Source of the DNA: Botryococcus braunii
Taxonomy: Eukaryota > Chlorophyta > Trebouxiophyceae
Length of the DNA: 64,000 bases
NCBI GenBank assembly: GCA_002005505.1
Contig: KV908504.1
Location: forward strand, 272,900 to 336,899
Reading direction: 5' to 3'
Below the pieces are notes generated by a model. That model was not told the DNA's origin and ran no database searches. It saw only the letters and a list, made by a program, of their open reading frames with translations. The number at the start of each line of letters is the position of its first letter. Position 1 is the stretch's first letter. This document shows, in pieces, positions 1-64,000 of the stretch. The translations under genes and the position numbers were made by a program.

Positions 1-1075
1 GTAATGAAGATTACAGGAGGCAATGTCAGTGGAAGCCAATGAACGGGTGTTTCCGAGGTCGGAAACACCGGACCTCCAGAACAGGCTGTACAACACGTGA
101 TCCACTGCTGCCTACCATGACAAAGCTGTAAGGCGCAACGGTGCAATGACAATTGCAGCACCTACTTCTACAAGCCCAAGTCCTGAAGGACTACAACGTC
201 GGGTCCTACTTCTACAAAGAACTTTATTTGCAACGCATAAATGAGGCTGTCAAACCCAGGAGAGGCCAATTTGTTCCTCCTCGGTTGGATGCTGCAGCCT
301 GACGTATTGAGCAAGACTGGGGGAAGCGGGACGCATCGACTTCCTCGCTGCAGTGTCGCAAGCTAAAAAACGCTTAAGGCCAATCCAAATGATGTGCAAC
401 AAAAAGCACACCTTGCAGTTGAGAAAGACGACTGACCTTCATCAACCAAGTCTTCACAGCCACTCAGTTGGGCATCAGCAGTGCTTTCCTGCACACATCT
501 ACATTGCCGAATGCATAAACGAAGAAACAGGTTATCGCAGCCTGCCCTGTCGTACCCTTCATGGCTCGCCTATCAAAAGCCATAAGTTCCTCGCGTCGGG
601 TAATCATTCTCCTGGATGTATCTGATTCCTGCATGTCCCATAGAGCACAAACTGACCTTTGCGCGTCTACCTGGGAGGAGCTGCATATTGAGTAGATACA
701 CTGCAAAGGGACGTCCCAAGCGTTTAAATGATCTGGTCTGTTATAACGTTTGTTAATAGTAGAAAAAGCTGGCACATTCGAGAACCTGTGCCAAGTGGCA
801 TTTGCACATCAAAGAGAGGCAAGAGCTGCATATCACGTAGCGCGAGGTCGCAACGTTTTCAATTTCACTGTCTTCCACAATGTGTCGCAACAGTACACAG
901 AGCTGCCATGTGCAAACAGATTGTTCGCAAAATGATGTTTTTTCAATATCCAAGGGGTGCCAGAGTGGAAGATTTCTGAGTAACCCTGAGTATCTCGAAG
1001 GTTTCACGTCATTCATGGCCTAGGTAAACGTGGTGCAAGTAAACGCTATGCACCATCGCAGTTCAAGCCATGCCC
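1..1075. other. No assignable gene
   Basis: I find no recognisable domain, repeat or RNA gene here. Short open frames exist on both strands (for example 464-775 minus and 750-935 plus) but none resembles a known family or shows convincing splice borders. Part of it could be 3' sequence or untranslated region of the peroxiredoxin-like gene that is read toward this end from 2273. Confidence 0.5.
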
Positions 1076-1164
1076 TTATTGGTCTGGTAGACAGCCTGAA
1101 AGGTGGCAGCAGCCCAGCAGAATACAGGGTGGGCCAACAAGAAACTGCAAATCGATATTCACAC

Positions 1165-2273
1165 CTTCGACAAGGATGCGCAAATCGGGACGGGCGAAAG
1201 GGGAATTGGAAACATCCACAATAACCAGCTCCCCATCAGGATTCAAAAGAAGCAGAGCTGGCTCCGGGAAGGGTTGATCCGTCTCTCGGATATTGCGTGG
1301 CTCACTCACGTACAGCCCCCACCGTTGCTGCTCACTTAAAGGTAGTCCATATGCAACCTTGAAAGTGATTTCTTTAGCATCGGTTGCCGCCCGTAGACTC
1401 TCCAGCTGCACCCGGCCACGTGTCAATAGAGATCCTGGTACAATACTCGGACCTGCCTGCCTCTTGTAAATAAACCAAGCTGGTGATATGACATACAGTA
1501 TGGAGAGTTGAAAACAGTTGCAGACAAAACATGACAGCAATCATTGTACCGAGGGGCATACAAAAGCCTCGGCTCGTTCGCGGCCGTCTCCTGACACGGC
1601 TACAACTTCCACGCCAAGCTCGTCCAGCTCATAGATAATCTGCTGAAGACTTGCCAAGTAATTCTTGCTCACAGGGTCGTGCTTCCCACGGTATACGACC
1701 ACCAGTTGCCACTTGCCAGTGGGTGCTCCAATCTGCAAATGGCCGCCCTGCGAGAGTCAAACCATATCAAAGCCCCATGTTAGTTCCAAATAAACATTAA
1801 AATACCCTGGGTGTAATGAATAGCGTAACAAAGAGACCATTAATAGGGTTTCGAGACTTTCTATCGAAACACGTATCGAAATAGTCATGGCAATACCTGC
1901 ACGAAATTTCCTCAATAACGCGAAATAATGTGGAATAATATATAATAGCACAATACAGAGAAACTTTCAATTAATCAAAGTCTAGGTCAGATAAACAAGG
2001 TTCCGACAAGGATACACAAAAGCAGCGTTGCGAATGAAAATCCTGTCCCAAAACCAGATCGTGACGCACTTGCACGGTTGGAAGAATAGTGTTTGGAATT
2101 GATCGGCCAGGGGCAAGAGTTCCCTTGCTACCGCCCCCACCTCCTCCTCCTAAGGTGGCCAAACGAGATGTGATGCCGCCACCACCATTAGTGCCACTGC
2201 TACCGCGATGACGGCTCCTAAGCCCTCCTTCTTTCTTGCTTCCACCACTGGTGAATGGAAGTAGAGACACCAT
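1165..2273 (-). CDS. Peroxiredoxin-like (AhpC/TSA-type redoxin) protein, three or more exons, active-site cysteines replaced
   Basis: Three exons join in phase on the minus strand. Exon 1 (2273-2070) starts at an ATG, has a Gly/Ser-rich low-complexity N-terminus and ends with LAPGRSIPNTILPTVQ before GTGCGT. Exon 2 (1732-1562) follows TTTGCAG, carries the thioredoxin-fold strand QLVVVYRG and ends before GTATGC. Exon 3 starts at 1405 after GTGCAG and carries VAYGLP, WGLYVSEPR, LLLNPDGELVIVDVSNSPFARPDLR. This order matches the AhpC/TSA 'redoxin' subfamily (thiol peroxide reduction on a thioredoxin fold). The site normally reading H-C-P-x-C after YRG reads HDPVS here, so both usual cysteines are absent. 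By inference it is not a standard peroxidase. The 3' end is unresolved: frame 3 stays open to 1076 but a further intron near 1165 is possible. No organelle signal is assigned. Confidence 0.72.
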
Positions 2274-2886
2274 CTTGCTGAAGGGTTCCACAGAACAGTA
2301 TTCAGAAGACTGTTTTAAGGCAGAGTGCCTGCCGGATGTTTGTCAGACTCTCGGGGTTGTACAGCACCCGTACGAGCGAAACTATTGAACGAATAATCGG
2401 GTTGGCCAAACATTTCACACGGTTTTGGTAACTAGCTGTCCGGCAACTGGCCTCAGGCGACTCGCCTGTGATCAGTGATCACCACGCTTGAAGACGGTGG
2501 AGTTTTGCAATCAGTAGAGAAGCGGCTTGCGCAACTTTTCAGTGGCAGTGTTCTGCATGTGGAAGAAGGTTTTGTTTCGTAATGAGTATGGTTTTTTAAC
2601 ATATTAACGTCGCACACTTTAAGAAATGACATGTTGTCCAGCCCTGTAGGCCCCAAGTAGACGCACATAGATTACTAGAAATAGGTATGGCAACACATTA
2701 GACCCTTTTCTTGAACCTTTTGTCAAGGAGCTTCAATGGTCCCAAGAAAATGCTTCCAAAAGCATAGCACCCCTCAGGCGAGAACATATGGGGGCTGAAC
2801 CAAACTGGACGTCGTGGATGGGGCCCTCATCCTGGAAAGGACGATATGCAAGTAGAATTCAAATACTCAAAGACATGAGTTACAAC
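2274..2886. other. Intergenic, nothing recognised
   Basis: This stretch lies upstream of the peroxiredoxin-like start codon and should hold its promoter and 5' leader. I see no clear TATA box, repeat or coding exon. A short minus frame at 2453-2668 has no recognisable similarity. Confidence 0.4.
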
Positions 2887-3848
2887 CCTCACTGTCCCCA
2901 AGCTCTTTGAGCAGCTCATCCACAAACCCAAGGGGATTTGATAGCTTTGGTTATATAACCACACGCTTGCCCCCACTTTCCACCACCACCCCCTCCCTCC
3001 AACACACACACACACCCCTTCACGCACATCCGCGAAGTGCATACTACATGAAACATTTAGGTATTTAGCAACCCTGCCAAATACATATCGGCAACAACAT
3101 TCAGTCATAGAAAAGAGGATGCACATGCCTTACAGGTACACATGATGTAGCCCACTGCCATAGACATGGAAACTAAGACGGCGCCCACAAGATTTTGCCC
3201 GCCAATGCGGCATGTTGGAAGGCAGTACCATCCATGTGAGATCGCAGTAAGCACAGACCGCAAGGGATATCTGCGCTTCAGGTGCTGCTGAAGACACATA
3301 AGGGAAGCCTTGTTAGTTCACAATGTTGTCTCACCAAAATACCCCCAAATGCATATCATAAGTAATATATCCATAAACCATGATTGGCAACCACTGGTCC
3401 AATCCTCAGCGGTGAGGGTGTTGCAGGCATCGGCCATGTTACCACCGGGAGCGTATTAAACCATAACTTTACCAGAACTTGAACAGGAGTCCTCATGCGG
3501 GCACTTGTCCAAAATGTTTGTAGGACATGCCATAATGCAAACAATGCAAAGGAGCAACAGCAAGCTCATCGAGCGAAAATTGAGAAGTCTATGGTATGTC
3601 TGCCTCCCCATCTTCATCAACTGCCTGTGCTTCACAAGTGGCACAATGAAAGGCTCCACACGCCTCCAATAAGGAACCAGTGAATCCTGGCCTTGTAAAT
3701 GCAATGAGAAACTATTTATCACTTTTGAAGTGATGAGCAGTCTCCATGCGTCAGAGATAAAGACAGTGCCACCTAATGCACAAGGGATCATTGGGGATAG
3801 CATGCGTTTCATGTCCGCCAAGTCTATTTGGCACATTTGGAATAGCAA
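2887..3848 (-). CDS. Unidentified multi-exon locus, exons only partly resolved
   Basis: Several minus-strand pieces look coding and have plausible splice borders, but I cannot join them reliably or name the family. One exon (3287-3134) follows a CTTCAGCAG acceptor and ends at a GTAAGG donor; it encodes a segment with a hydrophobic stretch (GGQNLVGAVLVSMSMAVGYI) that may be membrane-spanning. A second (2944-2887) encodes NPLGFVDELLKELGDSEG between a CCAAAG acceptor and a GT donor. Further upstream, frames around 3440-3350 (ADACNTLTAEDWTSGCQSW) and 3700-3585 (SLVPYWRRVEPFIVPLVKH) read like protein. Together they suggest one cysteine-containing, perhaps membrane-associated protein on the same strand as its neighbours. 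The gene start, end and function are unknown, and some pieces may be chance frames. Confidence 0.3.
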
Positions 3849-4840
3849 ACTGCAACATGTGAAAGTGACACCTAGTCAAAGACCCGAAATCTCGGGTCTG
3901 CAACCGCAGAATAGATGCTGACGGTACAAAAGAATCAACATGCAACAAAAATGACTGCTGGCTGCCAGCATTCCAAAACTGGATGTGTACTTTTAAAGAT
4001 CAACAAAGGGCTCCGCTGGCAATGCCTGAGTCCCTCAATGGTACCCAGTTCATACCTTTCAACCACACAACATTGATATGCCAGAGCCCCTGTAACTTCA
4101 AGAGGTCTAATCACACACAACAGTCCACCCTGCAAGCCATTAGGTGCCCATAACCACAGAGCACCCCGCCATTTGCCAGTCCAACATATGCACTGACATG
4201 ACGGCCATATCCCGCCATTCTTTCCCCACCACTTATCCAGTCAGCCTTGAGAGGCATACTGGTCTAGCTCAACCATTTGACTGTGTAGGAAAGGATGGCA
4301 GGATTCAAAATTGGCAAATCCTCCATAACGCATCTAGCCGTTGAGGCAGCCAGCCTCTGAACCTGGCTCACATGCCTATGTGTGCGCATACACGTGCTTA
4401 TATGGGCAATAGGGACAACAGACTTTGTCCCACCCCACACGAAACATACTTCCGGCACTCTTCTGCACACCCTGCACTGCACTAAGCTGAAGGGCCACAA
4501 CCTTCTGCGTTCTTCGCAATGCTTCTTGGTTTTGAACCCTGACGTTTCTTTCATGCGGCGCTGAGAGCACCGGCATGCAATAGGCCTACAACTGGTGATG
4601 TGTAGCTTGACAAGATTGTTAAAAGTCCAGCATCACGGCCAGACAATGCTCAGCCAGCAAAGGAGGGACTCCAGATGACACGTTCTTACAAGCAAGCCTG
4701 TAACAGCAGGCTATGCAGAGCTTGGCAGGAGATGAAGATGCTGGGCCAGAACAAGGTGTGGCGGTTGGTGGGATTCTTCACACACAAAGGAAAGCCACAC
4801 CGACGCCAGGTTCCAGACACTTGAATGTAGGCATAAACTC
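3849..4840. other. No firm gene; possible upstream exons
   Basis: Two overlapping minus frames at 4264-4576 are open, one with a CCPYCPYKHVYAH string, but neither has a convincing family match or paired splice sites. They could be upstream exons of the 2.9-3.8 kb locus or 3' sequence of the CAP gene. I leave this region unassigned. Confidence 0.35.
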
Positions 4841-7800
4841 TCAGCCAGTGCAGGGGCAGCACTGTGGAGGAGGAGGGCGTGGCGGAGGCGGCTTGGGGCT
4901 GGGAGGTGGCGGCCTTGGAGGTGGCGATTTGGGTGGAGGAGGAGGGCGTGGCGGAGGCGGCTTGGGGCTGGGAGGTGGCGATTTAGGTGCAGGAGGGGCC
5001 GGAGATCGGGCTTGTGTCGTGCAGGAGTTGCATAAGCCAATGCAGCTGAAGTCCTGCATCACATCAGCCCCGTTTAAAGTCAGTAATCCCTCTTACCAGA
5101 CTAACACTGGCTTCAGCCTCAAATTAAGTGCCATATGCACGTGACAATCCTGCCGCCCTCTCTCATTGGTTGTCTTCTGGTCTCGAATTTACTTTTAAGG
5201 AAAACAGACATCTGCGAATTCGCCCTGCAGTGCTCAAGTTGGAGGACATGCTGCTCCCCAGATCGTGCCTCTAGGCTCATATTACTGAAAAGCTGTGCAA
5301 AATCATAGTTGATCCTTTCTATGTGGACAGGTTATGCTGGCGGCGGCTGTTAATACCACTTGCCAGTTTCCATGTAAGTACGTTGCAGCGGGTCTTCAAT
5401 GGTGCAGCTCCCCGGTATCACCACTTCGCATGAGTATCATAATCAAGAATAGTTATGATTCAAGCAGTCAGTATTACCTTTAATTCAATCAGTCAATATT
5501 ACTTATCAGGGGCAACATTATCCACACACATGTGTGACTACCACATTGCCACATGTGGAGGGAAGGGACAATGCGCTGTTCAGATATTGGGTGAAATAGG
5601 GCAGCACTGGAGAGTGGAAAAGCCCATAGAATCTAGTGCCCCACCTGCGTATAGTAGACACCGTAGCTGCTGGTTGCCCTGTAAGCAAAGCCTGAGCCAA
5701 CGCTGTCAAAATTGCAGGACTGCACAGCAACACAACCTCATCTCACACACGTTCTTTCCATGTCAACTTCTCCGTGCAAGTGACGAGCAGGCTCGTCTGT
5801 GTTATCAGAGACCCCACACTGACAAAGAAAATAGTGGAGGAAGCTGTGGGACCAGCACCAGGCAGCAAGGGCTAATCTCAAAGAAGAGGTATACTGTAAA
5901 TCGACAATCTACAAGTATAAGTTGCCTTTGTTCTGCCTGACAAACAACCTTTAAGACCACAACCTCTAATCATACAACAGTCTTGCCTGGTTTGCAAACT
6001 CTGATTTCCGAAAGGAATAAATGAAATGTAGGGCATGATGGGAGCACCGTAGAATCCATAGGGCTGTCTGTACAGATGTCAAGCAAAAGGTAAGGCCAGG
6101 CGTGTTTAAATCTTGTCTCCACTCCCAAACCGCGACTGCACAGCAGAACAAGTATAACAATTCCAAACATTTCTTGCAGTGGGCACACCATGATGTTGGA
6201 CCAGTGCCCGGATGAACTGTCCCCCAGAAACATCCCCAAACACCGACGTGAGACATAATGCAGGGATACCTGACTTGATGTGCTGACGCTCATGTGTACA
6301 TGTGTGTGAGAGAGCGGGGGTTTTTTTTGGGGGGGGGGGGGGGAGATGGTGTTTATGTTGTTCAGAAGAGAGGGGCAGGGCATGAGCACGAGGAGGGATA
6401 GATGAGAGTTCGGGGGGTATTTTTTTTTTCCCCCAGCAGTTAGTCATAGTCTTGGCTTGCACACTCAGACACAAGCAAAAAGAAAGAAAACTTAACTTTG
6501 CAGCATTTCAAGGGGCCTCATGGAAGCAATGAACAGAAAATATTTGCCTCCGTTGCAAACAAGCTGCATATATGTCAAAGATACGGCCCTCATATCACAG
6601 TGCTTTGGCAGATTCCTAGTCCGCTAGAAAATTCCAATATCAGGCTGTCCATGAATTGTTGCCTGCCTCTATGCGTATGATGTTCAGTAAATTCATGGCA
6701 GTGGAATCACTGGTCAGCTTTCTAAACTAGGGCAAAGTTGGGAACTCACCAGAACCAACCAACAAAGACGTCTAAGACGCTCCCGTATCCCGCTGCACCA
6801 GCAAGTCTCAAGTTGATCCACATGCAGAGGAATATATCAGTGCAGTGATACATGAATTATTCGATGGTCAATGCGAATATGACTTTTCTTATAGTAATTA
6901 CAGTGGTGAGAAATCTAAACAATAGTAAGAACCATCAGCAAGACAAATCAACTGCTTACATAAATTGTGATTGGATTCTCCAGTGCCATGCAGGTAACAG
7001 CAAGCATCCGCAGACAATGGCCCTGCTTAGTTTTTGTCATAACAAACTTTGGAATCTTTTGTGTGTTGCAGAGAGGGGTTCACAATGCCAAACACCTGTG
7101 GCCTGCCAGCCAACATATGCAAGCTGCTAATCTCCGCTAACACAAAAACTCCCCCACTGTGTTTGTATGTGTCTTGTCTTGTCTGCAGCTTGCAAGGGAT
7201 AGGAAGAGTGGGCTATGGGAAGGGAAATAATCAGTAATAACACATGGCCACACAATTCGTCACTGTTGCCAGCTCTGTAAATGTGTTACATCTGACTCTG
7301 ATTGATCAGAGGCTGCCAAGATTTTTTCGCCATTTAAATGGCTTCCAAGTGTCTTTTGCCACAAACGGGAGCCCGCTCACACCAGCAATGTTCTCTCCCG
7401 TTGCCCAACCGTTGTTGCCAGGATTCCAGCCTGCATTCCTCATTCGTTGGGTAGGACTTACGCCATCTAAATTGGTGTGCGCAAAAAAGTTGCGGGTTGC
7501 CATGTCCACAGAGTGTCCATGTGCAGCACTGTTCAGGCATCATGAGACAGGTTAAAGGTGAGTATTTCTATTTAGTTGGATGTCGGATGGGAGTAGTGGT
7601 GAGTCCCTTCCGCCGCCTACTCATACCCCTTTTACATATCATGAGCGCTCTTAAGGAATTTCCTCATTGCATCAGCCTATAGGCCGGCCATTTCTTCTTG
7701 ATTTGTGATGATGGAGTGCAAGACACTCTACCATGTGGGGCCATGTGGTGGAGGGTCCACTAGTTTCACTACAGAATCCATATTTATAACCGTTGGAAGC

Positions 7801-9113
7801 CTGCCCCTTCAGAAAAAGATTGCAATGTCGTGCCCGACTTCAAACAAAGGCTAAGTGAAGGCACATAAGGATTTTTTGACACTATCAGTCAAGGCTGGAT
7901 CCTGCACACTCATTCCTCCGGCTATCTCAAGGTTCTGTCCCTGATGCCAGGCCCATTGATGACTTCCTGTACAAATAGTGGCATGCATTCACGACAACTT
8001 CTGAAGCGCAACAAGGACATGTACGAAGTCTGTCACCCAACAATCAGCTGCTTCTGACATGTGACAGCTTCGAGAAAGCATCTGCATTACAGGCAAAGTT
8101 TGCGCGCATTTTGATGCCTCGGGTCGGGGCCACTGAGCAGCTTGCTGGTTTTTTAAGACAGCAACTGAGGTGTTAAGCTCTGGAACTGATGCACATCACA
8201 AGCGGCGGTCAGGCACGTGCAAATTTTGCCCATGTATAAGGCCTTTGAGTTGACATACCCTCCAGGACAAGTCTAACAGTAGGACTCGAGGGGCGCACGC
8301 ATCGATTGCAGCAGTGACACTATTTCCAGTGCCCTTGAGAGGCAGCCGGAGATCAGTATAGGGCGTCATTGCAGCGTCGTAATTGCAGGTAACTACAGTC
8401 TTGTACTTGGATGGGTTTGTGCGAAAGTCGTTCATGCAGATCTCCATCTGGAGCGTCACATGTGTTCAACTACAATTTGCTTTGCTGTTTGTGGTAATTG
8501 CACACGAGACTCGATGCTTTGGTAAATCACTGTGTCAACAGACAAAATAACAACCATATGCAAATCTGGCAGCGTATGGGAATTCCGGGACATGCAAGAA
8601 TAGACGAACATTCTCCCTCGACTTTCAGAACGAGATAAGGACTAACTCCTCCACCAACATCGGAGTGGCAAGGGTTGTGAGTATTAAGATAGATGCAAAT
8701 CACAGCATTACGGCGAATAAAATTTAGCGTACACTCTACAATTACTGTGGTTGTGGAAATATCGGTCGCCGTTTGAGTTATATGTCCATTTTGCGGGAAG
8801 CAAGGGATCTGACCTGATTCTCTATCAGTTGTGGATCTATCCCTGAGTTGGCCAGGGGCGTCTTAGGGCAAGGAGTTGTAGAGTCAAAACCAGCGGCAGT
8901 ATAAGGGGCCTGTGCCGTGTCGGGAAACAGGGTAGGCCGTACATATGGCAGCCAAACATCCCCTGCTGGTGTGCTTTTCCTAATACATTCAGAGCTTCCA
9001 GGAGAACAAAATGGGAAAGATTCCCGCGTGGAACTCAGCGATAGGGAAGCACTGTCCGACCCCCTGAGTAGCGATGCGAGTGCAACGAGCACGCACCCGT
9101 AGCGACCCACCAT
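4841..9113 (-). CDS. Secreted CAP-superfamily (SCP/PR-1-like) protein with proline-rich C-terminus, multi-exon
   Basis: Exons followed by splice phase: 9113-8814 (ATG, hydrophobic signal peptide with VLVALASLL, then a linker), 8447-8259 (ICMNDFRTNP, CNYDAAMTPYTD), 7528-7383 (GHSVDMATRNFFAHTNLDG and GENIA), 6792-6750 (GYGSVLDVFVGWF), 6216 to about 6150 (SSGHWSNIM), 5678-5645 (YGVYYTQ) and 5053-4841 (DFSC, a short Cys-rich patch, then SPPPPSPKPPPP-type repeats, ending QCCPCTG and TGA). The 7528/6792, 6792/6216 and 5678/5053 joins are phase-consistent; the second recreates a Cys codon before SSGH. These are the CAP hallmarks GHSxDM, GENIA, S-x-GHxxNIM and YYTQDF. Known family members are secreted, cysteine-stabilised alpha-beta-alpha proteins. 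The Pro-rich tail resembles algal wall glycoproteins (pherophorin/extensin type), suggesting an extracellular-matrix role. Unresolved: a phase mismatch between 8259 and 7528 (a small missing exon) and the donor of the 6216 exon. A 3' extension is possible. Confidence 0.75.
4865..4987. repeat. GC-rich repeat encoding the proline-rich tail
   Basis: A block starting GGAGGAGGAGGGCGTGGCGG at about 4865 recurs at about 4934. On the minus strand it encodes the PPPP/KPPP repeats of the CAP protein. Such tracts expand and contract easily, so tail length is probably polymorphic. Confidence 0.7.
6329..6343. repeat. Poly-G tract
   Basis: A run of 15 G follows a T8 run inside an intron of the CAP gene. 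It is a simple repeat with no evident function, and a likely site of sequencing error. Confidence 0.7.
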
Positions 9114-9593
9114 GAGTGGGTTTCTCACCAAAAGACCTGGTGACATGTTGACATAGACTGTTCTCGAGCACTACTTCAGGCTAGTGTACCAGGCACTAGC
9201 AGTCACAGTGTGTGACAGAGCGAAGCAGGACATTTGAATTTGGCTCTTGCTGCTGCCTGGCAGCAGCTGCAGCCTGCTGGCCGGCGGAGAATACGCCTTT
9301 TTGCCCCGGCCCCGCCGGGCTATATAGTATATACGCCCGCTTTCAGCAGTACAAATCGGGAAATGGAGCCTCTCTCAGCTCTCGGCCCGAGAGCTTGAGA
9401 ATTGAGGAAGTCCAGCCACCAGGGCATGATGATGTGTCCACAACACACACACACAAGCCAAAACTAGGAAGAACTGACCACAAGAAGTGGCCAAGCGAAG
9501 AGCGAAAGCATAAGTGAGCAAACGAAAAGGGGAAGGAAGGGGGGATAACCCGGGGGGGGGGGGGGGGCAGCCACAGACGTGGCTGCGGCCAAG
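9114..9593. other. CAP gene upstream region and 3' tail of LINE remnant
   Basis: The CAP promoter should lie just above 9113; the sequence around 9316-9334 (TATATAGTATATACG) is a possible TATA region on either strand. From about 9593 down to about 9430 (minus) the sequence is probably the 3' untranslated end of the LINE, ending near a (TG)n run at 9440-9455 on the minus strand; a G-rich homopolymer lies at about 9551-9567. No gene is supported here. Confidence 0.4.
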
Positions 9594-10073
9594 TCACCGT
9601 AGCCGGCGTAAATCAGCACGAGCCTGGAATGCATCCGAGATAAAGGAGACGACCGCACGCAAGTCAGCGTGCCAAATGAACTGCCGCAGAGATCTAGAAG
9701 GACCCACAAACAAGTGGGGATAACGGTCCCGCACCGCAGTAAGAGCGGGACAGTGAAAGACAAAGTGGTGTTCATCACCCACAGAGGAGCCACACATATC
9801 ACACAGGCGCTGAAGGCGCGGAAGCCGGTGTCTGCGGCCCATGTCAATGGGAAGGCCATGAACACCAAGACGAAACCTGAGAAAGAGCCGGACCTTGGCA
9901 ACATCAAGAGACAGATAAAGGAGGCGGGAGCGCTGAGCCTTAGTGGGGCGCGCAAACCACCGCACATAAGTACATAGCTGGGGATCAGCAGAGGCTAACC
10001 GAGGGGAGACATGGAGAGAGGCCACAGGGAGGGTATTGGCCTGCCTAATGAGAGCTAAAGAGGTATCCATATC
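9594..10073 (-). pseudogene. LINE (non-LTR retrotransposon) ORF2 C-terminus, 5'-truncated by element A
   Basis: The minus frame encodes the C-terminal zinc-knuckle region typical of LINE reverse transcriptases: [20 protein letters not shown] is a C-x2-C-x8-H-x4-C arrangement, followed by a short tail and stop. The upstream RT domain is absent here. The frame continues on the far side of element A at 24451-24504, because A inserted within it with a 5-bp ATATC duplication. This is a remnant of a longer element, not a functional gene in this window. Confidence 0.7.
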
Positions 10074-10807
10074 TGTTATAATAGTGAAAGAGCATTTTGG
10101 TGCCTTTCCCTCAGAAGAGTAATAGTGGCCAGATCAGCTCGGATTAACCAGCGGGAACATTCATTATAATGAGTAATAGGTGGCAGAACCTAGGAGTTCT
10201 GCCAGAATCAATCTAGATCAATTTCACATAGATTAGGGAGAATGAGGTAATTGGACACGGTTTGCTTGAAAGGATTTATGACGCCGGCGTGCAAGGGCGA
10301 GGCACTTGATTGGGACATTAAAGGCACTTAGGGTGCTTATCTCTTGACTGTTGCCTATCAAGTCCTCATTCATATTCGGTCACTGCTTGTTCTCCTACAC
10401 ACAACAAGAGTGCCGACGAGCTAATCACCCTTCGTGCCCGGGTCATACAGGTAATCTGACGTTAAGCGACAGAAGCCTCATTGACAATTGGTTAGGAAGA
10501 GGTCTAGATTATGTTATTAAGTTGGTGCTAATGCTTTTGCTCATTGAACACTAATAATGCAAACTATCGGTAGTTGCGTAGATTAAGTAGTTTTGGGTTA
10601 TGAAGTGATGAGAGAAAGCAAGTAGCATTGTAATCACTTGATTGGGACATTAAAGGCACTTAGGGTGCTTATCTCTTGACTGTTGCCTATCAAGTCCTCA
10701 TTCATATTCGGTCACTGCTTGTTCTCCTACACACAACAAGAGTGCCGACGAGCTAATCACCCTTCGTGCCCGGGTCATACAGGAAACGCCAAGCTCAGAA
10801 GTGTTCA
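10074..10807 (+). repeat. 5' LTR of element A with duplicated R segment
   Basis: The LTR carries an identical 148-bp segment at 10303-10450 (R1) and 10635-10782 (R2). R1 is followed by GTAATC, a splice-donor-like start, and R2 ends ...CATACAG before GAAACG, so 10451-10782 is a candidate intron. A weak TATA-like TTTATG at 10275-10280 lies about 27 bp before R1, placing the expected RNA start at the first base of R1. The matching pair in the 3' LTR is 23941-24088 and 24273-24420. Confidence 0.85.
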
Positions 10808-10821
10808 GGTTATGGGCCCAC
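10808..10821 (+). other. Primer binding site of A (initiator tRNA-Met anticodon arm)
   Basis: GGTTATGGGCCCAC directly follows the LTR. It is complementary to the anticodon stem-loop of eukaryotic initiator tRNA-Met (GGGCCCATAACC), not to a tRNA 3' end. Priming by a 5' half of this tRNA is known for Drosophila copia. The same site is present in B, C, D, F and H. Confidence 0.8.
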
Positions 10822-10866
10822 CGACTCTTATGCGGGGCATGTATGACTCGAGCAAAGTAATCTGCA

Positions 10867-11391
10867 ATGGCGCGAAAGAGGCAAAGCGGACGCATGAGCA
10901 CGGGCGGAGGTAGACCTCCTCCTCCTCCACCTCCTCCTCCAACATATAACGAGCGAAGAAAGGCAGGAGGAGAGAAAGGACCACGAACGATTGAAGAAAG
11001 AGCATTTCTGGTAAAGGACTTCGTCAACGAAGCTCACGGACGGGGAGCACTCACGCCTCCTCAGTGGTTCCAAGATCGCTTTCCCATATATCCAGCCTAT
11101 AAATTTACACTGTGGGAAGTTTCGTTCATCAACGGAGAGCCGGGATATCTGACACGCGCAATCTTTGAGAGGTGCCTACAGCAAACGGGAGGACCATCAC
11201 ACGAAGCATATTGGACAGAGAAGGCAGCCTACGCAGCCATTGAGTTAGCTTTGAGCAGCCTGGGAGACGACTTTATTGACAGACTAATTCTCTACAGCGA
11301 GGGCGAGTTCCACGTGGACGAGTGGGTCACAGAGGACGACAGTGAGGACGAGGACGGAGACTCCAGACTGTCAGAGAGGAGCGACGACTGA
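10867..11391 (+). CDS. Element A ORF1, conserved 174-codon protein of unknown function
   Basis: This separate frame lies between the primer site and gag. It begins with a basic stretch (MARKRQSGR), then a polyproline run (about residues 17-25), a globular middle with TIEERAFLVKDFVNEA and PQWFQDRF, and an acidic C-terminus (DDSEDEDGD). Element D has a homologue of exactly the same length (45099-45623). A gap of only 15 bp separates its stop from the gag ATG at 11407. Most copia elements have no such extra frame. I recognise no domain. A nucleic-acid or chaperone role is conceivable from the basic and acidic ends but is only a guess. Confidence 0.75.
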   Translation: MARKRQSGRMSTGGGRPPPPPPPPPTYNERRKAGGEKGPRTIEERAFLVKDFVNEAHGRGALTPPQWFQDRFPIYPAYKFTLWEVSFINGEPGYLTRAIFERCLQQTGGPSHEAYWTEKAAYAAIELALSSLGDDFIDRLILYSEGEFHVDEWVTEDDSEDEDGDSRLSERSDD

Positions 11392-14250
11392 CCAGCACCA
11401 AACAGCATGAAGAAGAAGGGTACCAGCACCAGCTCTGAATCCAAATCAGCAGGAGAGGAGTCTACATCAACCCCTACCAGGGAACCATGCACTCCCAGTA
11501 CTTCGAAGGGAGAAGGAGACACCCTCCCCAAGGTCATTGCTCCACTAGTCAAGGTCCATATAAAACTGCAGCGTAAAGGTCAGAACTTTGTGGTGTGGGA
11601 CAATGCCTTTACTGCAGCCAATGATGCAAAGGGCTCTTTACCTGCAATTCAAGAAGCTATGCCTGGGACTACTCATAATGCTGCAGCATTGTTGTTACTG
11701 TATGAGTTCCTGAAGACTGGTTGGGTGAGCTGTCGAGTAAACCATCAGCATATGATGCGTATGTGCATATTTGTAGGAAGTTTGTGGGAGGCTACAACCC
11801 TCAGGCTAATGCTGACTGGTTGAAAGAGATGTCACGTGGCATGAAACAAGGTGAAACAATTTCCCAGTACGTCAATAGGATGATCAATCTGAAAGGTTGC
11901 CTGAAACGAAATGGACATGATCTCCTGGATGGGCACGTGGCCACACAGATTGTGCAGGGCCTGCCTGCAGCTGCCAACTCCCCAGGACTACTGCCTACAG
12001 CCGTGGCGTATCCCCTGAACCAGCTGGCAGACCTCATCTCCACCACAGCAGAAGCAATGGGCTATAACGATGACCCAGATCAGCCTCCAGTGGTCATGAC
12101 AGCACAGCCAAGCCCAGCTGCTGCAGTCCATACTCCTGCTGCATGTGCTACGACTCAGACCAGACGGCCTGCAGACACAGAGGCCAAGGTGGAGGTACGG
12201 GGTACGTGCAATTACTGCCACAAAAAGGGGCACTTCTGGAGAGACTGCCGCAAGAGGCAGAGGGACGCAGAAACCCAGAGGAATGTGGTAGCAGCGGTGC
12301 AGCAACTAGCTGGCATGTGGCCCCAAGGTCAGTTTCCTGGAGGACTCCAGCCCCCTCCAGCAGCCCAGCATGTCTTCCCTGCAGCTGGAGTTTTTCCACT
12401 ACTGCACCCACCTCCTGGTCCACCCTCTCCTCCACCAGAAGGTATGCCACACGTGGTATCCTACAATGTCCTCAAACCATGCAAGGGGAGAATATCCAAA
12501 CAGTCCTGGTTGGTAGACAGTGGAGCGTCAGTTCATCTTGTAAATAATCTGTCACTGCTGCATGCTCCCACAGTACATGCTGCTCCCATCCCTCTGCAGC
12601 TTGCCACGTCTGATGCAACAGGAGGAATTATTGCTACTGGATCAGTCTGCCTATTGAACCAGCAATGTATCCCACTGTGGCTGCGTCATGTTCAGTGTGT
12701 TCCCTCTGCAACGACGAACATCTTGTCTGTTTCTGCTGCCCTTCGTGATGGAGCCTGTTTTGCCACAGACAGCATGGGTGCATTTACCACAGTCTCTGGC
12801 CCGAACGGCTGGAAAATGCCCATCAGAGCAGAAAATGGTCTTTATTATGTACATGACTGCCTACCTGTTGCCCCAGTGCAAAACTCGTTACCAGTGGCAG
12901 CCGCAGTGAAGAACAAATCCAAGAAAACCCTGCAGCATGACTGTGCGAAACGATTTCTGTGGCACAGCAGAATGGGACATCCGGGTGAACCATGGATGCA
13001 GCGCCTGAGCAACGAACAGCTGGTCACAGGCATTGACACTTGCCTGTCCACGTGTGAGAACTGTCCAAAGTATTGTGAAGCATGTATTGAGGGGAAGCAC
13101 ACCCGTCCTCCCTTTGGTGAAAGTTCCAGGCCTGCAATAAATCCCCTTGACAGAATTCATGTTGATACAGTGGGCCCCATCTCCCCAGCTGCCATTACAG
13201 GAGAACGTTTTTGGGTGACAGTGGCAGATGAGGCGTCTGGATGGAAGGCTGTCCTGCCAGTGAGAACTAAGGATGTCATTTGGTCAGTTGTCAAAGACCT
13301 TATTATGTTCTGGCAGACAGAAAAAGGAGTTACAGTGAAGTGTATCCGATGCGACAGAGGTACTGAATTTATTAATGCCCGATTCAAGGAGTTCTGTGCT
13401 TCTCAGGGCACTAAATTGGAGATGTCTGCTCCCTACACCCCACAGCAGAATGGGATAGCAGAGCGAGCCAACAGGACCTTGAAGGAGCGAACCAGAACCC
13501 TACTTAATTTTGCTGCAGCAAGCCCTGTCATGTGGAAAGAGGCCTTGGAAACAGCATGCACTCTCCTGAATATGGGACCCAGCACAGGCAGGCCTCTCAC
13601 TCCCTTTGAAATGTTTATGGGATACAAACCAGATGTTTCACTCTTGCGTACGTGGGGATGCCTGGCCTTTGTCCATGTACCAGAGCATCAGAGGGGAGTG
13701 TTTGCACCTAAGGCAGTGCCGGGCATGTTTACTGGATATTCCCCAGTGTCCAAGGCGTTCAGAATCTATCTTGGAGGGGGAGTCTGGAGGGAGAGCAGAG
13801 ATGTGCAATTTGTGGAGCACATTCGGGGGGCCTCCAGAGTGGGAATTCAGATTCTGCCTGGACAGCCTCAGAACTTTTCATACCCTGAAGGCCTGCAACT
13901 CCAGCAGCAGGACAGTGAACCTCCGGCTGGTCCCAACCAACTCCGTACTCAGAATGGAGCTATCAGCATACCCCACTCCAGCAACAGACCTGGCAGCACC
14001 CTCCCAGAAGCCCCTGACAAGGCTGCAACCGAGCCTGATGGTCAGGGGAAGTGCCTCCCGGAAGAAGCTGCCACTGATCAAGTCACGGGATCAGCGGGAG
14101 GAACTCATCCACTGGATCTGGACCAGCCCGGAATGTTGGAGACACTCCTGCGAATGGCAAGAGGGAATCCCGACGGTGGAGGACAACGGCAGTTTTTGGA
14201 GCGAGCACAGCAGTCCCTCCGAGACCCGCGGCCTGACAACGAAGGCCAGC

Positions 14251-14944
14251 TGTGAAAGGTTATGGGCAATCGGCTTTCCCTGTACAAAGCAGACAGGTCG
14301 TCAATAGACGAAGTTACTCCAGCTACAGTCCGTACGACTGTCTGCTGAGTGCCACACACAACTGTCGGACAAGACTAGCATCTGGTGATGCCCAGCATCT
14401 TTCACAACCAGTTCCGTTACATCATTATCTTGTACACAAGCACCGATCAAGCAATCACTAGATAAGGCTCTAGACGGCTACGTTCAAGTACATGCCTATA
14501 CTCCCTGAAGTCACTGTCCCTTATCTGTTTGAGTGACTACAGGGTACACTAAGCTTGTTCACTCTCACAATAGCAACAATGATACAACACACACTGCCGC
14601 ACCGTACCTGTACAAAGCAGACAGGTCGTCAATAGACGAAGTTACTCCAGCTACAGTCCGTACGACTGTCTGCTGAGTGCCACACACAACTGTCGGACAA
14701 GACTAGCATCTGGTGATGCCCAGCATCTTTCACAACCAGTTGGTATTCACTCCGGTGGGGCAGCCTTAAGAGTTCATCCGACAAACGTGTGATCTAGATA
14801 GGATTGTACCTTATGTTCGAAAACGTCCAGAATCTGCCGTGTCTCAAGGTACCTTATGTTCTCAATGGACCCATATCCTAATAGTGCACACATGAAGATC
14901 ACTTAAAGCACAAGGCATTCAATAATAATGTTCAGAACTCAACA
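14251..14944 (-). repeat. 3' LTR of element B with duplicated R segment
   Basis: Read on the minus strand, R1 is 14741-14608 and R2 is 14413-14280, identical 134-bp copies. R1 is followed by GTACGG and R2 ends TTTGTACAG before GGAAAGC. A TATA-like CTTAAG lies about 28 bp upstream of R1. Two GTACCTTATG motifs (plus-strand reading) at 14816-14825 and 14849-14858 lie in the U3 part. The R copies contain an inverted repeat (GCAGACAGGTCGT with ACGACTGTCTGC). Confidence 0.85.
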
Positions 14945-14964
14945 CTTCCCCTTGCCTGCATGCT

Positions 14965-17900
14965 TTAAGTGTATCTTCTCAAACCTAGTGAATCACGATG
15001 ACCAACAAACACGGGCTTGGCAAGTGGCTTGGTCATAATGTCAGCCACATTGCGTGCAGATTCCACATAGAGGATATCTACCTGCCCAAGTGCCATAGCT
15101 TCCCTAGCGTAGTGGAAGCTTACTGCAACGTGCTTTGTGAATTTGGAATACAGGGGGTTCCGTAAATTAGAAATGCATCCTTGGTTGTCACAGAAAATTT
15201 TGACCCTCCAAGGTGCAGCCCCTATCTCTTCCAAGAAGCCCCTTAGCCAGTTGGCTTCCTTCACAATATGGCCAGCTGCCATAAACTCAGCTTGCACAGT
15301 TGAGGTAGCAACTGAGCTCTGCTTCTTGCTTCCCCAAACCACGGCACTACCATAGACTGATAGAACATAGCCAGTGGTGGAATACCTGTGGTCCAGGTCC
15401 CCGGCATAGTCGGCATCAACATAGCCTTCTAGCTCAGGGCCCTTTCCACCCAGAGTAAGAGCTAACTCTCTGGTATCTCTCAAGTACTTCAGCACTCGAA
15501 TGGCCTCATTCCAGTGTGAGGTAGTGGGTGTCATTCTATACCTTGACAACACTCCAACAGCCTGAGAAATGTCAGGCCGGGTCGTATTGGCTATGTACAG
15601 TAACGATCCAATTAACTCGCAGTATCGATGACCAGGTGGCAGAGGGGTACCAGCCCCATGTGACATACCATCTGAGGACTCGGGTCTGCTGCTAGCCACG
15701 AAGTCCTTGGACATGGGGGTATCAACCCCACGTCCATCATCAGCAACGCCAAACTTCTCCACAAGAGCATCAATCTTGGTAGTGCAACTCATGGAAATAG
15801 TGCCCTGAACTCTATTGCGTAGGACCTGACACCCCAGGAAATCATTCACCTCTCCCAAATCATGGATGGTGAAGTCCTTCTTCAATAACTCTTTCCCCCA
15901 CTCAATCTCTGCAACCACTCTGGCAACTATGAGAAGATCATCGACATAAACAAGAATAAACGACAGATTACCATCAGGGGCCCTCCTGATGTATACCCCA
16001 GCGTCGCTCTTGCACACACTATACCCCATCACGCTCAACTTGTCGCTCAAGGTCTTGTGCCAAGCCCGTGGGGCTTGCTTAAGACCGTAGAGTGCCTTCC
16101 TGAGCTTGCACACAACTCTCGTGTTGCCATTCTCAAATCCTGGTGGTTGGGTCACATAGACCTCTTCCTCCAACTCCCCATTGAGAAAAGCTGTCTTGAT
16201 ATCCACTTGGTGGATCTCAAGATTTTGTGTGGCAGCCACTGCCAGCACAGCTCTCCTAGCACCATAGCTGCTGGTAGGTGCAAAAACCTCACCAACATCT
16301 ATACCAGGAATCTGTCTGCAACCCTGGGCAACCAATCTTGCTTTAAACCGAGTGACATTCCCATGTGCATCGTTTTTTGTAGAAAAAATCCAATGAACAG
16401 GGATAACTTTCTGCCCATGGGGTCTTTCCACATACTGCATAACCTCATGGGTGTCTAAAGACTCCATCTCCTCTTGCATTGCCTGCTGCCAAAACTCCCA
16501 CTGAGGTGAGCGCTGGGCTTCCCTCAAGTTTGAGGGCACGTGAACTTTTCCCAACGTGACAGAAGGTACACTCTGTACCTTATGCTGTGGTGCAGCAGGG
16601 CTGTCAGCCTTACTGATGCTGTTCCCTTCTCTCTCTCTCTCTCCCTGGTTGCCAGAATAAGGTACATTATGTACCTTATGCTGGGACTGGGCAGTACTGC
16701 CGGGATTATCTGATTCCTTCTCAAGTCTCTCTCTCTCTCCTTGACTACTGGACTCATGTGCAGCACCCTTACATTCTCGCACCTTCCGCAATGCAGAGGG
16801 GAGCAGCAGCTCTCTCTCTCTCCTGGACTCACACTTGGGCACACTACCCAGACTTGCCTGAGCTGCGCCTACAATGTCAGCCTGCACACCATAAGCATGA
16901 CTAGCCAGTGACTGGGATTGGGCACCAGCTTCCCCTACTGCTGGCATGTCTAACCCACTGCTCTCATCTCTTACATCTGCACCGAACATAGCCTCGACTG
17001 TCTCAACCTGCCCCTGCATATCAGGGAGACCAACCATGTTTGGCTCACTCACAATTGCCTGACCTGGGTCAGGGGCATGCAATGGGATGTCAGAATGCTC
17101 TCTCCTAGCCACGCGCTGTACATAACGCTGCTCCCTTGTAAGGGTGGTCCCTGGAGGAAGGGGAATTTGTGACTTCCCCTGCATTCGCAACCCCTCTTGT
17201 ACCTTCTGCATTTTTTCTACCTGGGATTGAGTTTCTACACCCCCCCTGGCCAGATTCTGCATATGCTCAAGCACCGACCACGAGTGCTGAGATGGTTCTG
17301 GGGTCCCAACAGTAGAATCCAGGCTGGTGGGGTTTCCTTGGTCATGTGCTGCTGTAGTCCCGTCTCCAGACTGATCCCCAGCACAAAGTCCAGAGGTCCC
17401 AGGAGCCCCAGTGGAAAGCGTCTCCACTCCATGGTCATCCTCCTCATCCCAGAACGTGGGTGGAGCAGCAGAGGGAATTGCTTGAGGCGTTGCCAGATTC
17501 TCACTGCCAAGGGGGGGTGATATCCTAGAATCATAGACAGACCCAGGCTGGACCTTTGATAGACCCACTCTCTCAGCCCCCCTCAAGTGCTCGATAAAGC
17601 TGACGTCCCTACTCTCCTTCCACACTCCATTCCCCACGTACACACGATACGCTTTAGACTGGGGACAATAACCAGTAAACATCCCAGGGATGGTCTTGGG
17701 CCCAAAAACAGACCTTTGGCCACTGGGAATGTGCACATGGGCTACACAGCCAAACGTGCGCAGCACAGACACATCAGGTTTGACACCAAAGAATAATTCC
17801 ATGGGGGTCAGGGACCTGCCTGAAGTAGGACCCACATTGTAGAGGAGGGTAGCTGTCTCAAGCGCCTCCTTCCAAAGGGAGGGGTCTGCTGCAGCATGGA

Positions 17901-20178
17901 CCAACAGAGTCCTTGTTCGCTCCTTCAGGGTCCTATTCATCCTCTCCGCCACCCCATTCTGCTGAGGCGTGTAGGGCGCTGAGGACTCCATCTTAGTGCC
18001 CTGCTGAGCACAAAACTCTTTGAATTGCTGGTTCAGGAACTCTGAACCCCTGTCAGTCCTCACACACTTCACAACCGTGCCTCGTTGGGTCTGCCAAAAA
18101 CGGAGCAGGTCTATCACAGCCTTTGGGATGCAATCCTTTGACTTCACAGGCAGGGAGGCAACTTGGTGTGAACTTTCATCCACTACAGTGACCCAATATC
18201 GTTCACCTGTGATGGCAGGAGGCGATATGGGACCCACAGTATCCACATGGACTCTATCGAGTGGGTGATGTGCAGGCCTGGAAGATACAGGGAAAGGAGG
18301 TCTGGAGTGTTTCCCTTGTATACACGATTCACAGTGCTTGGGGCACTCAGAGCAGGGAGCAAGGGAGATATTGATTCCTGTAACCAGATCTTCCTTGGAG
18401 AACCTCTGCATGCTGCTGGCACCAGGATGACCTAACCTAGCATGCCACAGAGATCTCTCGCTACACACGTGTCCTTTCCTAAGATGAGATGCCTCAGCCA
18501 TGTGATCAATATGTCTGCAGCCAACTTGCTGCCCTCTGACAGGACTAACAAACTCCAAAAAAAACAGACCTCGTGCGCGGGTGATATCTCCACACCACCC
18601 TTCAGGTCCCTTCATGGCTGTGTAACCACCTGCAGTGTCAGTCAGGAAAGATGCTCCATCCTGAATTGCACCAGTGACTGAAATGAGGTTGGTATGCGCA
18701 GAAGGAACACACTGCACATTGTGCAGCCAGAATACTTCGTGCCTTGCATTCACAAGGCATACAGACCCAGATGCAATGATTCCTCCCTTGGCGTCTGAGG
18801 TTGCCAAGTGCAGAGGAAGAGGCTGTCTATGCATAACTGGATTATGGAGCAATGAGAGATCATTGACTATATGCACAGAGGCACCACTATCTATTAACCA
18901 AGATGTGCTGCTAGCTCCATGCGAAGTTGGGGCAAGCACATTGAGAGAGATAAACATCGCCTCACCAGAAGGAGGGGGTGGAGGTGGTAAATGCCACCCC
19001 GGAAACGTGTGTTGACTTGTTGGATAGTTATATGCTGAAGGAGGTCCAGGGCTGGAAGCGGATGAAGGCGGGCCACCCCGGCCAGATCCATGGTCCCACC
19101 AGGCTTGAGGAGACGACTGTGGGCCTCCCTGGCCCCAGTAAGCTGCAGGCCCAACGCTTGCCGCTTGCATGTTTTGATGCAGAGCCTGCAGCTGCCTGAG
19201 CGGTCCGCAGTCAGTCATGAAGTGGCCCTTTGCCTTGCAGAAGTGGCATGTAAGCTCCTCTCTGGGCCTTCTTGCCCTGCCAGGTCCACGCCCCCTGCCA
19301 CCAAAAGTAGTTGCAGAGGGGCCAGCGGGAGGCTGTTCGTTTGCTGGTAGTGCTGCTCCAACTCCCGGTACTGCTCCCACTCCTGGTGCAGCTCCAGCGC
19401 TTGATGACGCTCCAGCTACCCCCCCAGAGGGACCAGCCACTGCTGCAGCTGCCATGGCCTGAGGTGTTCCCTCTGCAGGTGGGTCCTTGTACCCACGGCT
19501 GGCTGCGGCGCGCAGGATTCTTTGAATCAGCTCCAATGGCGGCTTGTCGGTTGCCATAACCTCCAGGGACTCGAGCCTCAGCACAGGAGGGAGGCCCTTC
19601 ACCATCAGCTCCCCAACATTGTGGTCCAAGAGGATGAACGCGTTGTTTCTGAGACTTGTAGCCAGATCCATCATTCTGTAGAGGTAGACCTTGAGTGTCT
19701 CCCCTGTCTTGATGCCCTGCTCCATTTCCTTGTACCACTCAAGGTTGATGTCTTGGTTGCTCCCTCCAGTGTGACTGTTCTTCACCCACGCGATGAAGTC
19801 GAACGCTGCTTTGTGGCATGAGATCTGAGAATGCCAGATGACTGGAACTGACTGGATCAGCCACTGCTTGATGGCTGAGTTCTCCACCGACCCTGGCATT
19901 GGCCTCTCCAAAGCCGCTCTGACCCCCTTGGTGTTTGCGCACGCCTCCAAATTTTCATACCAAAATTCAAAATTGCGCCCTCCATCATCAAGCATGACAG
20001 TCATCTTTGGATTAGAGGTATTGGGGATGTAGGCTGCCTTGTCAATCTCCACCTTTGGTTCTGCAGTGGCTGATTGTGTCCCGGTCATAGACTGCCCTGG
20101 AGTGGCCCCACTGACTTCTCCAGGTTGAGACATTGCTGTTTCACTGCTACTTTCCTTTTCTTTGCCCCTTTTTGTCAT
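14965..20178 (-). CDS. Element B gag-pol polyprotein, 1737 codons, intact
   Basis: A single frame starts MTKRGKEKESS and encodes a full copia polyprotein: gag with a Gly/Ala/Pro-rich stretch, zinc knuckle (CHFCKAKGHFMTDC, about residue 310), aspartic protease (WLIDSGASVH), GAG-pre-integrase, integrase (HVDTVGP, RTDRGSEF, YTPQQNGVAERMNRTL), an extended spacer rich in RERE-type dipeptides, reverse transcriptase (YVDDLLIV) and RNase H (DNQGCI), ending RRYT and TGA. Gag and pol are fused with no frameshift. It differs from the copy in C by only a handful of residues (for example Asn/Ile in the gag Pro-rich part and Phe-Gly/Cys-Ser after the integrase core). All catalytic motifs look present, so it may be functional. 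Confidence 0.95.
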   Translation of the reverse strand: MTKRGKEKESSSETAMSQPGEVSGATPGQSMTGTQSATAEPKVEIDKAAYIPNTSNPKMTVMLDDGGRNFEFWYENLEACANTKGVRAALERPMPGSVENSAIKQWLIQSVPVIWHSQISCHKAAFDFIAWVKNSHTGGSNQDINLEWYKEMEQGIKTGETLKVYLYRMMDLATSLRNNAFILLDHNVGELMVKGLPPVLRLESLEVMATDKPPLELIQRILRAAASRGYKDPPAEGTPQAMAAAAVAGPSGGVAGASSSAGAAPGVGAVPGVGAALPANEQPPAGPSATTFGGRGRGPGRARRPREELTCHFCKAKGHFMTDCGPLRQLQALHQNMQAASVGPAAYWGQGGPQSSPQAWWDHGSGRGGPPSSASSPGPPSAYNYPTSQHTFPGWHLPPPPPPSGEAMFISLNVLAPTSHGASSTSWLIDSGASVHIVNDLSLLHNPVMHRQPLPLHLATSDAKGGIIASGSVCLVNARHEVFWLHNVQCVPSAHTNLISVTGAIQDGASFLTDTAGGYTAMKGPEGWCGDITRARGLFFLEFVSPVRGQQVGCRHIDHMAEASHLRKGHVCSERSLWHARLGHPGASSMQRFSKEDLVTGINISLAPCSECPKHCESCIQGKHSRPPFPVSSRPAHHPLDRVHVDTVGPISPPAITGERYWVTVVDESSHQVASLPVKSKDCIPKAVIDLLRFWQTQRGTVVKCVRTDRGSEFLNQQFKEFCAQQGTKMESSAPYTPQQNGVAERMNRTLKERTRTLLVHAAADPSLWKEALETATLLYNVGPTSGRSLTPMELFFGVKPDVSVLRTFGCVAHVHIPSGQRSVFGPKTIPGMFTGYCPQSKAYRVYVGNGVWKESRDVSFIEHLRGAERVGLSKVQPGSVYDSRISPPLGSENLATPQAIPSAAPPTFWDEEDDHGVETLSTGAPGTSGLCAGDQSGDGTTAAHDQGNPTSLDSTVGTPEPSQHSWSVLEHMQNLARGGVETQSQVEKMQKVQEGLRMQGKSQIPLPPGTTLTREQRYVQRVARREHSDIPLHAPDPGQAIVSEPNMVGLPDMQGQVETVEAMFGADVRDESSGLDMPAVGEAGAQSQSLASHAYGVQADIVGAAQASLGSVPKCESRRERELLLPSALRKVRECKGAAHESSSQGERERLEKESDNPGSTAQSQHKVHNVPYSGNQGEREREGNSISKADSPAAPQHKVQSVPSVTLGKVHVPSNLREAQRSPQWEFWQQAMQEEMESLDTHEVMQYVERPHGQKVIPVHWIFSTKNDAHGNVTRFKARLVAQGCRQIPGIDVGEVFAPTSSYGARRAVLAVAATQNLEIHQVDIKTAFLNGELEEEVYVTQPPGFENGNTRVVCKLRKALYGLKQAPRAWHKTLSDKLSVMGYSVCKSDAGVYIRRAPDGNLSFILVYVDDLLIVARVVAEIEWGKELLKKDFTIHDLGEVNDFLGCQVLRNRVQGTISMSCTTKIDALVEKFGVADDGRGVDTPMSKDFVASSRPESSDGMSHGAGTPLPPGHRYCELIGSLLYIANTTRPDISQAVGVLSRYRMTPTTSHWNEAIRVLKYLRDTRELALTLGGKGPELEGYVDADYAGDLDHRYSTTGYVLSVYGSAVVWGSKKQSSVATSTVQAEFMAAGHIVKEANWLRGFLEEIGAAPWRVKIFCDNQGCISNLRNPLYSKFTKHVAVSFHYAREAMALGQVDILYVESARNVADIMTKPLAKPVFVGHRDSLGLRRYT

Positions 20179-20554
20179 ACTATTGTCACTTCACCAGCCA
20201 AACTTACTCATAAACTTCTGGAATGCAGCAATACCCTACAATTCCCTCCATGTCATGGAAATTTACCAGCCAGTCTTGCACAGTAGTAGCAGATATGTTC
20301 CCCTCAGAAGTTTGCGCCGGAGTCCGGCCCGACTCACTCAGTGCTTCTAGACAACGTCTATGAATGATAAAGCACAGCTAAAACTTCAATTATGAATTTC
20401 CCAGAAAGGTAAACTGTGAGTAAGATAATGGTCCTGGTACACTCGAGTTCCCTTGCGCCGCTGCGCCATGCTCGAGCTCCTTTGTTGACGCTTACGTCTG
20501 ACCCATCCGTAGACGACCTTCACTCCTGCTTTTACTTGGCTCAGCTGGAAGGGC

Positions 20555-20568
20555 GTGGGCCCATAACC
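20555..20568 (-). other. Primer binding site of B
   Basis: On the minus strand GGTTATGGGCCCAC immediately follows the 5' LTR (20569-21262), the same initiator tRNA-Met anticodon-arm complement as in A. Between here and the ATG at 20178 lies a leader of about 375 bp with no ORF1 homologue. Confidence 0.8.
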
Positions 20569-21262
20569 TGTGAAAGGTTATGGGCAATCGGCTTTCCCTG
20601 TACAAAGCAGACAGGTCGTCAATAGACGAAGTTACTCCAGCTACAGTCCGTACGACTGTCTGCTGAGTGCCACACACAACTGTCGGACAAGACTAGCATC
20701 TGGTGATGCCCAGCATCTTTCACAACCAGTTCCGTTACATCATTATCTTGTACACAAGCACCGATCAAGCAATCACTAGATAAGGCTCTAGACGGCTACG
20801 TTCAAGTACATGCCTATACTCCCTGAAGTCACTGTCCCTTATCTGTTTGAGTGACTACAGGGTACACTAAGCTTGTTCACTCTCACAATAGCAACAATGA
20901 TACAACACACACTGCCGCACCGTACCTGTACAAAGCAGACAGGTCGTCAATAGACGAAGTTACTCCAGCTACAGTCCGTACGACTGTCTGCTGAGTGCCA
21001 CACACAACTGTCGGACAAGACTAGCATCTGGTGATGCCCAGCATCTTTCACAACCAGTTGGTATTCACTCCGGTGGGGCAGCCTTAAGAGTTCATCCGAC
21101 AAACGTGTGATCTAGATAGGATTGTACCTTATGTTCGAAAACGTCCAGAATCTGCCGTGTCTCAAGGTACCTTATGTTCTCAATGGACCCATATCCTAAT
21201 AGTGCACACATGAAGATCACTTAAAGCACAAGGCATTCAATAATAATGTTCAGAACTCAACA
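20569..21262 (-). repeat. 5' LTR of element B
   Basis: It looks identical to 14251-14944. R1 is 21059-20926 and R2 is 20731-20598 (minus reading). It shares with its partner a CCG where both LTRs of element C have ACG just beyond R2, showing that each element's LTR pair was made together. Confidence 0.9.
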
Positions 21263-23711
21263 CCAGCCTCCGAAGGGAGCGACGAGATCGCTACGCTACG
21301 AGCATCGAACTGCTGCTCGTGAGCTCCTGCTGGCACAGGAGAAGGGTGAGAGCTGTGAGCGAGTGGGGCTGACAGAATGTGACACTGAGTCACAGGGACC
21401 AGGGGAAGTGCAGGAAAGGGGTCAGAATCACGAGAGACCTGCATCACATGTGAGCGATGAGAGGGGGACAGTCTCTGATCAGACTGAAGATGGTCCAAGT
21501 GAGCTGAGCTGTTTGGGTGGGACCTGTTCAGTGCCTGAGAGTGATGTTAGAGATGCATCATGTGAGATGAGCTGCACAATCCATGAAGCCCAGATACAAT
21601 GTGGTGCCAGCCACACAAATGAGGGCAATGCATGTGAGCGCGCAGCTGGGCCTGCGTCCCAGCGCACATGTGTAATGGGTGGAAGACAGAGAGAGAGAGA
21701 GGCACTAGCTCAGTGCTCAGAAGGAGCAGCCACACAAATCCAGCGGGGTACTCAGACTGCTTGTGAGGGAACTGACGAGACTGCTACTCGCCAGACATGT
21801 GAGAGTGTGAATGAGGAGGTGAATCGGAAGCTTAGACAATGTGTGACAACTCCAGATTACAAGAGCTTTCCGAGAGATACCTGTGTCTGGGAGAATGATG
21901 TAAGCGTGCGGAGCAGTAAGCTTGAAAAGGCAAACTGCGAGTCAAAGAGAGAGAGAGAGCAGAGAAGGAAATCTGAAACTGCTCAGGCCGTTCCAACGTG
22001 CAGTGCGGCGACAGTCAGCGGAAGAGTAGTGGGTGAGAGAGAGAATGAGAGCAGCACTGCTGAGAGCCAGGGAGAAAAGGGGAAGCATACTGGAGTGCGT
22101 TTCAGCAAGATAAGCGTGCCCTCAAGCTTGAGAGAGGCACAGCAGTCTCCCCAGTGGGAATACTGGAAGGCTGCCATGCAGGAAGAGCAGAATTCGTTGG
22201 ATGCCCACGAGGTGATAGAGTATGTCCCCAGACCTCGTGGTCATAAAGTGATCCCAGTTCACTGGATTTTCTCAGTGAAAATGGATGCTCATGGTAATGT
22301 GCTAAGGTTCAAGGCAAGGTTGGTAGCTCAGGGATGTAGGCAAATTCCTGGGGTAGATGTCATGGAGGTATTTGCACCAACTAGCAGTTATGGGTCTAGG
22401 AGAGCATTGCTTTCAGTGGCTGCACAAGAGGGTCTTGAGATCCACCAAGTGGATGTCAAGACAGCATTCTTGAATGGTGAATTGGAAGAGGAGGTGTATG
22501 TCACACAACCTCCTGGTTTTGAGAATGGGGATGGTAACACTGTATGTCGCTTGAAGAAGGCCTTGTATGGCCTGAAGCAAGCACCCAGGGCCTGGCATAA
22601 GACCCTGAATGAGAAGCTGCATACCATGGGATATGAGGTGTGTAAGAGTGATGCTGGTGTCTATGTGAAGTGTTCAGTAGATGGAGGGAAGTCTTTTGTG
22701 CTGATATATGTTGATGATCTGCTGATAGTTTCTAAGGGCATGGGAGAGATTGAGAGAGTGCAGGGGTTACTCAAGCAAGAATTCACCATTCATGATTTGG
22801 GAGAGGTGAAGGATTTCTTGGGTTGCCAAGTGATGAGAGACAGGGATAAAGGCCTTATTTCATTGAGCTGTATCCCTAAGATTGATGCACTAGTAGAGAA
22901 ATTTGGGCTGGATCTGGAGTCATTGGGGCCTGACACTCCAATGACTAAGGATTTTGTAGCCACCCAGAGGCCTGTGTCTAAAGACAACAGTGACAGTATT
23001 GGTGCTGGGAGCATTTTGCCTCCAGGTAACCGATACTGTGAGCTGGTTGGGTCCCTATTGTATATTGCCAATACCACCAGGCCTGATATAGCTCAAGCTG
23101 TGGGGGTACTCTCTCGTTATAGGATTAATCCTACCACAGCACACTGGAATGAAGCCATCAGGGTGCTGAAATACCTTAAGGGAACGAGAGAGCTGGCTCT
23201 GATTCTTGGAGGGAAGGATACAGAATTAGAAGGTTTCGAAGATGCTGATTATGGTGGTGATCAAGATCATCGCTTCTCCACTACAGGTTATGTCATCCGT
23301 GTGTTTGGAGGGGCTGTAGTTTGGGGAAGCAAGAAGCAGTCTGCAGTGGCCACCTCCACTGTAGAAGCTGAGTTCATGGCGGCAAGTGCAGCTGTCAAGG
23401 AGGCTAATTGGGTGAAGGGCTTTCTCGAGGAAATTGGCATTTCCCCGTGGACAGTCAAGATTCACTGTGATAATCAGGGATGTATCAATCATCTCAGAAA
23501 TCCGGTGTTCTCAAAGCACACTAAGCATATTGCAATCAGCTTCCACTTTGCGCGTGAAGCTATTGCATTGGGTCAGGTTGATGTGAAATACGTTCCCTCA
23601 GCCAGGAATGTAGCAGATATCTTCACCAAGCCTTTAACAAGGCAGGTATTTCAAGGACATCGTGAGGCTCTTGGTTTGGCCAAGTTTTTGTGAGGAAAAG
23701 GCAAGGGGAAG

Positions 23712-24445
23712 TGTAATAATAGTGAAAGAGCATTTTGGTGCCTTTCCCTCAGAAGAGTAATAGTGGCCAGATCAGCTCGGATTAACCAGCGGGAACATTC
23801 ATTATAATGAGTAATAGGTGGCAGAACCTAGGAGTTCTGCCAGAATCAATCTTGATCAATTTCACATAGATTAGGGAGAATGAGGTAATTGGACACGGTT
23901 TGCTTGAAAGGATTTATGACGCCGGCGTGCAAGGGCGAGGCACTTGATTGGGACATTAAAGGCACTTAGGGTGCTTATCTCTTGACTGTTGCCTATCAAG
24001 TCCTCATTCATATTCGGTCACTGCTTGTTCTCCTACACACAACAAGAGTGCCGACGAGCTAATCACCCTTCGTGCCCGGGTCATACAGGTAATCTGACGT
24101 TGAGCGACAGAAGCCTCATTGACAATTGGTTAGGAAGAGGTCTAGATTATGTTATTAAGTTGGTGCTAATGCTTTTGCTCATTGAACACTAATAATGCAG
24201 ACTATCGGTAGTTGCGTAGATTAAGTAGTTTTGGGTTATGAAGTGATGAGAGAAAGCAAGTAGCATTGTAATCACTTGATTGGGACATTAAAGGCACTTA
24301 GGGTGCTTATCTCTTGACTGTTGCCTATCAAGTCCTCATTCATATTCGGTCACTGCTTGTTCTCCTACACACAACAAGAGTGCCGACGAGCTAATCACCC
24401 TTCGTGCCCGGGTCATACAGGAAACGCCAAGCTCAGAAGTGTTCA
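23712..24445 (+). repeat. 3' LTR of element A
   Basis: This LTR is preceded by the polypurine tract and followed by the ATATC duplication. It begins TGTAATAA where the 5' LTR has TGTTATAA, and it shows about three further substitutions by eye. R1 is 23941-24088 and R2 is 24273-24420. Confidence 0.9.
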
Positions 24446-24450
24446 ATATC

Positions 24451-24504
24451 AACGGGCTGAGGAGCGCCCAGAGCTCAGCGGTACATTCGTCCACGAAGGA
24501 ATAA
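24451..24504 (-). pseudogene. LINE remnant, continuation of 9594-10073
   Basis: The minus frame here (SFVDECTAELWALLSPL) runs straight into the LINE frame at 10070 once element A and one copy of its target duplication are set aside. Upstream it is cut by the LTR of element H at 24505. Confidence 0.65.
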
Positions 24505-24640
24505 TGTCGAGTTGTGAACATACATTATAGAATGCCTTGTGCTTTAGGTGATCTTCAAATGTACATTATTAGGATACGGGTCCACTATCCACATAAGGTA
24601 CCTCGAGACACGTTCGGATGAGGTCTATTTCGAACATAAG

Positions 24641-25426
24641 CACCCCGTGACATAAGTCTCCGGGTTTGGTACTTTGCAAATTGCTTCACTTTGTGAGATG
24701 AGTACAAAGCTTGCGTGCCCCAATTTTGGCATGTAAGCTGTGCGTGAGTGTGGCAAGCTACTGACGGAAAATCACCGGGATGCATATATGTTTCAAGCCA
24801 CAGCACTTCGAAGAGTATAGACACCCAAAAAAGGCTCAGTTCAAAACGGCCAGTATCAAGGTATTGCCCTGGCTCGCACCTTTGCATTTTCCTCACACTC
24901 CGCGAGGAGGTTCCGACCCCAGCCTTCCAGCCCAGAGGGAAGCAGTATTCAATGTCCTCCAGTCATTTTTTTTTAGTTTATTTCTCACCTATGCACAATG
25001 GAGCGTGCAAAAATAGGGATTGAATCCGGCAAAAACTCATTCCGGATTCTTCAATCTTGTGAAAACGCTCTAGCTCCCAGCAACCATCACCGATTTTTCC
25101 CAAACCAACCCCAACTCATGTGTATGAATATTCACATCCAACGCATCAAGTTTTTTGATTTTTAGAGCTCTGTGCGGGAAGTTAGGCTCACCTACACACA
25201 GGGGTCCGAAATTCAGTTGCCACGTTGGTGATTACAGGCTGTACGGCAGCGGCAAATTTGTACCTCAAATCATTCATGGGCCGGACACAAACTGTGACAT
25301 CAGGTAATTAATCACCGGAACTACCTATCAGAGGTCACATTTCATAATTTCATTGCGTACGGACAAAGTTACAGGCCTTCAAGTCGATGGGTACCGCTAA
25401 AACCCGGAGACTTATGTCACGGGGTG
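24641..25426. mobile_element. Non-autonomous terminal-inverted-repeat element, CACTA-like
   Basis: A 786-bp element has perfect 27-bp terminal inverted repeats (24641-24667 and 25400-25426) that start CACCCCGTGACATAAG. It is flanked by a 3-bp AAG duplication (24638-24640 and 25427-25429), confirmed by the uninterrupted homologous site in the solo LTR near 26085. A CAC start with a 3-bp duplication fits the CACTA/EnSpm class by known rules, but there is no transposase frame, so the assignment is tentative. Confidence 0.8.
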
Positions 25427-25520
25427 AAGGTACATTGTGATCGTGATCACACGTTTGTGATCGAGCTCTTAAGGCTGCTGTCGTCGCTTAGTCGGCCAAC
25501 TGGTTTGGAAAGATGCTGGG

Positions 25521-26221
25521 TGTAAAAGGTTATGGGCAGTGGCGTATCCTGTAAGCAAGCAGACAGGTCGTAAGTTCGTGCCTCTCCAGCTACAGTCCTT
25601 GACGACTGTCTGCTCTTTAGGCACATGCAACTGCATGAACAAGACTGGCATCCTTATGTGCCCAGTATCTTTCCAAACCAGTTCCGTTACATGTTGATCT
25701 GTCAATGTGCATCTACACACGGATAAGCTCCTGACGGCTGAAAGCAAGTACCTTCCTATACTCAATCAAGACTCCGTCCCTTAGATGTTTGGGAGACTTG
25801 ATTGTACACTAAGATGGTTCACTTACAAACAAGCAATCAAACATGAACACATTACCAATACACACCCTACGTCACCGCACCTGTAAGCAAGCAGACAGGT
25901 CGTAAGTTCGTGCCTCTCCAGCTACAGTCCTTGACGACTGTCTGCTCTTTAAACACATGCAACTGCATAAACAAGACTGGCATCCTTATGTGCCCAGTAT
26001 CTTTCCAAACCAGTTGCTCGACTATGCGGTGATCGCAGCTTTAATAGTCCTTTCACACTAACGCGTAATCTAGATCAGATTGTACCTTATGTTCGAAATA
26101 GACCTCATCCGAACGTGTCTCGAGGTACCTTATGTGGATAGTGGACCCGTATCCGAATAATGTACATTTGAAGATCACCTAAAGCACAAGGCATTCTATA
26201 ATGTACGTTCACAACTTAACA
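25521..26221 (-). mobile_element. Solo LTR of the H family
   Basis: A 701-bp minus-strand LTR (TGTTAAGTTG...TTTTACA) inserted into R1 of the H LTR, with a CTGGG duplication at 25516-25520 and 26222-26226. No internal region remains, the usual result of LTR-LTR recombination. It has its own R pair (minus reading R1 26015-25881, R2 25683-25549, 135 bp) with donor GTGCGG and acceptor CTTACAG, and a TATTAAAG box about 31 bp upstream. R1 and R2 differ at a few positions, so it is older than B or C. Confidence 0.88.
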
Positions 26222-26697
26222 CTGGGCATTCTTGATGCTAGTCTTGTCCATTGAGTTAGATGTGCAATATAGCAGACAATCGTCCGGACTGGAGCTTGAG
26301 GCACCTACTTTAACGACCTGTCTGCATGTTTACAGGTGCGACGAAGCAGTGTGTGGTGTGTAAGATGTGCATGTGTGATTGCTGAAGTGCGAGTGAACCA
26401 TCTTAGTGTACAATCAAGCCACCCAAAAAGTTAAGGGATGGAGGCTTGATTGAGTATAGGAAGGTACTCGTTCTTAGCCGTCAGGAGCTTATCCGTGGTT
26501 GTTGATCCTAATGCTCACAGTCAGATCATCGTGTAACGAACTGGTTTGGAAAGATGCTGGGCATTCTTGATGCTAGTCTTGTCCATTGAGTTAGATGTGC
26601 AAAATAGCAGACAGTCGTCCGGACTGGAGCTTGAGGCACCTACTTTAACGACCTGTCTGCATGTTTACAGGTGATGCCGAATGCCCATAACCTAACA

Positions 26698-27481
26698 GGT
26701 TATGGGCCCACCCAGCTCTGGGTGCTGAGGACAAGCCGATATGTGGTTTTTGGGCAAGGCACTGGTGGCCAGCGGACACTACACAAGTCTACTCCAGTCC
26801 CTCAGGGAGCGACAGCCCCGCCGTTTGTACCCCGCCTTCATGTCGCAGTATATGCTTCAGAATCCATTCGAATGGATTCTGAAATGCCAAATCCTGGGAG
26901 TTTCATCCGCAAGGCGAGCTGGTGAAATCCCGGTTGGAAGGGGACGAGGCGGAAGACCACCTTGGGATGGAGGAGTGAAGTTTTGAGTGCATATGGGAGG
27001 TTGTGTATGATTTGGGTCCTGAAATTGTGAGTGTGTGGCTCAATGAGTTGAGAGAGGAAGTGATGCAGCTGTGTTACAGTAAGTGTAGTGGTTGAGAGGT
27101 GAACCAATAGAAAGGCTTCTTTTTAAGTCTGTCACCCACTTAAGGCTGGAGATCAAGGGGATCAGATTTACAAAAGTAGTAATGAATGACCTCTACCCAG
27201 TGACAGCAAGTGTGATACTCAGCAGGAAAATGTGGGTGGACCCTAGGGAGCCCCCACACAGGTATTGGTAGACACCATGAGCAACAGTACAGGTACTGCA
27301 GCATGTGGATGGGCTTACATATGTGTTGTACGTGTAAGCGTGTGTAAAGATGTTCATGAGCTGGGGCTTGAAAGACATTGATTGTGTATGTGTAAACAGC
27401 CAGGAGTTGGTACAATATGGTGGTAAGGGACTTTTGGTTCCCCAGTCCACTGAGCACATTCTTATTGTGGTTTGCGCTGCT
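26698..27481 (+). other. Primer site and decayed interior of element H
   Basis: GGTTATGGGCCCACCC at 26698-26713 is the primer site. Beyond it I find no gag or pol homology. A plus frame (26741-26986) with SLRERQPRRLYPAFMSQYML is open but unrecognised. The interior appears deleted or replaced, and where H ends is unclear. Confidence 0.45.
26856..26883. repeat. Perfect 28-bp palindrome
   Basis: TTCAGAATCCATTC is followed immediately by its exact reverse complement. It could form a cruciform or be a dyad binding site. No flanking duplication suggests that it is itself mobile. Confidence 0.85.
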
Positions 27482-27647
27482 ACTCGCTGATGGCTAGTCC
27501 CTAATGTTGAGGGTGAGAAAGGCTGATCAGGTGTCGCGTTCGGACTCGCTGATGGCTAGTCCCTAATGTTGAGGGTGAGACAGGCTGATCAGGTGTCGCG
27601 TTCGGACTCGCTGATGGCTAGTCCCTAATGTTGAGGGTGAGAAATGC
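27482..27647. repeat. 62-bp tandem repeat, about 2.7 copies
   Basis: Units begin ACTCGCTGATGGCTAG at 27482, 27544 and 27606. The first two differ at one visible position (GAGAAAGG against GAGACAGG), and the third diverges after about 40 bp. Confidence 0.9.
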
Positions 27648-27971
27648 TAAATCGGGAGTCGTGTGCCTCATTGAACTGTCGTGCACTTGCGGAGTCAAGA
27701 CCTCTTATCGGAACTGCTGTGTAATCAATGTCATGACTTGTCTTATGTGCCTGGCATTCCTTCCTTGTTTTCCAGAGTGTGAAACTTGACATTGACTGGT
27801 TGTGTCTGGTCAATGATGTGTAGTCAATGCGCTGTGTGGCTGATGTTGTGTGGCCAACGCGGTTTTCGAACCTTGAGTGGTCCTACATAGGGTCATATAT
27901 GGGTCCAGTGTGGCTTGTGAGACCTCTCTATGTGTTTGGGCTGACCAGGAGTGAGTTGTGGGTACCAGAAG
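27648..27971. other. Unassigned spacer
   Basis: It contains several short GTGTGGC/TCAATG-like partial repeats around 27780-27870 but no gene or element boundary that I can support. It adjoins the outer end of the F2 LTR. Confidence 0.4.
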
Positions 27972-29332
27972 TGTGAAAGAGAGAACACCTGTAAGTCCGC
28001 AAAAGGATTTGTCAATGCACTGTAGAGGTTTCGTCAGTCAGACCTCGACACACCCTTTGGCGCGACTGATACAGGTTCGACAGGAGCGCCTTCCCTTGCG
28101 GCAACCAAAAAGCAAGTGCGACTGTCTCAAAGACAAATCAAATATGCAATAGCAAGCTTCAACTTGTAGCAAACAGACAGGACTTCCATTCCGTGGCACA
28201 GGATTCGGCCAACCAACGAATCGATTACATGGGACAATATTACTGCTTGCCCTACTGGCACAATCTCATATACGCATAAATTACTTCTCACATCAGCTGG
28301 TTTCATAGCATCGTCTCAGACATGTTCTGTGCCGGACCTGAGTCCGGCACACTCGTTCCCTTGACGACCTAACAGCACAGCTTTGCGACAGTCAACAAAA
28401 TATCTAACCAAATAGGAATTATCTCATTAAATCACAACTACATCAATACCTGTAAGTCCGCAAAAGGATTTGTCAATGCACTGTAGAGGTTTCGTCAGTC
28501 AGACCTCGACACACCTATTGCCCCAAGCATTACGATTTAGCCAGAGCAATGAGCAACATTGCAAATGCGGTGGTTATCAAATACATCATGCTATTCTATC
28601 CTCTGTCAAAGTGACAACGTACCCTTTGGCGCGATACAGGTTCGACAGGAGCGCCTTCCCTTGCGGCAACCAAAAAGCAAGTGCGACTCTCTCAAAGACA
28701 AATCAAATATGCAATAGCAAGCTTCAACTTGTAGCAAACAGACAGGACTTCCATTCCGTGGCACAGGATTCGGCCAACCAACGAATGACGAGTCTGTCGC
28801 CTCCAGCAGTTAAATACCTGACCGTGTTTGGCGCCCAAGGGACTCGATAAAAGTCGAGTCCCTGAAAGCTTCTCACTCCAAAAGGTCCCTAATTGGTAAT
28901 CCAATACGGATGATGTGTCCTAGACAAAATACCTAAAGGTCCCATTTTCTGTACCTAATTAAACACACTGATGTGGCCGCCTAAGAATTAGTTTGACTGA
29001 CCTCGAATACGTATTCGAGGTCCCAAAAACAAGTTCCACTGAGTGCCACGATGCTGTGTGAGTCAATGCAAAGTTGTCCAAACCTCTATGTGAAGTTACG
29101 TGAGGAAGACTGAGGTCTGTCAAGGAATTATGTCGCTTCACAGCCAAGTTCCTAGGACTAGCTGGAAGAAATATGCAGTAGTTTGCACCTAAGGCCCAAC
29201 AGTGTTGTGCCGTCCAGGGCAGCCTGGCATGCACGACTGTTTTGCCTAGGATTAGTCAGAAGAATACCTCTGAATAAGTCCAACAGTAATGCTCCCTAAG
29301 TAATTACCTGATCTAGGTCATTACCTACAACA
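27972..29332 (-). repeat. 3' LTR of F2 (family F) with intron-bearing R1 and intron-less R2
   Basis: A 1361-bp LTR reads TGTTGTAGG...TTTCACA on the minus strand and is preceded by the polypurine tract AAGGGGAAG. R1 is 28786-28450 and holds a 108-bp GTACGT...CAATAG insertion at 28622-28515. R2 is 28221-27989 and lacks exactly that segment. R1 is followed by GTATTG and R2 ends GACTTACAG. R1 also lacks 4 bp relative to the other F copy. U3 has two strong hairpins (about 28844-28863 and 29003-29025). Confidence 0.88.
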
Positions 29333-32283
29333 CTTCCCCTTGGACGTTTCAGAGGTCCAGCTATATAGTAATATATTAATATTATTTACAGTAATTACAG
29401 TAATATATTGTACTACTTCTCAGGCAACGCCCACTGTAGTACATGCTTCTGGGTCAGGCGTGCTTCGGGGGAGTTACTAGTGAAGGAGGTAGCTAATCTC
29501 CTCACCCTCCGCCTTTGCCCGTGGTCACTCGGTCGTGGTGAACACCAGCCGGAAAATAAGACGTCACTCGCGTGAAACGACACCAAGTGTATTGCGGTGA
29601 ATCTTGAACAACACAGGGACGAGTGGTTTCGTAAAGATGTCCGCCATATTCTTCTGGGTGGGTACATACTTCACGTCCACGTCACCCTGAATGACAGCAG
29701 CACGTGCATGGTGAAATGCCACAGCAACATGCTTGGTGTACTTGGAATTTACAAGATTCCGTAAATTCCGAACACACCCAGAGTTATCAATGAACAGAGG
29801 AGGTTTCCACACATCAACATGAATCTCCTCCAAGAAACCGCGAAGCCAGATGGCTTCTTTGACAGCATGACTAGCAGCTCGAAACTCTGATTCCACTGTT
29901 GATGTAGCAGTGGCACTTTGTTTCTTGCTGCCCCAAACAACTGACCCACCATAAACTTGGAACACGAAACCTGTAGTGGATGCTCGCATATCTAGATCAC
30001 CCGCATAGTCGGCATCGACATAACCCTCAAGAGGAGATGTGCCCCCACCAAGCTGGAGTGCAAGATCCCGAGTGTCCTTCAAATACCGGACCACTCGAAG
30101 ACCTTCTTGCATATGTGCAGTGGTAGGTGTGCCTCTATACCGTGAAAGAACCCCTGCCGCATGAGCAATATCAGGACGTGTGGTATTAGCTAAATACAGA
30201 AGAGAGCCAATCAGCTCACAGTAACGATGCCCGGGTTCCAAAGCAACCCCAGCCCCATCAATGGGATTGGACTGAGTTGAGTGACTGGTGTGCACAAATG
30301 ATTTACTCATAGGTGTGTCATAGGCCCGTGTGTCACCACTAAGTCCAAAACTGTCCACCAATGCATCTATCTTCAGCCCACTACTCATCCACATCAGCTT
30401 CCGCTCTCGATCTCGAACAATCTGACATCCCAGGAAATCCTTGACTTCCCCAAGATCATGAATAGAGAACTCTTTCCCTATAGTCTCCTTAAAGGCCAAT
30501 ACACGTGGGAGAGCCTTTGACATGATCAGCATGTCGTCTACAAAGAGAACCAAATACACAGGATCTTCCCCTGGAACATTTGACACATAGATTCCTGCAT
30601 CTGACATGCATGCAGTAAATCCATGTTTAGCCAGTGTGGCATCAAGCGTATGATACCAGGCACGTGGAGCTTGTTTGAGGCCGTACAGAGCCTTACGCAA
30701 GCGACACACTTGGGGACCACCATTGTGAAATCCTGGAGGTTGGGTAACGTAAACCTCTTACTCCAAATCCCCATTCAAAAAGGCAGTTTTTCTATCGAGC
30801 TGATGAATTTCCATATCCTCAGCAGCTGCCTTACACAGAAGAACACGTCGAGCCCCGAAGCTACTGGTGGGTGCGAAGACTTCGTCCACATCAATACCCT
30901 GAATTTGACGACATCCTTGTGCAACAAGACGAGCTTTGTACCTTATAACATTACCGTGGGCATCGATTTTTACAGAATAGATCCAGTGAACTGGGATGAC
31001 TTTCTTTCCTCTGGGTCTTTCAGTGTACTCAAAGCACTCATGAGCATCGAGAGAGTTCTTCTCCTCGATCATGGCTTGTTCCCAAAACACCCACTGATCA
31101 GACATTCGTGCCTCACGATAGTTACTTGGTACAGGAATCTTGCTAAATCTCACTCCTGCAGGACTAGCAAGGCAAGCACGTAGAAAAGCAATACTGGCAG
31201 GTTCACTGGCATCCCCTCCTGAATCCGCAGTACGGAACACACATGAAGGCATCTCCCCACTGGGTTCTGCCCCATCTTGCTCATGCAAAATGTCTCTAAC
31301 AATCCTGGCAGATCCTGCCCATGGATTATCTGAGCTCTGCCTTGTGGCAGATGGCAGATTATCAAAGAATGCAACCTTGCCTCTGGATCTCATCTGACCC
31401 ACTACTCTCCGTGCTTCCTGACTCCCGCTCTCATCTTCTCTCACAACAGCAGCAGTTATCATCTCTTCATGTTCACATACCATCTCAGAATGGTCCACTG
31501 CGTCATGCACATTGCTAACTCGAAGTCGAGTTTCACGATCAGATTCACATTTTGCATTAACAAGCCTCCCTACAGCCTCATCACGTACATGCATAGCAAC
31601 AGCATTGTCATCGCTACACTGATCAACAGCACTTGAATCACCCTCCACTGCAGAGTCAGTGTCAACTCCAGTACCCCTCCCAGTACATTCAGCTTCTCCT
31701 GCTTCCCCTACGTCTCCTGCTTCCCCTGGTTCCCTGGACGTTGTAATCCCCCCTTCTTCTGTACTGGTGTCATCATGTACAGTGACGGTGGTAGGAGCTT
31801 CAGCAGCAGCTTCGATCCCAGCCTGCTCTGTGATGTCACCAGACTTGGGTTGCTCTTTACGAGCATTTCGTTGCTGCAGACGCTCTGCACGTGTCAAAGC
31901 TCCAGGCTGCAGCTGGAAACGTGCCGTACCACCAGGCCAGGGGAATGCGCCCGGGGTGCGTGAAGTTGGAGACTTGGCCAGTGGTACTGCCATGAGTCTC
32001 AGTCGGGCTATGGTGCGAATCCCTCCACTGGTGGTTGGTGCAGAGGTCCCATGCCTGGTAGCAGCATGCATGCGCCTGGGCACCTCACTGACTCCAGGTG
32101 ATTGGCTTGAGGATGCTGGACTAGGCGCAGTAGAACCAGGAGACCCCACTGGGGATGGCGCAAAGGGGGCACAGGGTGCAGTGAGGTTGGAGTGCCTAGT
32201 GCGCGCAGGGGGTGCACAAGGTGCGTGGGGTGCAGTGGGGTCTGGATGCAGTCGGGCAGTTTGAGGGCGAGCTGGGAGGGTTC
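29333..32283 (-). pseudogene. F2 pol remnant: spacer, reverse transcriptase and RNase H
   Basis: The minus-strand coding fragment covers a Pro/Ser/Glu-rich integrase-RT spacer (frame from 32283), RT (start RFSKIPVPSNYREA, catalytic FVDDMLIM near 30530) and RNase H (DNSGCV near 29790), ending VSRE and TGA at 29564. A TAA nonsense codon at about 30755-30757 splits RT; the homologous codon is Glu in F3. Gag, protease and integrase are missing because the fragment ends at 32283, next to the E LTR. The RT core reads VDD where A and B also have VDD, so the catalytic pair is kept, but the copy is inactive. Confidence 0.85.
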
Positions 32284-32288
32284 ATCGT

Positions 32289-33314
32289 TGTTATGAAATG
32301 GGGATCATCAGCTGTACTTGGGAAAATTTCACTTCACATCTGATGAGAGTCCCCTACATTTGTCTGCATGTTTGAAGAGGCCAAATAAGGTACAGCTGCA
32401 TAAGGTACAGGTGTACTGCATGACACGTTGTTGATATACTTGGTGTATAGAATAAATGTGAAGTATATTGACTGATAAAGGACATTTGAGACTTACTCAT
32501 GACATTTGAATAAAGTTAAAGGGCCTGCAGACTTTATCCTGGAGTGTACAGGGTGTTACGGACTTACAGTAGAAGTTCCGGGGTGCAATTACGGTTCTTA
32601 TCGTGAGATTCGAGTAAGTTAGACGTAAATGCGCCAACTCCGAGTGGTTTAAAGGTCTCAGGAACAAACTCGGTGATCAGATCGAGATCCGAACGGGTTC
32701 ACGGAGTTAATATCTTCTCGTCGAGTCATTTCACGGAGCGTACGGTCGGCTCCGAGGTTCTGGATCGAAACTCTTGTGGATAGATCTTGTCGTTTATACG
32801 GGCTAGATATTTTCGGGTCGAGTTCGTGAAGAATCCGGTAGGACTGAACGATGAGTGAACGGTTCTACGAATTCACGCATAGTACGAAGCCGCAGATCAG
32901 CTCTCCGTAGTGTTAATAGTGACAAAGACTAGCAAATGCAGAGGAGGCAATGATGTCAGCCTTCCGTAGTATTTAAAGGGATGAAGGCAGTGAGATTGGT
33001 CAGTTCATACGTGACGAACTCCAGTCTGTGAAGCCCTTCGTGAGGATAAGGGCTGTCCATACTGTCTTCTGTGAGCATTGCTAATGATTGCATTATGTCA
33101 CAGGTATCCCTTATGTTTTGCTTAGCTTAGTGAGTCACATCATAACACACATACATTGTAACAGTTCATACGTGACGAACTCCAGTCTGTGAAGCCCTTC
33201 GTGAGGATAAGGGCTGTCCATACTGTCTTCTGTGAGCATTGCTAATGATTGCATTATGTCACAGGGTGTCTGAAATGTGTGTAGATTGACGCTGGACCGT
33301 GCCATTTGCTAAAA
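32289..33314 (+). repeat. 5' LTR of element E
   Basis: It starts TGTTATGAAATGG. R1 (33001-33103) and R2 (33162-33264) are identical 103-bp copies. R1 is followed by GTATCC and R2 ends TGTCACAG before GGTGTC, giving a 161-bp candidate intron (33104-33264). TATTTAAA at 32970-32977 lies 31 bp before R1. Two ATAAGGTAC motifs lie in U3 at 32385-32393 and 32400-32408. The exact 3' border is uncertain, since no TG...CA end sits directly against the primer site. Confidence 0.75.
32970..32977 (+). promoter_or_regulatory. TATA box of element E
   Basis: TATTTAAA lies 31 bp upstream of the first base of R1, so the inferred transcription start coincides with the start of the duplicated segment. Confidence 0.6.
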
Positions 33315-33329
33315 TGGTATCGGCGAAGC
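33315..33329 (+). other. Primer binding site of E (TGGTATC type)
   Basis: TGGTATCGGCGAAGC starts with the classical TGGTATC of many plant and algal LTR elements, which pairs with a tRNA 3' end including CCA. Element G has the same TGGTATCGGCGA at 63197, so E and G share a primer class that differs from A, B, D, F and H. Confidence 0.65.
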
Positions 33330-33825
33330 TCAATGACACGGTCGGCGTGGTGATCTACCTCGTCTTGTGTGGGCAATACGCCTTGTCCACACGGTTCGTT
33401 GCAATCTAAAGGTAGATAGGAGTTGGTTCTTTGTTTGTAGATCCAATTTATTGGGTTTACTTCGGAGAATCGATCCTAAATATCTTGTGCGGGCATCTTT
33501 GGTCGAAGGGCTTCTCGGCTGCTTTGACGATTAAGTCAAAGTGGTGGTGAGAGAGGCACGGTAAGTTGTGTGGAGGTTTTCTGGTGCAGAAAACCAAGGT
33601 TGGTAAATTATTTCTTTCTTAACTCGGTGCCACGTAGTCACGATCCGGCCGTCCTTGTTGTATAGGATCGGCGTTTTTAACAACTTTGACTTCTCTTTGT
33701 GGTAAAAGAGTAGTTGTTTACAGACCTTGAAAGATAGGATCTGTGGGTGATTGCATCACTTGTCTTTAAGAATAAGTACTAGTGTTTGCAGTTGAGCTGT
33801 CCTTGAGGTATAGGACTAGCTGATT

Positions 33826-36800
33826 ATGAGTGCTACATATACTCTTTCTGAGATAGTGGAGGAACCATATGATGTTCCTGTCTCAATAGAAGGTGTGTAT
33901 AACACTATGTATGAGGAAGATGTGTATTCTCCCTCTGGTATTAATGCCTTGCATGAAAATCCTGGTTTGCAACACTCCAGCAATGAAGACGAGAGTGGAG
34001 TATCTGATACAGAAAATGACAGCCAACCAAATTACTCATCTCTTGAGCAGAGTAGTTTACTGACTGAGTCTGTTGAAGTGCACTCAGGTGGTCCTTCAAA
34101 TCAGCCTGGGAGACAGGCACCAGGTGCAAGACAGGTATATGGGTTCAATCCCGGTTTATTAGCTAGTAGGGCACTTAGGACTAGAAGTGTTCCTGTTACT
34201 AGTGGCCCAGCTGTGACAAGAGGTAATTTTCAACCTTCACTTGCTTTGCCTAGGACAAATGTCAGCAATGCTGCTGTGCAAATCAGTCAGTCACAAGTAA
34301 CGCAACCTGCATCTGTTCCTTTGGCTAGTAGTGTCGGTGTGAATGTCTCTCAAAACGCACAGCTAGGTGGTACACAGTTAGTGTACGTTCCCCTCCCCAG
34401 TCGGGGCATGTTGCCAGTTAGTATAACTACTGCAATGTTAAATAGTCTTAACCCCACATTGCCAAACATCCCACAGGCAACAACGCAGGCTGCTGCAGCT
34501 GTCCCAATGGTACTTCCAGGAGCTGGTCCTCCTGGTGGAGGTCCTCCATACAGTGGGGGCCCTCCTGTTGGTCCTGCAGGAGCTGCACAGCGCCCCAGTC
34601 AAGCACCGAGAGCGACATTCTACGGTAATGTTCCTATTATCAGTGCTGCTGGGGGTGTTCCTGGTGGTGGTGGCCCCAGTGGTGGGGCTGGTGGTGGTGG
34701 CGGTGGAGGGCCTGGTGGGCCTGGAGGGCCTGGTGGGCCTGGAGGTCCTGGTGGGCCTGGTGGGCCAGGTGGTGGTGGTGGTGGGGGTCCCCCTTTTAGT
34801 GGTGGTCCACCCATAGGAGGTATTCCTCCTGGTGGCAGAAGACCTGCTCCGTTCACGTCTACAGGTTTTCCTGGTGTCACTTATCCCACTGGTCCTGTCC
34901 CATATTCATATCAAAAACTTACTCCGAAACTGGAACCAATTAAGTTAAACGACAACAATTGGGTGATGTGGAGCAAACATGTTTACACCATGTTAATGGA
35001 AATGGGAGTTGCATATTGTGTGCATGATGACTGTGAGGGTTCCTTGGATGACTTCAAAGCTCAGACACTTATAACACAGTCTTGCACTGAAGAGTACTTG
35101 GTACAAATCTCAGACCAGTATTCAGCTTATGTGATGTGGCATACCCTTCTAGATGTATTTAGGGTAAGGGCACAAGGCAAGTTAATCAGTCTACACAATG
35201 AGGCTAGGACCTTGACCATGTTCCCAGGAGAAAAGCCATCTGCATACATCTTAAGAGGGAGGAAAATCGCAAATACTATCAAGAGTTTGGGCGAGTTTTA
35301 TTCTGATCTCACATTGTGTGCCATGTTATTGGCTGGCCTGTCTGATGAATATGAGGCTGACAGACAATTTCAAACTTCTGTATGCTATGATAAAGCAGAC
35401 ATACATAAGTTGCAACATGTTCTTGAACTCACATACAGTAAGTTACAAAATAAGAAATCAAGCACACCAGCACCCAAACCATATGTTAGAAACGTTACAA
35501 ATCCAACATATGGGAATAAGGGTGGGAGCAAAATTAATGCTAGAAGGCCATCTGCACACAATGTTGAGGTACCGAGAGATACTAAGGAAAGTGTGAATGA
35601 TGCTCAGGCAGGCAGACAGGCTTTCCAACAGCAAGGAAGGTCAACGCTCCGATGTTACCACTGTAAGGAGCCAGGTCATGTGAAGAGGAACTGCCCCAAG
35701 TTGGAGCAGTACTCAAGGGAGGTATCTAGCAACTGTGTAATCTTACCTGTACCTAGTGCACCACTGGCAGGTGCACCAGTCAATGTTTCCTCATTCATGA
35801 CAAGTGTACCACACACAGGTATTATGCTGCTTTCAGGAAACATAAATCAGTCAAGTACAGCATCGGGTACTACAGTAGTGCATGTTCCCTTGGCAACTGG
35901 TGGCACAATGCCAATCAGTTTGCCCATATCCACAATCTTAAACTCTATTGCACCAACTGTTCAAAGTGTGAGTGCTACACAGGGAACTGCTGCACAGTCA
36001 ACGGCACAAGTGTCTGCCCCACCTCCTCCACCTCCACCAGGTGGTGGGCCTCCTTATAGTGGTCCACCAGGAGGTGGTGGCTGGCCTCCAAATCCACCAG
36101 GGGGTTCTTCCTCAGGCCCTCCCTGGTTTAGTGGTGTACCTGGCAGTTGGGGTATGGTGAATTCCAACCCCTATGGTTACAGTGGGTATCCCTTCATGAA
36201 GTTCAATTCTCCTTCTCAAAGGCTTACTCCAAAGTTAGAGCCCCTGAAACTTAATGATGATAACTGGGTCATATGGTCTAGATATGTTCATGCAATGCTT
36301 ATAGAGATGTGGGTAGAATACTGTATTCTTCATGACATGAGAGGTTATTTGGATGATTATAAGGCCCAGAGCATTATAACACAGTCTTGTTCAGAGGAGT
36401 ATCAAATACAAAGCTCTGATCATTTGTCTGCCTACTCTATGTGGGACTACTTGATGGCCTTATTTGTTACAAAAGCAAATGGCAAAATCATATCCCTCCA
36501 GGAAGAGTCCCGCACTTTCAAGATGCTTACAAATGAGAAACCTTCCTCATATGTGTTAAGGGGTAGAAAAATAGCCAACACAATTAAAAGCTTAGGACAT
36601 GAGTTCAGTGACCTCTCACTCTGCACTATGCTTTTAAATGGACTCCCTGAGGAGTATAATATACATAAGCAGGTTCAACAATCTATTATAGTGTCCAATC
36701 CTGATGTGAATCTGCTACAACACTCTTTAGAGCTGGCACATATGCAGATAGTGAATAAGAAACTCCAAACCCCACCACCTAAAACCAACACCTTTAACCA

Positions 36801-37599
36801 GAAGTCCTCTCCTGGTCAAGGTTACAACCCTAAGTATAAGGCACCAAATTCTCCTACTTCAAATGCTGTAGAGAAAGGTGCTAATCAAGGTGGTGGTGGG
36901 CAGAGTGGTAAAACAGCCTTCCAACAGATAGGGAGGCCTTTACCATTTTGCAGGTACTGCAAGCAGGATGGAAACAGCATAGAGACCTGCCCAAAGTTGG
37001 AGGGGAAGAGAGTTAGCTTTGCTTCTCCACCAAAGCAGAGCCACTGCACACAGCTATATACAGTTTGCTCTGAACCCTCTATTTCTTGTTGGCTGATAGA
37101 TTCTGGTTCAACAGATCATATTTCCCCTGAATGTGAGAATATGATGAATTATGTCAAGTATGATAAACCAGATATCCTGATAGTAGCAAATGGTGGTAGG
37201 GAGGAAATCATTGGTGAGGGTACTGTGCATGTCTTCCTGGAAACATGAAACTCTCTTTACCTGTACAATGTTAAACATGTACCCTCAGCTAAAAAGCGTT
37301 TATTGTCTGTAGGGAAGGCCTATCATGATGGGTTAGATGTTCATATAAATGGCATTCACTGTGACCTTATAAATTCAAATGGTGATCTTGTGGGCATCGC
37401 TGAACATGTATACCCTTATCAGTGGCTCACAGACCTTTCTATACAAAACAGTGTTCCCCTACAAGTGTCAAATGAAAAGAGACAGTGCAACCATACAAAG
37501 GTGGATGCAGATCTGGTAAACATATGGCATCAGCGTTTTGGTCATCTCTCTGCTCAAAACTTGCAAAGGTTGAGCAGGGAGAAAATGGTAGAAGGCTAA
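33826..37599 (+). pseudogene. Element E gag with two tandem gag modules, protease and start of integrase; one in-frame TGA
   Basis: A 1140-codon frame (33826-37248) begins MSATYTLSEIVEEP. It has two homologous gag modules. The first runs from about residue 365 (LTPKLEPIKLNDNNW) to zinc knuckle CYHCKEPGHVKRNC; the second from about residue 800 (LTPKLEPLKLNDDNW) to a degenerate knuckle CRYCKQDGNSIETC that lacks the His. Each is preceded by a Gly/Pro-rich linker. A protease motif (CWLIDSGSTDH) follows. The frame then meets TGA at 37246-37248 and stays open in the same frame to 37599, encoding a GAG-pre-integrase piece (IWHQRFGHLSAQN). The TGA may be a mutation or a readthrough point. The element is cut at about 37637 by F sequence, so RT and the 3' LTR are absent. 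Confidence 0.8.
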
Positions 37600-37637
37600 A
37601 AACTCCCATCAGGTGACCTATCCAAGTGCATTGGTCA

Positions 37638-37981
37638 TCACAATGGCACAGTCTGCAGAATCATCTCCAATTGATCAACAGAACAGGCACCCTCCTGTAA
37701 GTCTGGGTTCATCTAACTGGGTCAATACGCAGAACAGGAGAAGACCGCACTTCCACCCCTGTTATACATAGCCAATAAGTTCACTGGAGGACACAACAAG
37801 TCTCTTAACCGCCAGTGGCTACATACACTCAAAACAGAGCACATGACCAGGGAGGAGACGTTCGAGACATTTGTCATGAAAAAGTTCATACTTTTCCAGA
37901 ACCTCCTGGACAACTCCCACTCCATTGACCCCGAGGTGTAACAAATGCAATTTTGGATGGTCTCCCCACTGAGCGTTTTCT
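37638..37981 (+). pseudogene. F-family gag fragment with internal deletion
   Basis: It begins with an ATG at about 37642 (MAQSAESSP) homologous to the F1b gag at 43475. About 200 bp of the middle is missing around 37740, and the remainder matches the GGHNK...RQWLHTLKTEHMTR part. At 37981 it is joined directly to integrase sequence, so it is a rearranged scrap. Confidence 0.7.
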
Positions 37982-40900
37982 GTCACAGTAGAGGATGAGT
38001 TGTCTAATTTCGTTTCAGTTTTACCAGTCACTAGCAAGGCTACCATTGTATCTCATTTGACAGACACTATTACTTACTGGGAGAGACAGACAGAATCCAA
38101 GGTTAAGGCGGTTAGGACTGACAGGGGCACAGAGTTCTTGAATAAAACGTTTCATGGGTTCTGTACTGAGAATGGCATTCACACTGAGACATCTGCCACG
38201 TATACCCCACGGCAGAATGGAGTAGCTGAGAGAATGAATCGAACATTGAAAGAGAAGGCCAGAACATTGCTGTTGGGTGTTCAGGCAGATGAGAGTCTTT
38301 GGGTGGATGCAATGCTTACTGCTTCATATTTACACAATGTGATGCCAGTCTCTGGTCAGGAGAAAACCCCATTTGAAATGTTCATTGGCTCTGTCCCTGA
38401 TCTGTCCCATTTGCGCAAGTGGGGCTGTTTGGCATACGTGAAACATGCCAAACACCAGGTGTCATCTTTGGGTGCACAGTCTGAGGCAGGTATGTTTGTG
38501 GGATACTGTCCACACACCAAGGGGTACAAGGTCCGACTGCCTGGTAGGACAGTGGTGTCTCCGAGTGTACATTTTGTGGAGAGCCAGAGTGGTTCGTCTG
38601 CCATTGGGCTGCAAGCTGCTGGGCCCGGTCCTGTATCTGCAACCCAGCCTGGATCTAGCCTGGATCCGGACCCAGCCTCACCCCAACCGGGACCCAGCCT
38701 GGACCAGGACCTGATTCCTGTGGAATTGGAGACCCCTACATCCACTGAGGCAACAATTCCCATGGAGGACAACAGTAGCGAGGACGATGAACCCTCCCTA
38801 GCTCGCCCTCAAACTGCCCGACTGCATCCAGACCCCACTGCACCCCGCGCACCTTGTGCACCCCCTGCGCGCACTAGGCACTCCAACCTCACTGCACCTT
38901 GCGCCCCCGTTGCGCCATCCCCAGTGGGGTCTCCTGGTTCTACTGCGCCCAGTCCAGCATCCTCAAGCCAATCACCTGGAGTCAGTGAGGTGCCCAGGCG
39001 CATGCATGCTGTTACCAGGCATGGGACCTCTGCACCAACCACCAGTGGAGGGATTCGCACCATAGCCCGACTGAGACTTATGGCAGTACCACTGGCCAAG
39101 TCTCCAACTTCACGCACCCTGGGCTCATTCCCCTAGCCTGGCTCCATAATGTACAATGTGTTCCACAGGCCAGCACAAATCTCTTGTTTGTATCAGCTGG
39201 GGTAAGGGATGGTATTCAATTTGTTCCACGTGAGAATGGGACCTACAGCAGTCTGGTGGGACCCATGGGTTGGGAGTGCAGCATTGTAGAAAGATATGGG
39301 TTGTATGTTCTGAGGGGAATATATCCCACCAAATATCAGGTGGCTTGTCAAGTGTGTGTGAACCCTATGTCTGCACATCATGCTGCGCACAAACCTGCAC
39401 ATAACTGCAAGTTGCGAAAACTTTGGCATGAGAGGTTAGGGCATCCTGGGAAGACAGCCACAGAGCGTTTGAGCAGGGAGGAGTTGTGTACTGGGATACC
39501 TGTGTCCTTTCTTCCTTGTTCAAAGTGCGACACTCACTGTGACCCTTGTGTTCGGGGAAAGCAGTGTAAACCATCTTTCAAGCCAAGTTCACATGAGCCG
39601 CCTCGAGTACTGCATCGAATACATGCGGATACGGTTGGTGCCATGTCAACTCCTGGCGTTGAAGGGGAAAAGTTTTCTGTCACAGCAGTGGATGAGTTGT
39701 CTAATTTCGTTTCAGTGTTACCAGTCACTAGCAAGGCTACCATTGCATCTCATTTGACAGACACTATTACATACTGGGAGAGACAGACAGAATCCAAGGT
39801 TAAGGCGGTTAGGACTGACAGGGGCACAGAGTTCTTGAATAAAACGTTTCATGGGTTCTGTACAGAGAATGGCATTCACACTGAGACCTCTGCCGCGTAT
39901 ACTCCACAGCAGAATGGAGTTGCTGACAGAATGAATCGAACATTGAAAGAGAAGACCAGAACATTGCTGTTGGGTGTTCAGGCAGATGAGAGTCTTTGGG
40001 TGGATGCAATGCTTACTGCTGCATATTTACACAATGTGATGCCAGTCTCTGGTCAGGAGAAAACCCCATTTGAAATGTTCACTGGCTCTGTCCCTGATCT
40101 GTCCCATTTGCGCAAGTGGGGCTGTTTGGCATACGTGAAACATGCCAAACACCAGGTGTCATCTTTGGGTGCACAGTCTGAGGCAGGTATGTTTGTGGGA
40201 TACTGTCCACACACCAAGGGGTACAAGGTCCGACTGCCTGGTAGGACAGTGGTGTCTCCGAGTGTACATTTTGTGGAGAGCCAGAGTGGTTCGTCTGCCA
40301 TTGGGCTGCAAGCTGCTGGGCCCGGTCCTGTATCTGCAACCCAGCCTGGATCTAGCCTGGATCCGGACCCAGCCTCACCCTAACCGGGACCCAGCCTGGA
40401 CCAAGACCTGATTCCTGTGGAATTGGAGACCCCTACATCCACTGAGGCAACAATTCCCATGGAGGACAACAGTAGCGAGGACGATGAACCCTCCCCAGCT
40501 CGCCCTCAAACTGCCCGACTGCATCCAGACCCCACTGCACCCCGCGCACCTTGTGCACCCCCTGCGCGCACTAGGCACTCCAACCTCACTGCACCTTGCG
40601 CCCCCGTTGCGCCATCCCCAGTGGGGTCTCCTTGTTCTACTGCGCCCAGTCCAGCATCCTCAAGCCAATCACCTGGAGTCAGTGAGGTGCCCAGGCGCAT
40701 GCATGCTGTTACCAGGCATGGGACCTCTGCACCAACCACCAGTGGAGGGATTCGCACCATAGCCCGACTGAGACTCATGGCAGTACCACTGGCCAAGTCT
40801 CCAACTTCACGCACCCTGGGCGCATTCCCCTAGCCTGGTGGTACGGCACGTTTCCAGCTGCAGCCTGGAGCTTTGACACGTGCAGAGCGTCTGCTGCAAC

Positions 40901-41947
40901 GAAATGCTCGTAAAGAGCAACCCAAGTCTGGTGACATCATAGAGCAGGCTGGGATCGAAGCTGCTGATGAAGCTCCTACCACCGTCACTGTACATGATGA
41001 CACCAATACAGAAGAAGGGGGGATTACAACGTCCAGGGAACCAGGGGAAGCAGGAGACGTAGGGGAAGCAGGAGAAGCAGAATGTACTGGGAGGGGTACT
41101 GGAGTTGACAACTGACTCTGCAGTGGAGGGTGATTCAAGTGCTGTTGATCAGTGTAGCGATGACAATGCTGTTGCTATGCATGTACGTGATGAGGCTGTA
41201 GGGAGGCTTGTTAATGCAAAATGTGAATCTGATCGTGAAACTCGACTTCGAGTTAGCAATGTGCATGACGCAGTGGACCATTCTGAGATGGTATGTGAAC
41301 ATGAAGAGATGATAACTGCTGCTGCTGTGAGAGAAGATGAGAGCGGGAGTCAGGAAGCACGGAGAGTAGTGGGTCAGATGAGATCCAGAGGCAAGGTTGC
41401 ATTCTTTGATAATCTGCCATCTGCCACAAGCCAGAGCTCAGATAATCCGTGGGCAGGATCTGCCAGGACTGTTAGAGACATTTTGCATGAGCAAGATGGG
41501 GCAGAACCCAGTGGGGAGATGCCTTCATGTGTGTTCCGTACCGCGGATTCAGGAGGGGATGTCAGTGAACCTGCCAGTGTTGCTTTTCTACGTGCTTGCC
41601 TTGCTAGTCCTGCAGGAGTGAGATTTAGCAAGATTCCTGTACCAAGTAACTATCGTGAGGCACGAATATCTGATCAGTGGGTGTTTTGGGAACAAGCCAT
41701 GATCGAGGAGAAGAACTCTCTCGATGCTCATGAGTGCTTTGAGTACACTGAAAGACCCAGAGGAAAGAAAGTCATCCCAGTTCACTGGATCTATTCTGTA
41801 AAAGTCGATGCCCATGGTAATGTTATAAGGTACAAAGCTCGTCTTGTTGCACAAGGATGTCGTCAAATTCAGGGTATTGATGTGGACGAAGTCTTCGCAC
41901 CCACCAGTAGCTTTGGGGCTCGACGTGTTCTTCTGTGTAAGGCAGCT
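37982..41947 (+). pseudogene. F1a pol remnant with tandemly duplicated integrase block, truncated in RT
   Basis: Two near-identical blocks of about 1.16 kb (37982-39142 and 39679-40842) each encode the integrase catalytic part (RTDRGTEF, then YTPRQNGVAERMNRTL or YTPQQNGVADRMNRTL) plus the Pro-rich spacer. Between them (39143-39678) is protease-end and GAG-pre-integrase sequence (LWHERLGHPG). Both blocks end at the same TAG, where F2 has Trp. After the second block the spacer and RT start continue (41105-41945, RFSKIPVPSNYREA) and stop at 41947 where an F LTR begins. A further TAA at 40381-40383 is private to the second block. It is non-functional. Confidence 0.8.
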
Positions 41948-42463
41948 TGTTGTAGGTAATGACCTAGATCAGGTAATTACTTAGGGAGCACTACTGTTGG
42001 ACTTATTCAGAGGTATTCTTCTGACTCATCCTAGGCAAAACAGTCGTGCATGCCAGGCTGCCCTGGACGGCACAACACTGTTGGGCCTTAGGTGCAAACT
42101 ACTGCATATTTCTTCCAGCTAGTCCTAGGAACTTGGCTGTGAAGCGACATAATTCCTTGACAGACCTCAGTCTTCCTCACGTAACTTCACATAGAGGTTT
42201 GGACAACTTTGCATTGACTCACACAGCATCGTGGCACTCAGTGGAACTTGTTTTTGGGACCTCGAATACGTATTCGAGGTCAGTCAAACTAATTCTTAGG
42301 CGGCCACATCAGTGTGTTTAATTAGGTACAGAAAATAAGACCTTTAGGTATTTTGTCTAGGACACATCATCCATATTGGATTACCAATTAGGGACCTTTT
42401 GGAGTGAGAAGCTTTCAGGGACTCGACTTTTATCGAGTCCCTTGGGCGCCAAACACGGTCAGG

Positions 42464-42470
42464 TATTTAA
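42464..42470 (+). promoter_or_regulatory. TATA box of F1b LTR
   Basis: TATTTAA lies 30 bp before R1 (42494). Confidence 0.6.
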
Positions 42471-42661
42471 CTGCTGGAGGAGTCAGACTCGTCATTCGTT
42501 GGTTGGCCGAATCCTGTGCCACGGAATGGAAGTCCTGTCTGTTTGCTACAAGTTGAAGCTTGCTATTGCATATTTGATTTGTCTTTGAGACAGTCGCACT
42601 TGCGTTTTGGTTGCCGCAAGGGAAGGCGCTCCTGTCGAACCTGTATCAGTCGCGCCAAAGG

Positions 42662-42769
42662 GTACGTTGTCACTTTGACAGAGGATAGAATAGCATGATG
42701 TATTTGATAACCACTGCATTTGCAATGTTGCTCATTGCTCTGGCTAAATCGTAATGCTTGGGGCAATAG
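42662..42769 (+). other. Intron inside R1 of family F, absent from R2
   Basis: The segment starts GTACGTTG and ends GGCAATAG. Removing it leaves ...CCAAAGG joined to GTGTGTCG..., which is exactly the R2 sequence at about 43223-43242. The same 108-bp segment is present in R1 and absent from R2 in F2 (28515-28622). Confidence 0.9.
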
Positions 42770-43323
42770 GTGTGTCGAGGTCTGACTGACGAAACCTCTA
42801 CAGTGCATTGACAAATCCTTTTGCGGACTTACAGGTATTGATGTAGTTGTGATTTAATGAGATAATTCCTATTTGGTTAGATATTTTGTTGACTGTCGCT
42901 AAGCTGTGCTGTTAGGTCGTCAAGGGAACGAGTGTGCCGGACTCAGGTCCGGCACAGAACATGTCTGAGACGATGCTATGAAACCAGCTGATGTGAGAAG
43001 TAATTTATGCGTATATGAGATTGTGCCAGTAGGGCAAGCAGTAATATTGTCCCATGTAATCGATTCGTTGGTTGGCCGAATCTTGTGCCACGGAATGGAA
43101 GTCCTGTCTGTTTGCTACAAGTTGAAGCTTGCTATTGCATATTTGATTTGTCTTTGAGACAGTCGCACTTGCGTTTTGGTTGCCGCAAGGGAAGGCGCTC
43201 CTGTCGAACCTGTATCAGTCGCGCCAAAGGGTGTGTCGAGGTCTGACTGACGAAACCTCTACAGTGCATTGACAAATCCTTTTGCGGACTTACAGGTGTT
43301 CTCTCTGCCCATAACCTTTTACA

Positions 43324-44056
43324 GGTTATGGGCCCACCTGCCCATCGAGCTACGCCGAAGCCAAGGTTGCAGAGTACGAGGAGTCCGCCTTGAATACCTG
43401 CTGCACGTCATATCCAGAACGATTCATATCTGCAAAGTGACCCAGACTTGCAGAAACCCATAACCTTTCACATAATGACCCAGTCTGCGGAATCATCTCC
43501 AATGGACCAGCTGAACCAACAGCCTCCTGTAAGTCTGGGTGGTCAATCCACAGAACAGGAGAAGACAGCACTCCCAGTGGTTTCGATACTGACAGCCTTG
43601 ATGGACGAGGACACAACAAAGCCATCAACAACAAATGTTAAGGTAGCCCATCCCTTATTAAAGGATGGGTGGAATTTCAAGTCCTGGCTTTATGATCTGA
43701 CCACCGCTGCTATCCACAAGGAGTGCACGGAGGCCTTTCAGAAACCCCTTCCTTTCACGAGAGCAAATGCTGCTGCCATGATGCTGATCACTGTCCCAGT
43801 GGAGTGGAGTCCTATGTTGACAATGAAGCCCTCTGCCTTTGATGCCCTGTTATACATAGCCAATAAGTTCACTGGAGGACACAACAAGTCTGTTAACCGC
43901 CAGTGGCTACATACACTCAAAACAGAGCACATGACCAGGGGGGAGACGTTCGAGACATTTATCATGAAAAATATTCATACTTTTCCAGAACCTCCTGGAC
44001 AACTCCCACTCCATTGACCCCGAAGATGTAACTAACGCCATTGTGGATTGTCTCCG
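43324..44056 (+). pseudogene. F1b primer site, leader and truncated gag
   Basis: GGTTATGGGCCCACC at 43324-43338 follows the LTR. Gag begins at an ATG at 43475 (MTQSAESSPMDQLNQQP) and runs to a frame break near 44000, with typical copia gag features (DGWNFKSWLYDL, NKFTGGHNK). At 44056 the sequence switches to a minus-strand F LTR fragment. No zinc knuckle or pol remains. Confidence 0.75.
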
Positions 44057-44308
44057 ACGACCTAACAGCACAGCTTTGCGACAGTCAACAAAATATCTAA
44101 CCACATAGGAATTAGCTCATTAAATAGCAACTACAGTCAATACCTGTAAGTCCGCAAAGGATTTCAATGCACTGTAAAGGTTTCGTAAGTCAGACCTCGA
44201 CACACCTATCGCCCCAAGCATTGCGATTTAGACAGAGCAATGAGCAACATTGCAAATACAGTGCATACAAATACAACATGCTATTCTAACCTCTGTCATA
44301 ATGACAAC
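44057..44308 (-). repeat. F3 LTR, distal fragment
   Basis: This is family F LTR sequence (part of intron 2, the 3' part of R1 and intron 1) cut by element D at 44309. The rest of this LTR resumes at 58661. Confidence 0.75.
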
Positions 44309-44313
44309 GTACC

Positions 44314-45041
44314 TGTTATAATAGTGAAAGAACAATTAGTGACTTTCCCTCAGAAGAGTAATAGTGGCCAGGCTTCTCTAAAGCAGTCACTGTGAACAAT
44401 CTAAGAGGTTGAGTAATGGATGGCAGAACTCTAGAGTTCTGCCATAATTGATCTAGACTGATTCCACTTAGGAGAAAGAGAGTAATGCAATTTGACACGT
44501 TCTTGCTAGAAAGAATATAAGCAGCCGGCATGAAGGGCTCGGCACTTGGTTGGGACTGAAAGAGCACTCCGGGTGCTTATCTCTGATCAGTTGCCACAAG
44601 TGTCAACACATAGTCGGGCTCTGCTTGCTCTCCTACACACAGCAAGAGACCCGACCGAGCTTGACACCCTTCGTGCCGGGACATACAGGTAAAGTGCTAC
44701 ATCTTAGTGTGACGTGTATGAACAATTGATTAGGAAGAGGTCTAGATAAGAGTATTAGAATGTTGCTAATGCTTGGCTCATCGAACAATGGTAATGCGGA
44801 CTGTCTGTCGATGCGTAGAAGAGGTAGTTTGAATTCCTTGGCGTTGAGAGAGAGCAAGAAGCAATGTAAAGACTTGGTTGGGACTGAAAGAGCACTCCGG
44901 GTGCTTATCTCTGATCAGTTGCCACAAGTGTCAACACATAGTCGGGCTCTGCTTGCTCTCCTACACACAGCAAGAGACCCGACCGAGCTTAACACCCTTC
45001 GTGCCGGGACATACAGGGAATATTACGCCCAGAATTGTTCA
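44314..45041 (+). repeat. 5' LTR of element D
   Basis: R1 is 44544-44688 and R2 is 44872-45016 (145 bp each). R1 is followed by GTAAAG and R2 ends ACATACAG before GGAATA. TATAA at 44516-44520 lies 28 bp before R1. A hairpin with loop CTCCTACACAC lies at about 44613-44655. Confidence 0.88.
44516..44520 (+). promoter_or_regulatory. TATA box of element D
   Basis: AATATAAGC is the clearest TATA box in the set and places the RNA start at 44544, the first base of R1. Confidence 0.65.
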
Positions 45042-45056
45042 GGTTATGGGCCCACC
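45042..45056 (+). other. Primer binding site of D
   Basis: GGTTATGGGCCCACC follows the LTR, the same initiator tRNA-Met anticodon-arm complement as in A. Confidence 0.8.
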
Positions 45057-45098
45057 AACTCTTGAGCTGGGCAACTGAAAGTATGTTCCGAGTCTACG

Positions 45099-45623
45099 AT
45101 GGGACGAACGAAGCAGAGCGGAAGGATGTCGTCCGGCGGTAAAAGACCTTTCATACCCCCACCTCCTTCACCACCTACATACGATAGCCTGAGGCGAGCT
45201 GGAGGAGATACGGGACCGAGAACACCAGAAGAACGAGCATTCCTGGTGAAGGACTTTGTCAGCGCCGCGTACGGACTGGGTAAAGTCGAACAGCCTCAGT
45301 GGTTCAGACGACGATTCTCTGCATACCCAGCCTACAAAGTAACTGCGTGGGAGTGTTCATTCATCAACGCGGATCCAGGCTTCGTCACGCGAGCATTATT
45401 TGAACGGCATCTACAACAAATCGGAGGACCCAGCAAACCCGAATACTGGGAAGAAAGGGCAGCCTACACAGCAGTGGAGTGTGCTCTCGCCACTCTTGAC
45501 GAGGACTTCCTACTTTCCCTTTTGGGCAGCAGAAAAGGATTCAGCCCAGAGGAGTGGTGCACGGACCCAGATAACGGAGACGAAGACGGGGACTCGCAGC
45601 GTTCAGAACCTAACGAAGACTGA
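45099..45623 (+). CDS. Element D ORF1, 174-codon homologue of the A ORF1
   Basis: It has the same length and plan as 10867-11391: basic start (MGRTKQSGR), Pro-rich run, conserved core with PEERAFLVKDF, PQWFRRRF and AYPAYKV, and acidic end (DNGDEDGD). The N- and C-terminal low-complexity parts vary while the core is retained, which suggests selection on the protein. Its stop lies 16 bp before the gag ATG at 45640. Function is unknown. Confidence 0.75.
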   Translation: MGRTKQSGRMSSGGKRPFIPPPPSPPTYDSLRRAGGDTGPRTPEERAFLVKDFVSAAYGLGKVEQPQWFRRRFSAYPAYKVTAWECSFINADPGFVTRALFERHLQQIGGPSKPEYWEERAAYTAVECALATLDEDFLLSLLGSRKGFSPEEWCTDPDNGDEDGDSQRSEPNED

Positions 45624-46401
45624 GTGACATTCGAGCAACATGGCGAGGAAGAGATCTAAATCAAGGGAGCCATCAGAGGAGGAGCCCACAACAGAGGAGG
45701 TGTCTACATCGTCCCCCACACGACAGCCATGTACACCCAGTACATCAAAGGGTGAGGGAGATGTACTTCCCAAGGTCATAGCCACCCAAGTCAAGGTGCA
45801 TATTAAGCTTGATCGTCATGGCACAAATTTTGTGGTATGGGACAATGCCTTTACTGCGGCAAATAGTGCTAAGGGTTCTTTTCCTGCCATTCAGTCAGCT
45901 ATGCCTGGGACTATCCATAATGCGGCTGCAATGCTTCTGTTGTATGAGTCAGTTCCAGAGGAATGGTTAGGGGAAGTGTCAAGTAAGCCGTCGGCATATG
46001 ATGCATATTTGTTCATTTGCAAGAAATTTGTGGGTGGTTACAACCCTCAAGCCAATGCAGACTGGCTGAAGGAAATGTCAAGAGGGATGAGACGTGGAGA
46101 AACAATCTCTCAGTATGTGTCCAGAATGATAAATCTCAAAAGCTGCTTGAAACGCAATGGACATGACCTCTTGGATGGTCATGTGGCCACTCAGATAGTG
46201 CAGGGACTGCCAGCCGCAGCCAATCCTCCCGGGCTTCTGCCCACTGCAGTAGCTTACCCCCTGGATGAGCTGGCAGCTCTCATTTCCACCACAGCAGAGG
46301 CTTCTGGCTACAACGATGATCGAGAACAGCCTGCCATGGTGATGAAAGCAATGCCTGCCCAACTAGGGGCAGCCCCAGCCCCTTCTACTAGCGGGGCCAT
46401 T

Positions 46402-47095
46402 TGTGAAAGGTTATGGGCAATCGGCTTTCCCTGTACAAAGCAGACAGGTCGTCAATAGACGAAGTTACTCCAGCTACAGTCCGTACGACTGTCTGCTGAG
46501 TGCCACACACAACTGTCGGACAAGACTAGCATCTGGTGATGCCCAGCATCTTTCACAACCAGTTACGTTACATCATTATCTTGTACACAAGCACCGATCA
46601 AGCAATCACTAGATAAGGCTCTAGACGGCTACGTTCAAGTACATGCCTATACTCCCTGAAGTCACTGTCCCTTATCTGTTTGAGTGACTACAGGGTACAC
46701 TAAGCTTGTTCACTCTCACAATAGCAACAATGATACAACACACACTGCCGCACCGTACCTGTACAAAGCAGACAGGTCGTCAATAGACGAAGTTACTCCA
46801 GCTACAGTCCGTACGACTGTCTGCTGAGTGCCACACACAACTGTCGGACAAGACTAGCATCTGGTGATGCCCAGCATCTTTCACAACCAGTTGGTATTCA
46901 CTCCGGTGGGGCAGCCTTAAGAGTTCATCCGACAAACGTGTGATCTAGATAGGATTGTACCTTATGTTCGAAAACGTCCAGAATCTGCCGTGTCTCAAGG
47001 TACCTTATGTTCTCAATGGACCCATATCCTAATAGTGCACACATGAAGATCACTTAAAGCACAAGGCATTCAATAATAATGTTCAGAACTCAACA
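46402..47095 (-). repeat. 3' LTR of element C
   Basis: A 694-bp LTR that looks identical to its partner at 52720, abutted by the polypurine tract at 47096-47104. Confidence 0.9.
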
Positions 47096-47115
47096 CTTCC
47101 CCTTGCCTGCATGCT

Positions 47116-50100
47116 TTAAGTGTATCTTCTCAAACCTAGTGAATCACGATGACCAACAAACACGGGCTTGGCAAGTGGCTTGGTCATAATGTCAGCCACA
47201 TTGCGTGCAGATTCCACATAGAGGATATCTACCTGCCCAAGTGCCATAGCTTCCCTAGCGTAGTGGAAGCTTACTGCAACGTGCTTTGTGAATTTGGAAT
47301 ACAGGGGGTTCCGTAAATTAGAAATGCATCCTTGGTTGTCACAGAAAATTTTGACCCTCCAAGGTGCAGCCCCTATCTCTTCCAAGAAGCCCCTTAGCCA
47401 GTTGGCTTCCTTCACAATATGGCCAGCTGCCATAAACTCAGCTTGCACAGTTGAGGTAGCAACTGAGCTCTGCTTCTTGCTTCCCCAAACCACGGCACTA
47501 CCATAGACTGATAGAACATAGCCAGTGGTGGAATACCTGTGGTCCAGGTCCCCAGCATAGTCGGCATCAACATAGCCTTCTAGCTCAGGGCCCTTTCCAC
47601 CCAGAGTAAGAGCTAACTCTCTGGTATCTCTCAAGTACTTCAGCACTCGAATGGCCTCATTCCAGTGTGAGGTAGTGGGTGTCATTCTATACCTTGACAA
47701 CACTCCAACAGCCTGAGAAATGTCAGGCCGGGTCGTATTGGCTATGTACAGTAACGATCCAATTAACTCGCAGTATCGATGACCAGGTGGCAGAGGGGTA
47801 CCAGCCCCATGTGACATACCATCTGAGGACTCGGGTCTGCTGCTAGCCACGAAGTCCTTGGACATGGGGGTATCAACCCCACGTCCATCATCAGCAACGC
47901 CAAACTTCTCCACAAGAGCATCAATCTTGGGAGTGCAACTCATGGAAATAGTGCCCTGAACTCTATTGCGTAGGACCTGACACCCCAGGAAATCATTCAC
48001 CTCTCCCAAATCATGGATGGTGAAGTCCTTCTTCAATAACTCTTTCCCCCACTCAATCTCTGCAACCACTCTGGCAACTATGAGAAGATCATCGACATAA
48101 ACAAGAATAAACGACAGATTACCATCAGGGGCCCTCCTGATGTATACCCCAGCGTCGCTCTTGCACACACTATACCCCATCACGCTCAACTTGTCGCTCA
48201 AGGTCTTGTGCCAAGCCCGTGGGGCTTGCTTAAGACCGTAGAGTGCCTTCCTGAGCTTGCACACAACTCTCGTGTTGCCATTCTCAAATCCTGGTGGTTG
48301 GGTCACATAGACCTCTTCCTCCAACTCCCCATTGAGAAAAGCTGTCTTGATATCCACTTGGTGGATCTCAAGATTTTGTGTGGCAGCCACTGCCAGCACA
48401 GCTCTCCTAGCACCATAGCTGCTGGTAGGTGCAAAAACCTCACCAACATCTATACCAGGAATCTGTCTGCAACCCTGGGCAACCAATCTTGCTTTAAACC
48501 GAGTGACATTCCCATGTGCATCGTTTTTTGTAGAAAAAATCCAATGAACAGGGATAACTTTCTGCCCATGGGGTCTTTCCACATACTGCATAACCTCATG
48601 GGTGTCTAAAGACTCCATCTCCTCTTGCATTGCCTGCTGCCAAAACTCCCACTGAGGTGAGCGCTGGGCTTCCCTCAAGTTTGAGGGCACGTGAACTTTT
48701 CCCAACGTGACAGAAGGTACACTCTGTACCTTATGCTGTGGTGCAGCAGGGCTGTCAGCCTTACTGATGCTGTTCCCTTCTCTCTCTCTCTCTCCCTGGT
48801 TGCCAGAATAAGGTACATTATGTACCTTATGCTGGGACTGGGCAGTACTGCCGGGATTATCTGATTCCTTCTCAAGTCTCTCTCTCTCTCCTTGACTACT
48901 GGACTCATGTGCAGCACCCTTACATTCTCGCACCTTCCGCAATGCAGAGGGGAGCAGCAGCTCTCTCTCTCTCCTGGACTCACACTTGGGCACACTACCC
49001 AGACTTGCCTGAGCTGCGCCTACAATGTCAGCCTGCACACCATAAGCATGACTAGCCAGTGACTGGGATTGGGCACCAGCTTCCCCTACTGCTGGCATGT
49101 CTAACCCACTGCTCTCATCTCTTACATCTGCACCGAACATAGCCTCGACTGTCTCAACCTGCCCCTGCATATCAGGGAGACCAACCATGTTTGGCTCACT
49201 CACAATTGCCTGACCTGGGTCAGGGGCATGCAATGGGATGTCAGAATGCTCTCTCCTAGCCACGCGCTGTACATAACGCTGCTCCCTTGTAAGGGTGGTC
49301 CCTGGAGGAAGGGGAATTTGTGACTTCCCCTGCATTCGCAACCCCTCTTGTACCTTCTGCATTTTTTCTACCTGGGATTGAGTTTCTACACCCCCCCTGG
49401 CCAGATTCTGCATATGCTCAAGCACCGACCACGAGTGCTGAGATGGTTCTGGGGTCCCAACAGTAGAATCCAGGCTGGTGGGGTTTCCTTGGTCATGTGC
49501 TGCTGTGGTCCCGTCTCCAGACTGATCCCCAGCACAAAGTCCAGAGGTCCCAGGAGCCCCAGTGGAAAGCGTCTCCACTCCATGGTCATCCTCCTCATCC
49601 CAGAACGTGGGTGGAGCAGCAGAGGGAATTGCTTGAGGCGTTGCCAGATTCTCACTGCCAAGGGGGGGTGATATCCTAGAATCATAGACAGACCCAGGCT
49701 GGACCTTTGATAGACCCACTCTCTCAGCCCCCCTCAAGTGCTCGATAAAGCTGACGTCCCTACTCTCCTTCCACACTCCATTCCCCACGTACACACGATA
49801 CGCTTTAGACTGGGGACAATAACCAGTAAACATCCCAGGGATGGTCTTGGGCCCAAAAACAGACCTTTGGCCACTGGGAATGTGCACATGGGCTACACAG
49901 CTACACGTGCGCAGCACAGACACATCAGGTTTGACACCAAAGAATAATTCCATGGGGGTCAGGGACCTGCCTGAAGTAGGACCCACATTGTAGAGGAGGG
50001 TAGCTGTCTCAAGCGCCTCCTTCCAAAGGGAGGGGTCTGCTGCAGCATGGACCAACAGAGTCCTTGTTCGCTCCTTCAGGGTCCTATTCATCCTCTCCGC

Positions 50101-52329
50101 CACCCCATTCTGCTGAGGCGTGTAGGGCGCTGAGGACTCCATCTTAGTGCCCTGCTGAGCACAAAACTCTTTGAATTGCTGGTTCAGGAACTCTGAACCC
50201 CTGTCAGTCCTCACACACTTCACAACCGTGCCTCGTTGGGTCTGCCAAAAACGGAGCAGGTCTATCACAGCCTTTGGGATGCAATCCTTTGACTTCACAG
50301 GCAGGGAGGCAACTTGGTGTGAACTTTCATCCACTACAGTGACCCAATATCGTTCACCTGTGATGGCAGGAGGTGATATGGGACCCACAGTATCCACATG
50401 GACTCTATCGAGTGGGTGATGTGCAGGCCTGGAAGATACAGGGAAAGGAGGTCTGGAGTGTTTCCCTTGTATACACGATTCACAGTGCTTGTGGCACTCA
50501 GAGCAGGGAGCAAGGGAGATATTGATTCCTGTAACCAGATCTTCCTTGGAGAACCTCTGCATGCTGCTGGCACCAGGATGACCTAACCTAGCATGCCACA
50601 GAGATCTCTCGCTACACACGTGTCCTTTCCTAAGATGAGACGCCTCAGCCATGTGATCAATATGTCTGCAGCCAACTTGCTGCCCTCTGACAGGACTAAC
50701 TAACTCCAAAAAAAACAGACCTCGTGCGCGGGTGATATCTCCACACCACCCTTCAGGTCCCTTCATGGCTGTGTAACCACCTGCAGTGTCAGTCAGGAAA
50801 GATGCTCCATCCTGAATTGCACCAGTGACTGAAATGAGGTTGGTATGCGCAGAAGGAACACACTGCACATTGTGCAGCCAGAATACTTCGTGCCTTGCAT
50901 TCACAAGGCATACAGACCCAGATGCAATGATTCCTCCCTTGGCGTCTGAGGTTGCCAAGTGCAGAGGAAGAGGCTGTCTATGCATAACTGGATTATGGAG
51001 CAATGAGAGATCATTGACTATATGCACAGAGGCACCACTATCTATTAACCAAGATGTGCTGCTAGCTCCATGCGAAGTTGGGGCAAGCACATTGAGAGAG
51101 ATAAACATCGCCTCACCAGAAGGAGGGGGTGGAGGTGGTAAATGCCACCCCGGAAACGTGTGTTGACTTGTTGGATAGATATATGCTGAAGGAGGTCCAG
51201 GGCTGGAAGCGGATGAAGGGGGGCCACCCCGGCCAGATCCATGGTCCCACCAGGCTTGAGGAGACGACTGTGGGCCTCCCTGGCCCCAGTAAGCTGCAGG
51301 CCCAACGCTTGCCGCTTGCATGTTTTGATGCAGAGCCTGCAGCTGCCTGAGCGGTCCGCAGTCAGTCATGAAGTGGCCCTTTGCCTTGCAGAAGTGGCAT
51401 GTAAGCTCCTCTCTGGGCCTTCTTGCCCTGCCAGGTCCACGCCCCCTGCCACCAAAAGTAGTTGCAGAGGGGCCAGCGGGAGGCTGTTCGTTTGCTGGTA
51501 GTGCTGCTCCAACTCCCGGTACTGCTCCCACTCCTGGTGCAGCTCCAGCGCTTGATGACGCTCCAGCTACCCCCCCAGAGGGACCAGCCACTGCTGCAGC
51601 TGCCATGGCCTGAGGTGTTCCCTCTGCAGGTGGGTCCTTGTACCCACGGCTGGCTGCGGCGCGCAGGATTCTTTGAATCAGCTCCAATGGCGGCTTGTCG
51701 GTTGCCATAACCTCCAGGGACTCGAGCCTCAGCACAGGAGGGAGGCCCTTCACCATCAGCTCCCCAACATTGTGGTCCAAGAGGATGAACGCGTTGTTTC
51801 TGAGACTTGTAGCCAGATCCATCATTCTGTAGAGGTAGACCTTGAGTGTCTCCCCTGTCTTGATGCCCTGCTCCATTTCCTTGTACCACTCAAGGTTGAT
51901 GTCTTGGTTGCTCCCTCCAGTGTGACTGTTCTTCACCCACGCGATGAAGTCGAACGCTGCTTTGTGGCATGAGATCTGAGAATGCCAGATGACTGGAACT
52001 GACTGGATCAGCCACTGCTTGATGGCTGAGTTCTCCACCGACCCTGGCATTGGCCTCTCCAAAGCCGCTCTGACCCCCTTGGTGTTTGCGCACGCCTCCA
52101 AATTTTCATACCAAAATTCAAAATTGCGCCCTCCATCATCAAGCATGACAGTCATCTTTGGATTAGAGGTATTGGGGATGTAGGCTGCCTTGTCAATCTC
52201 CACCTTTGGTTCTGCAGTGGCTGATTGTGTCCCGGTCATAGACTGCCCTGGAGTGGCCCCACTGACTTCTCCAGGTTGAGACATTGCTGTTTCACTGCTA
52301 CTTTCCTTTTCTTTGCCCCTTTTTGTCAT
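47116..52329 (-). CDS. Element C gag-pol polyprotein, 1737 codons, intact frame
   Basis: It has the same start, length and domain order as 14965-20178. The visible substitutions are few. One in the GAG-pre-integrase zinc region changes Pro to His next to a Cys (SECHKHC), and one after the integrase core changes Phe-Gly to Cys-Ser (LRTCSC), so this copy could be less active than B. RT and RNase H motifs are unchanged. A palindrome (48808-48830) built from two ATAAGGTAC-type halves lies in the spacer-coding part, as in B (16657-16679). Confidence 0.94.
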   Translation of the reverse strand: MTKRGKEKESSSETAMSQPGEVSGATPGQSMTGTQSATAEPKVEIDKAAYIPNTSNPKMTVMLDDGGRNFEFWYENLEACANTKGVRAALERPMPGSVENSAIKQWLIQSVPVIWHSQISCHKAAFDFIAWVKNSHTGGSNQDINLEWYKEMEQGIKTGETLKVYLYRMMDLATSLRNNAFILLDHNVGELMVKGLPPVLRLESLEVMATDKPPLELIQRILRAAASRGYKDPPAEGTPQAMAAAAVAGPSGGVAGASSSAGAAPGVGAVPGVGAALPANEQPPAGPSATTFGGRGRGPGRARRPREELTCHFCKAKGHFMTDCGPLRQLQALHQNMQAASVGPAAYWGQGGPQSSPQAWWDHGSGRGGPPSSASSPGPPSAYIYPTSQHTFPGWHLPPPPPPSGEAMFISLNVLAPTSHGASSTSWLIDSGASVHIVNDLSLLHNPVMHRQPLPLHLATSDAKGGIIASGSVCLVNARHEVFWLHNVQCVPSAHTNLISVTGAIQDGASFLTDTAGGYTAMKGPEGWCGDITRARGLFFLELVSPVRGQQVGCRHIDHMAEASHLRKGHVCSERSLWHARLGHPGASSMQRFSKEDLVTGINISLAPCSECHKHCESCIQGKHSRPPFPVSSRPAHHPLDRVHVDTVGPISPPAITGERYWVTVVDESSHQVASLPVKSKDCIPKAVIDLLRFWQTQRGTVVKCVRTDRGSEFLNQQFKEFCAQQGTKMESSAPYTPQQNGVAERMNRTLKERTRTLLVHAAADPSLWKEALETATLLYNVGPTSGRSLTPMELFFGVKPDVSVLRTCSCVAHVHIPSGQRSVFGPKTIPGMFTGYCPQSKAYRVYVGNGVWKESRDVSFIEHLRGAERVGLSKVQPGSVYDSRISPPLGSENLATPQAIPSAAPPTFWDEEDDHGVETLSTGAPGTSGLCAGDQSGDGTTAAHDQGNPTSLDSTVGTPEPSQHSWSVLEHMQNLARGGVETQSQVEKMQKVQEGLRMQGKSQIPLPPGTTLTREQRYVQRVARREHSDIPLHAPDPGQAIVSEPNMVGLPDMQGQVETVEAMFGADVRDESSGLDMPAVGEAGAQSQSLASHAYGVQADIVGAAQASLGSVPKCESRRERELLLPSALRKVRECKGAAHESSSQGERERLEKESDNPGSTAQSQHKVHNVPYSGNQGEREREGNSISKADSPAAPQHKVQSVPSVTLGKVHVPSNLREAQRSPQWEFWQQAMQEEMESLDTHEVMQYVERPHGQKVIPVHWIFSTKNDAHGNVTRFKARLVAQGCRQIPGIDVGEVFAPTSSYGARRAVLAVAATQNLEIHQVDIKTAFLNGELEEEVYVTQPPGFENGNTRVVCKLRKALYGLKQAPRAWHKTLSDKLSVMGYSVCKSDAGVYIRRAPDGNLSFILVYVDDLLIVARVVAEIEWGKELLKKDFTIHDLGEVNDFLGCQVLRNRVQGTISMSCTPKIDALVEKFGVADDGRGVDTPMSKDFVASSRPESSDGMSHGAGTPLPPGHRYCELIGSLLYIANTTRPDISQAVGVLSRYRMTPTTSHWNEAIRVLKYLRDTRELALTLGGKGPELEGYVDADYAGDLDHRYSTTGYVLSVYGSAVVWGSKKQSSVATSTVQAEFMAAGHIVKEANWLRGFLEEIGAAPWRVKIFCDNQGCISNLRNPLYSKFTKHVAVSFHYAREAMALGQVDILYVESARNVADIMTKPLAKPVFVGHRDSLGLRRYT

Positions 52330-52719
52330 ACTATTGTCACTTCACCAGCCAAACTTACTCATAAACTTCTGGAATGCAGCAATACCCTACAATTCCCTCC
52401 ATGTCATGGAAATTTACCAGCCAGTCTTGCACAGTAGTAGCAGATATGTTCCCCTCAGAAGTTTGCGCCGGAGTCCGGCCCGACTCACTCAGTGCTTCTA
52501 GACAACGTCTATGAATGATAAAGCACAGCTAAAACTTCAATTATGAATTTCCCAGAAAGGTAAACTGTGAGTAAGATAATGGTCCTGGTACACTCGAGTT
52601 CCCTTGCGCCGCTGCGCCATGCTCGAGCTCCTTTGTTGACGCTTACGTCTGACCCATCCGTAGACGACCTTCACTCCTGCTTTTACTTGGCTCAGCTGGA
52701 AGGGCGTGGGCCCATAACC

Positions 52720-53413
52720 TGTGAAAGGTTATGGGCAATCGGCTTTCCCTGTACAAAGCAGACAGGTCGTCAATAGACGAAGTTACTCCAGCTACAGTCC
52801 GTACGACTGTCTGCTGAGTGCCACACACAACTGTCGGACAAGACTAGCATCTGGTGATGCCCAGCATCTTTCACAACCAGTTACGTTACATCATTATCTT
52901 GTACACAAGCACCGATCAAGCAATCACTAGATAAGGCTCTAGACGGCTACGTTCAAGTACATGCCTATACTCCCTGAAGTCACTGTCCCTTATCTGTTTG
53001 AGTGACTACAGGGTACACTAAGCTTGTTCACTCTCACAATAGCAACAATGATACAACACACACTGCCGCACCGTACCTGTACAAAGCAGACAGGTCGTCA
53101 ATAGACGAAGTTACTCCAGCTACAGTCCGTACGACTGTCTGCTGAGTGCCACACACAACTGTCGGACAAGACTAGCATCTGGTGATGCCCAGCATCTTTC
53201 ACAACCAGTTGGTATTCACTCCGGTGGGGCAGCCTTAAGAGTTCATCCGACAAACGTGTGATCTAGATAGGATTGTACCTTATGTTCGAAAACGTCCAGA
53301 ATCTGCCGTGTCTCAAGGTACCTTATGTTCTCAATGGACCCATATCCTAATAGTGCACACATGAAGATCACTTAAAGCACAAGGCATTCAATAATAATGT
53401 TCAGAACTCAACA
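52720..53413 (-). repeat. 5' LTR of element C
   Basis: It is followed on the minus strand by GGTTATGGGCCCAC (52719-52706). Same structure as the B 5' LTR. Confidence 0.9.
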
Positions 53414-56400
53414 CCATTCCCTCCGGACAGCCAGCAGACACAGAATCAAGGGGAGAAGTGAGAGGCACATGCAACTACTGCCACAGGAAAGGCCATTTTT
53501 GGAGAGACTGCCGCAAACGCAAAAGGGACGCAGAGACACAACGCAATGTGGTGGCAGCTGTGCAACAACTGGCTGCCATGTGGCCCCAAGGGCAGTATCC
53601 TGGAGCACCCCAGCCACCCCCAAGCGTGCAGCATGCATTCCCAGGCACTGGAGCGTTTCCACTGCTGCACCCTCCTCCAGGCCCACCTTCTCCTCCCTCA
53701 GAAGGTATGCCATACGTGGTATCATATAATGTGCTGGATGGCAGTAAACACCAACAGTCCAAACAGTCGTGGCTTGTGGACAGTGGAGCGTCTGTACATC
53801 TTGTGAACAACATCTCCCTGCTGCATGCCCCTACAGTACATGACCACCCTATTCCATTGCTGCTCGGTACATCTGACGCCACTGGGGGTATTGTTGCTAC
53901 TGGGTCAGTGTGTCTCATGTCCTCTAAGCATGTTCCAGTATGGCTGCATCATGTCCAGTGTGTTCCCTCAGCCACCACCAATATTTTATCAGTATCTGCT
54001 GCTCTGCGTGATGGAATCCGGTTCAGTACAGATAGACTGGGAGCATTCACTGCTGTCTCAGGACCGAGTGGTTGGCAGATGCCTGTGAAACCAGAGAATG
54101 GCCTGTATTATATCCATGACTGCCTCCCAGTAGCACCAGTGAAGGTTCCTTATTCAGTAACAGCTGCTCTGAAGAAGAAATGCTCCACAGCTCAAAGCCA
54201 TGACTGTGCCAAACGTTTCCTGTGGCACAGCAGATTGGGACATCCAGGAGATCCATGGATGAAACGCCTGAGCAGTGAGAAACTGGTTACTGGCCTAGAC
54301 ACCTTATTGTCCCCTTGTGAAAAGTGTCCTAAGTACTGTGAAGCTTGCATTGAGGGGAAGCATGCACGTCCCCCGTTTGGTGAAAGCTCTAGACCTGCTG
54401 AGAAACCCCTTGACAGAATCCACATTGACACTGTGGGCCCCATATCACCAGCAGCCATTACTGGGGAACGTTTTTGGGTAACTGTGACTGATGAGGCATC
54501 CGGATGGAAAGCAGTGCTGCCAGTGAAGTCAAAAGATGTAATTGGAGCTGTTGTCAGAGACCTAATTTTGTATTGGCAAACTGAGAAGGAAACTACAGTG
54601 AAGTGCATCCGCTGTGACAGAGGCACAGAGTTCTTAAATGCCAAGTTCAAGGAATTTTGTGCATCCCAGGGCACTAAGCTTGAGACATCTGCCCCATATA
54701 CCCCTCAGCAGAATGGAGTTGCTGAGAGAGCCAACAGAACCCTCAAGGAACGCACCAGAACCCTCCTCAATTTTGCTGCCGCAAGTCCTGTTATGTGGAA
54801 GGAAGCCCTGGAGACAGCCTGCACCCTCCTAAATATGGGACCCAGCACAGGCAGGCCCCTATCTCCCTGTGAAATGTTCATGGGATATAAACCAGATGTA
54901 TCCTTGCTGCGCACATGGGGATGCCTTGCATTTGTGCACGTTCCTGATCAGCAGAGGGGGGCATTTGGACCAAAGGCTGTGGCTGGGATGTTCACTGGCT
55001 ACTCCCCAGTGTCAAAGGCATACCGTGTCTATATGGGAGGGGGAATCTGGAGAGAGAGCAGAGATGTCCAATTTGTGGAGCACCTTCGAGGAGCTACTCG
55101 GGTGGGAATGGCAGTTCTCTCTGACCAGCCTCAGCAGTTCTCATACCCTGAAGACTTACCAGGGCAAATGCACAGCAGCAACCCAGTGGTGTCATTGCCA
55201 CAGTGCAGCACGCAGAATCAGACTGTCAGCAGCCCATGCTCCAGCAGTAGACGTGACAGCTCCTTCCCAATACCCTCTGACCCGGCTGCAACTGAGCCTA
55301 CTAATCAGAGGAAGCCTTCCCAAGAGGAGGGCATTCCCAATGTGACTCCTGAATCAAGCACGGGAGAACAGCAGCCGGACGTGGATCAGTCCGGGGCTCT
55401 GGACGCAATTCAACGACTGGCGCGAGGAAGTTCGGACAGCGGGCAACACCAACGGATATTAGAGCGAGCACAGCAGTCACTGCGTAACACTCATCCGGCA
55501 ACGACCATTCCGCCTCCGGACGGACTGTCGCGGGCTCAACGCTATGAGCAAAGAACTGCGGCTCGGGATATCCTGCTGGCACAGGATAAGGGAGAGAGCT
55601 GTGCGCGAGAGGGGATGACTGAAGGTGACACAGAGTCACAGGGACCAGGGGAAGTGCAGGAATTGGGTCAGGACACCGAGAGACCTGTTTCACTTGTAAG
55701 AGATGAGAGGGGGGCAGTCTCTGATCAGACTGTATATGGTCCAAGCGAGCTGAGCTGTATGGGTGGGGCCTGCTCAGTGCCTGAGAGACATGTTAGAGAT
55801 GGGAACTCAATCTGTGATGCCCAAGGACAATGTGGTGCCAGCCACGCAAGTGTGGGCCATGCATGGGAGTGTGCTGCTGGGCCTGCGCCCCAGCGCTCAT
55901 GTCTAGTAGGGAGCAGACAGAGAGAGAGAGAGACATGGGCACAGCCTCAAGACAGACCAAGAGCTCATGCAACGCAGAGTGGTTCAAATGCCTGTGAGAG
56001 TCCAGACGGGACTGCAAACCGTCAGCCATGTGAGAGTGTGTCTGAGGAGGTGAATCGGAAGCCTGGACAGTGTGAGGATTCCCCCAATTACAAGAGCTTT
56101 CCGAGAGGTACCTGTGTTTGGGAGGAGGATGTGAGAGTGTCTGGCAGCAAGCTTGAGAGAGCAAGCTGTGAGTCTAAGAGAGAGAAAGAGCAGAGGGGGA
56201 GAGCTGGATCTTTGCCCACAGTCCCCACGTGCAGTGCGGCGACATTCAGCGAAAGAGTAGTGGGTGACAATGAGAGTGAGAGTAAGCAAGATCAGGGGAA
56301 GCACACTGGGGTGAGGTTTGGGAAGATTAGTGTACCTTCCAGTCTAAAGGAGGCCCAGCAGTCCCCACAGTGGGAATATTGGAAGGCTGCTATGCAGGAG

Positions 56401-57927
56401 GAGCAAAACTCCTTAGATGCTCATGAGGTGATGGAATTTGTTCCAAGACCTCGTGGTCACAAAGTAATTCCAGTCCACTGGATTTTCTCAGTGAAAATGG
56501 ATGCTCATGGTAATGTGCTGAGGTTCAAGGCTAGGCTGGTGGCTCAAGGGTGTAGGCAAATTCCAGGAGTGGATGTAATGGAGGTATTTGCTCCCACCAG
56601 CAGTTATGGGTCTAGGAGAGCTTTGCTGTCAGTGGCCGCACTAGAGGGTCTTGAAATTCACCAGGTGGATGTCAAGACTGCATTTTTAAATGGTGAATTA
56701 GAGGAGGAGGTCTATGTCACACAACCTCCTGGGTTTGAAAATGGGGATGGTAACACAGTATGTCGCTTGAAGAAGGCACTGTATGGCCTGAAGCAAGCTC
56801 CAAGGGCATGGCATAAGACCCTTAATGAGAAGCTACATACCATGGGGTATGAGGTGTGCAAGAGTGATGCTGGTGTCTATGTGAAATGCTCTGTGGATGG
56901 AGGAAAATCGTTTGTGCTGATTTATGTTGATGATCTATTGATAGTTTCCAAGGGCATGGGTGAGATCGAGAGGGTGAAAGGGTTGCTTAAGCAGGAGTTC
57001 ACCATTCATGATCTAGGAGAGGTGAAAGATTTCTTGGGCTGCCAAGTGATGAGAGATAGAGAGAAAGGGTTGATTTCATTGAGCTGCATCCCCAAGATTG
57101 ATGCACTAGTTGAGAAATTTGGGCTGGATCTGGAGTCTGTGGGGCCTGACACCCGTATGACTAAGGATTTTGTGGCCACACAGCAACCTGCATCTAAGGA
57201 CAACAGTGCCAGCATTGGAGCTGGGAGTCCCTTGCCACCCGGACACAGATATTGTGAACTGGTTGGGTCACTGTTGTACATCGCCAACACCACTAGGCCT
57301 GATATTTCCCAGGCTGTGGGAGTGCTTTCCAGGTACAGGATTACTCCCACTACTGCTCACTGGAATGAAGCCATCAGAGTGCTGAAATATCTGAAGGCTA
57401 CCAGGGATCTAGTTTTGGTACTTGGAGGGAAGGACACAGAGCTGGAGGGCTTTGTTGATGCAGATTATGGTGGTGATCAGGATCATCGGTTTTCCACTAC
57501 TGGTTACGTAATTCGTGTGTTTGGAGGAGCTGTAGTTTGGGGAAGCAAGAAGCAGTCTGCAGTTGCCACGTCCACTGTAGAGGCTGAGTTTATGGCGGCA
57601 AGTGCAGCTGTCAAAGAGGCCAATTGGATGAAGGGATTCCTGGAAGAAATTGGTATTTCTCCATGGATTGTAAAGATCCACTGTGATAATCAGGGATGCA
57701 TCAATCATCTCAGAAATCCAGTGTTCTCTAAGCATACCAAGCACATTGCAATCAGCTTTCACTTTGCTCGGGAAGCCATTGCATTGGGGCAAGTTGATGT
57801 GAAATACGTTCCTTCTGCTAGGAATGTGGCAGATATATTTACCAAGCCTTTGACAAGGCAGGTATTTCAGGGCCATCGTGAGGCTCTAGGACTGGCCAAG
57901 TTGTTGTGAGGAAAAGTCAAGGGGAAG

Positions 57928-58655
57928 TGTTATAATAGTGAAAGAACAATTAGTGACTTTCCCTCAGAAGAGTAATAGTGGCCAGGCTTCTCTAAAGCAG
58001 TCACTGTGAACAATCTAAGAGGTTGAGTAATGGATGGCAGAACTCTAGAGTTCTGCCATAATTGATCTAGACTGATTCCACTTAGGAGAAAGAGAGTAAT
58101 GCAATTTGACACGTTCTTGCTAGAAAGAATATAAGCAGCCGGCATGAAGGGCTCGGCACTTGGTTGGGACTGAAAGAGCACTCCGGGTGCTTATCTCTGA
58201 TCAGTTGCCACAAGTGTCAACACATAGTCGGGCTCTGCTTGCTCTCCTACACACAGCAAGAGACCCGACCGAGCTTAACACCCTTCGTGCCGGGACATAC
58301 AGGTAAAGTGCTACATCTTAGTGTGACGTGTATGAACAATTGATTAGGAAGAGGTCTAGATAAGAGTATTAGAATGTTGCTAATGCTTGGCTCATCGAAC
58401 AATGGTAATGCGGACTGTCTGTCGATGCGTAGAAGAGGTAGTTTGAATTCCTTGGCGTTGAGAGAGAGCAAGAAGCAATGTAAAGACTTGGTTGGGACTG
58501 AAAGAGCACTCCGGGTGCTTATCTCTGATCAGTTGCCACAAGTGTCAACACATAGTCGGGCTCTGCTTGCTCTCCTACACACAGCAAGAGACCCGACCGA
58601 GCTTAACACCCTTCGTGCCGGGACATACAGGGAATATTACGCCCAGAATTGTTCA
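57928..58655 (+). repeat. 3' LTR of element D
   Basis: It is preceded by CAAGGGGAAG. R1 is 58158-58302 and R2 is 58486-58630, identical to each other by eye; the 5' LTR R1 has one G where this copy has A. Confidence 0.9.
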
Positions 58656-58660
58656 GTACC

Positions 58661-59369
58661 CTTTGGCGCGACTGATACAGGTTCGACAGGAGCGCCTTCC
58701 GTTGTGGCAACCAAGAAGCAAGTACGACTGTCTCAAAGACAAATCAAATATGCAAGAGCAAGCTTCAATTTGCTTCAAACAGACAGGACTTCAAGCCCGT
58801 GGCTCAGGACCTGGCCAACCAACGAATGCTAAGGCTGTCGCCTCCAGCAATTAAATACCTGACCGTGTTTGGCGCCCAAGGGACTCGATAAAAGTCGAGT
58901 CCCTGAAAACTTCTCACTCCAAAAGGTCCCTAATTGGTAATCTAATACGTATGATGTGTCTTATACAAAATACCTAAAGGTCCCATATTATGTACCTAAT
59001 TAAACACACTGATGTGGCCGCCTAAGAATTAGTTTGACTGACCTCGAATACGTATTCGAGGTCCCAAAAACAAATTCCACTGAGTGCCACGATGCTGTGT
59101 GAGTCAATGCAAAGTTGTCCTAACCTCTTCGTGAAGTTACGTGAGGAAGACTGAAGTCTGTCAAGGAATTATGTCGCTTCACAGCCAAGTTCCTAGGACA
59201 AGCTGGAAGATATATGCAGTAGTTTGCACCTAAGGCACAATAGTGTTGTGCCGCCCAGGGCAGCCTGGCATGCACGACTGTTTTGCCTAGGATGAGTCAG
59301 AAGAATACCTCTGAAAGAGTCCAACAGTAATACTCCCAAATTAATTACCTGATCTAGGTCATTACCTAC
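58661..59369 (-). repeat. F3 LTR, proximal fragment
   Basis: The U3, TATA region (TATTTAA near 58850, minus reading) and the start of R1 of a family F LTR, adjacent to a polypurine tract at 59370-59378. Element D separates it from the fragment at 44057-44308. It differs from F1b and F2 at many sites, so it is an older copy. Confidence 0.8.
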
Positions 59370-62300
59370 AACACTTCCCCTTGGACGTTTCAGAGATCCA
59401 GCTATTGTACTACTTCTAAGGCACCGCCCACTGTAGTACATGCTTCTGGGTCAGGCGTGCTTCGGGGGAGTTACTAGTGAAGGAGGTAGCTAATCTCCTC
59501 ACCCTCCGCCTTTGCCCGTGGTCACTCGGTCGTGGTGAACACCAGTCGGAAAGTAAGACGTCACTCGCGGGAAACGACACCAAGTGTATTGCGGTGAATC
59601 TTGAACAACACAGGGACGAGTGGTTTCGTAAAGATGTCCGCCACATTCTTCTAGGTGAGTACATACTTCACGTCCACGTCACCCTGAATGACAGCAGCAC
59701 GTGCATGGTGAAATGCCACAGCAACATGCTTGGTGTACTTGGAATTTACAAGATTCCGTAAATTCCGAACACACCCAGAGTTATCAATGAATAGAGGAGG
59801 TTTCCACACATCAACATGAATCTCCTCCAAGAAACCGCGAAGCCAAATGGCTTCTTTGACAGCATGACTAGCAGCTCGAAACTCTGATTCCACTGTTGAT
59901 GTAGCAGTGGCACTTTGTTTCTTGCTGCCCCAAACAACCGACCCACCATAAACTTGGAACACGAAACCTGTAGTGGATGCTCGCATATCTAGATCACCCG
60001 CATAGTCGGCATCGACATAACCCTCAAGAGGAGATGTGCCCCCACCAAGCTGGAGTGCAAGATCCCGAGTGTCCTTCAAATATCGGACCACACGAAGACC
60101 TTCTTGCATGTGTGCCGTAGTAGGGGTGCCCCTATACCGTGAAAGGACCCCGACCGCATGAGCAATATCAGGACGTGTGGTATTAGCTAAATACAAAAGA
60201 GAGCCAATCAGCTCACAGTAACGATGCCCGGGTTCCAACGCAACTCCAGCCCCATCAATGGGGTTGGACTGAGTGGAGTGACTGGTGTGCACAAACGATT
60301 TACTCATGGGTGTGTCATAGGCCCGTGTGTCACCACTAAGTCCAAAACTGTCCACCAAGGCATCTATCTTCAGCCCACTACTCATCCACATCAGCTTCCG
60401 CCCTCGATCTCAAACAATCTGACATCCAAGGAAATCCTTGACTTCCCCAAGATCATGAATAGAGAACTCTTTCCCTATGGTCTCCTTAAGGGCCAATACA
60501 CGTGGGAGAGCCTTTGACATGATCAGCATGTCGTCTACAAAGAGAACCAAATACACAGGGTCTTCCCGTGGAACATTTGACACATAGATTCCTGCATCTG
60601 ACATGCATGCAGTAAATCCATGTTTAGCCAGTGTGGCATCAAGCGTATGATACCAGGCACGTGGAGCTTGTTTGAGGCCGTACAGAGCCTTACGCAAGCG
60701 ACACACTTGGGGACCACCATTGTGAAATCCTGGAGGTTGAGTAACGTAAACCTCTTCCTCCAGATCCCCATTCAGAAAGGCCGTTTTTATATCGAGCTGA
60801 TGAATTTCCATATCCTCAGCAGCTGCCTTACACAGAAGAACACGTCGAGCCCCAAAGCTACTGGTGGGTGCGAAGACTTCGTCCACATCAATACCCTGAA
60901 TTTGACGACATCCTTGTGCAACAAGGCGAGCCTTGTACCTTCTAACATTACCATGGGCATCGACTTTCACATAATAGATCCAGTGAACTGGGATGACTTT
61001 CTTTCCTCTGGGTCTTTCAGTGTACTCAAAGCACTCATGAGCATCGAGAGAGTTCTTCTCCTCTATCATGTCTTGTTCCCAAAACACCCACTGGTCAGAC
61101 ATTCGTGCCTCACGATAGTTACTTGGTACGGGAATCTTGCTCCATCTCACTCCTGCAGGACTAGCAAGACAAGCACGTAGAAAAGCAATACTGGCAGGTT
61201 CACTGGCATCCCCTCCTGAATCCGCGGTACGGAACTCACATGAAGGCATCTCCCCACTGGGTTCTGCCCCATCTTGCTCATGCAAAATGTCTCTAACAAT
61301 CCTGGAAGATCCTGCCCATGGATTATCTGAGCTTTGCCTTGTGGCAGATGGCAGATTATCAAAGAATGCAACCTTGCCTCTGGATCTCATCTGACCCACT
61401 ACTCTCCGTGCTTCCTGACTCCCGCTCTCATCTTCTCTCACAGCAGCAGCAGTTATCATCTATTCATGTTTACATATCATCTCAGAATGGTCCACTGCGT
61501 CATGCACATTGCTAACTCGAAAACGAGTTTCACGATCAGATTCACATTTTGCAGTAGCAAGCCTCCCTACAGCCTCATCACGTACATGCATAGCAACAGC
61601 ATTGTCATCGCTACACTGATCAACAGCACTTGAATCACCCTCCACTGCAGAGTCAGTGTCAACTCCACTACCCCTCCCAGTACATTCAGCTTCCCCTGCT
61701 TCCCCTACGTCTCCTGCTTCCCCTGGTTCCCTGGACGTTGTAATCCCCCCTTCTTCTGTACTGGTGTCATCCTGTACAGTCACGGTGGTAGGAGCTTCAT
61801 CAGCAGCTTCGATCCTAGCCAGCTCTGTGGTGTTACCAGATTTGCGTTGCTCTTTAAGAGCATTTCGTTGCTGCAGACGCTCTGCACGTGTCAAAAATCC
61901 AGGCTGCAGCTGGAAACGTGCAGTACCATTAGGCCAGGGGTATGCGCCTGGGGTGCGTGAAGTTTGAGACTTGGCCACTGGTACTGCCATGAGTCTCAGT
62001 CGAGCCCTGGTGCGAGTCCCTCCAGTGCTGGTTGGTGCGGAGGTCCCATGCCTGGTAGCAGCCTACATGCGCCTGGGCACCTCACTGACTCCAGGTGATT
62101 GGCTTGAAGATGCTGGACTAGGCGCTGTAGAGCCAGGAGACGCCACTGGGGATGACGCGGCGGGGGCGCAGGGTGCAGTGGGGTCGGGGTGCCTAATGCG
62201 CGCAGGGGGTGCGCAAGGTGCGCGGGGTGCAGTGGGGTCTGAGTGCAGTCGGGCAATTTGAGGAAGAGCTGGGGAGGGTTCATCGTCCTCGCTACTGTTG

Positions 62301-62419
62301 TCCTCCATGGGAAGTGTTGCCTTAGTGGGTGCAGGGGTCTCCAATTCCACAGGATTCAGGTCCTGGTCCAGGCTGGGTCCCGGTTGGGGTGAGGATGGGT
62401 CCTGATCCAGGCTAGATCC
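59370..62419 (-). pseudogene. F3 pol remnant with in-frame stops but no frameshift
   Basis: One minus frame runs from about 62419 down to RNase H and is interrupted by stops at about 62063, 61460, 60410 and 59651. It encodes the Pro-rich spacer, RT (SKIPVPSNYREA, FVDDMLIM) and RNase H (DNSGCV). All blocks lie in the same frame, so damage is by substitution. Two of the stops (CGA to TGA, CAG to TAG) fit C-to-T change. It is cut at 62419 by the G LTR. Confidence 0.82.
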
Positions 62420-63196
62420 TGTTAGCAAAGACATCTTTTATTGGACATATCATGTCTTAGCATAAGTTGCATGTTCGTATGAACCTTAGTTTATGGCCCT
62501 ACAATAATGAACAGTTATCTTACTTTGCAAAACTTGGGTCTTTCCGTAAAATCCGGAGGTTCTTAGAGATACGGATATTTTAGGACGACAACGGATGTTT
62601 CGGACTCTTGTTGATTCGGTCGATTTCGAAGTACGAGTCGATCGGACACGTACAATAAACAATTGGCTGCAAAGTGTACTTGTTTTTAAGTACGATCGGT
62701 AATTTTACGAATGAGTCGACGAGGCCGATCGACAAGGCGTAGAAGTATTTCTGTCCATAAGTGTCGACGGAGCTGATCGACTGGGCCGATCGACGCGGCA
62801 CATAGCATTCTGGCAAGTAGTATTCTGTCAATAGGAATCTGTTTTGCACGGAACAACGATTCTAGGTTGATAAAGGGGTAGAGACAGAGTCGTATCCTCA
62901 GACATTCGATTGCTGTCTCCGGTGCCTCAAGTCGGACCTCTGTATTTCCGTTTGGCACCGTCCTTTGCCTGCATTAACTCAGCTGTCGCTTGCTATGCAG
63001 GTGTGTTTAGTTGTTTCGAGCTTTATTGTATAGTTTGATATATGTAATAGACATTCGATTGCTGTCTCCGGTGCCTCAAGTCGGACCTCTGTATTTCCGT
63101 TTGGCACCGTCCTTTGCCTGCATTAACTCAGCTGTCGCTTGCTATGCAGGAATCCTGAAACCGATTTTTTTCAAATTGACATCAAATAATCGAATA
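62420..63196 (+). repeat. 5' LTR of element G
   Basis: It starts TGTTAGCAAAGACATC. R1 (62900-63000) and R2 (63049-63149) are identical 101-bp copies, with only 48 bp between them. R1 is followed by GTGTGT and R2 ends GCTATGCAG before GAATCC. A weak ATAAAG at 62870-62875 lies 30 bp before R1. The 3' border is approximate. Confidence 0.75.
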
Positions 63197-63208
63197 TGGT
63201 ATCGGCGA
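63197..63208 (+). other. Primer binding site of G (TGGTATC type)
   Basis: TGGTATCGGCGA is shared with element E. A CGACACC/GGTGTCG inverted repeat follows it immediately. Confidence 0.6.
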
Positions 63209-63547
63209 CACCGTTTGGTGTCGATACTGGTCACTGCTCCCGCCAGCAGCGAGGAGAATAATACGCATACAACTATTTGCAAGCTTCAGCAAGTCTCCAG
63301 AAATTCTCGCCCATTTCTCTGCTTTCAACGTAGTTGTTTGTAGTGTCTTGGGTTGAACGATCGCTTGGAACTTCGGGTTGCTGGATTGTCTCGCTGGAAA
63401 GGCACTTGTGTTGATCCAGTAGTGAGAGACAATTGGATGTATTGGCTGTTGGGATCTGGTGGTTGTGGAATATCTGTTTAAAGTGCAAGCAAGTTTGTTT
63501 TCCTTTTAATCTTTCTTTGCCAGTTGCCCGTCAAGGCTTCTGGAATA

Positions 63548-64000
63548 ATGTCACAGACAGAATCACAAGATGAAGAATTCAATGTCAGTATTGAGATAGA
63601 ACCTGCCAGCCCAATGGGCAGGAATGTCTTTAGGAATCCTACCTATGATGCAGAAGCAGTCACTGATGATTCTGTGTCACATGTTACAGGGGTCCTCAAT
63701 GGAATGCAGCAGCAAACTGATGAGGGTCTACAAAGACCACAGGGAGACTCAGAATGGGAAGCATGGGGATATGATCCACAGACTCAAAACATACCTCTAA
63801 ACCCTGCTTTCTCAAGACGAGACAACCTTGGTACCTTTGTACCTGCTCAGCAAGCTGCTGCATCTCCTGCCCCTATGTCTTCTAGAGTGCTAGGCTTTCA
63901 AACAAATTTGCCTGCCTCTAGACCTGTCTTAAGCCCTTTGTTTGGGATACCTAGGACTGCAGTCAAGATGCCAGTGAGGCCTACACACTTACCTGTACCT
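63548..64000 (+). CDS. Element G gag N-terminus, open at window end
   Basis: An ATG at 63548 opens a frame of 151 codons with no stop before the window ends. It begins MSQTESQDEEFNVSIEIEP and is acidic and Pro/Ser-rich, like the N-terminus of the E gag (33826), and it occupies the same place after a TGGTATC primer site. I infer it is an E-like gag. No knuckle or conserved gag block is reached within the window. Confidence 0.6.
   Translation, partial: MSQTESQDEEFNVSIEIEPASPMGRNVFRNPTYDAEAVTDDSVSHVTGVLNGMQQQTDEGLQRPQGDSEWEAWGYDPQTQNIPLNPAFSRRDNLGTFVPAQQAAASPAPMSSRVLGFQTNLPASRPVLSPLFGIPRTAVKMPVRPTHLPVP

What the first reader, a model, noticed from the sequence alone, without database searches (positions are those of the whole stretch)
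42494..43295. In family F, R2 is a precise intron-less copy of R1
R1 (42494-42834) contains a 108-bp GTACGT...AATAG segment (42662-42769) that R2 (43063-43295) lacks to the base, and both are 233 bp without it. The independent copy F2 shows the same (R1 28786-28450 with intron 28515-28622; R2 28221-27989). A DNA-level tandem duplication would have kept the intron. The simplest explanation is that R2 was written from spliced RNA during reverse transcription, which directly supports RNA-mediated origin of the doubled R.
Basis: partly seen in the sequence, partly recalled or inferred. Interest (0 to 1): 0.95.

Follow-up and report, generated by a model that had tools for sequence, protein, structure and literature searches.

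The report
Retrotransposon ends rebuilt from spliced RNA
In this (probably green-algal) genome, the ends of several families of jumping genes carry the same stretch twice, and the second copy appears to be rewritten from spliced RNA at each round of copying, which would make RNA splicing a built-in step of how these elements multiply.

Summary
Of 103 F-type R tails in the window and 36 fetched stretches, 48 are intron+spacer (R1) and 52 intronless+U5 (49 after a spacer, so R2); none is intronless+spacer or intron+U5; 3 unclassified. A genome pattern for intronless R1 found 0 places. One detail is wrong: F2's R1 is 229 bp without the segment, not 233.

R2 is not a one-time relic. R1 and R2 co-vary element by element in F, A and B, so R2 is renewed from R1. 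Families A, B and C, with unrelated R sequences, share F's layout: R1 ends CAG|GT, R2 ends CAG|G, and TGTAA (chlorophyte poly(A) signal) starts 3-8 nt before R2 (12 of 12). By a matrix from 38 tubulin introns of this genome, R1 ends at a top-3 donor and R2 at a top-2 acceptor in 10 of 10 LTRs.

Model: the leader splices out spacer+R2 (in F also the R1 intron), putting spliced R1 beside U5-PBS; the RNA ends just inside R2; strand transfer there rebuilds U3-R1-spacer-R2-U5. No RNA data were available. Single-R LTRs are also common; expected by-products, not proof.

The parts
41948..42493 (+). F1 LTR, U3
   Evidence: starts TG
42464..42470 (+). TATTTAA, TATA-like, 30 bp before the R1 start
42494..42834 (+). 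F1 R1; inferred to begin at the RNA start site
42662..42769 (+). intron 1 (GTACGT...AATAG) inside R1, absent from R2
   Evidence: host-matrix donor rank 10 of 101, acceptor rank 26 of 88
42835..43295 (+). inferred leader intron 2 = spacer + R2 (CAG|GTATTG ... TTACAG|GTGTTC)
   Evidence: host-matrix donor rank 3 of 101, acceptor rank 2 of 88, branch motif 23 nt upstream
42835..43062 (+). spacer between R1 and R2
43055..43059 (+). TGTAA, inferred poly(A) signal used in the 3' LTR
   Evidence: signal in chlorophytes: PMC1868727, passages
43063..43295 (+). F1 R2, intronless copy of R1
43296..43323 (+). U5, ends CA
43324..43340 (+). primer-site-like GGTTATGGGCCCACCTG
   Evidence: the first 15 bases preceded by CA occur 530 times in the genome, reversed control 0
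28787..29332 (-). F2 U3
28450..28786 (-). F2 R1 with intron 1 at 28622-28515
27989..28221 (-). F2 R2, intronless
10303..10450 (+). family A, R1 (LTR 10074-10808), ends CAG|GTAATC
10635..10782 (+). family A, R2, ends CAG|GAAACG; TGTAA starts 6 nt before it
14608..14741 (-). family B, R1 (LTR 14250-14945), ends CAG|GTACGG
14280..14413 (-). family B, R2, ends CAG|GGAAAG; TGTAA starts 8 nt before it
33001..33103 (+). family C, R1, ends CACAG|GTATCC
   Evidence: splice matrix not applied
33162..33264 (+). family C, R2, ends CACAG|GGTGTC; TGTAA starts 5 nt before it; LTR end at about 33314

Best explanation
These copia-type elements copy themselves through a spliced leader. Transcription starts at R1 in the 5' LTR. 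Splicing joins the end of R1 (CAG|GT) to the end of R2 (CAG|U5), removing spacer + R2 and the early poly(A) signal with them; in F it also removes a small intron inside R1. The leader becomes spliced R1-U5-PBS. The RNA ends a few nucleotides inside R2 of the 3' LTR, directed by TGTAA. Minus-strand strong-stop DNA, a copy of spliced R1-U5, jumps to that R2 head and is extended through spacer, R1 and U3. Each new LTR is therefore U3-R1-spacer-R2-U5 with R2 newly written from spliced R1. Shown from sequence: the layout, the sharp edges, absence of intron 1 from R2, and co-variation of R1 and R2. Inferred: the RNA ends, both splicing events, and the strand transfer.
For: Intron 1 in R1 and not in R2 (46 of 46 selected copies; 48 and 49 tails without exception in the unselected recount; 0 intronless R1 + spacer by pattern). 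Concerted evolution: F, 34 distinct elements, within-element sum 106 against shuffle mean 249 and minimum 173 of 20,000; A-type, 17 elements, sum 22 against shuffle minimum 338; B-type, 7 elements, sum 4 against shuffle mean 87, P 0.00055. Families A, B and C show the same landmarks on unrelated R sequences. Host splice matrix from 38 tubulin introns: R1-end donor rank 1-3 and R2-end acceptor rank 1-2 in 10 of 10 LTRs scored. TGTAA starts 3-8 nt before R2 in 12 of 12; in chlorophytes UGUAA lies mostly 10-30 nt before the cleavage site (PMC1868727, passages). A copy without U3 that begins at the R start, R-U5-PBS (L067).
Against: No RNA evidence of any kind. [quoted passage not shown] Single-R LTRs are common and often on both sides of an element, so doubling may not be essential. 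One element has a single-R 5' LTR and a doubled 3' LTR, which the model does not produce. Three of 12 LTRs show no TATA-like word, and my word list was loose and made after seeing the sequences. The host's own poly(A) signal is not established. L069 lacks TGTAA before R2.
Confidence: 0.8

Rival explanations
1. R2 was written once from spliced RNA, long ago; since then R1 and R2 have been kept alike by recombination or gene conversion, and no leader splicing is needed in each cycle.
For: Explains the intronless R2 and the similarity. Exchange between R1 and R2 probably occurs: the element with one single-R and one doubled LTR.
Against: Conversion should now and then carry the intron into R2 or out of R1; 0 of 48 R1 tails lack it and 0 of 49 R2 tails carry it, and 0 intronless R1 by pattern. 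Does not explain why R edges are donor and acceptor sites with TGTAA just before R2 in unrelated families.
Confidence: 0.09
2. R2 is renewed from spliced R1, but without intron 2: reverse transcriptase leaves old R2 and switches to R1 on the same or another template while making strong-stop DNA.
For: Would also give co-variation and an intronless R2. Template switching is proposed for other LTR elements (PMC1950507, passages).
Against: Leaves unexplained the top-ranked donor and acceptor at the R edges in 10 of 10 LTRs. Should leave patchy R2 copies, whereas 16 of 17 A-type pairs differ at 0-2 of 162 columns (the other at 5).
Confidence: 0.06
3. DNA-level tandem duplication, with the 108-bp segment a deletion in R2 or an insertion in R1 rather than an intron.
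For: The breakpoint has a 3-bp direct repeat (GGT) that a deletion could use; the segment's acceptor is weak.
Against: One register is exactly GTACGT...AATAG; R edges coincide with splice-like sites in families that lack this segment; concerted evolution without the segment moving.
Confidence: 0.03

Closest known systems
Ty1/copia LTR retrotransposons
   Same: Integrase before reverse transcriptase (RVT_2) in one reading frame in three window ORFs; TG...CA ends.
   Different: R occurs twice in the LTR, the spacer between holds the poly(A) signal, and the leader is inferred to be spliced.
Retroviral R and minus-strand transfer (PMC12789967, passages)
   Same: Strong-stop DNA moves to a repeat at the RNA's 3' end; R begins at the RNA start.
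   Different: There the two R copies of the RNA come from one R in each LTR. Here the 5' copy is spliced R1 and the 3' copy is the head of R2.
Suppression of the 5' poly(A) signal by the splice donor in HIV-1 and foamy viruses (PMC12789967, passages)
   Same: Splicing signals solve the problem of a poly(A) signal near the promoter.
   Different: There the donor represses the signal. Here the signal would lie inside an intron and be removed.
Intron loss in retrotransposition (processed retrocopies, intron-marked Ty1; recalled)
   Same: Precise intron loss in a copy made from RNA.
   Different: The intronless copy sits beside its intron-bearing source in one LTR, and the pair appears to be re-made each cycle.

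Membership tests
Ty1/copia LTR retrotransposon | gag-pre-integrase, integrase core and RVT_2 in copia order | tested here: met
   Window ORFs 14965-20178 and 53458-57909 have all three in that order; 11721-14255 and 39184-40383 have the first two
Ty1/copia LTR retrotransposon | paired LTRs at a constant distance | tested here: met
   B-type same-strand pairs about 4.26 kb apart (doubled) and about 3.9 kb (single-R); C-type about 7.2 kb; inferred from spacing, the stretches between were not read
Canonical LTR (U3-R-U5 with one R) | one R per LTR | tested here: not met
   24 of 30 primer-site loci have R twice; 4 of 30 have one R
Spliceosomal intron (segment 42662-42769) | GT...AG ends and exact absence from the RNA-derived copy | tested here: met
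   acceptor weak against the host matrix
Spliceosomal intron (segment 42662-42769 and spacer + R2) | removed from RNA | not testable with these tools
Chlorophyte UGUAA poly(A) signal | motif about 10-30 nt before the cleavage site | tested here: inconclusive
   TGTAA before R2 in 12 of 12 LTRs, but cleavage sites unknown; TGTAA about 140 nt after one alpha-tubulin stop, AATAAA and no TGTAA in the ~180 nt held after a beta-tubulin stop
Half-tRNA (initiator Met) priming as in Drosophila copia | primer site complementary to the anticodon arm of the host's initiator tRNA | not tested
   resemblance recalled; no tRNA gene in the window

The most novel reading that the evidence does not exclude
A class of LTR retrotransposons that depends on the spliceosome for replication. 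The terminal redundancy needed for first-strand transfer is not a single R region but is rebuilt each cycle by splicing the 5' leader, with the poly(A) site hidden in the removed intron. Several families in this genome, with unrelated LTR sequences and two different primer-site-like sequences, use it.
Probability: 0.65. Interest if true: 0.9.

Novelty: new variant of a known kind. Interest (0 to 1): 0.86.

Why it matters
It would add a splicing step to the LTR replication cycle, solve the promoter-proximal poly(A) problem in a new way, and leave a natural DNA record of spliced retrotransposon RNA: R2 would be a print of the parent's spliced R1. It predicts exact RNA ends and junctions that one RNA-seq or RACE experiment in this organism can test, and gives a search signature (repeat edges at AG|GT and AG, TGTAA before the second copy) for other algal genomes.

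Tried and rejected
Chance deletion or insertion as the origin of the 108-bp segment: rejected as the best reading (GT...AG register, no exception, same R edges in families without the segment). Extra spacer-R2 unit in L023 as a triple-R intermediate: rejected, because its flank reads as the R1 tail of another F LTR, so it looks like a nested insertion. Single-R LTRs as proof of the second splice: not decisive, since R1 x R2 recombination gives the same product. By length, recombination should leave the intron in about 65/233 of them; 2 of 28 counted carry it (26, 2; binomial 0.007), but the copies are not independent events and those two share variants. RVT_1 elements were searched (150 of 2,679 candidates scored) but no stretch was read, so whether gypsy-type LTRs share the layout is unknown. 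The organism was not identified: rbcS matches split in two halves on contig C465 and the TGTAA pattern point to a green alga; Botryococcus braunii is a guess from genome size and base composition. Paper searches on R duplication, LTR introns, strong-stop, splice donor, Botryococcus, green-algal Copia and TGTAA showed no described case in listings or in the passages I read; only open-licence PMC papers are held.

Rows dropped before counts: one search kept only copies aligned in one piece (recounted without that filter). One search used 34 distinct of 46. One search used 19 of the 24 doubled primer-site loci (14 A-type, 5 B-type), leaving out L050, L052 and L069 (repeat ends not clean) and the F-type L064 and L066, plus 5 window LTRs of more that the window holds. 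One search scored 10 LTRs (C not scored). One search looked at 12.

Full report
What is there. F1 is an LTR at 41948-43323, followed by a primer-site-like GGTTATGGGCCCACC. It holds U3, R1 (42494-42834, with a 108-bp GT...AG segment at 42662-42769), a 228-bp spacer, R2 (43063-43295, without the segment) and a 28-bp U5. F2 on the minus strand has the same parts.

How general it is in F. Search of the whole genome (176 Mb, 989 contigs) with the F core gave 218 first-look candidates, 40 of them scored, and 58 matches. I fetched 36 stretches around listed copies. In these and the window, 46 copies match the core in one alignment; 46 of 46 have the segment in R1 and 0 of 46 in R2. Three of the 46 are diverged copies at about 91%, and one of those ends AATAA. 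Because that selection could hide exceptions, I recounted every R tail in the same sequences: 103 tails, 48 intron+spacer, 52 intronless+U5 (49 of them behind a spacer, 1 behind U3, 2 unresolved), 3 unclassified; none is intronless+spacer and none intron+U5. In the whole genome a pattern for R1 without the segment next to the spacer had 0 matches. A pattern open to all combinations had 338; text was shown for 25: 9 R1 ends all with the segment, 16 U5-adjacent ends all without.

R2 is renewed from R1. With the segment set aside, R1 and R2 of the same element share their variants. F: 34 distinct elements, summed within-element differences 106, against 249 mean and 173 minimum in 20,000 shuffles. 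A-type: 17 elements, within-element sum 22, while R1 and R2 of different elements differ at 45.8 of 162 columns on average; shuffle minimum 338. B-type: 7 elements, sum 4, shuffle mean 87, shuffle minimum 4, P 0.00055. Neither A nor B has a fixed R1/R2 difference. A one-time duplication left alone would make R1s resemble R1s and R2s resemble R2s.

Other families share the layout. A (10074-10808 and three more in the window), B (14250-14945, minus strand, and others) and C (R1 33001-33103, R2 33162-33264) have R sequences unrelated to F's. C has a different primer-site-like sequence and same-strand LTR pairs about 7.2 kb apart. Among 30 primer-site matches taken in listing order out of 530, 24 have R twice, 4 are single-R (L048, L055, L065, L068), one is a copy without U3 (L067) and one shows no recognisable R1 (L058). 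TGTAA lies at or directly before the R2 start in 23 of the 24 (not L069). In 12 LTRs examined closely it starts 3-8 nt before R2, and in 8 of the 12 stretches it is the only TGTAA. A TATA-like word lies 25-31 nt before R1 in 9 of 12; L049, L053 and L063 showed none, and the word list was loose and made after seeing the sequences.

The edges are splice sites by the host's own rule. From 5 tubulin loci I read 38 GT-AG introns, with recalled tubulin proteins as bait, and made donor and acceptor matrices. In 10 of 10 LTRs scored, the end of R1 is the first- to third-best donor among 41-101 GTs, and the end of R2 the first- or second-best acceptor among 49-88 AGs. A YTRAY branch motif lies 21-29 nt before the acceptor in 8 of 10 (in the host introns it lies 14-45 nt before in 55% of 38). 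F's intron 1 is weaker: donor rank 10 of 101, acceptor rank 26 of 88.

The model. Start at R1; splice R1 to U5, removing spacer + R2 (and intron 1 in F); end just inside R2 after TGTAA. UGUAA in chlorophytes peaks about 17 nt before the cleavage site and lies mostly 10-30 nt before it (PMC1868727, passages), which would put the 3' end roughly 2-27 nt into R2. Strong-stop DNA is then a copy of spliced R1-U5 and can pair with the R2 head at the RNA's 3' end. Extension copies spacer, unspliced R1 and U3. The product is the observed LTR with R2 = spliced R1, so the structure renews itself. In the 5' LTR the poly(A) signal lies inside the inferred intron, which would protect the transcript from early ending. 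Retroviruses with the signal in R need other means, such as U1 at the splice donor in HIV-1 and foamy viruses (PMC12789967, passages).

Single-R LTRs. U3-R-U5 forms, joined exactly at the predicted junctions where I read them (L045, L048, L055, L065, L068), are common. Counting the query itself, full-length matches were 30 of 40 scored (1,199 candidates) for B-type, 26 of 40 (268) for F-type and 5 of 40 (784) for A-type; scoring favours such copies, so these are not frequencies. In B, 8 same-strand pairs have both members in this form (5 of the 8 at 3.94 kb, against 4.26-4.27 kb for 3 doubled pairs), as expected if they are made during reverse transcription. One element on C1 has a single-R 5' LTR and a doubled 3' LTR, which fits recombination after insertion better. 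Transfer of strong-stop DNA to R1 instead of the R2 head would give single-R LTRs, and so would R1 x R2 recombination. They are compatible with the model, not proof of it, and their number warns that doubling may not be essential. Two further F-type single-R LTRs carry the intron.

A copy that starts at the R start. In L067 an R(spliced)-U5-PBS-gag stretch without U3 begins within a few nucleotides of the R start, behind gag sequence, with a few shared bases at the join. This is what a template switch at the RNA's 5' end would leave.

Limits. rbcS matches split in two halves on contig C465 and the TGTAA pattern point to a green alga. The host's own poly(A) signal is not settled: TGTAA about 140 nt after one alpha-tubulin stop, AATAAA but no TGTAA after a beta-tubulin stop. 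Why intron 1 stays unspliced at the RNA's 3' end is open; its weak acceptor is one possible reason. The nine prior-art paper searches that answered showed no description of a doubled R or of terminal redundancy made by splicing; only open-licence papers are searched, so this is weak evidence of novelty.

Noticed in passing
L067 and L068 (G000:C14:165429-166533): LTR-PBS-gag followed by a second R-U5-PBS without U3, with a roughly 20-bp stutter of gag at the join: looks like a template-switch product.
   Followed up: partly
window 44056-44313 and 58656-59373: A diverged F LTR is split by an insertion (44314-58656) flanked by A-type LTRs; the split lies at the left edge of intron 1, with the 5 bp 42661-42665 of F1 present on both sides, like a target-site duplication.
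   Followed up: no
window 43305-43332: U5 contains CCCATAACC, the reverse complement of GGTTATGGG in the adjoining primer-site-like sequence, so U5 and primer site could form a hairpin; many other F copies show it.
   Followed up: no
window 40348-41947: Directly before the F1 LTR the pol frame breaks off; about 1.4 kb present in the related copy at 59374-60820 is missing.
   Followed up: no
G000 contigs C379, C38, C62, C119, C127, C245: F LTRs are clustered on a few contigs, often in both orientations; on C249 three copies lie about 5.68 kb apart with the same flank, like a tandem amplification.
   Followed up: no
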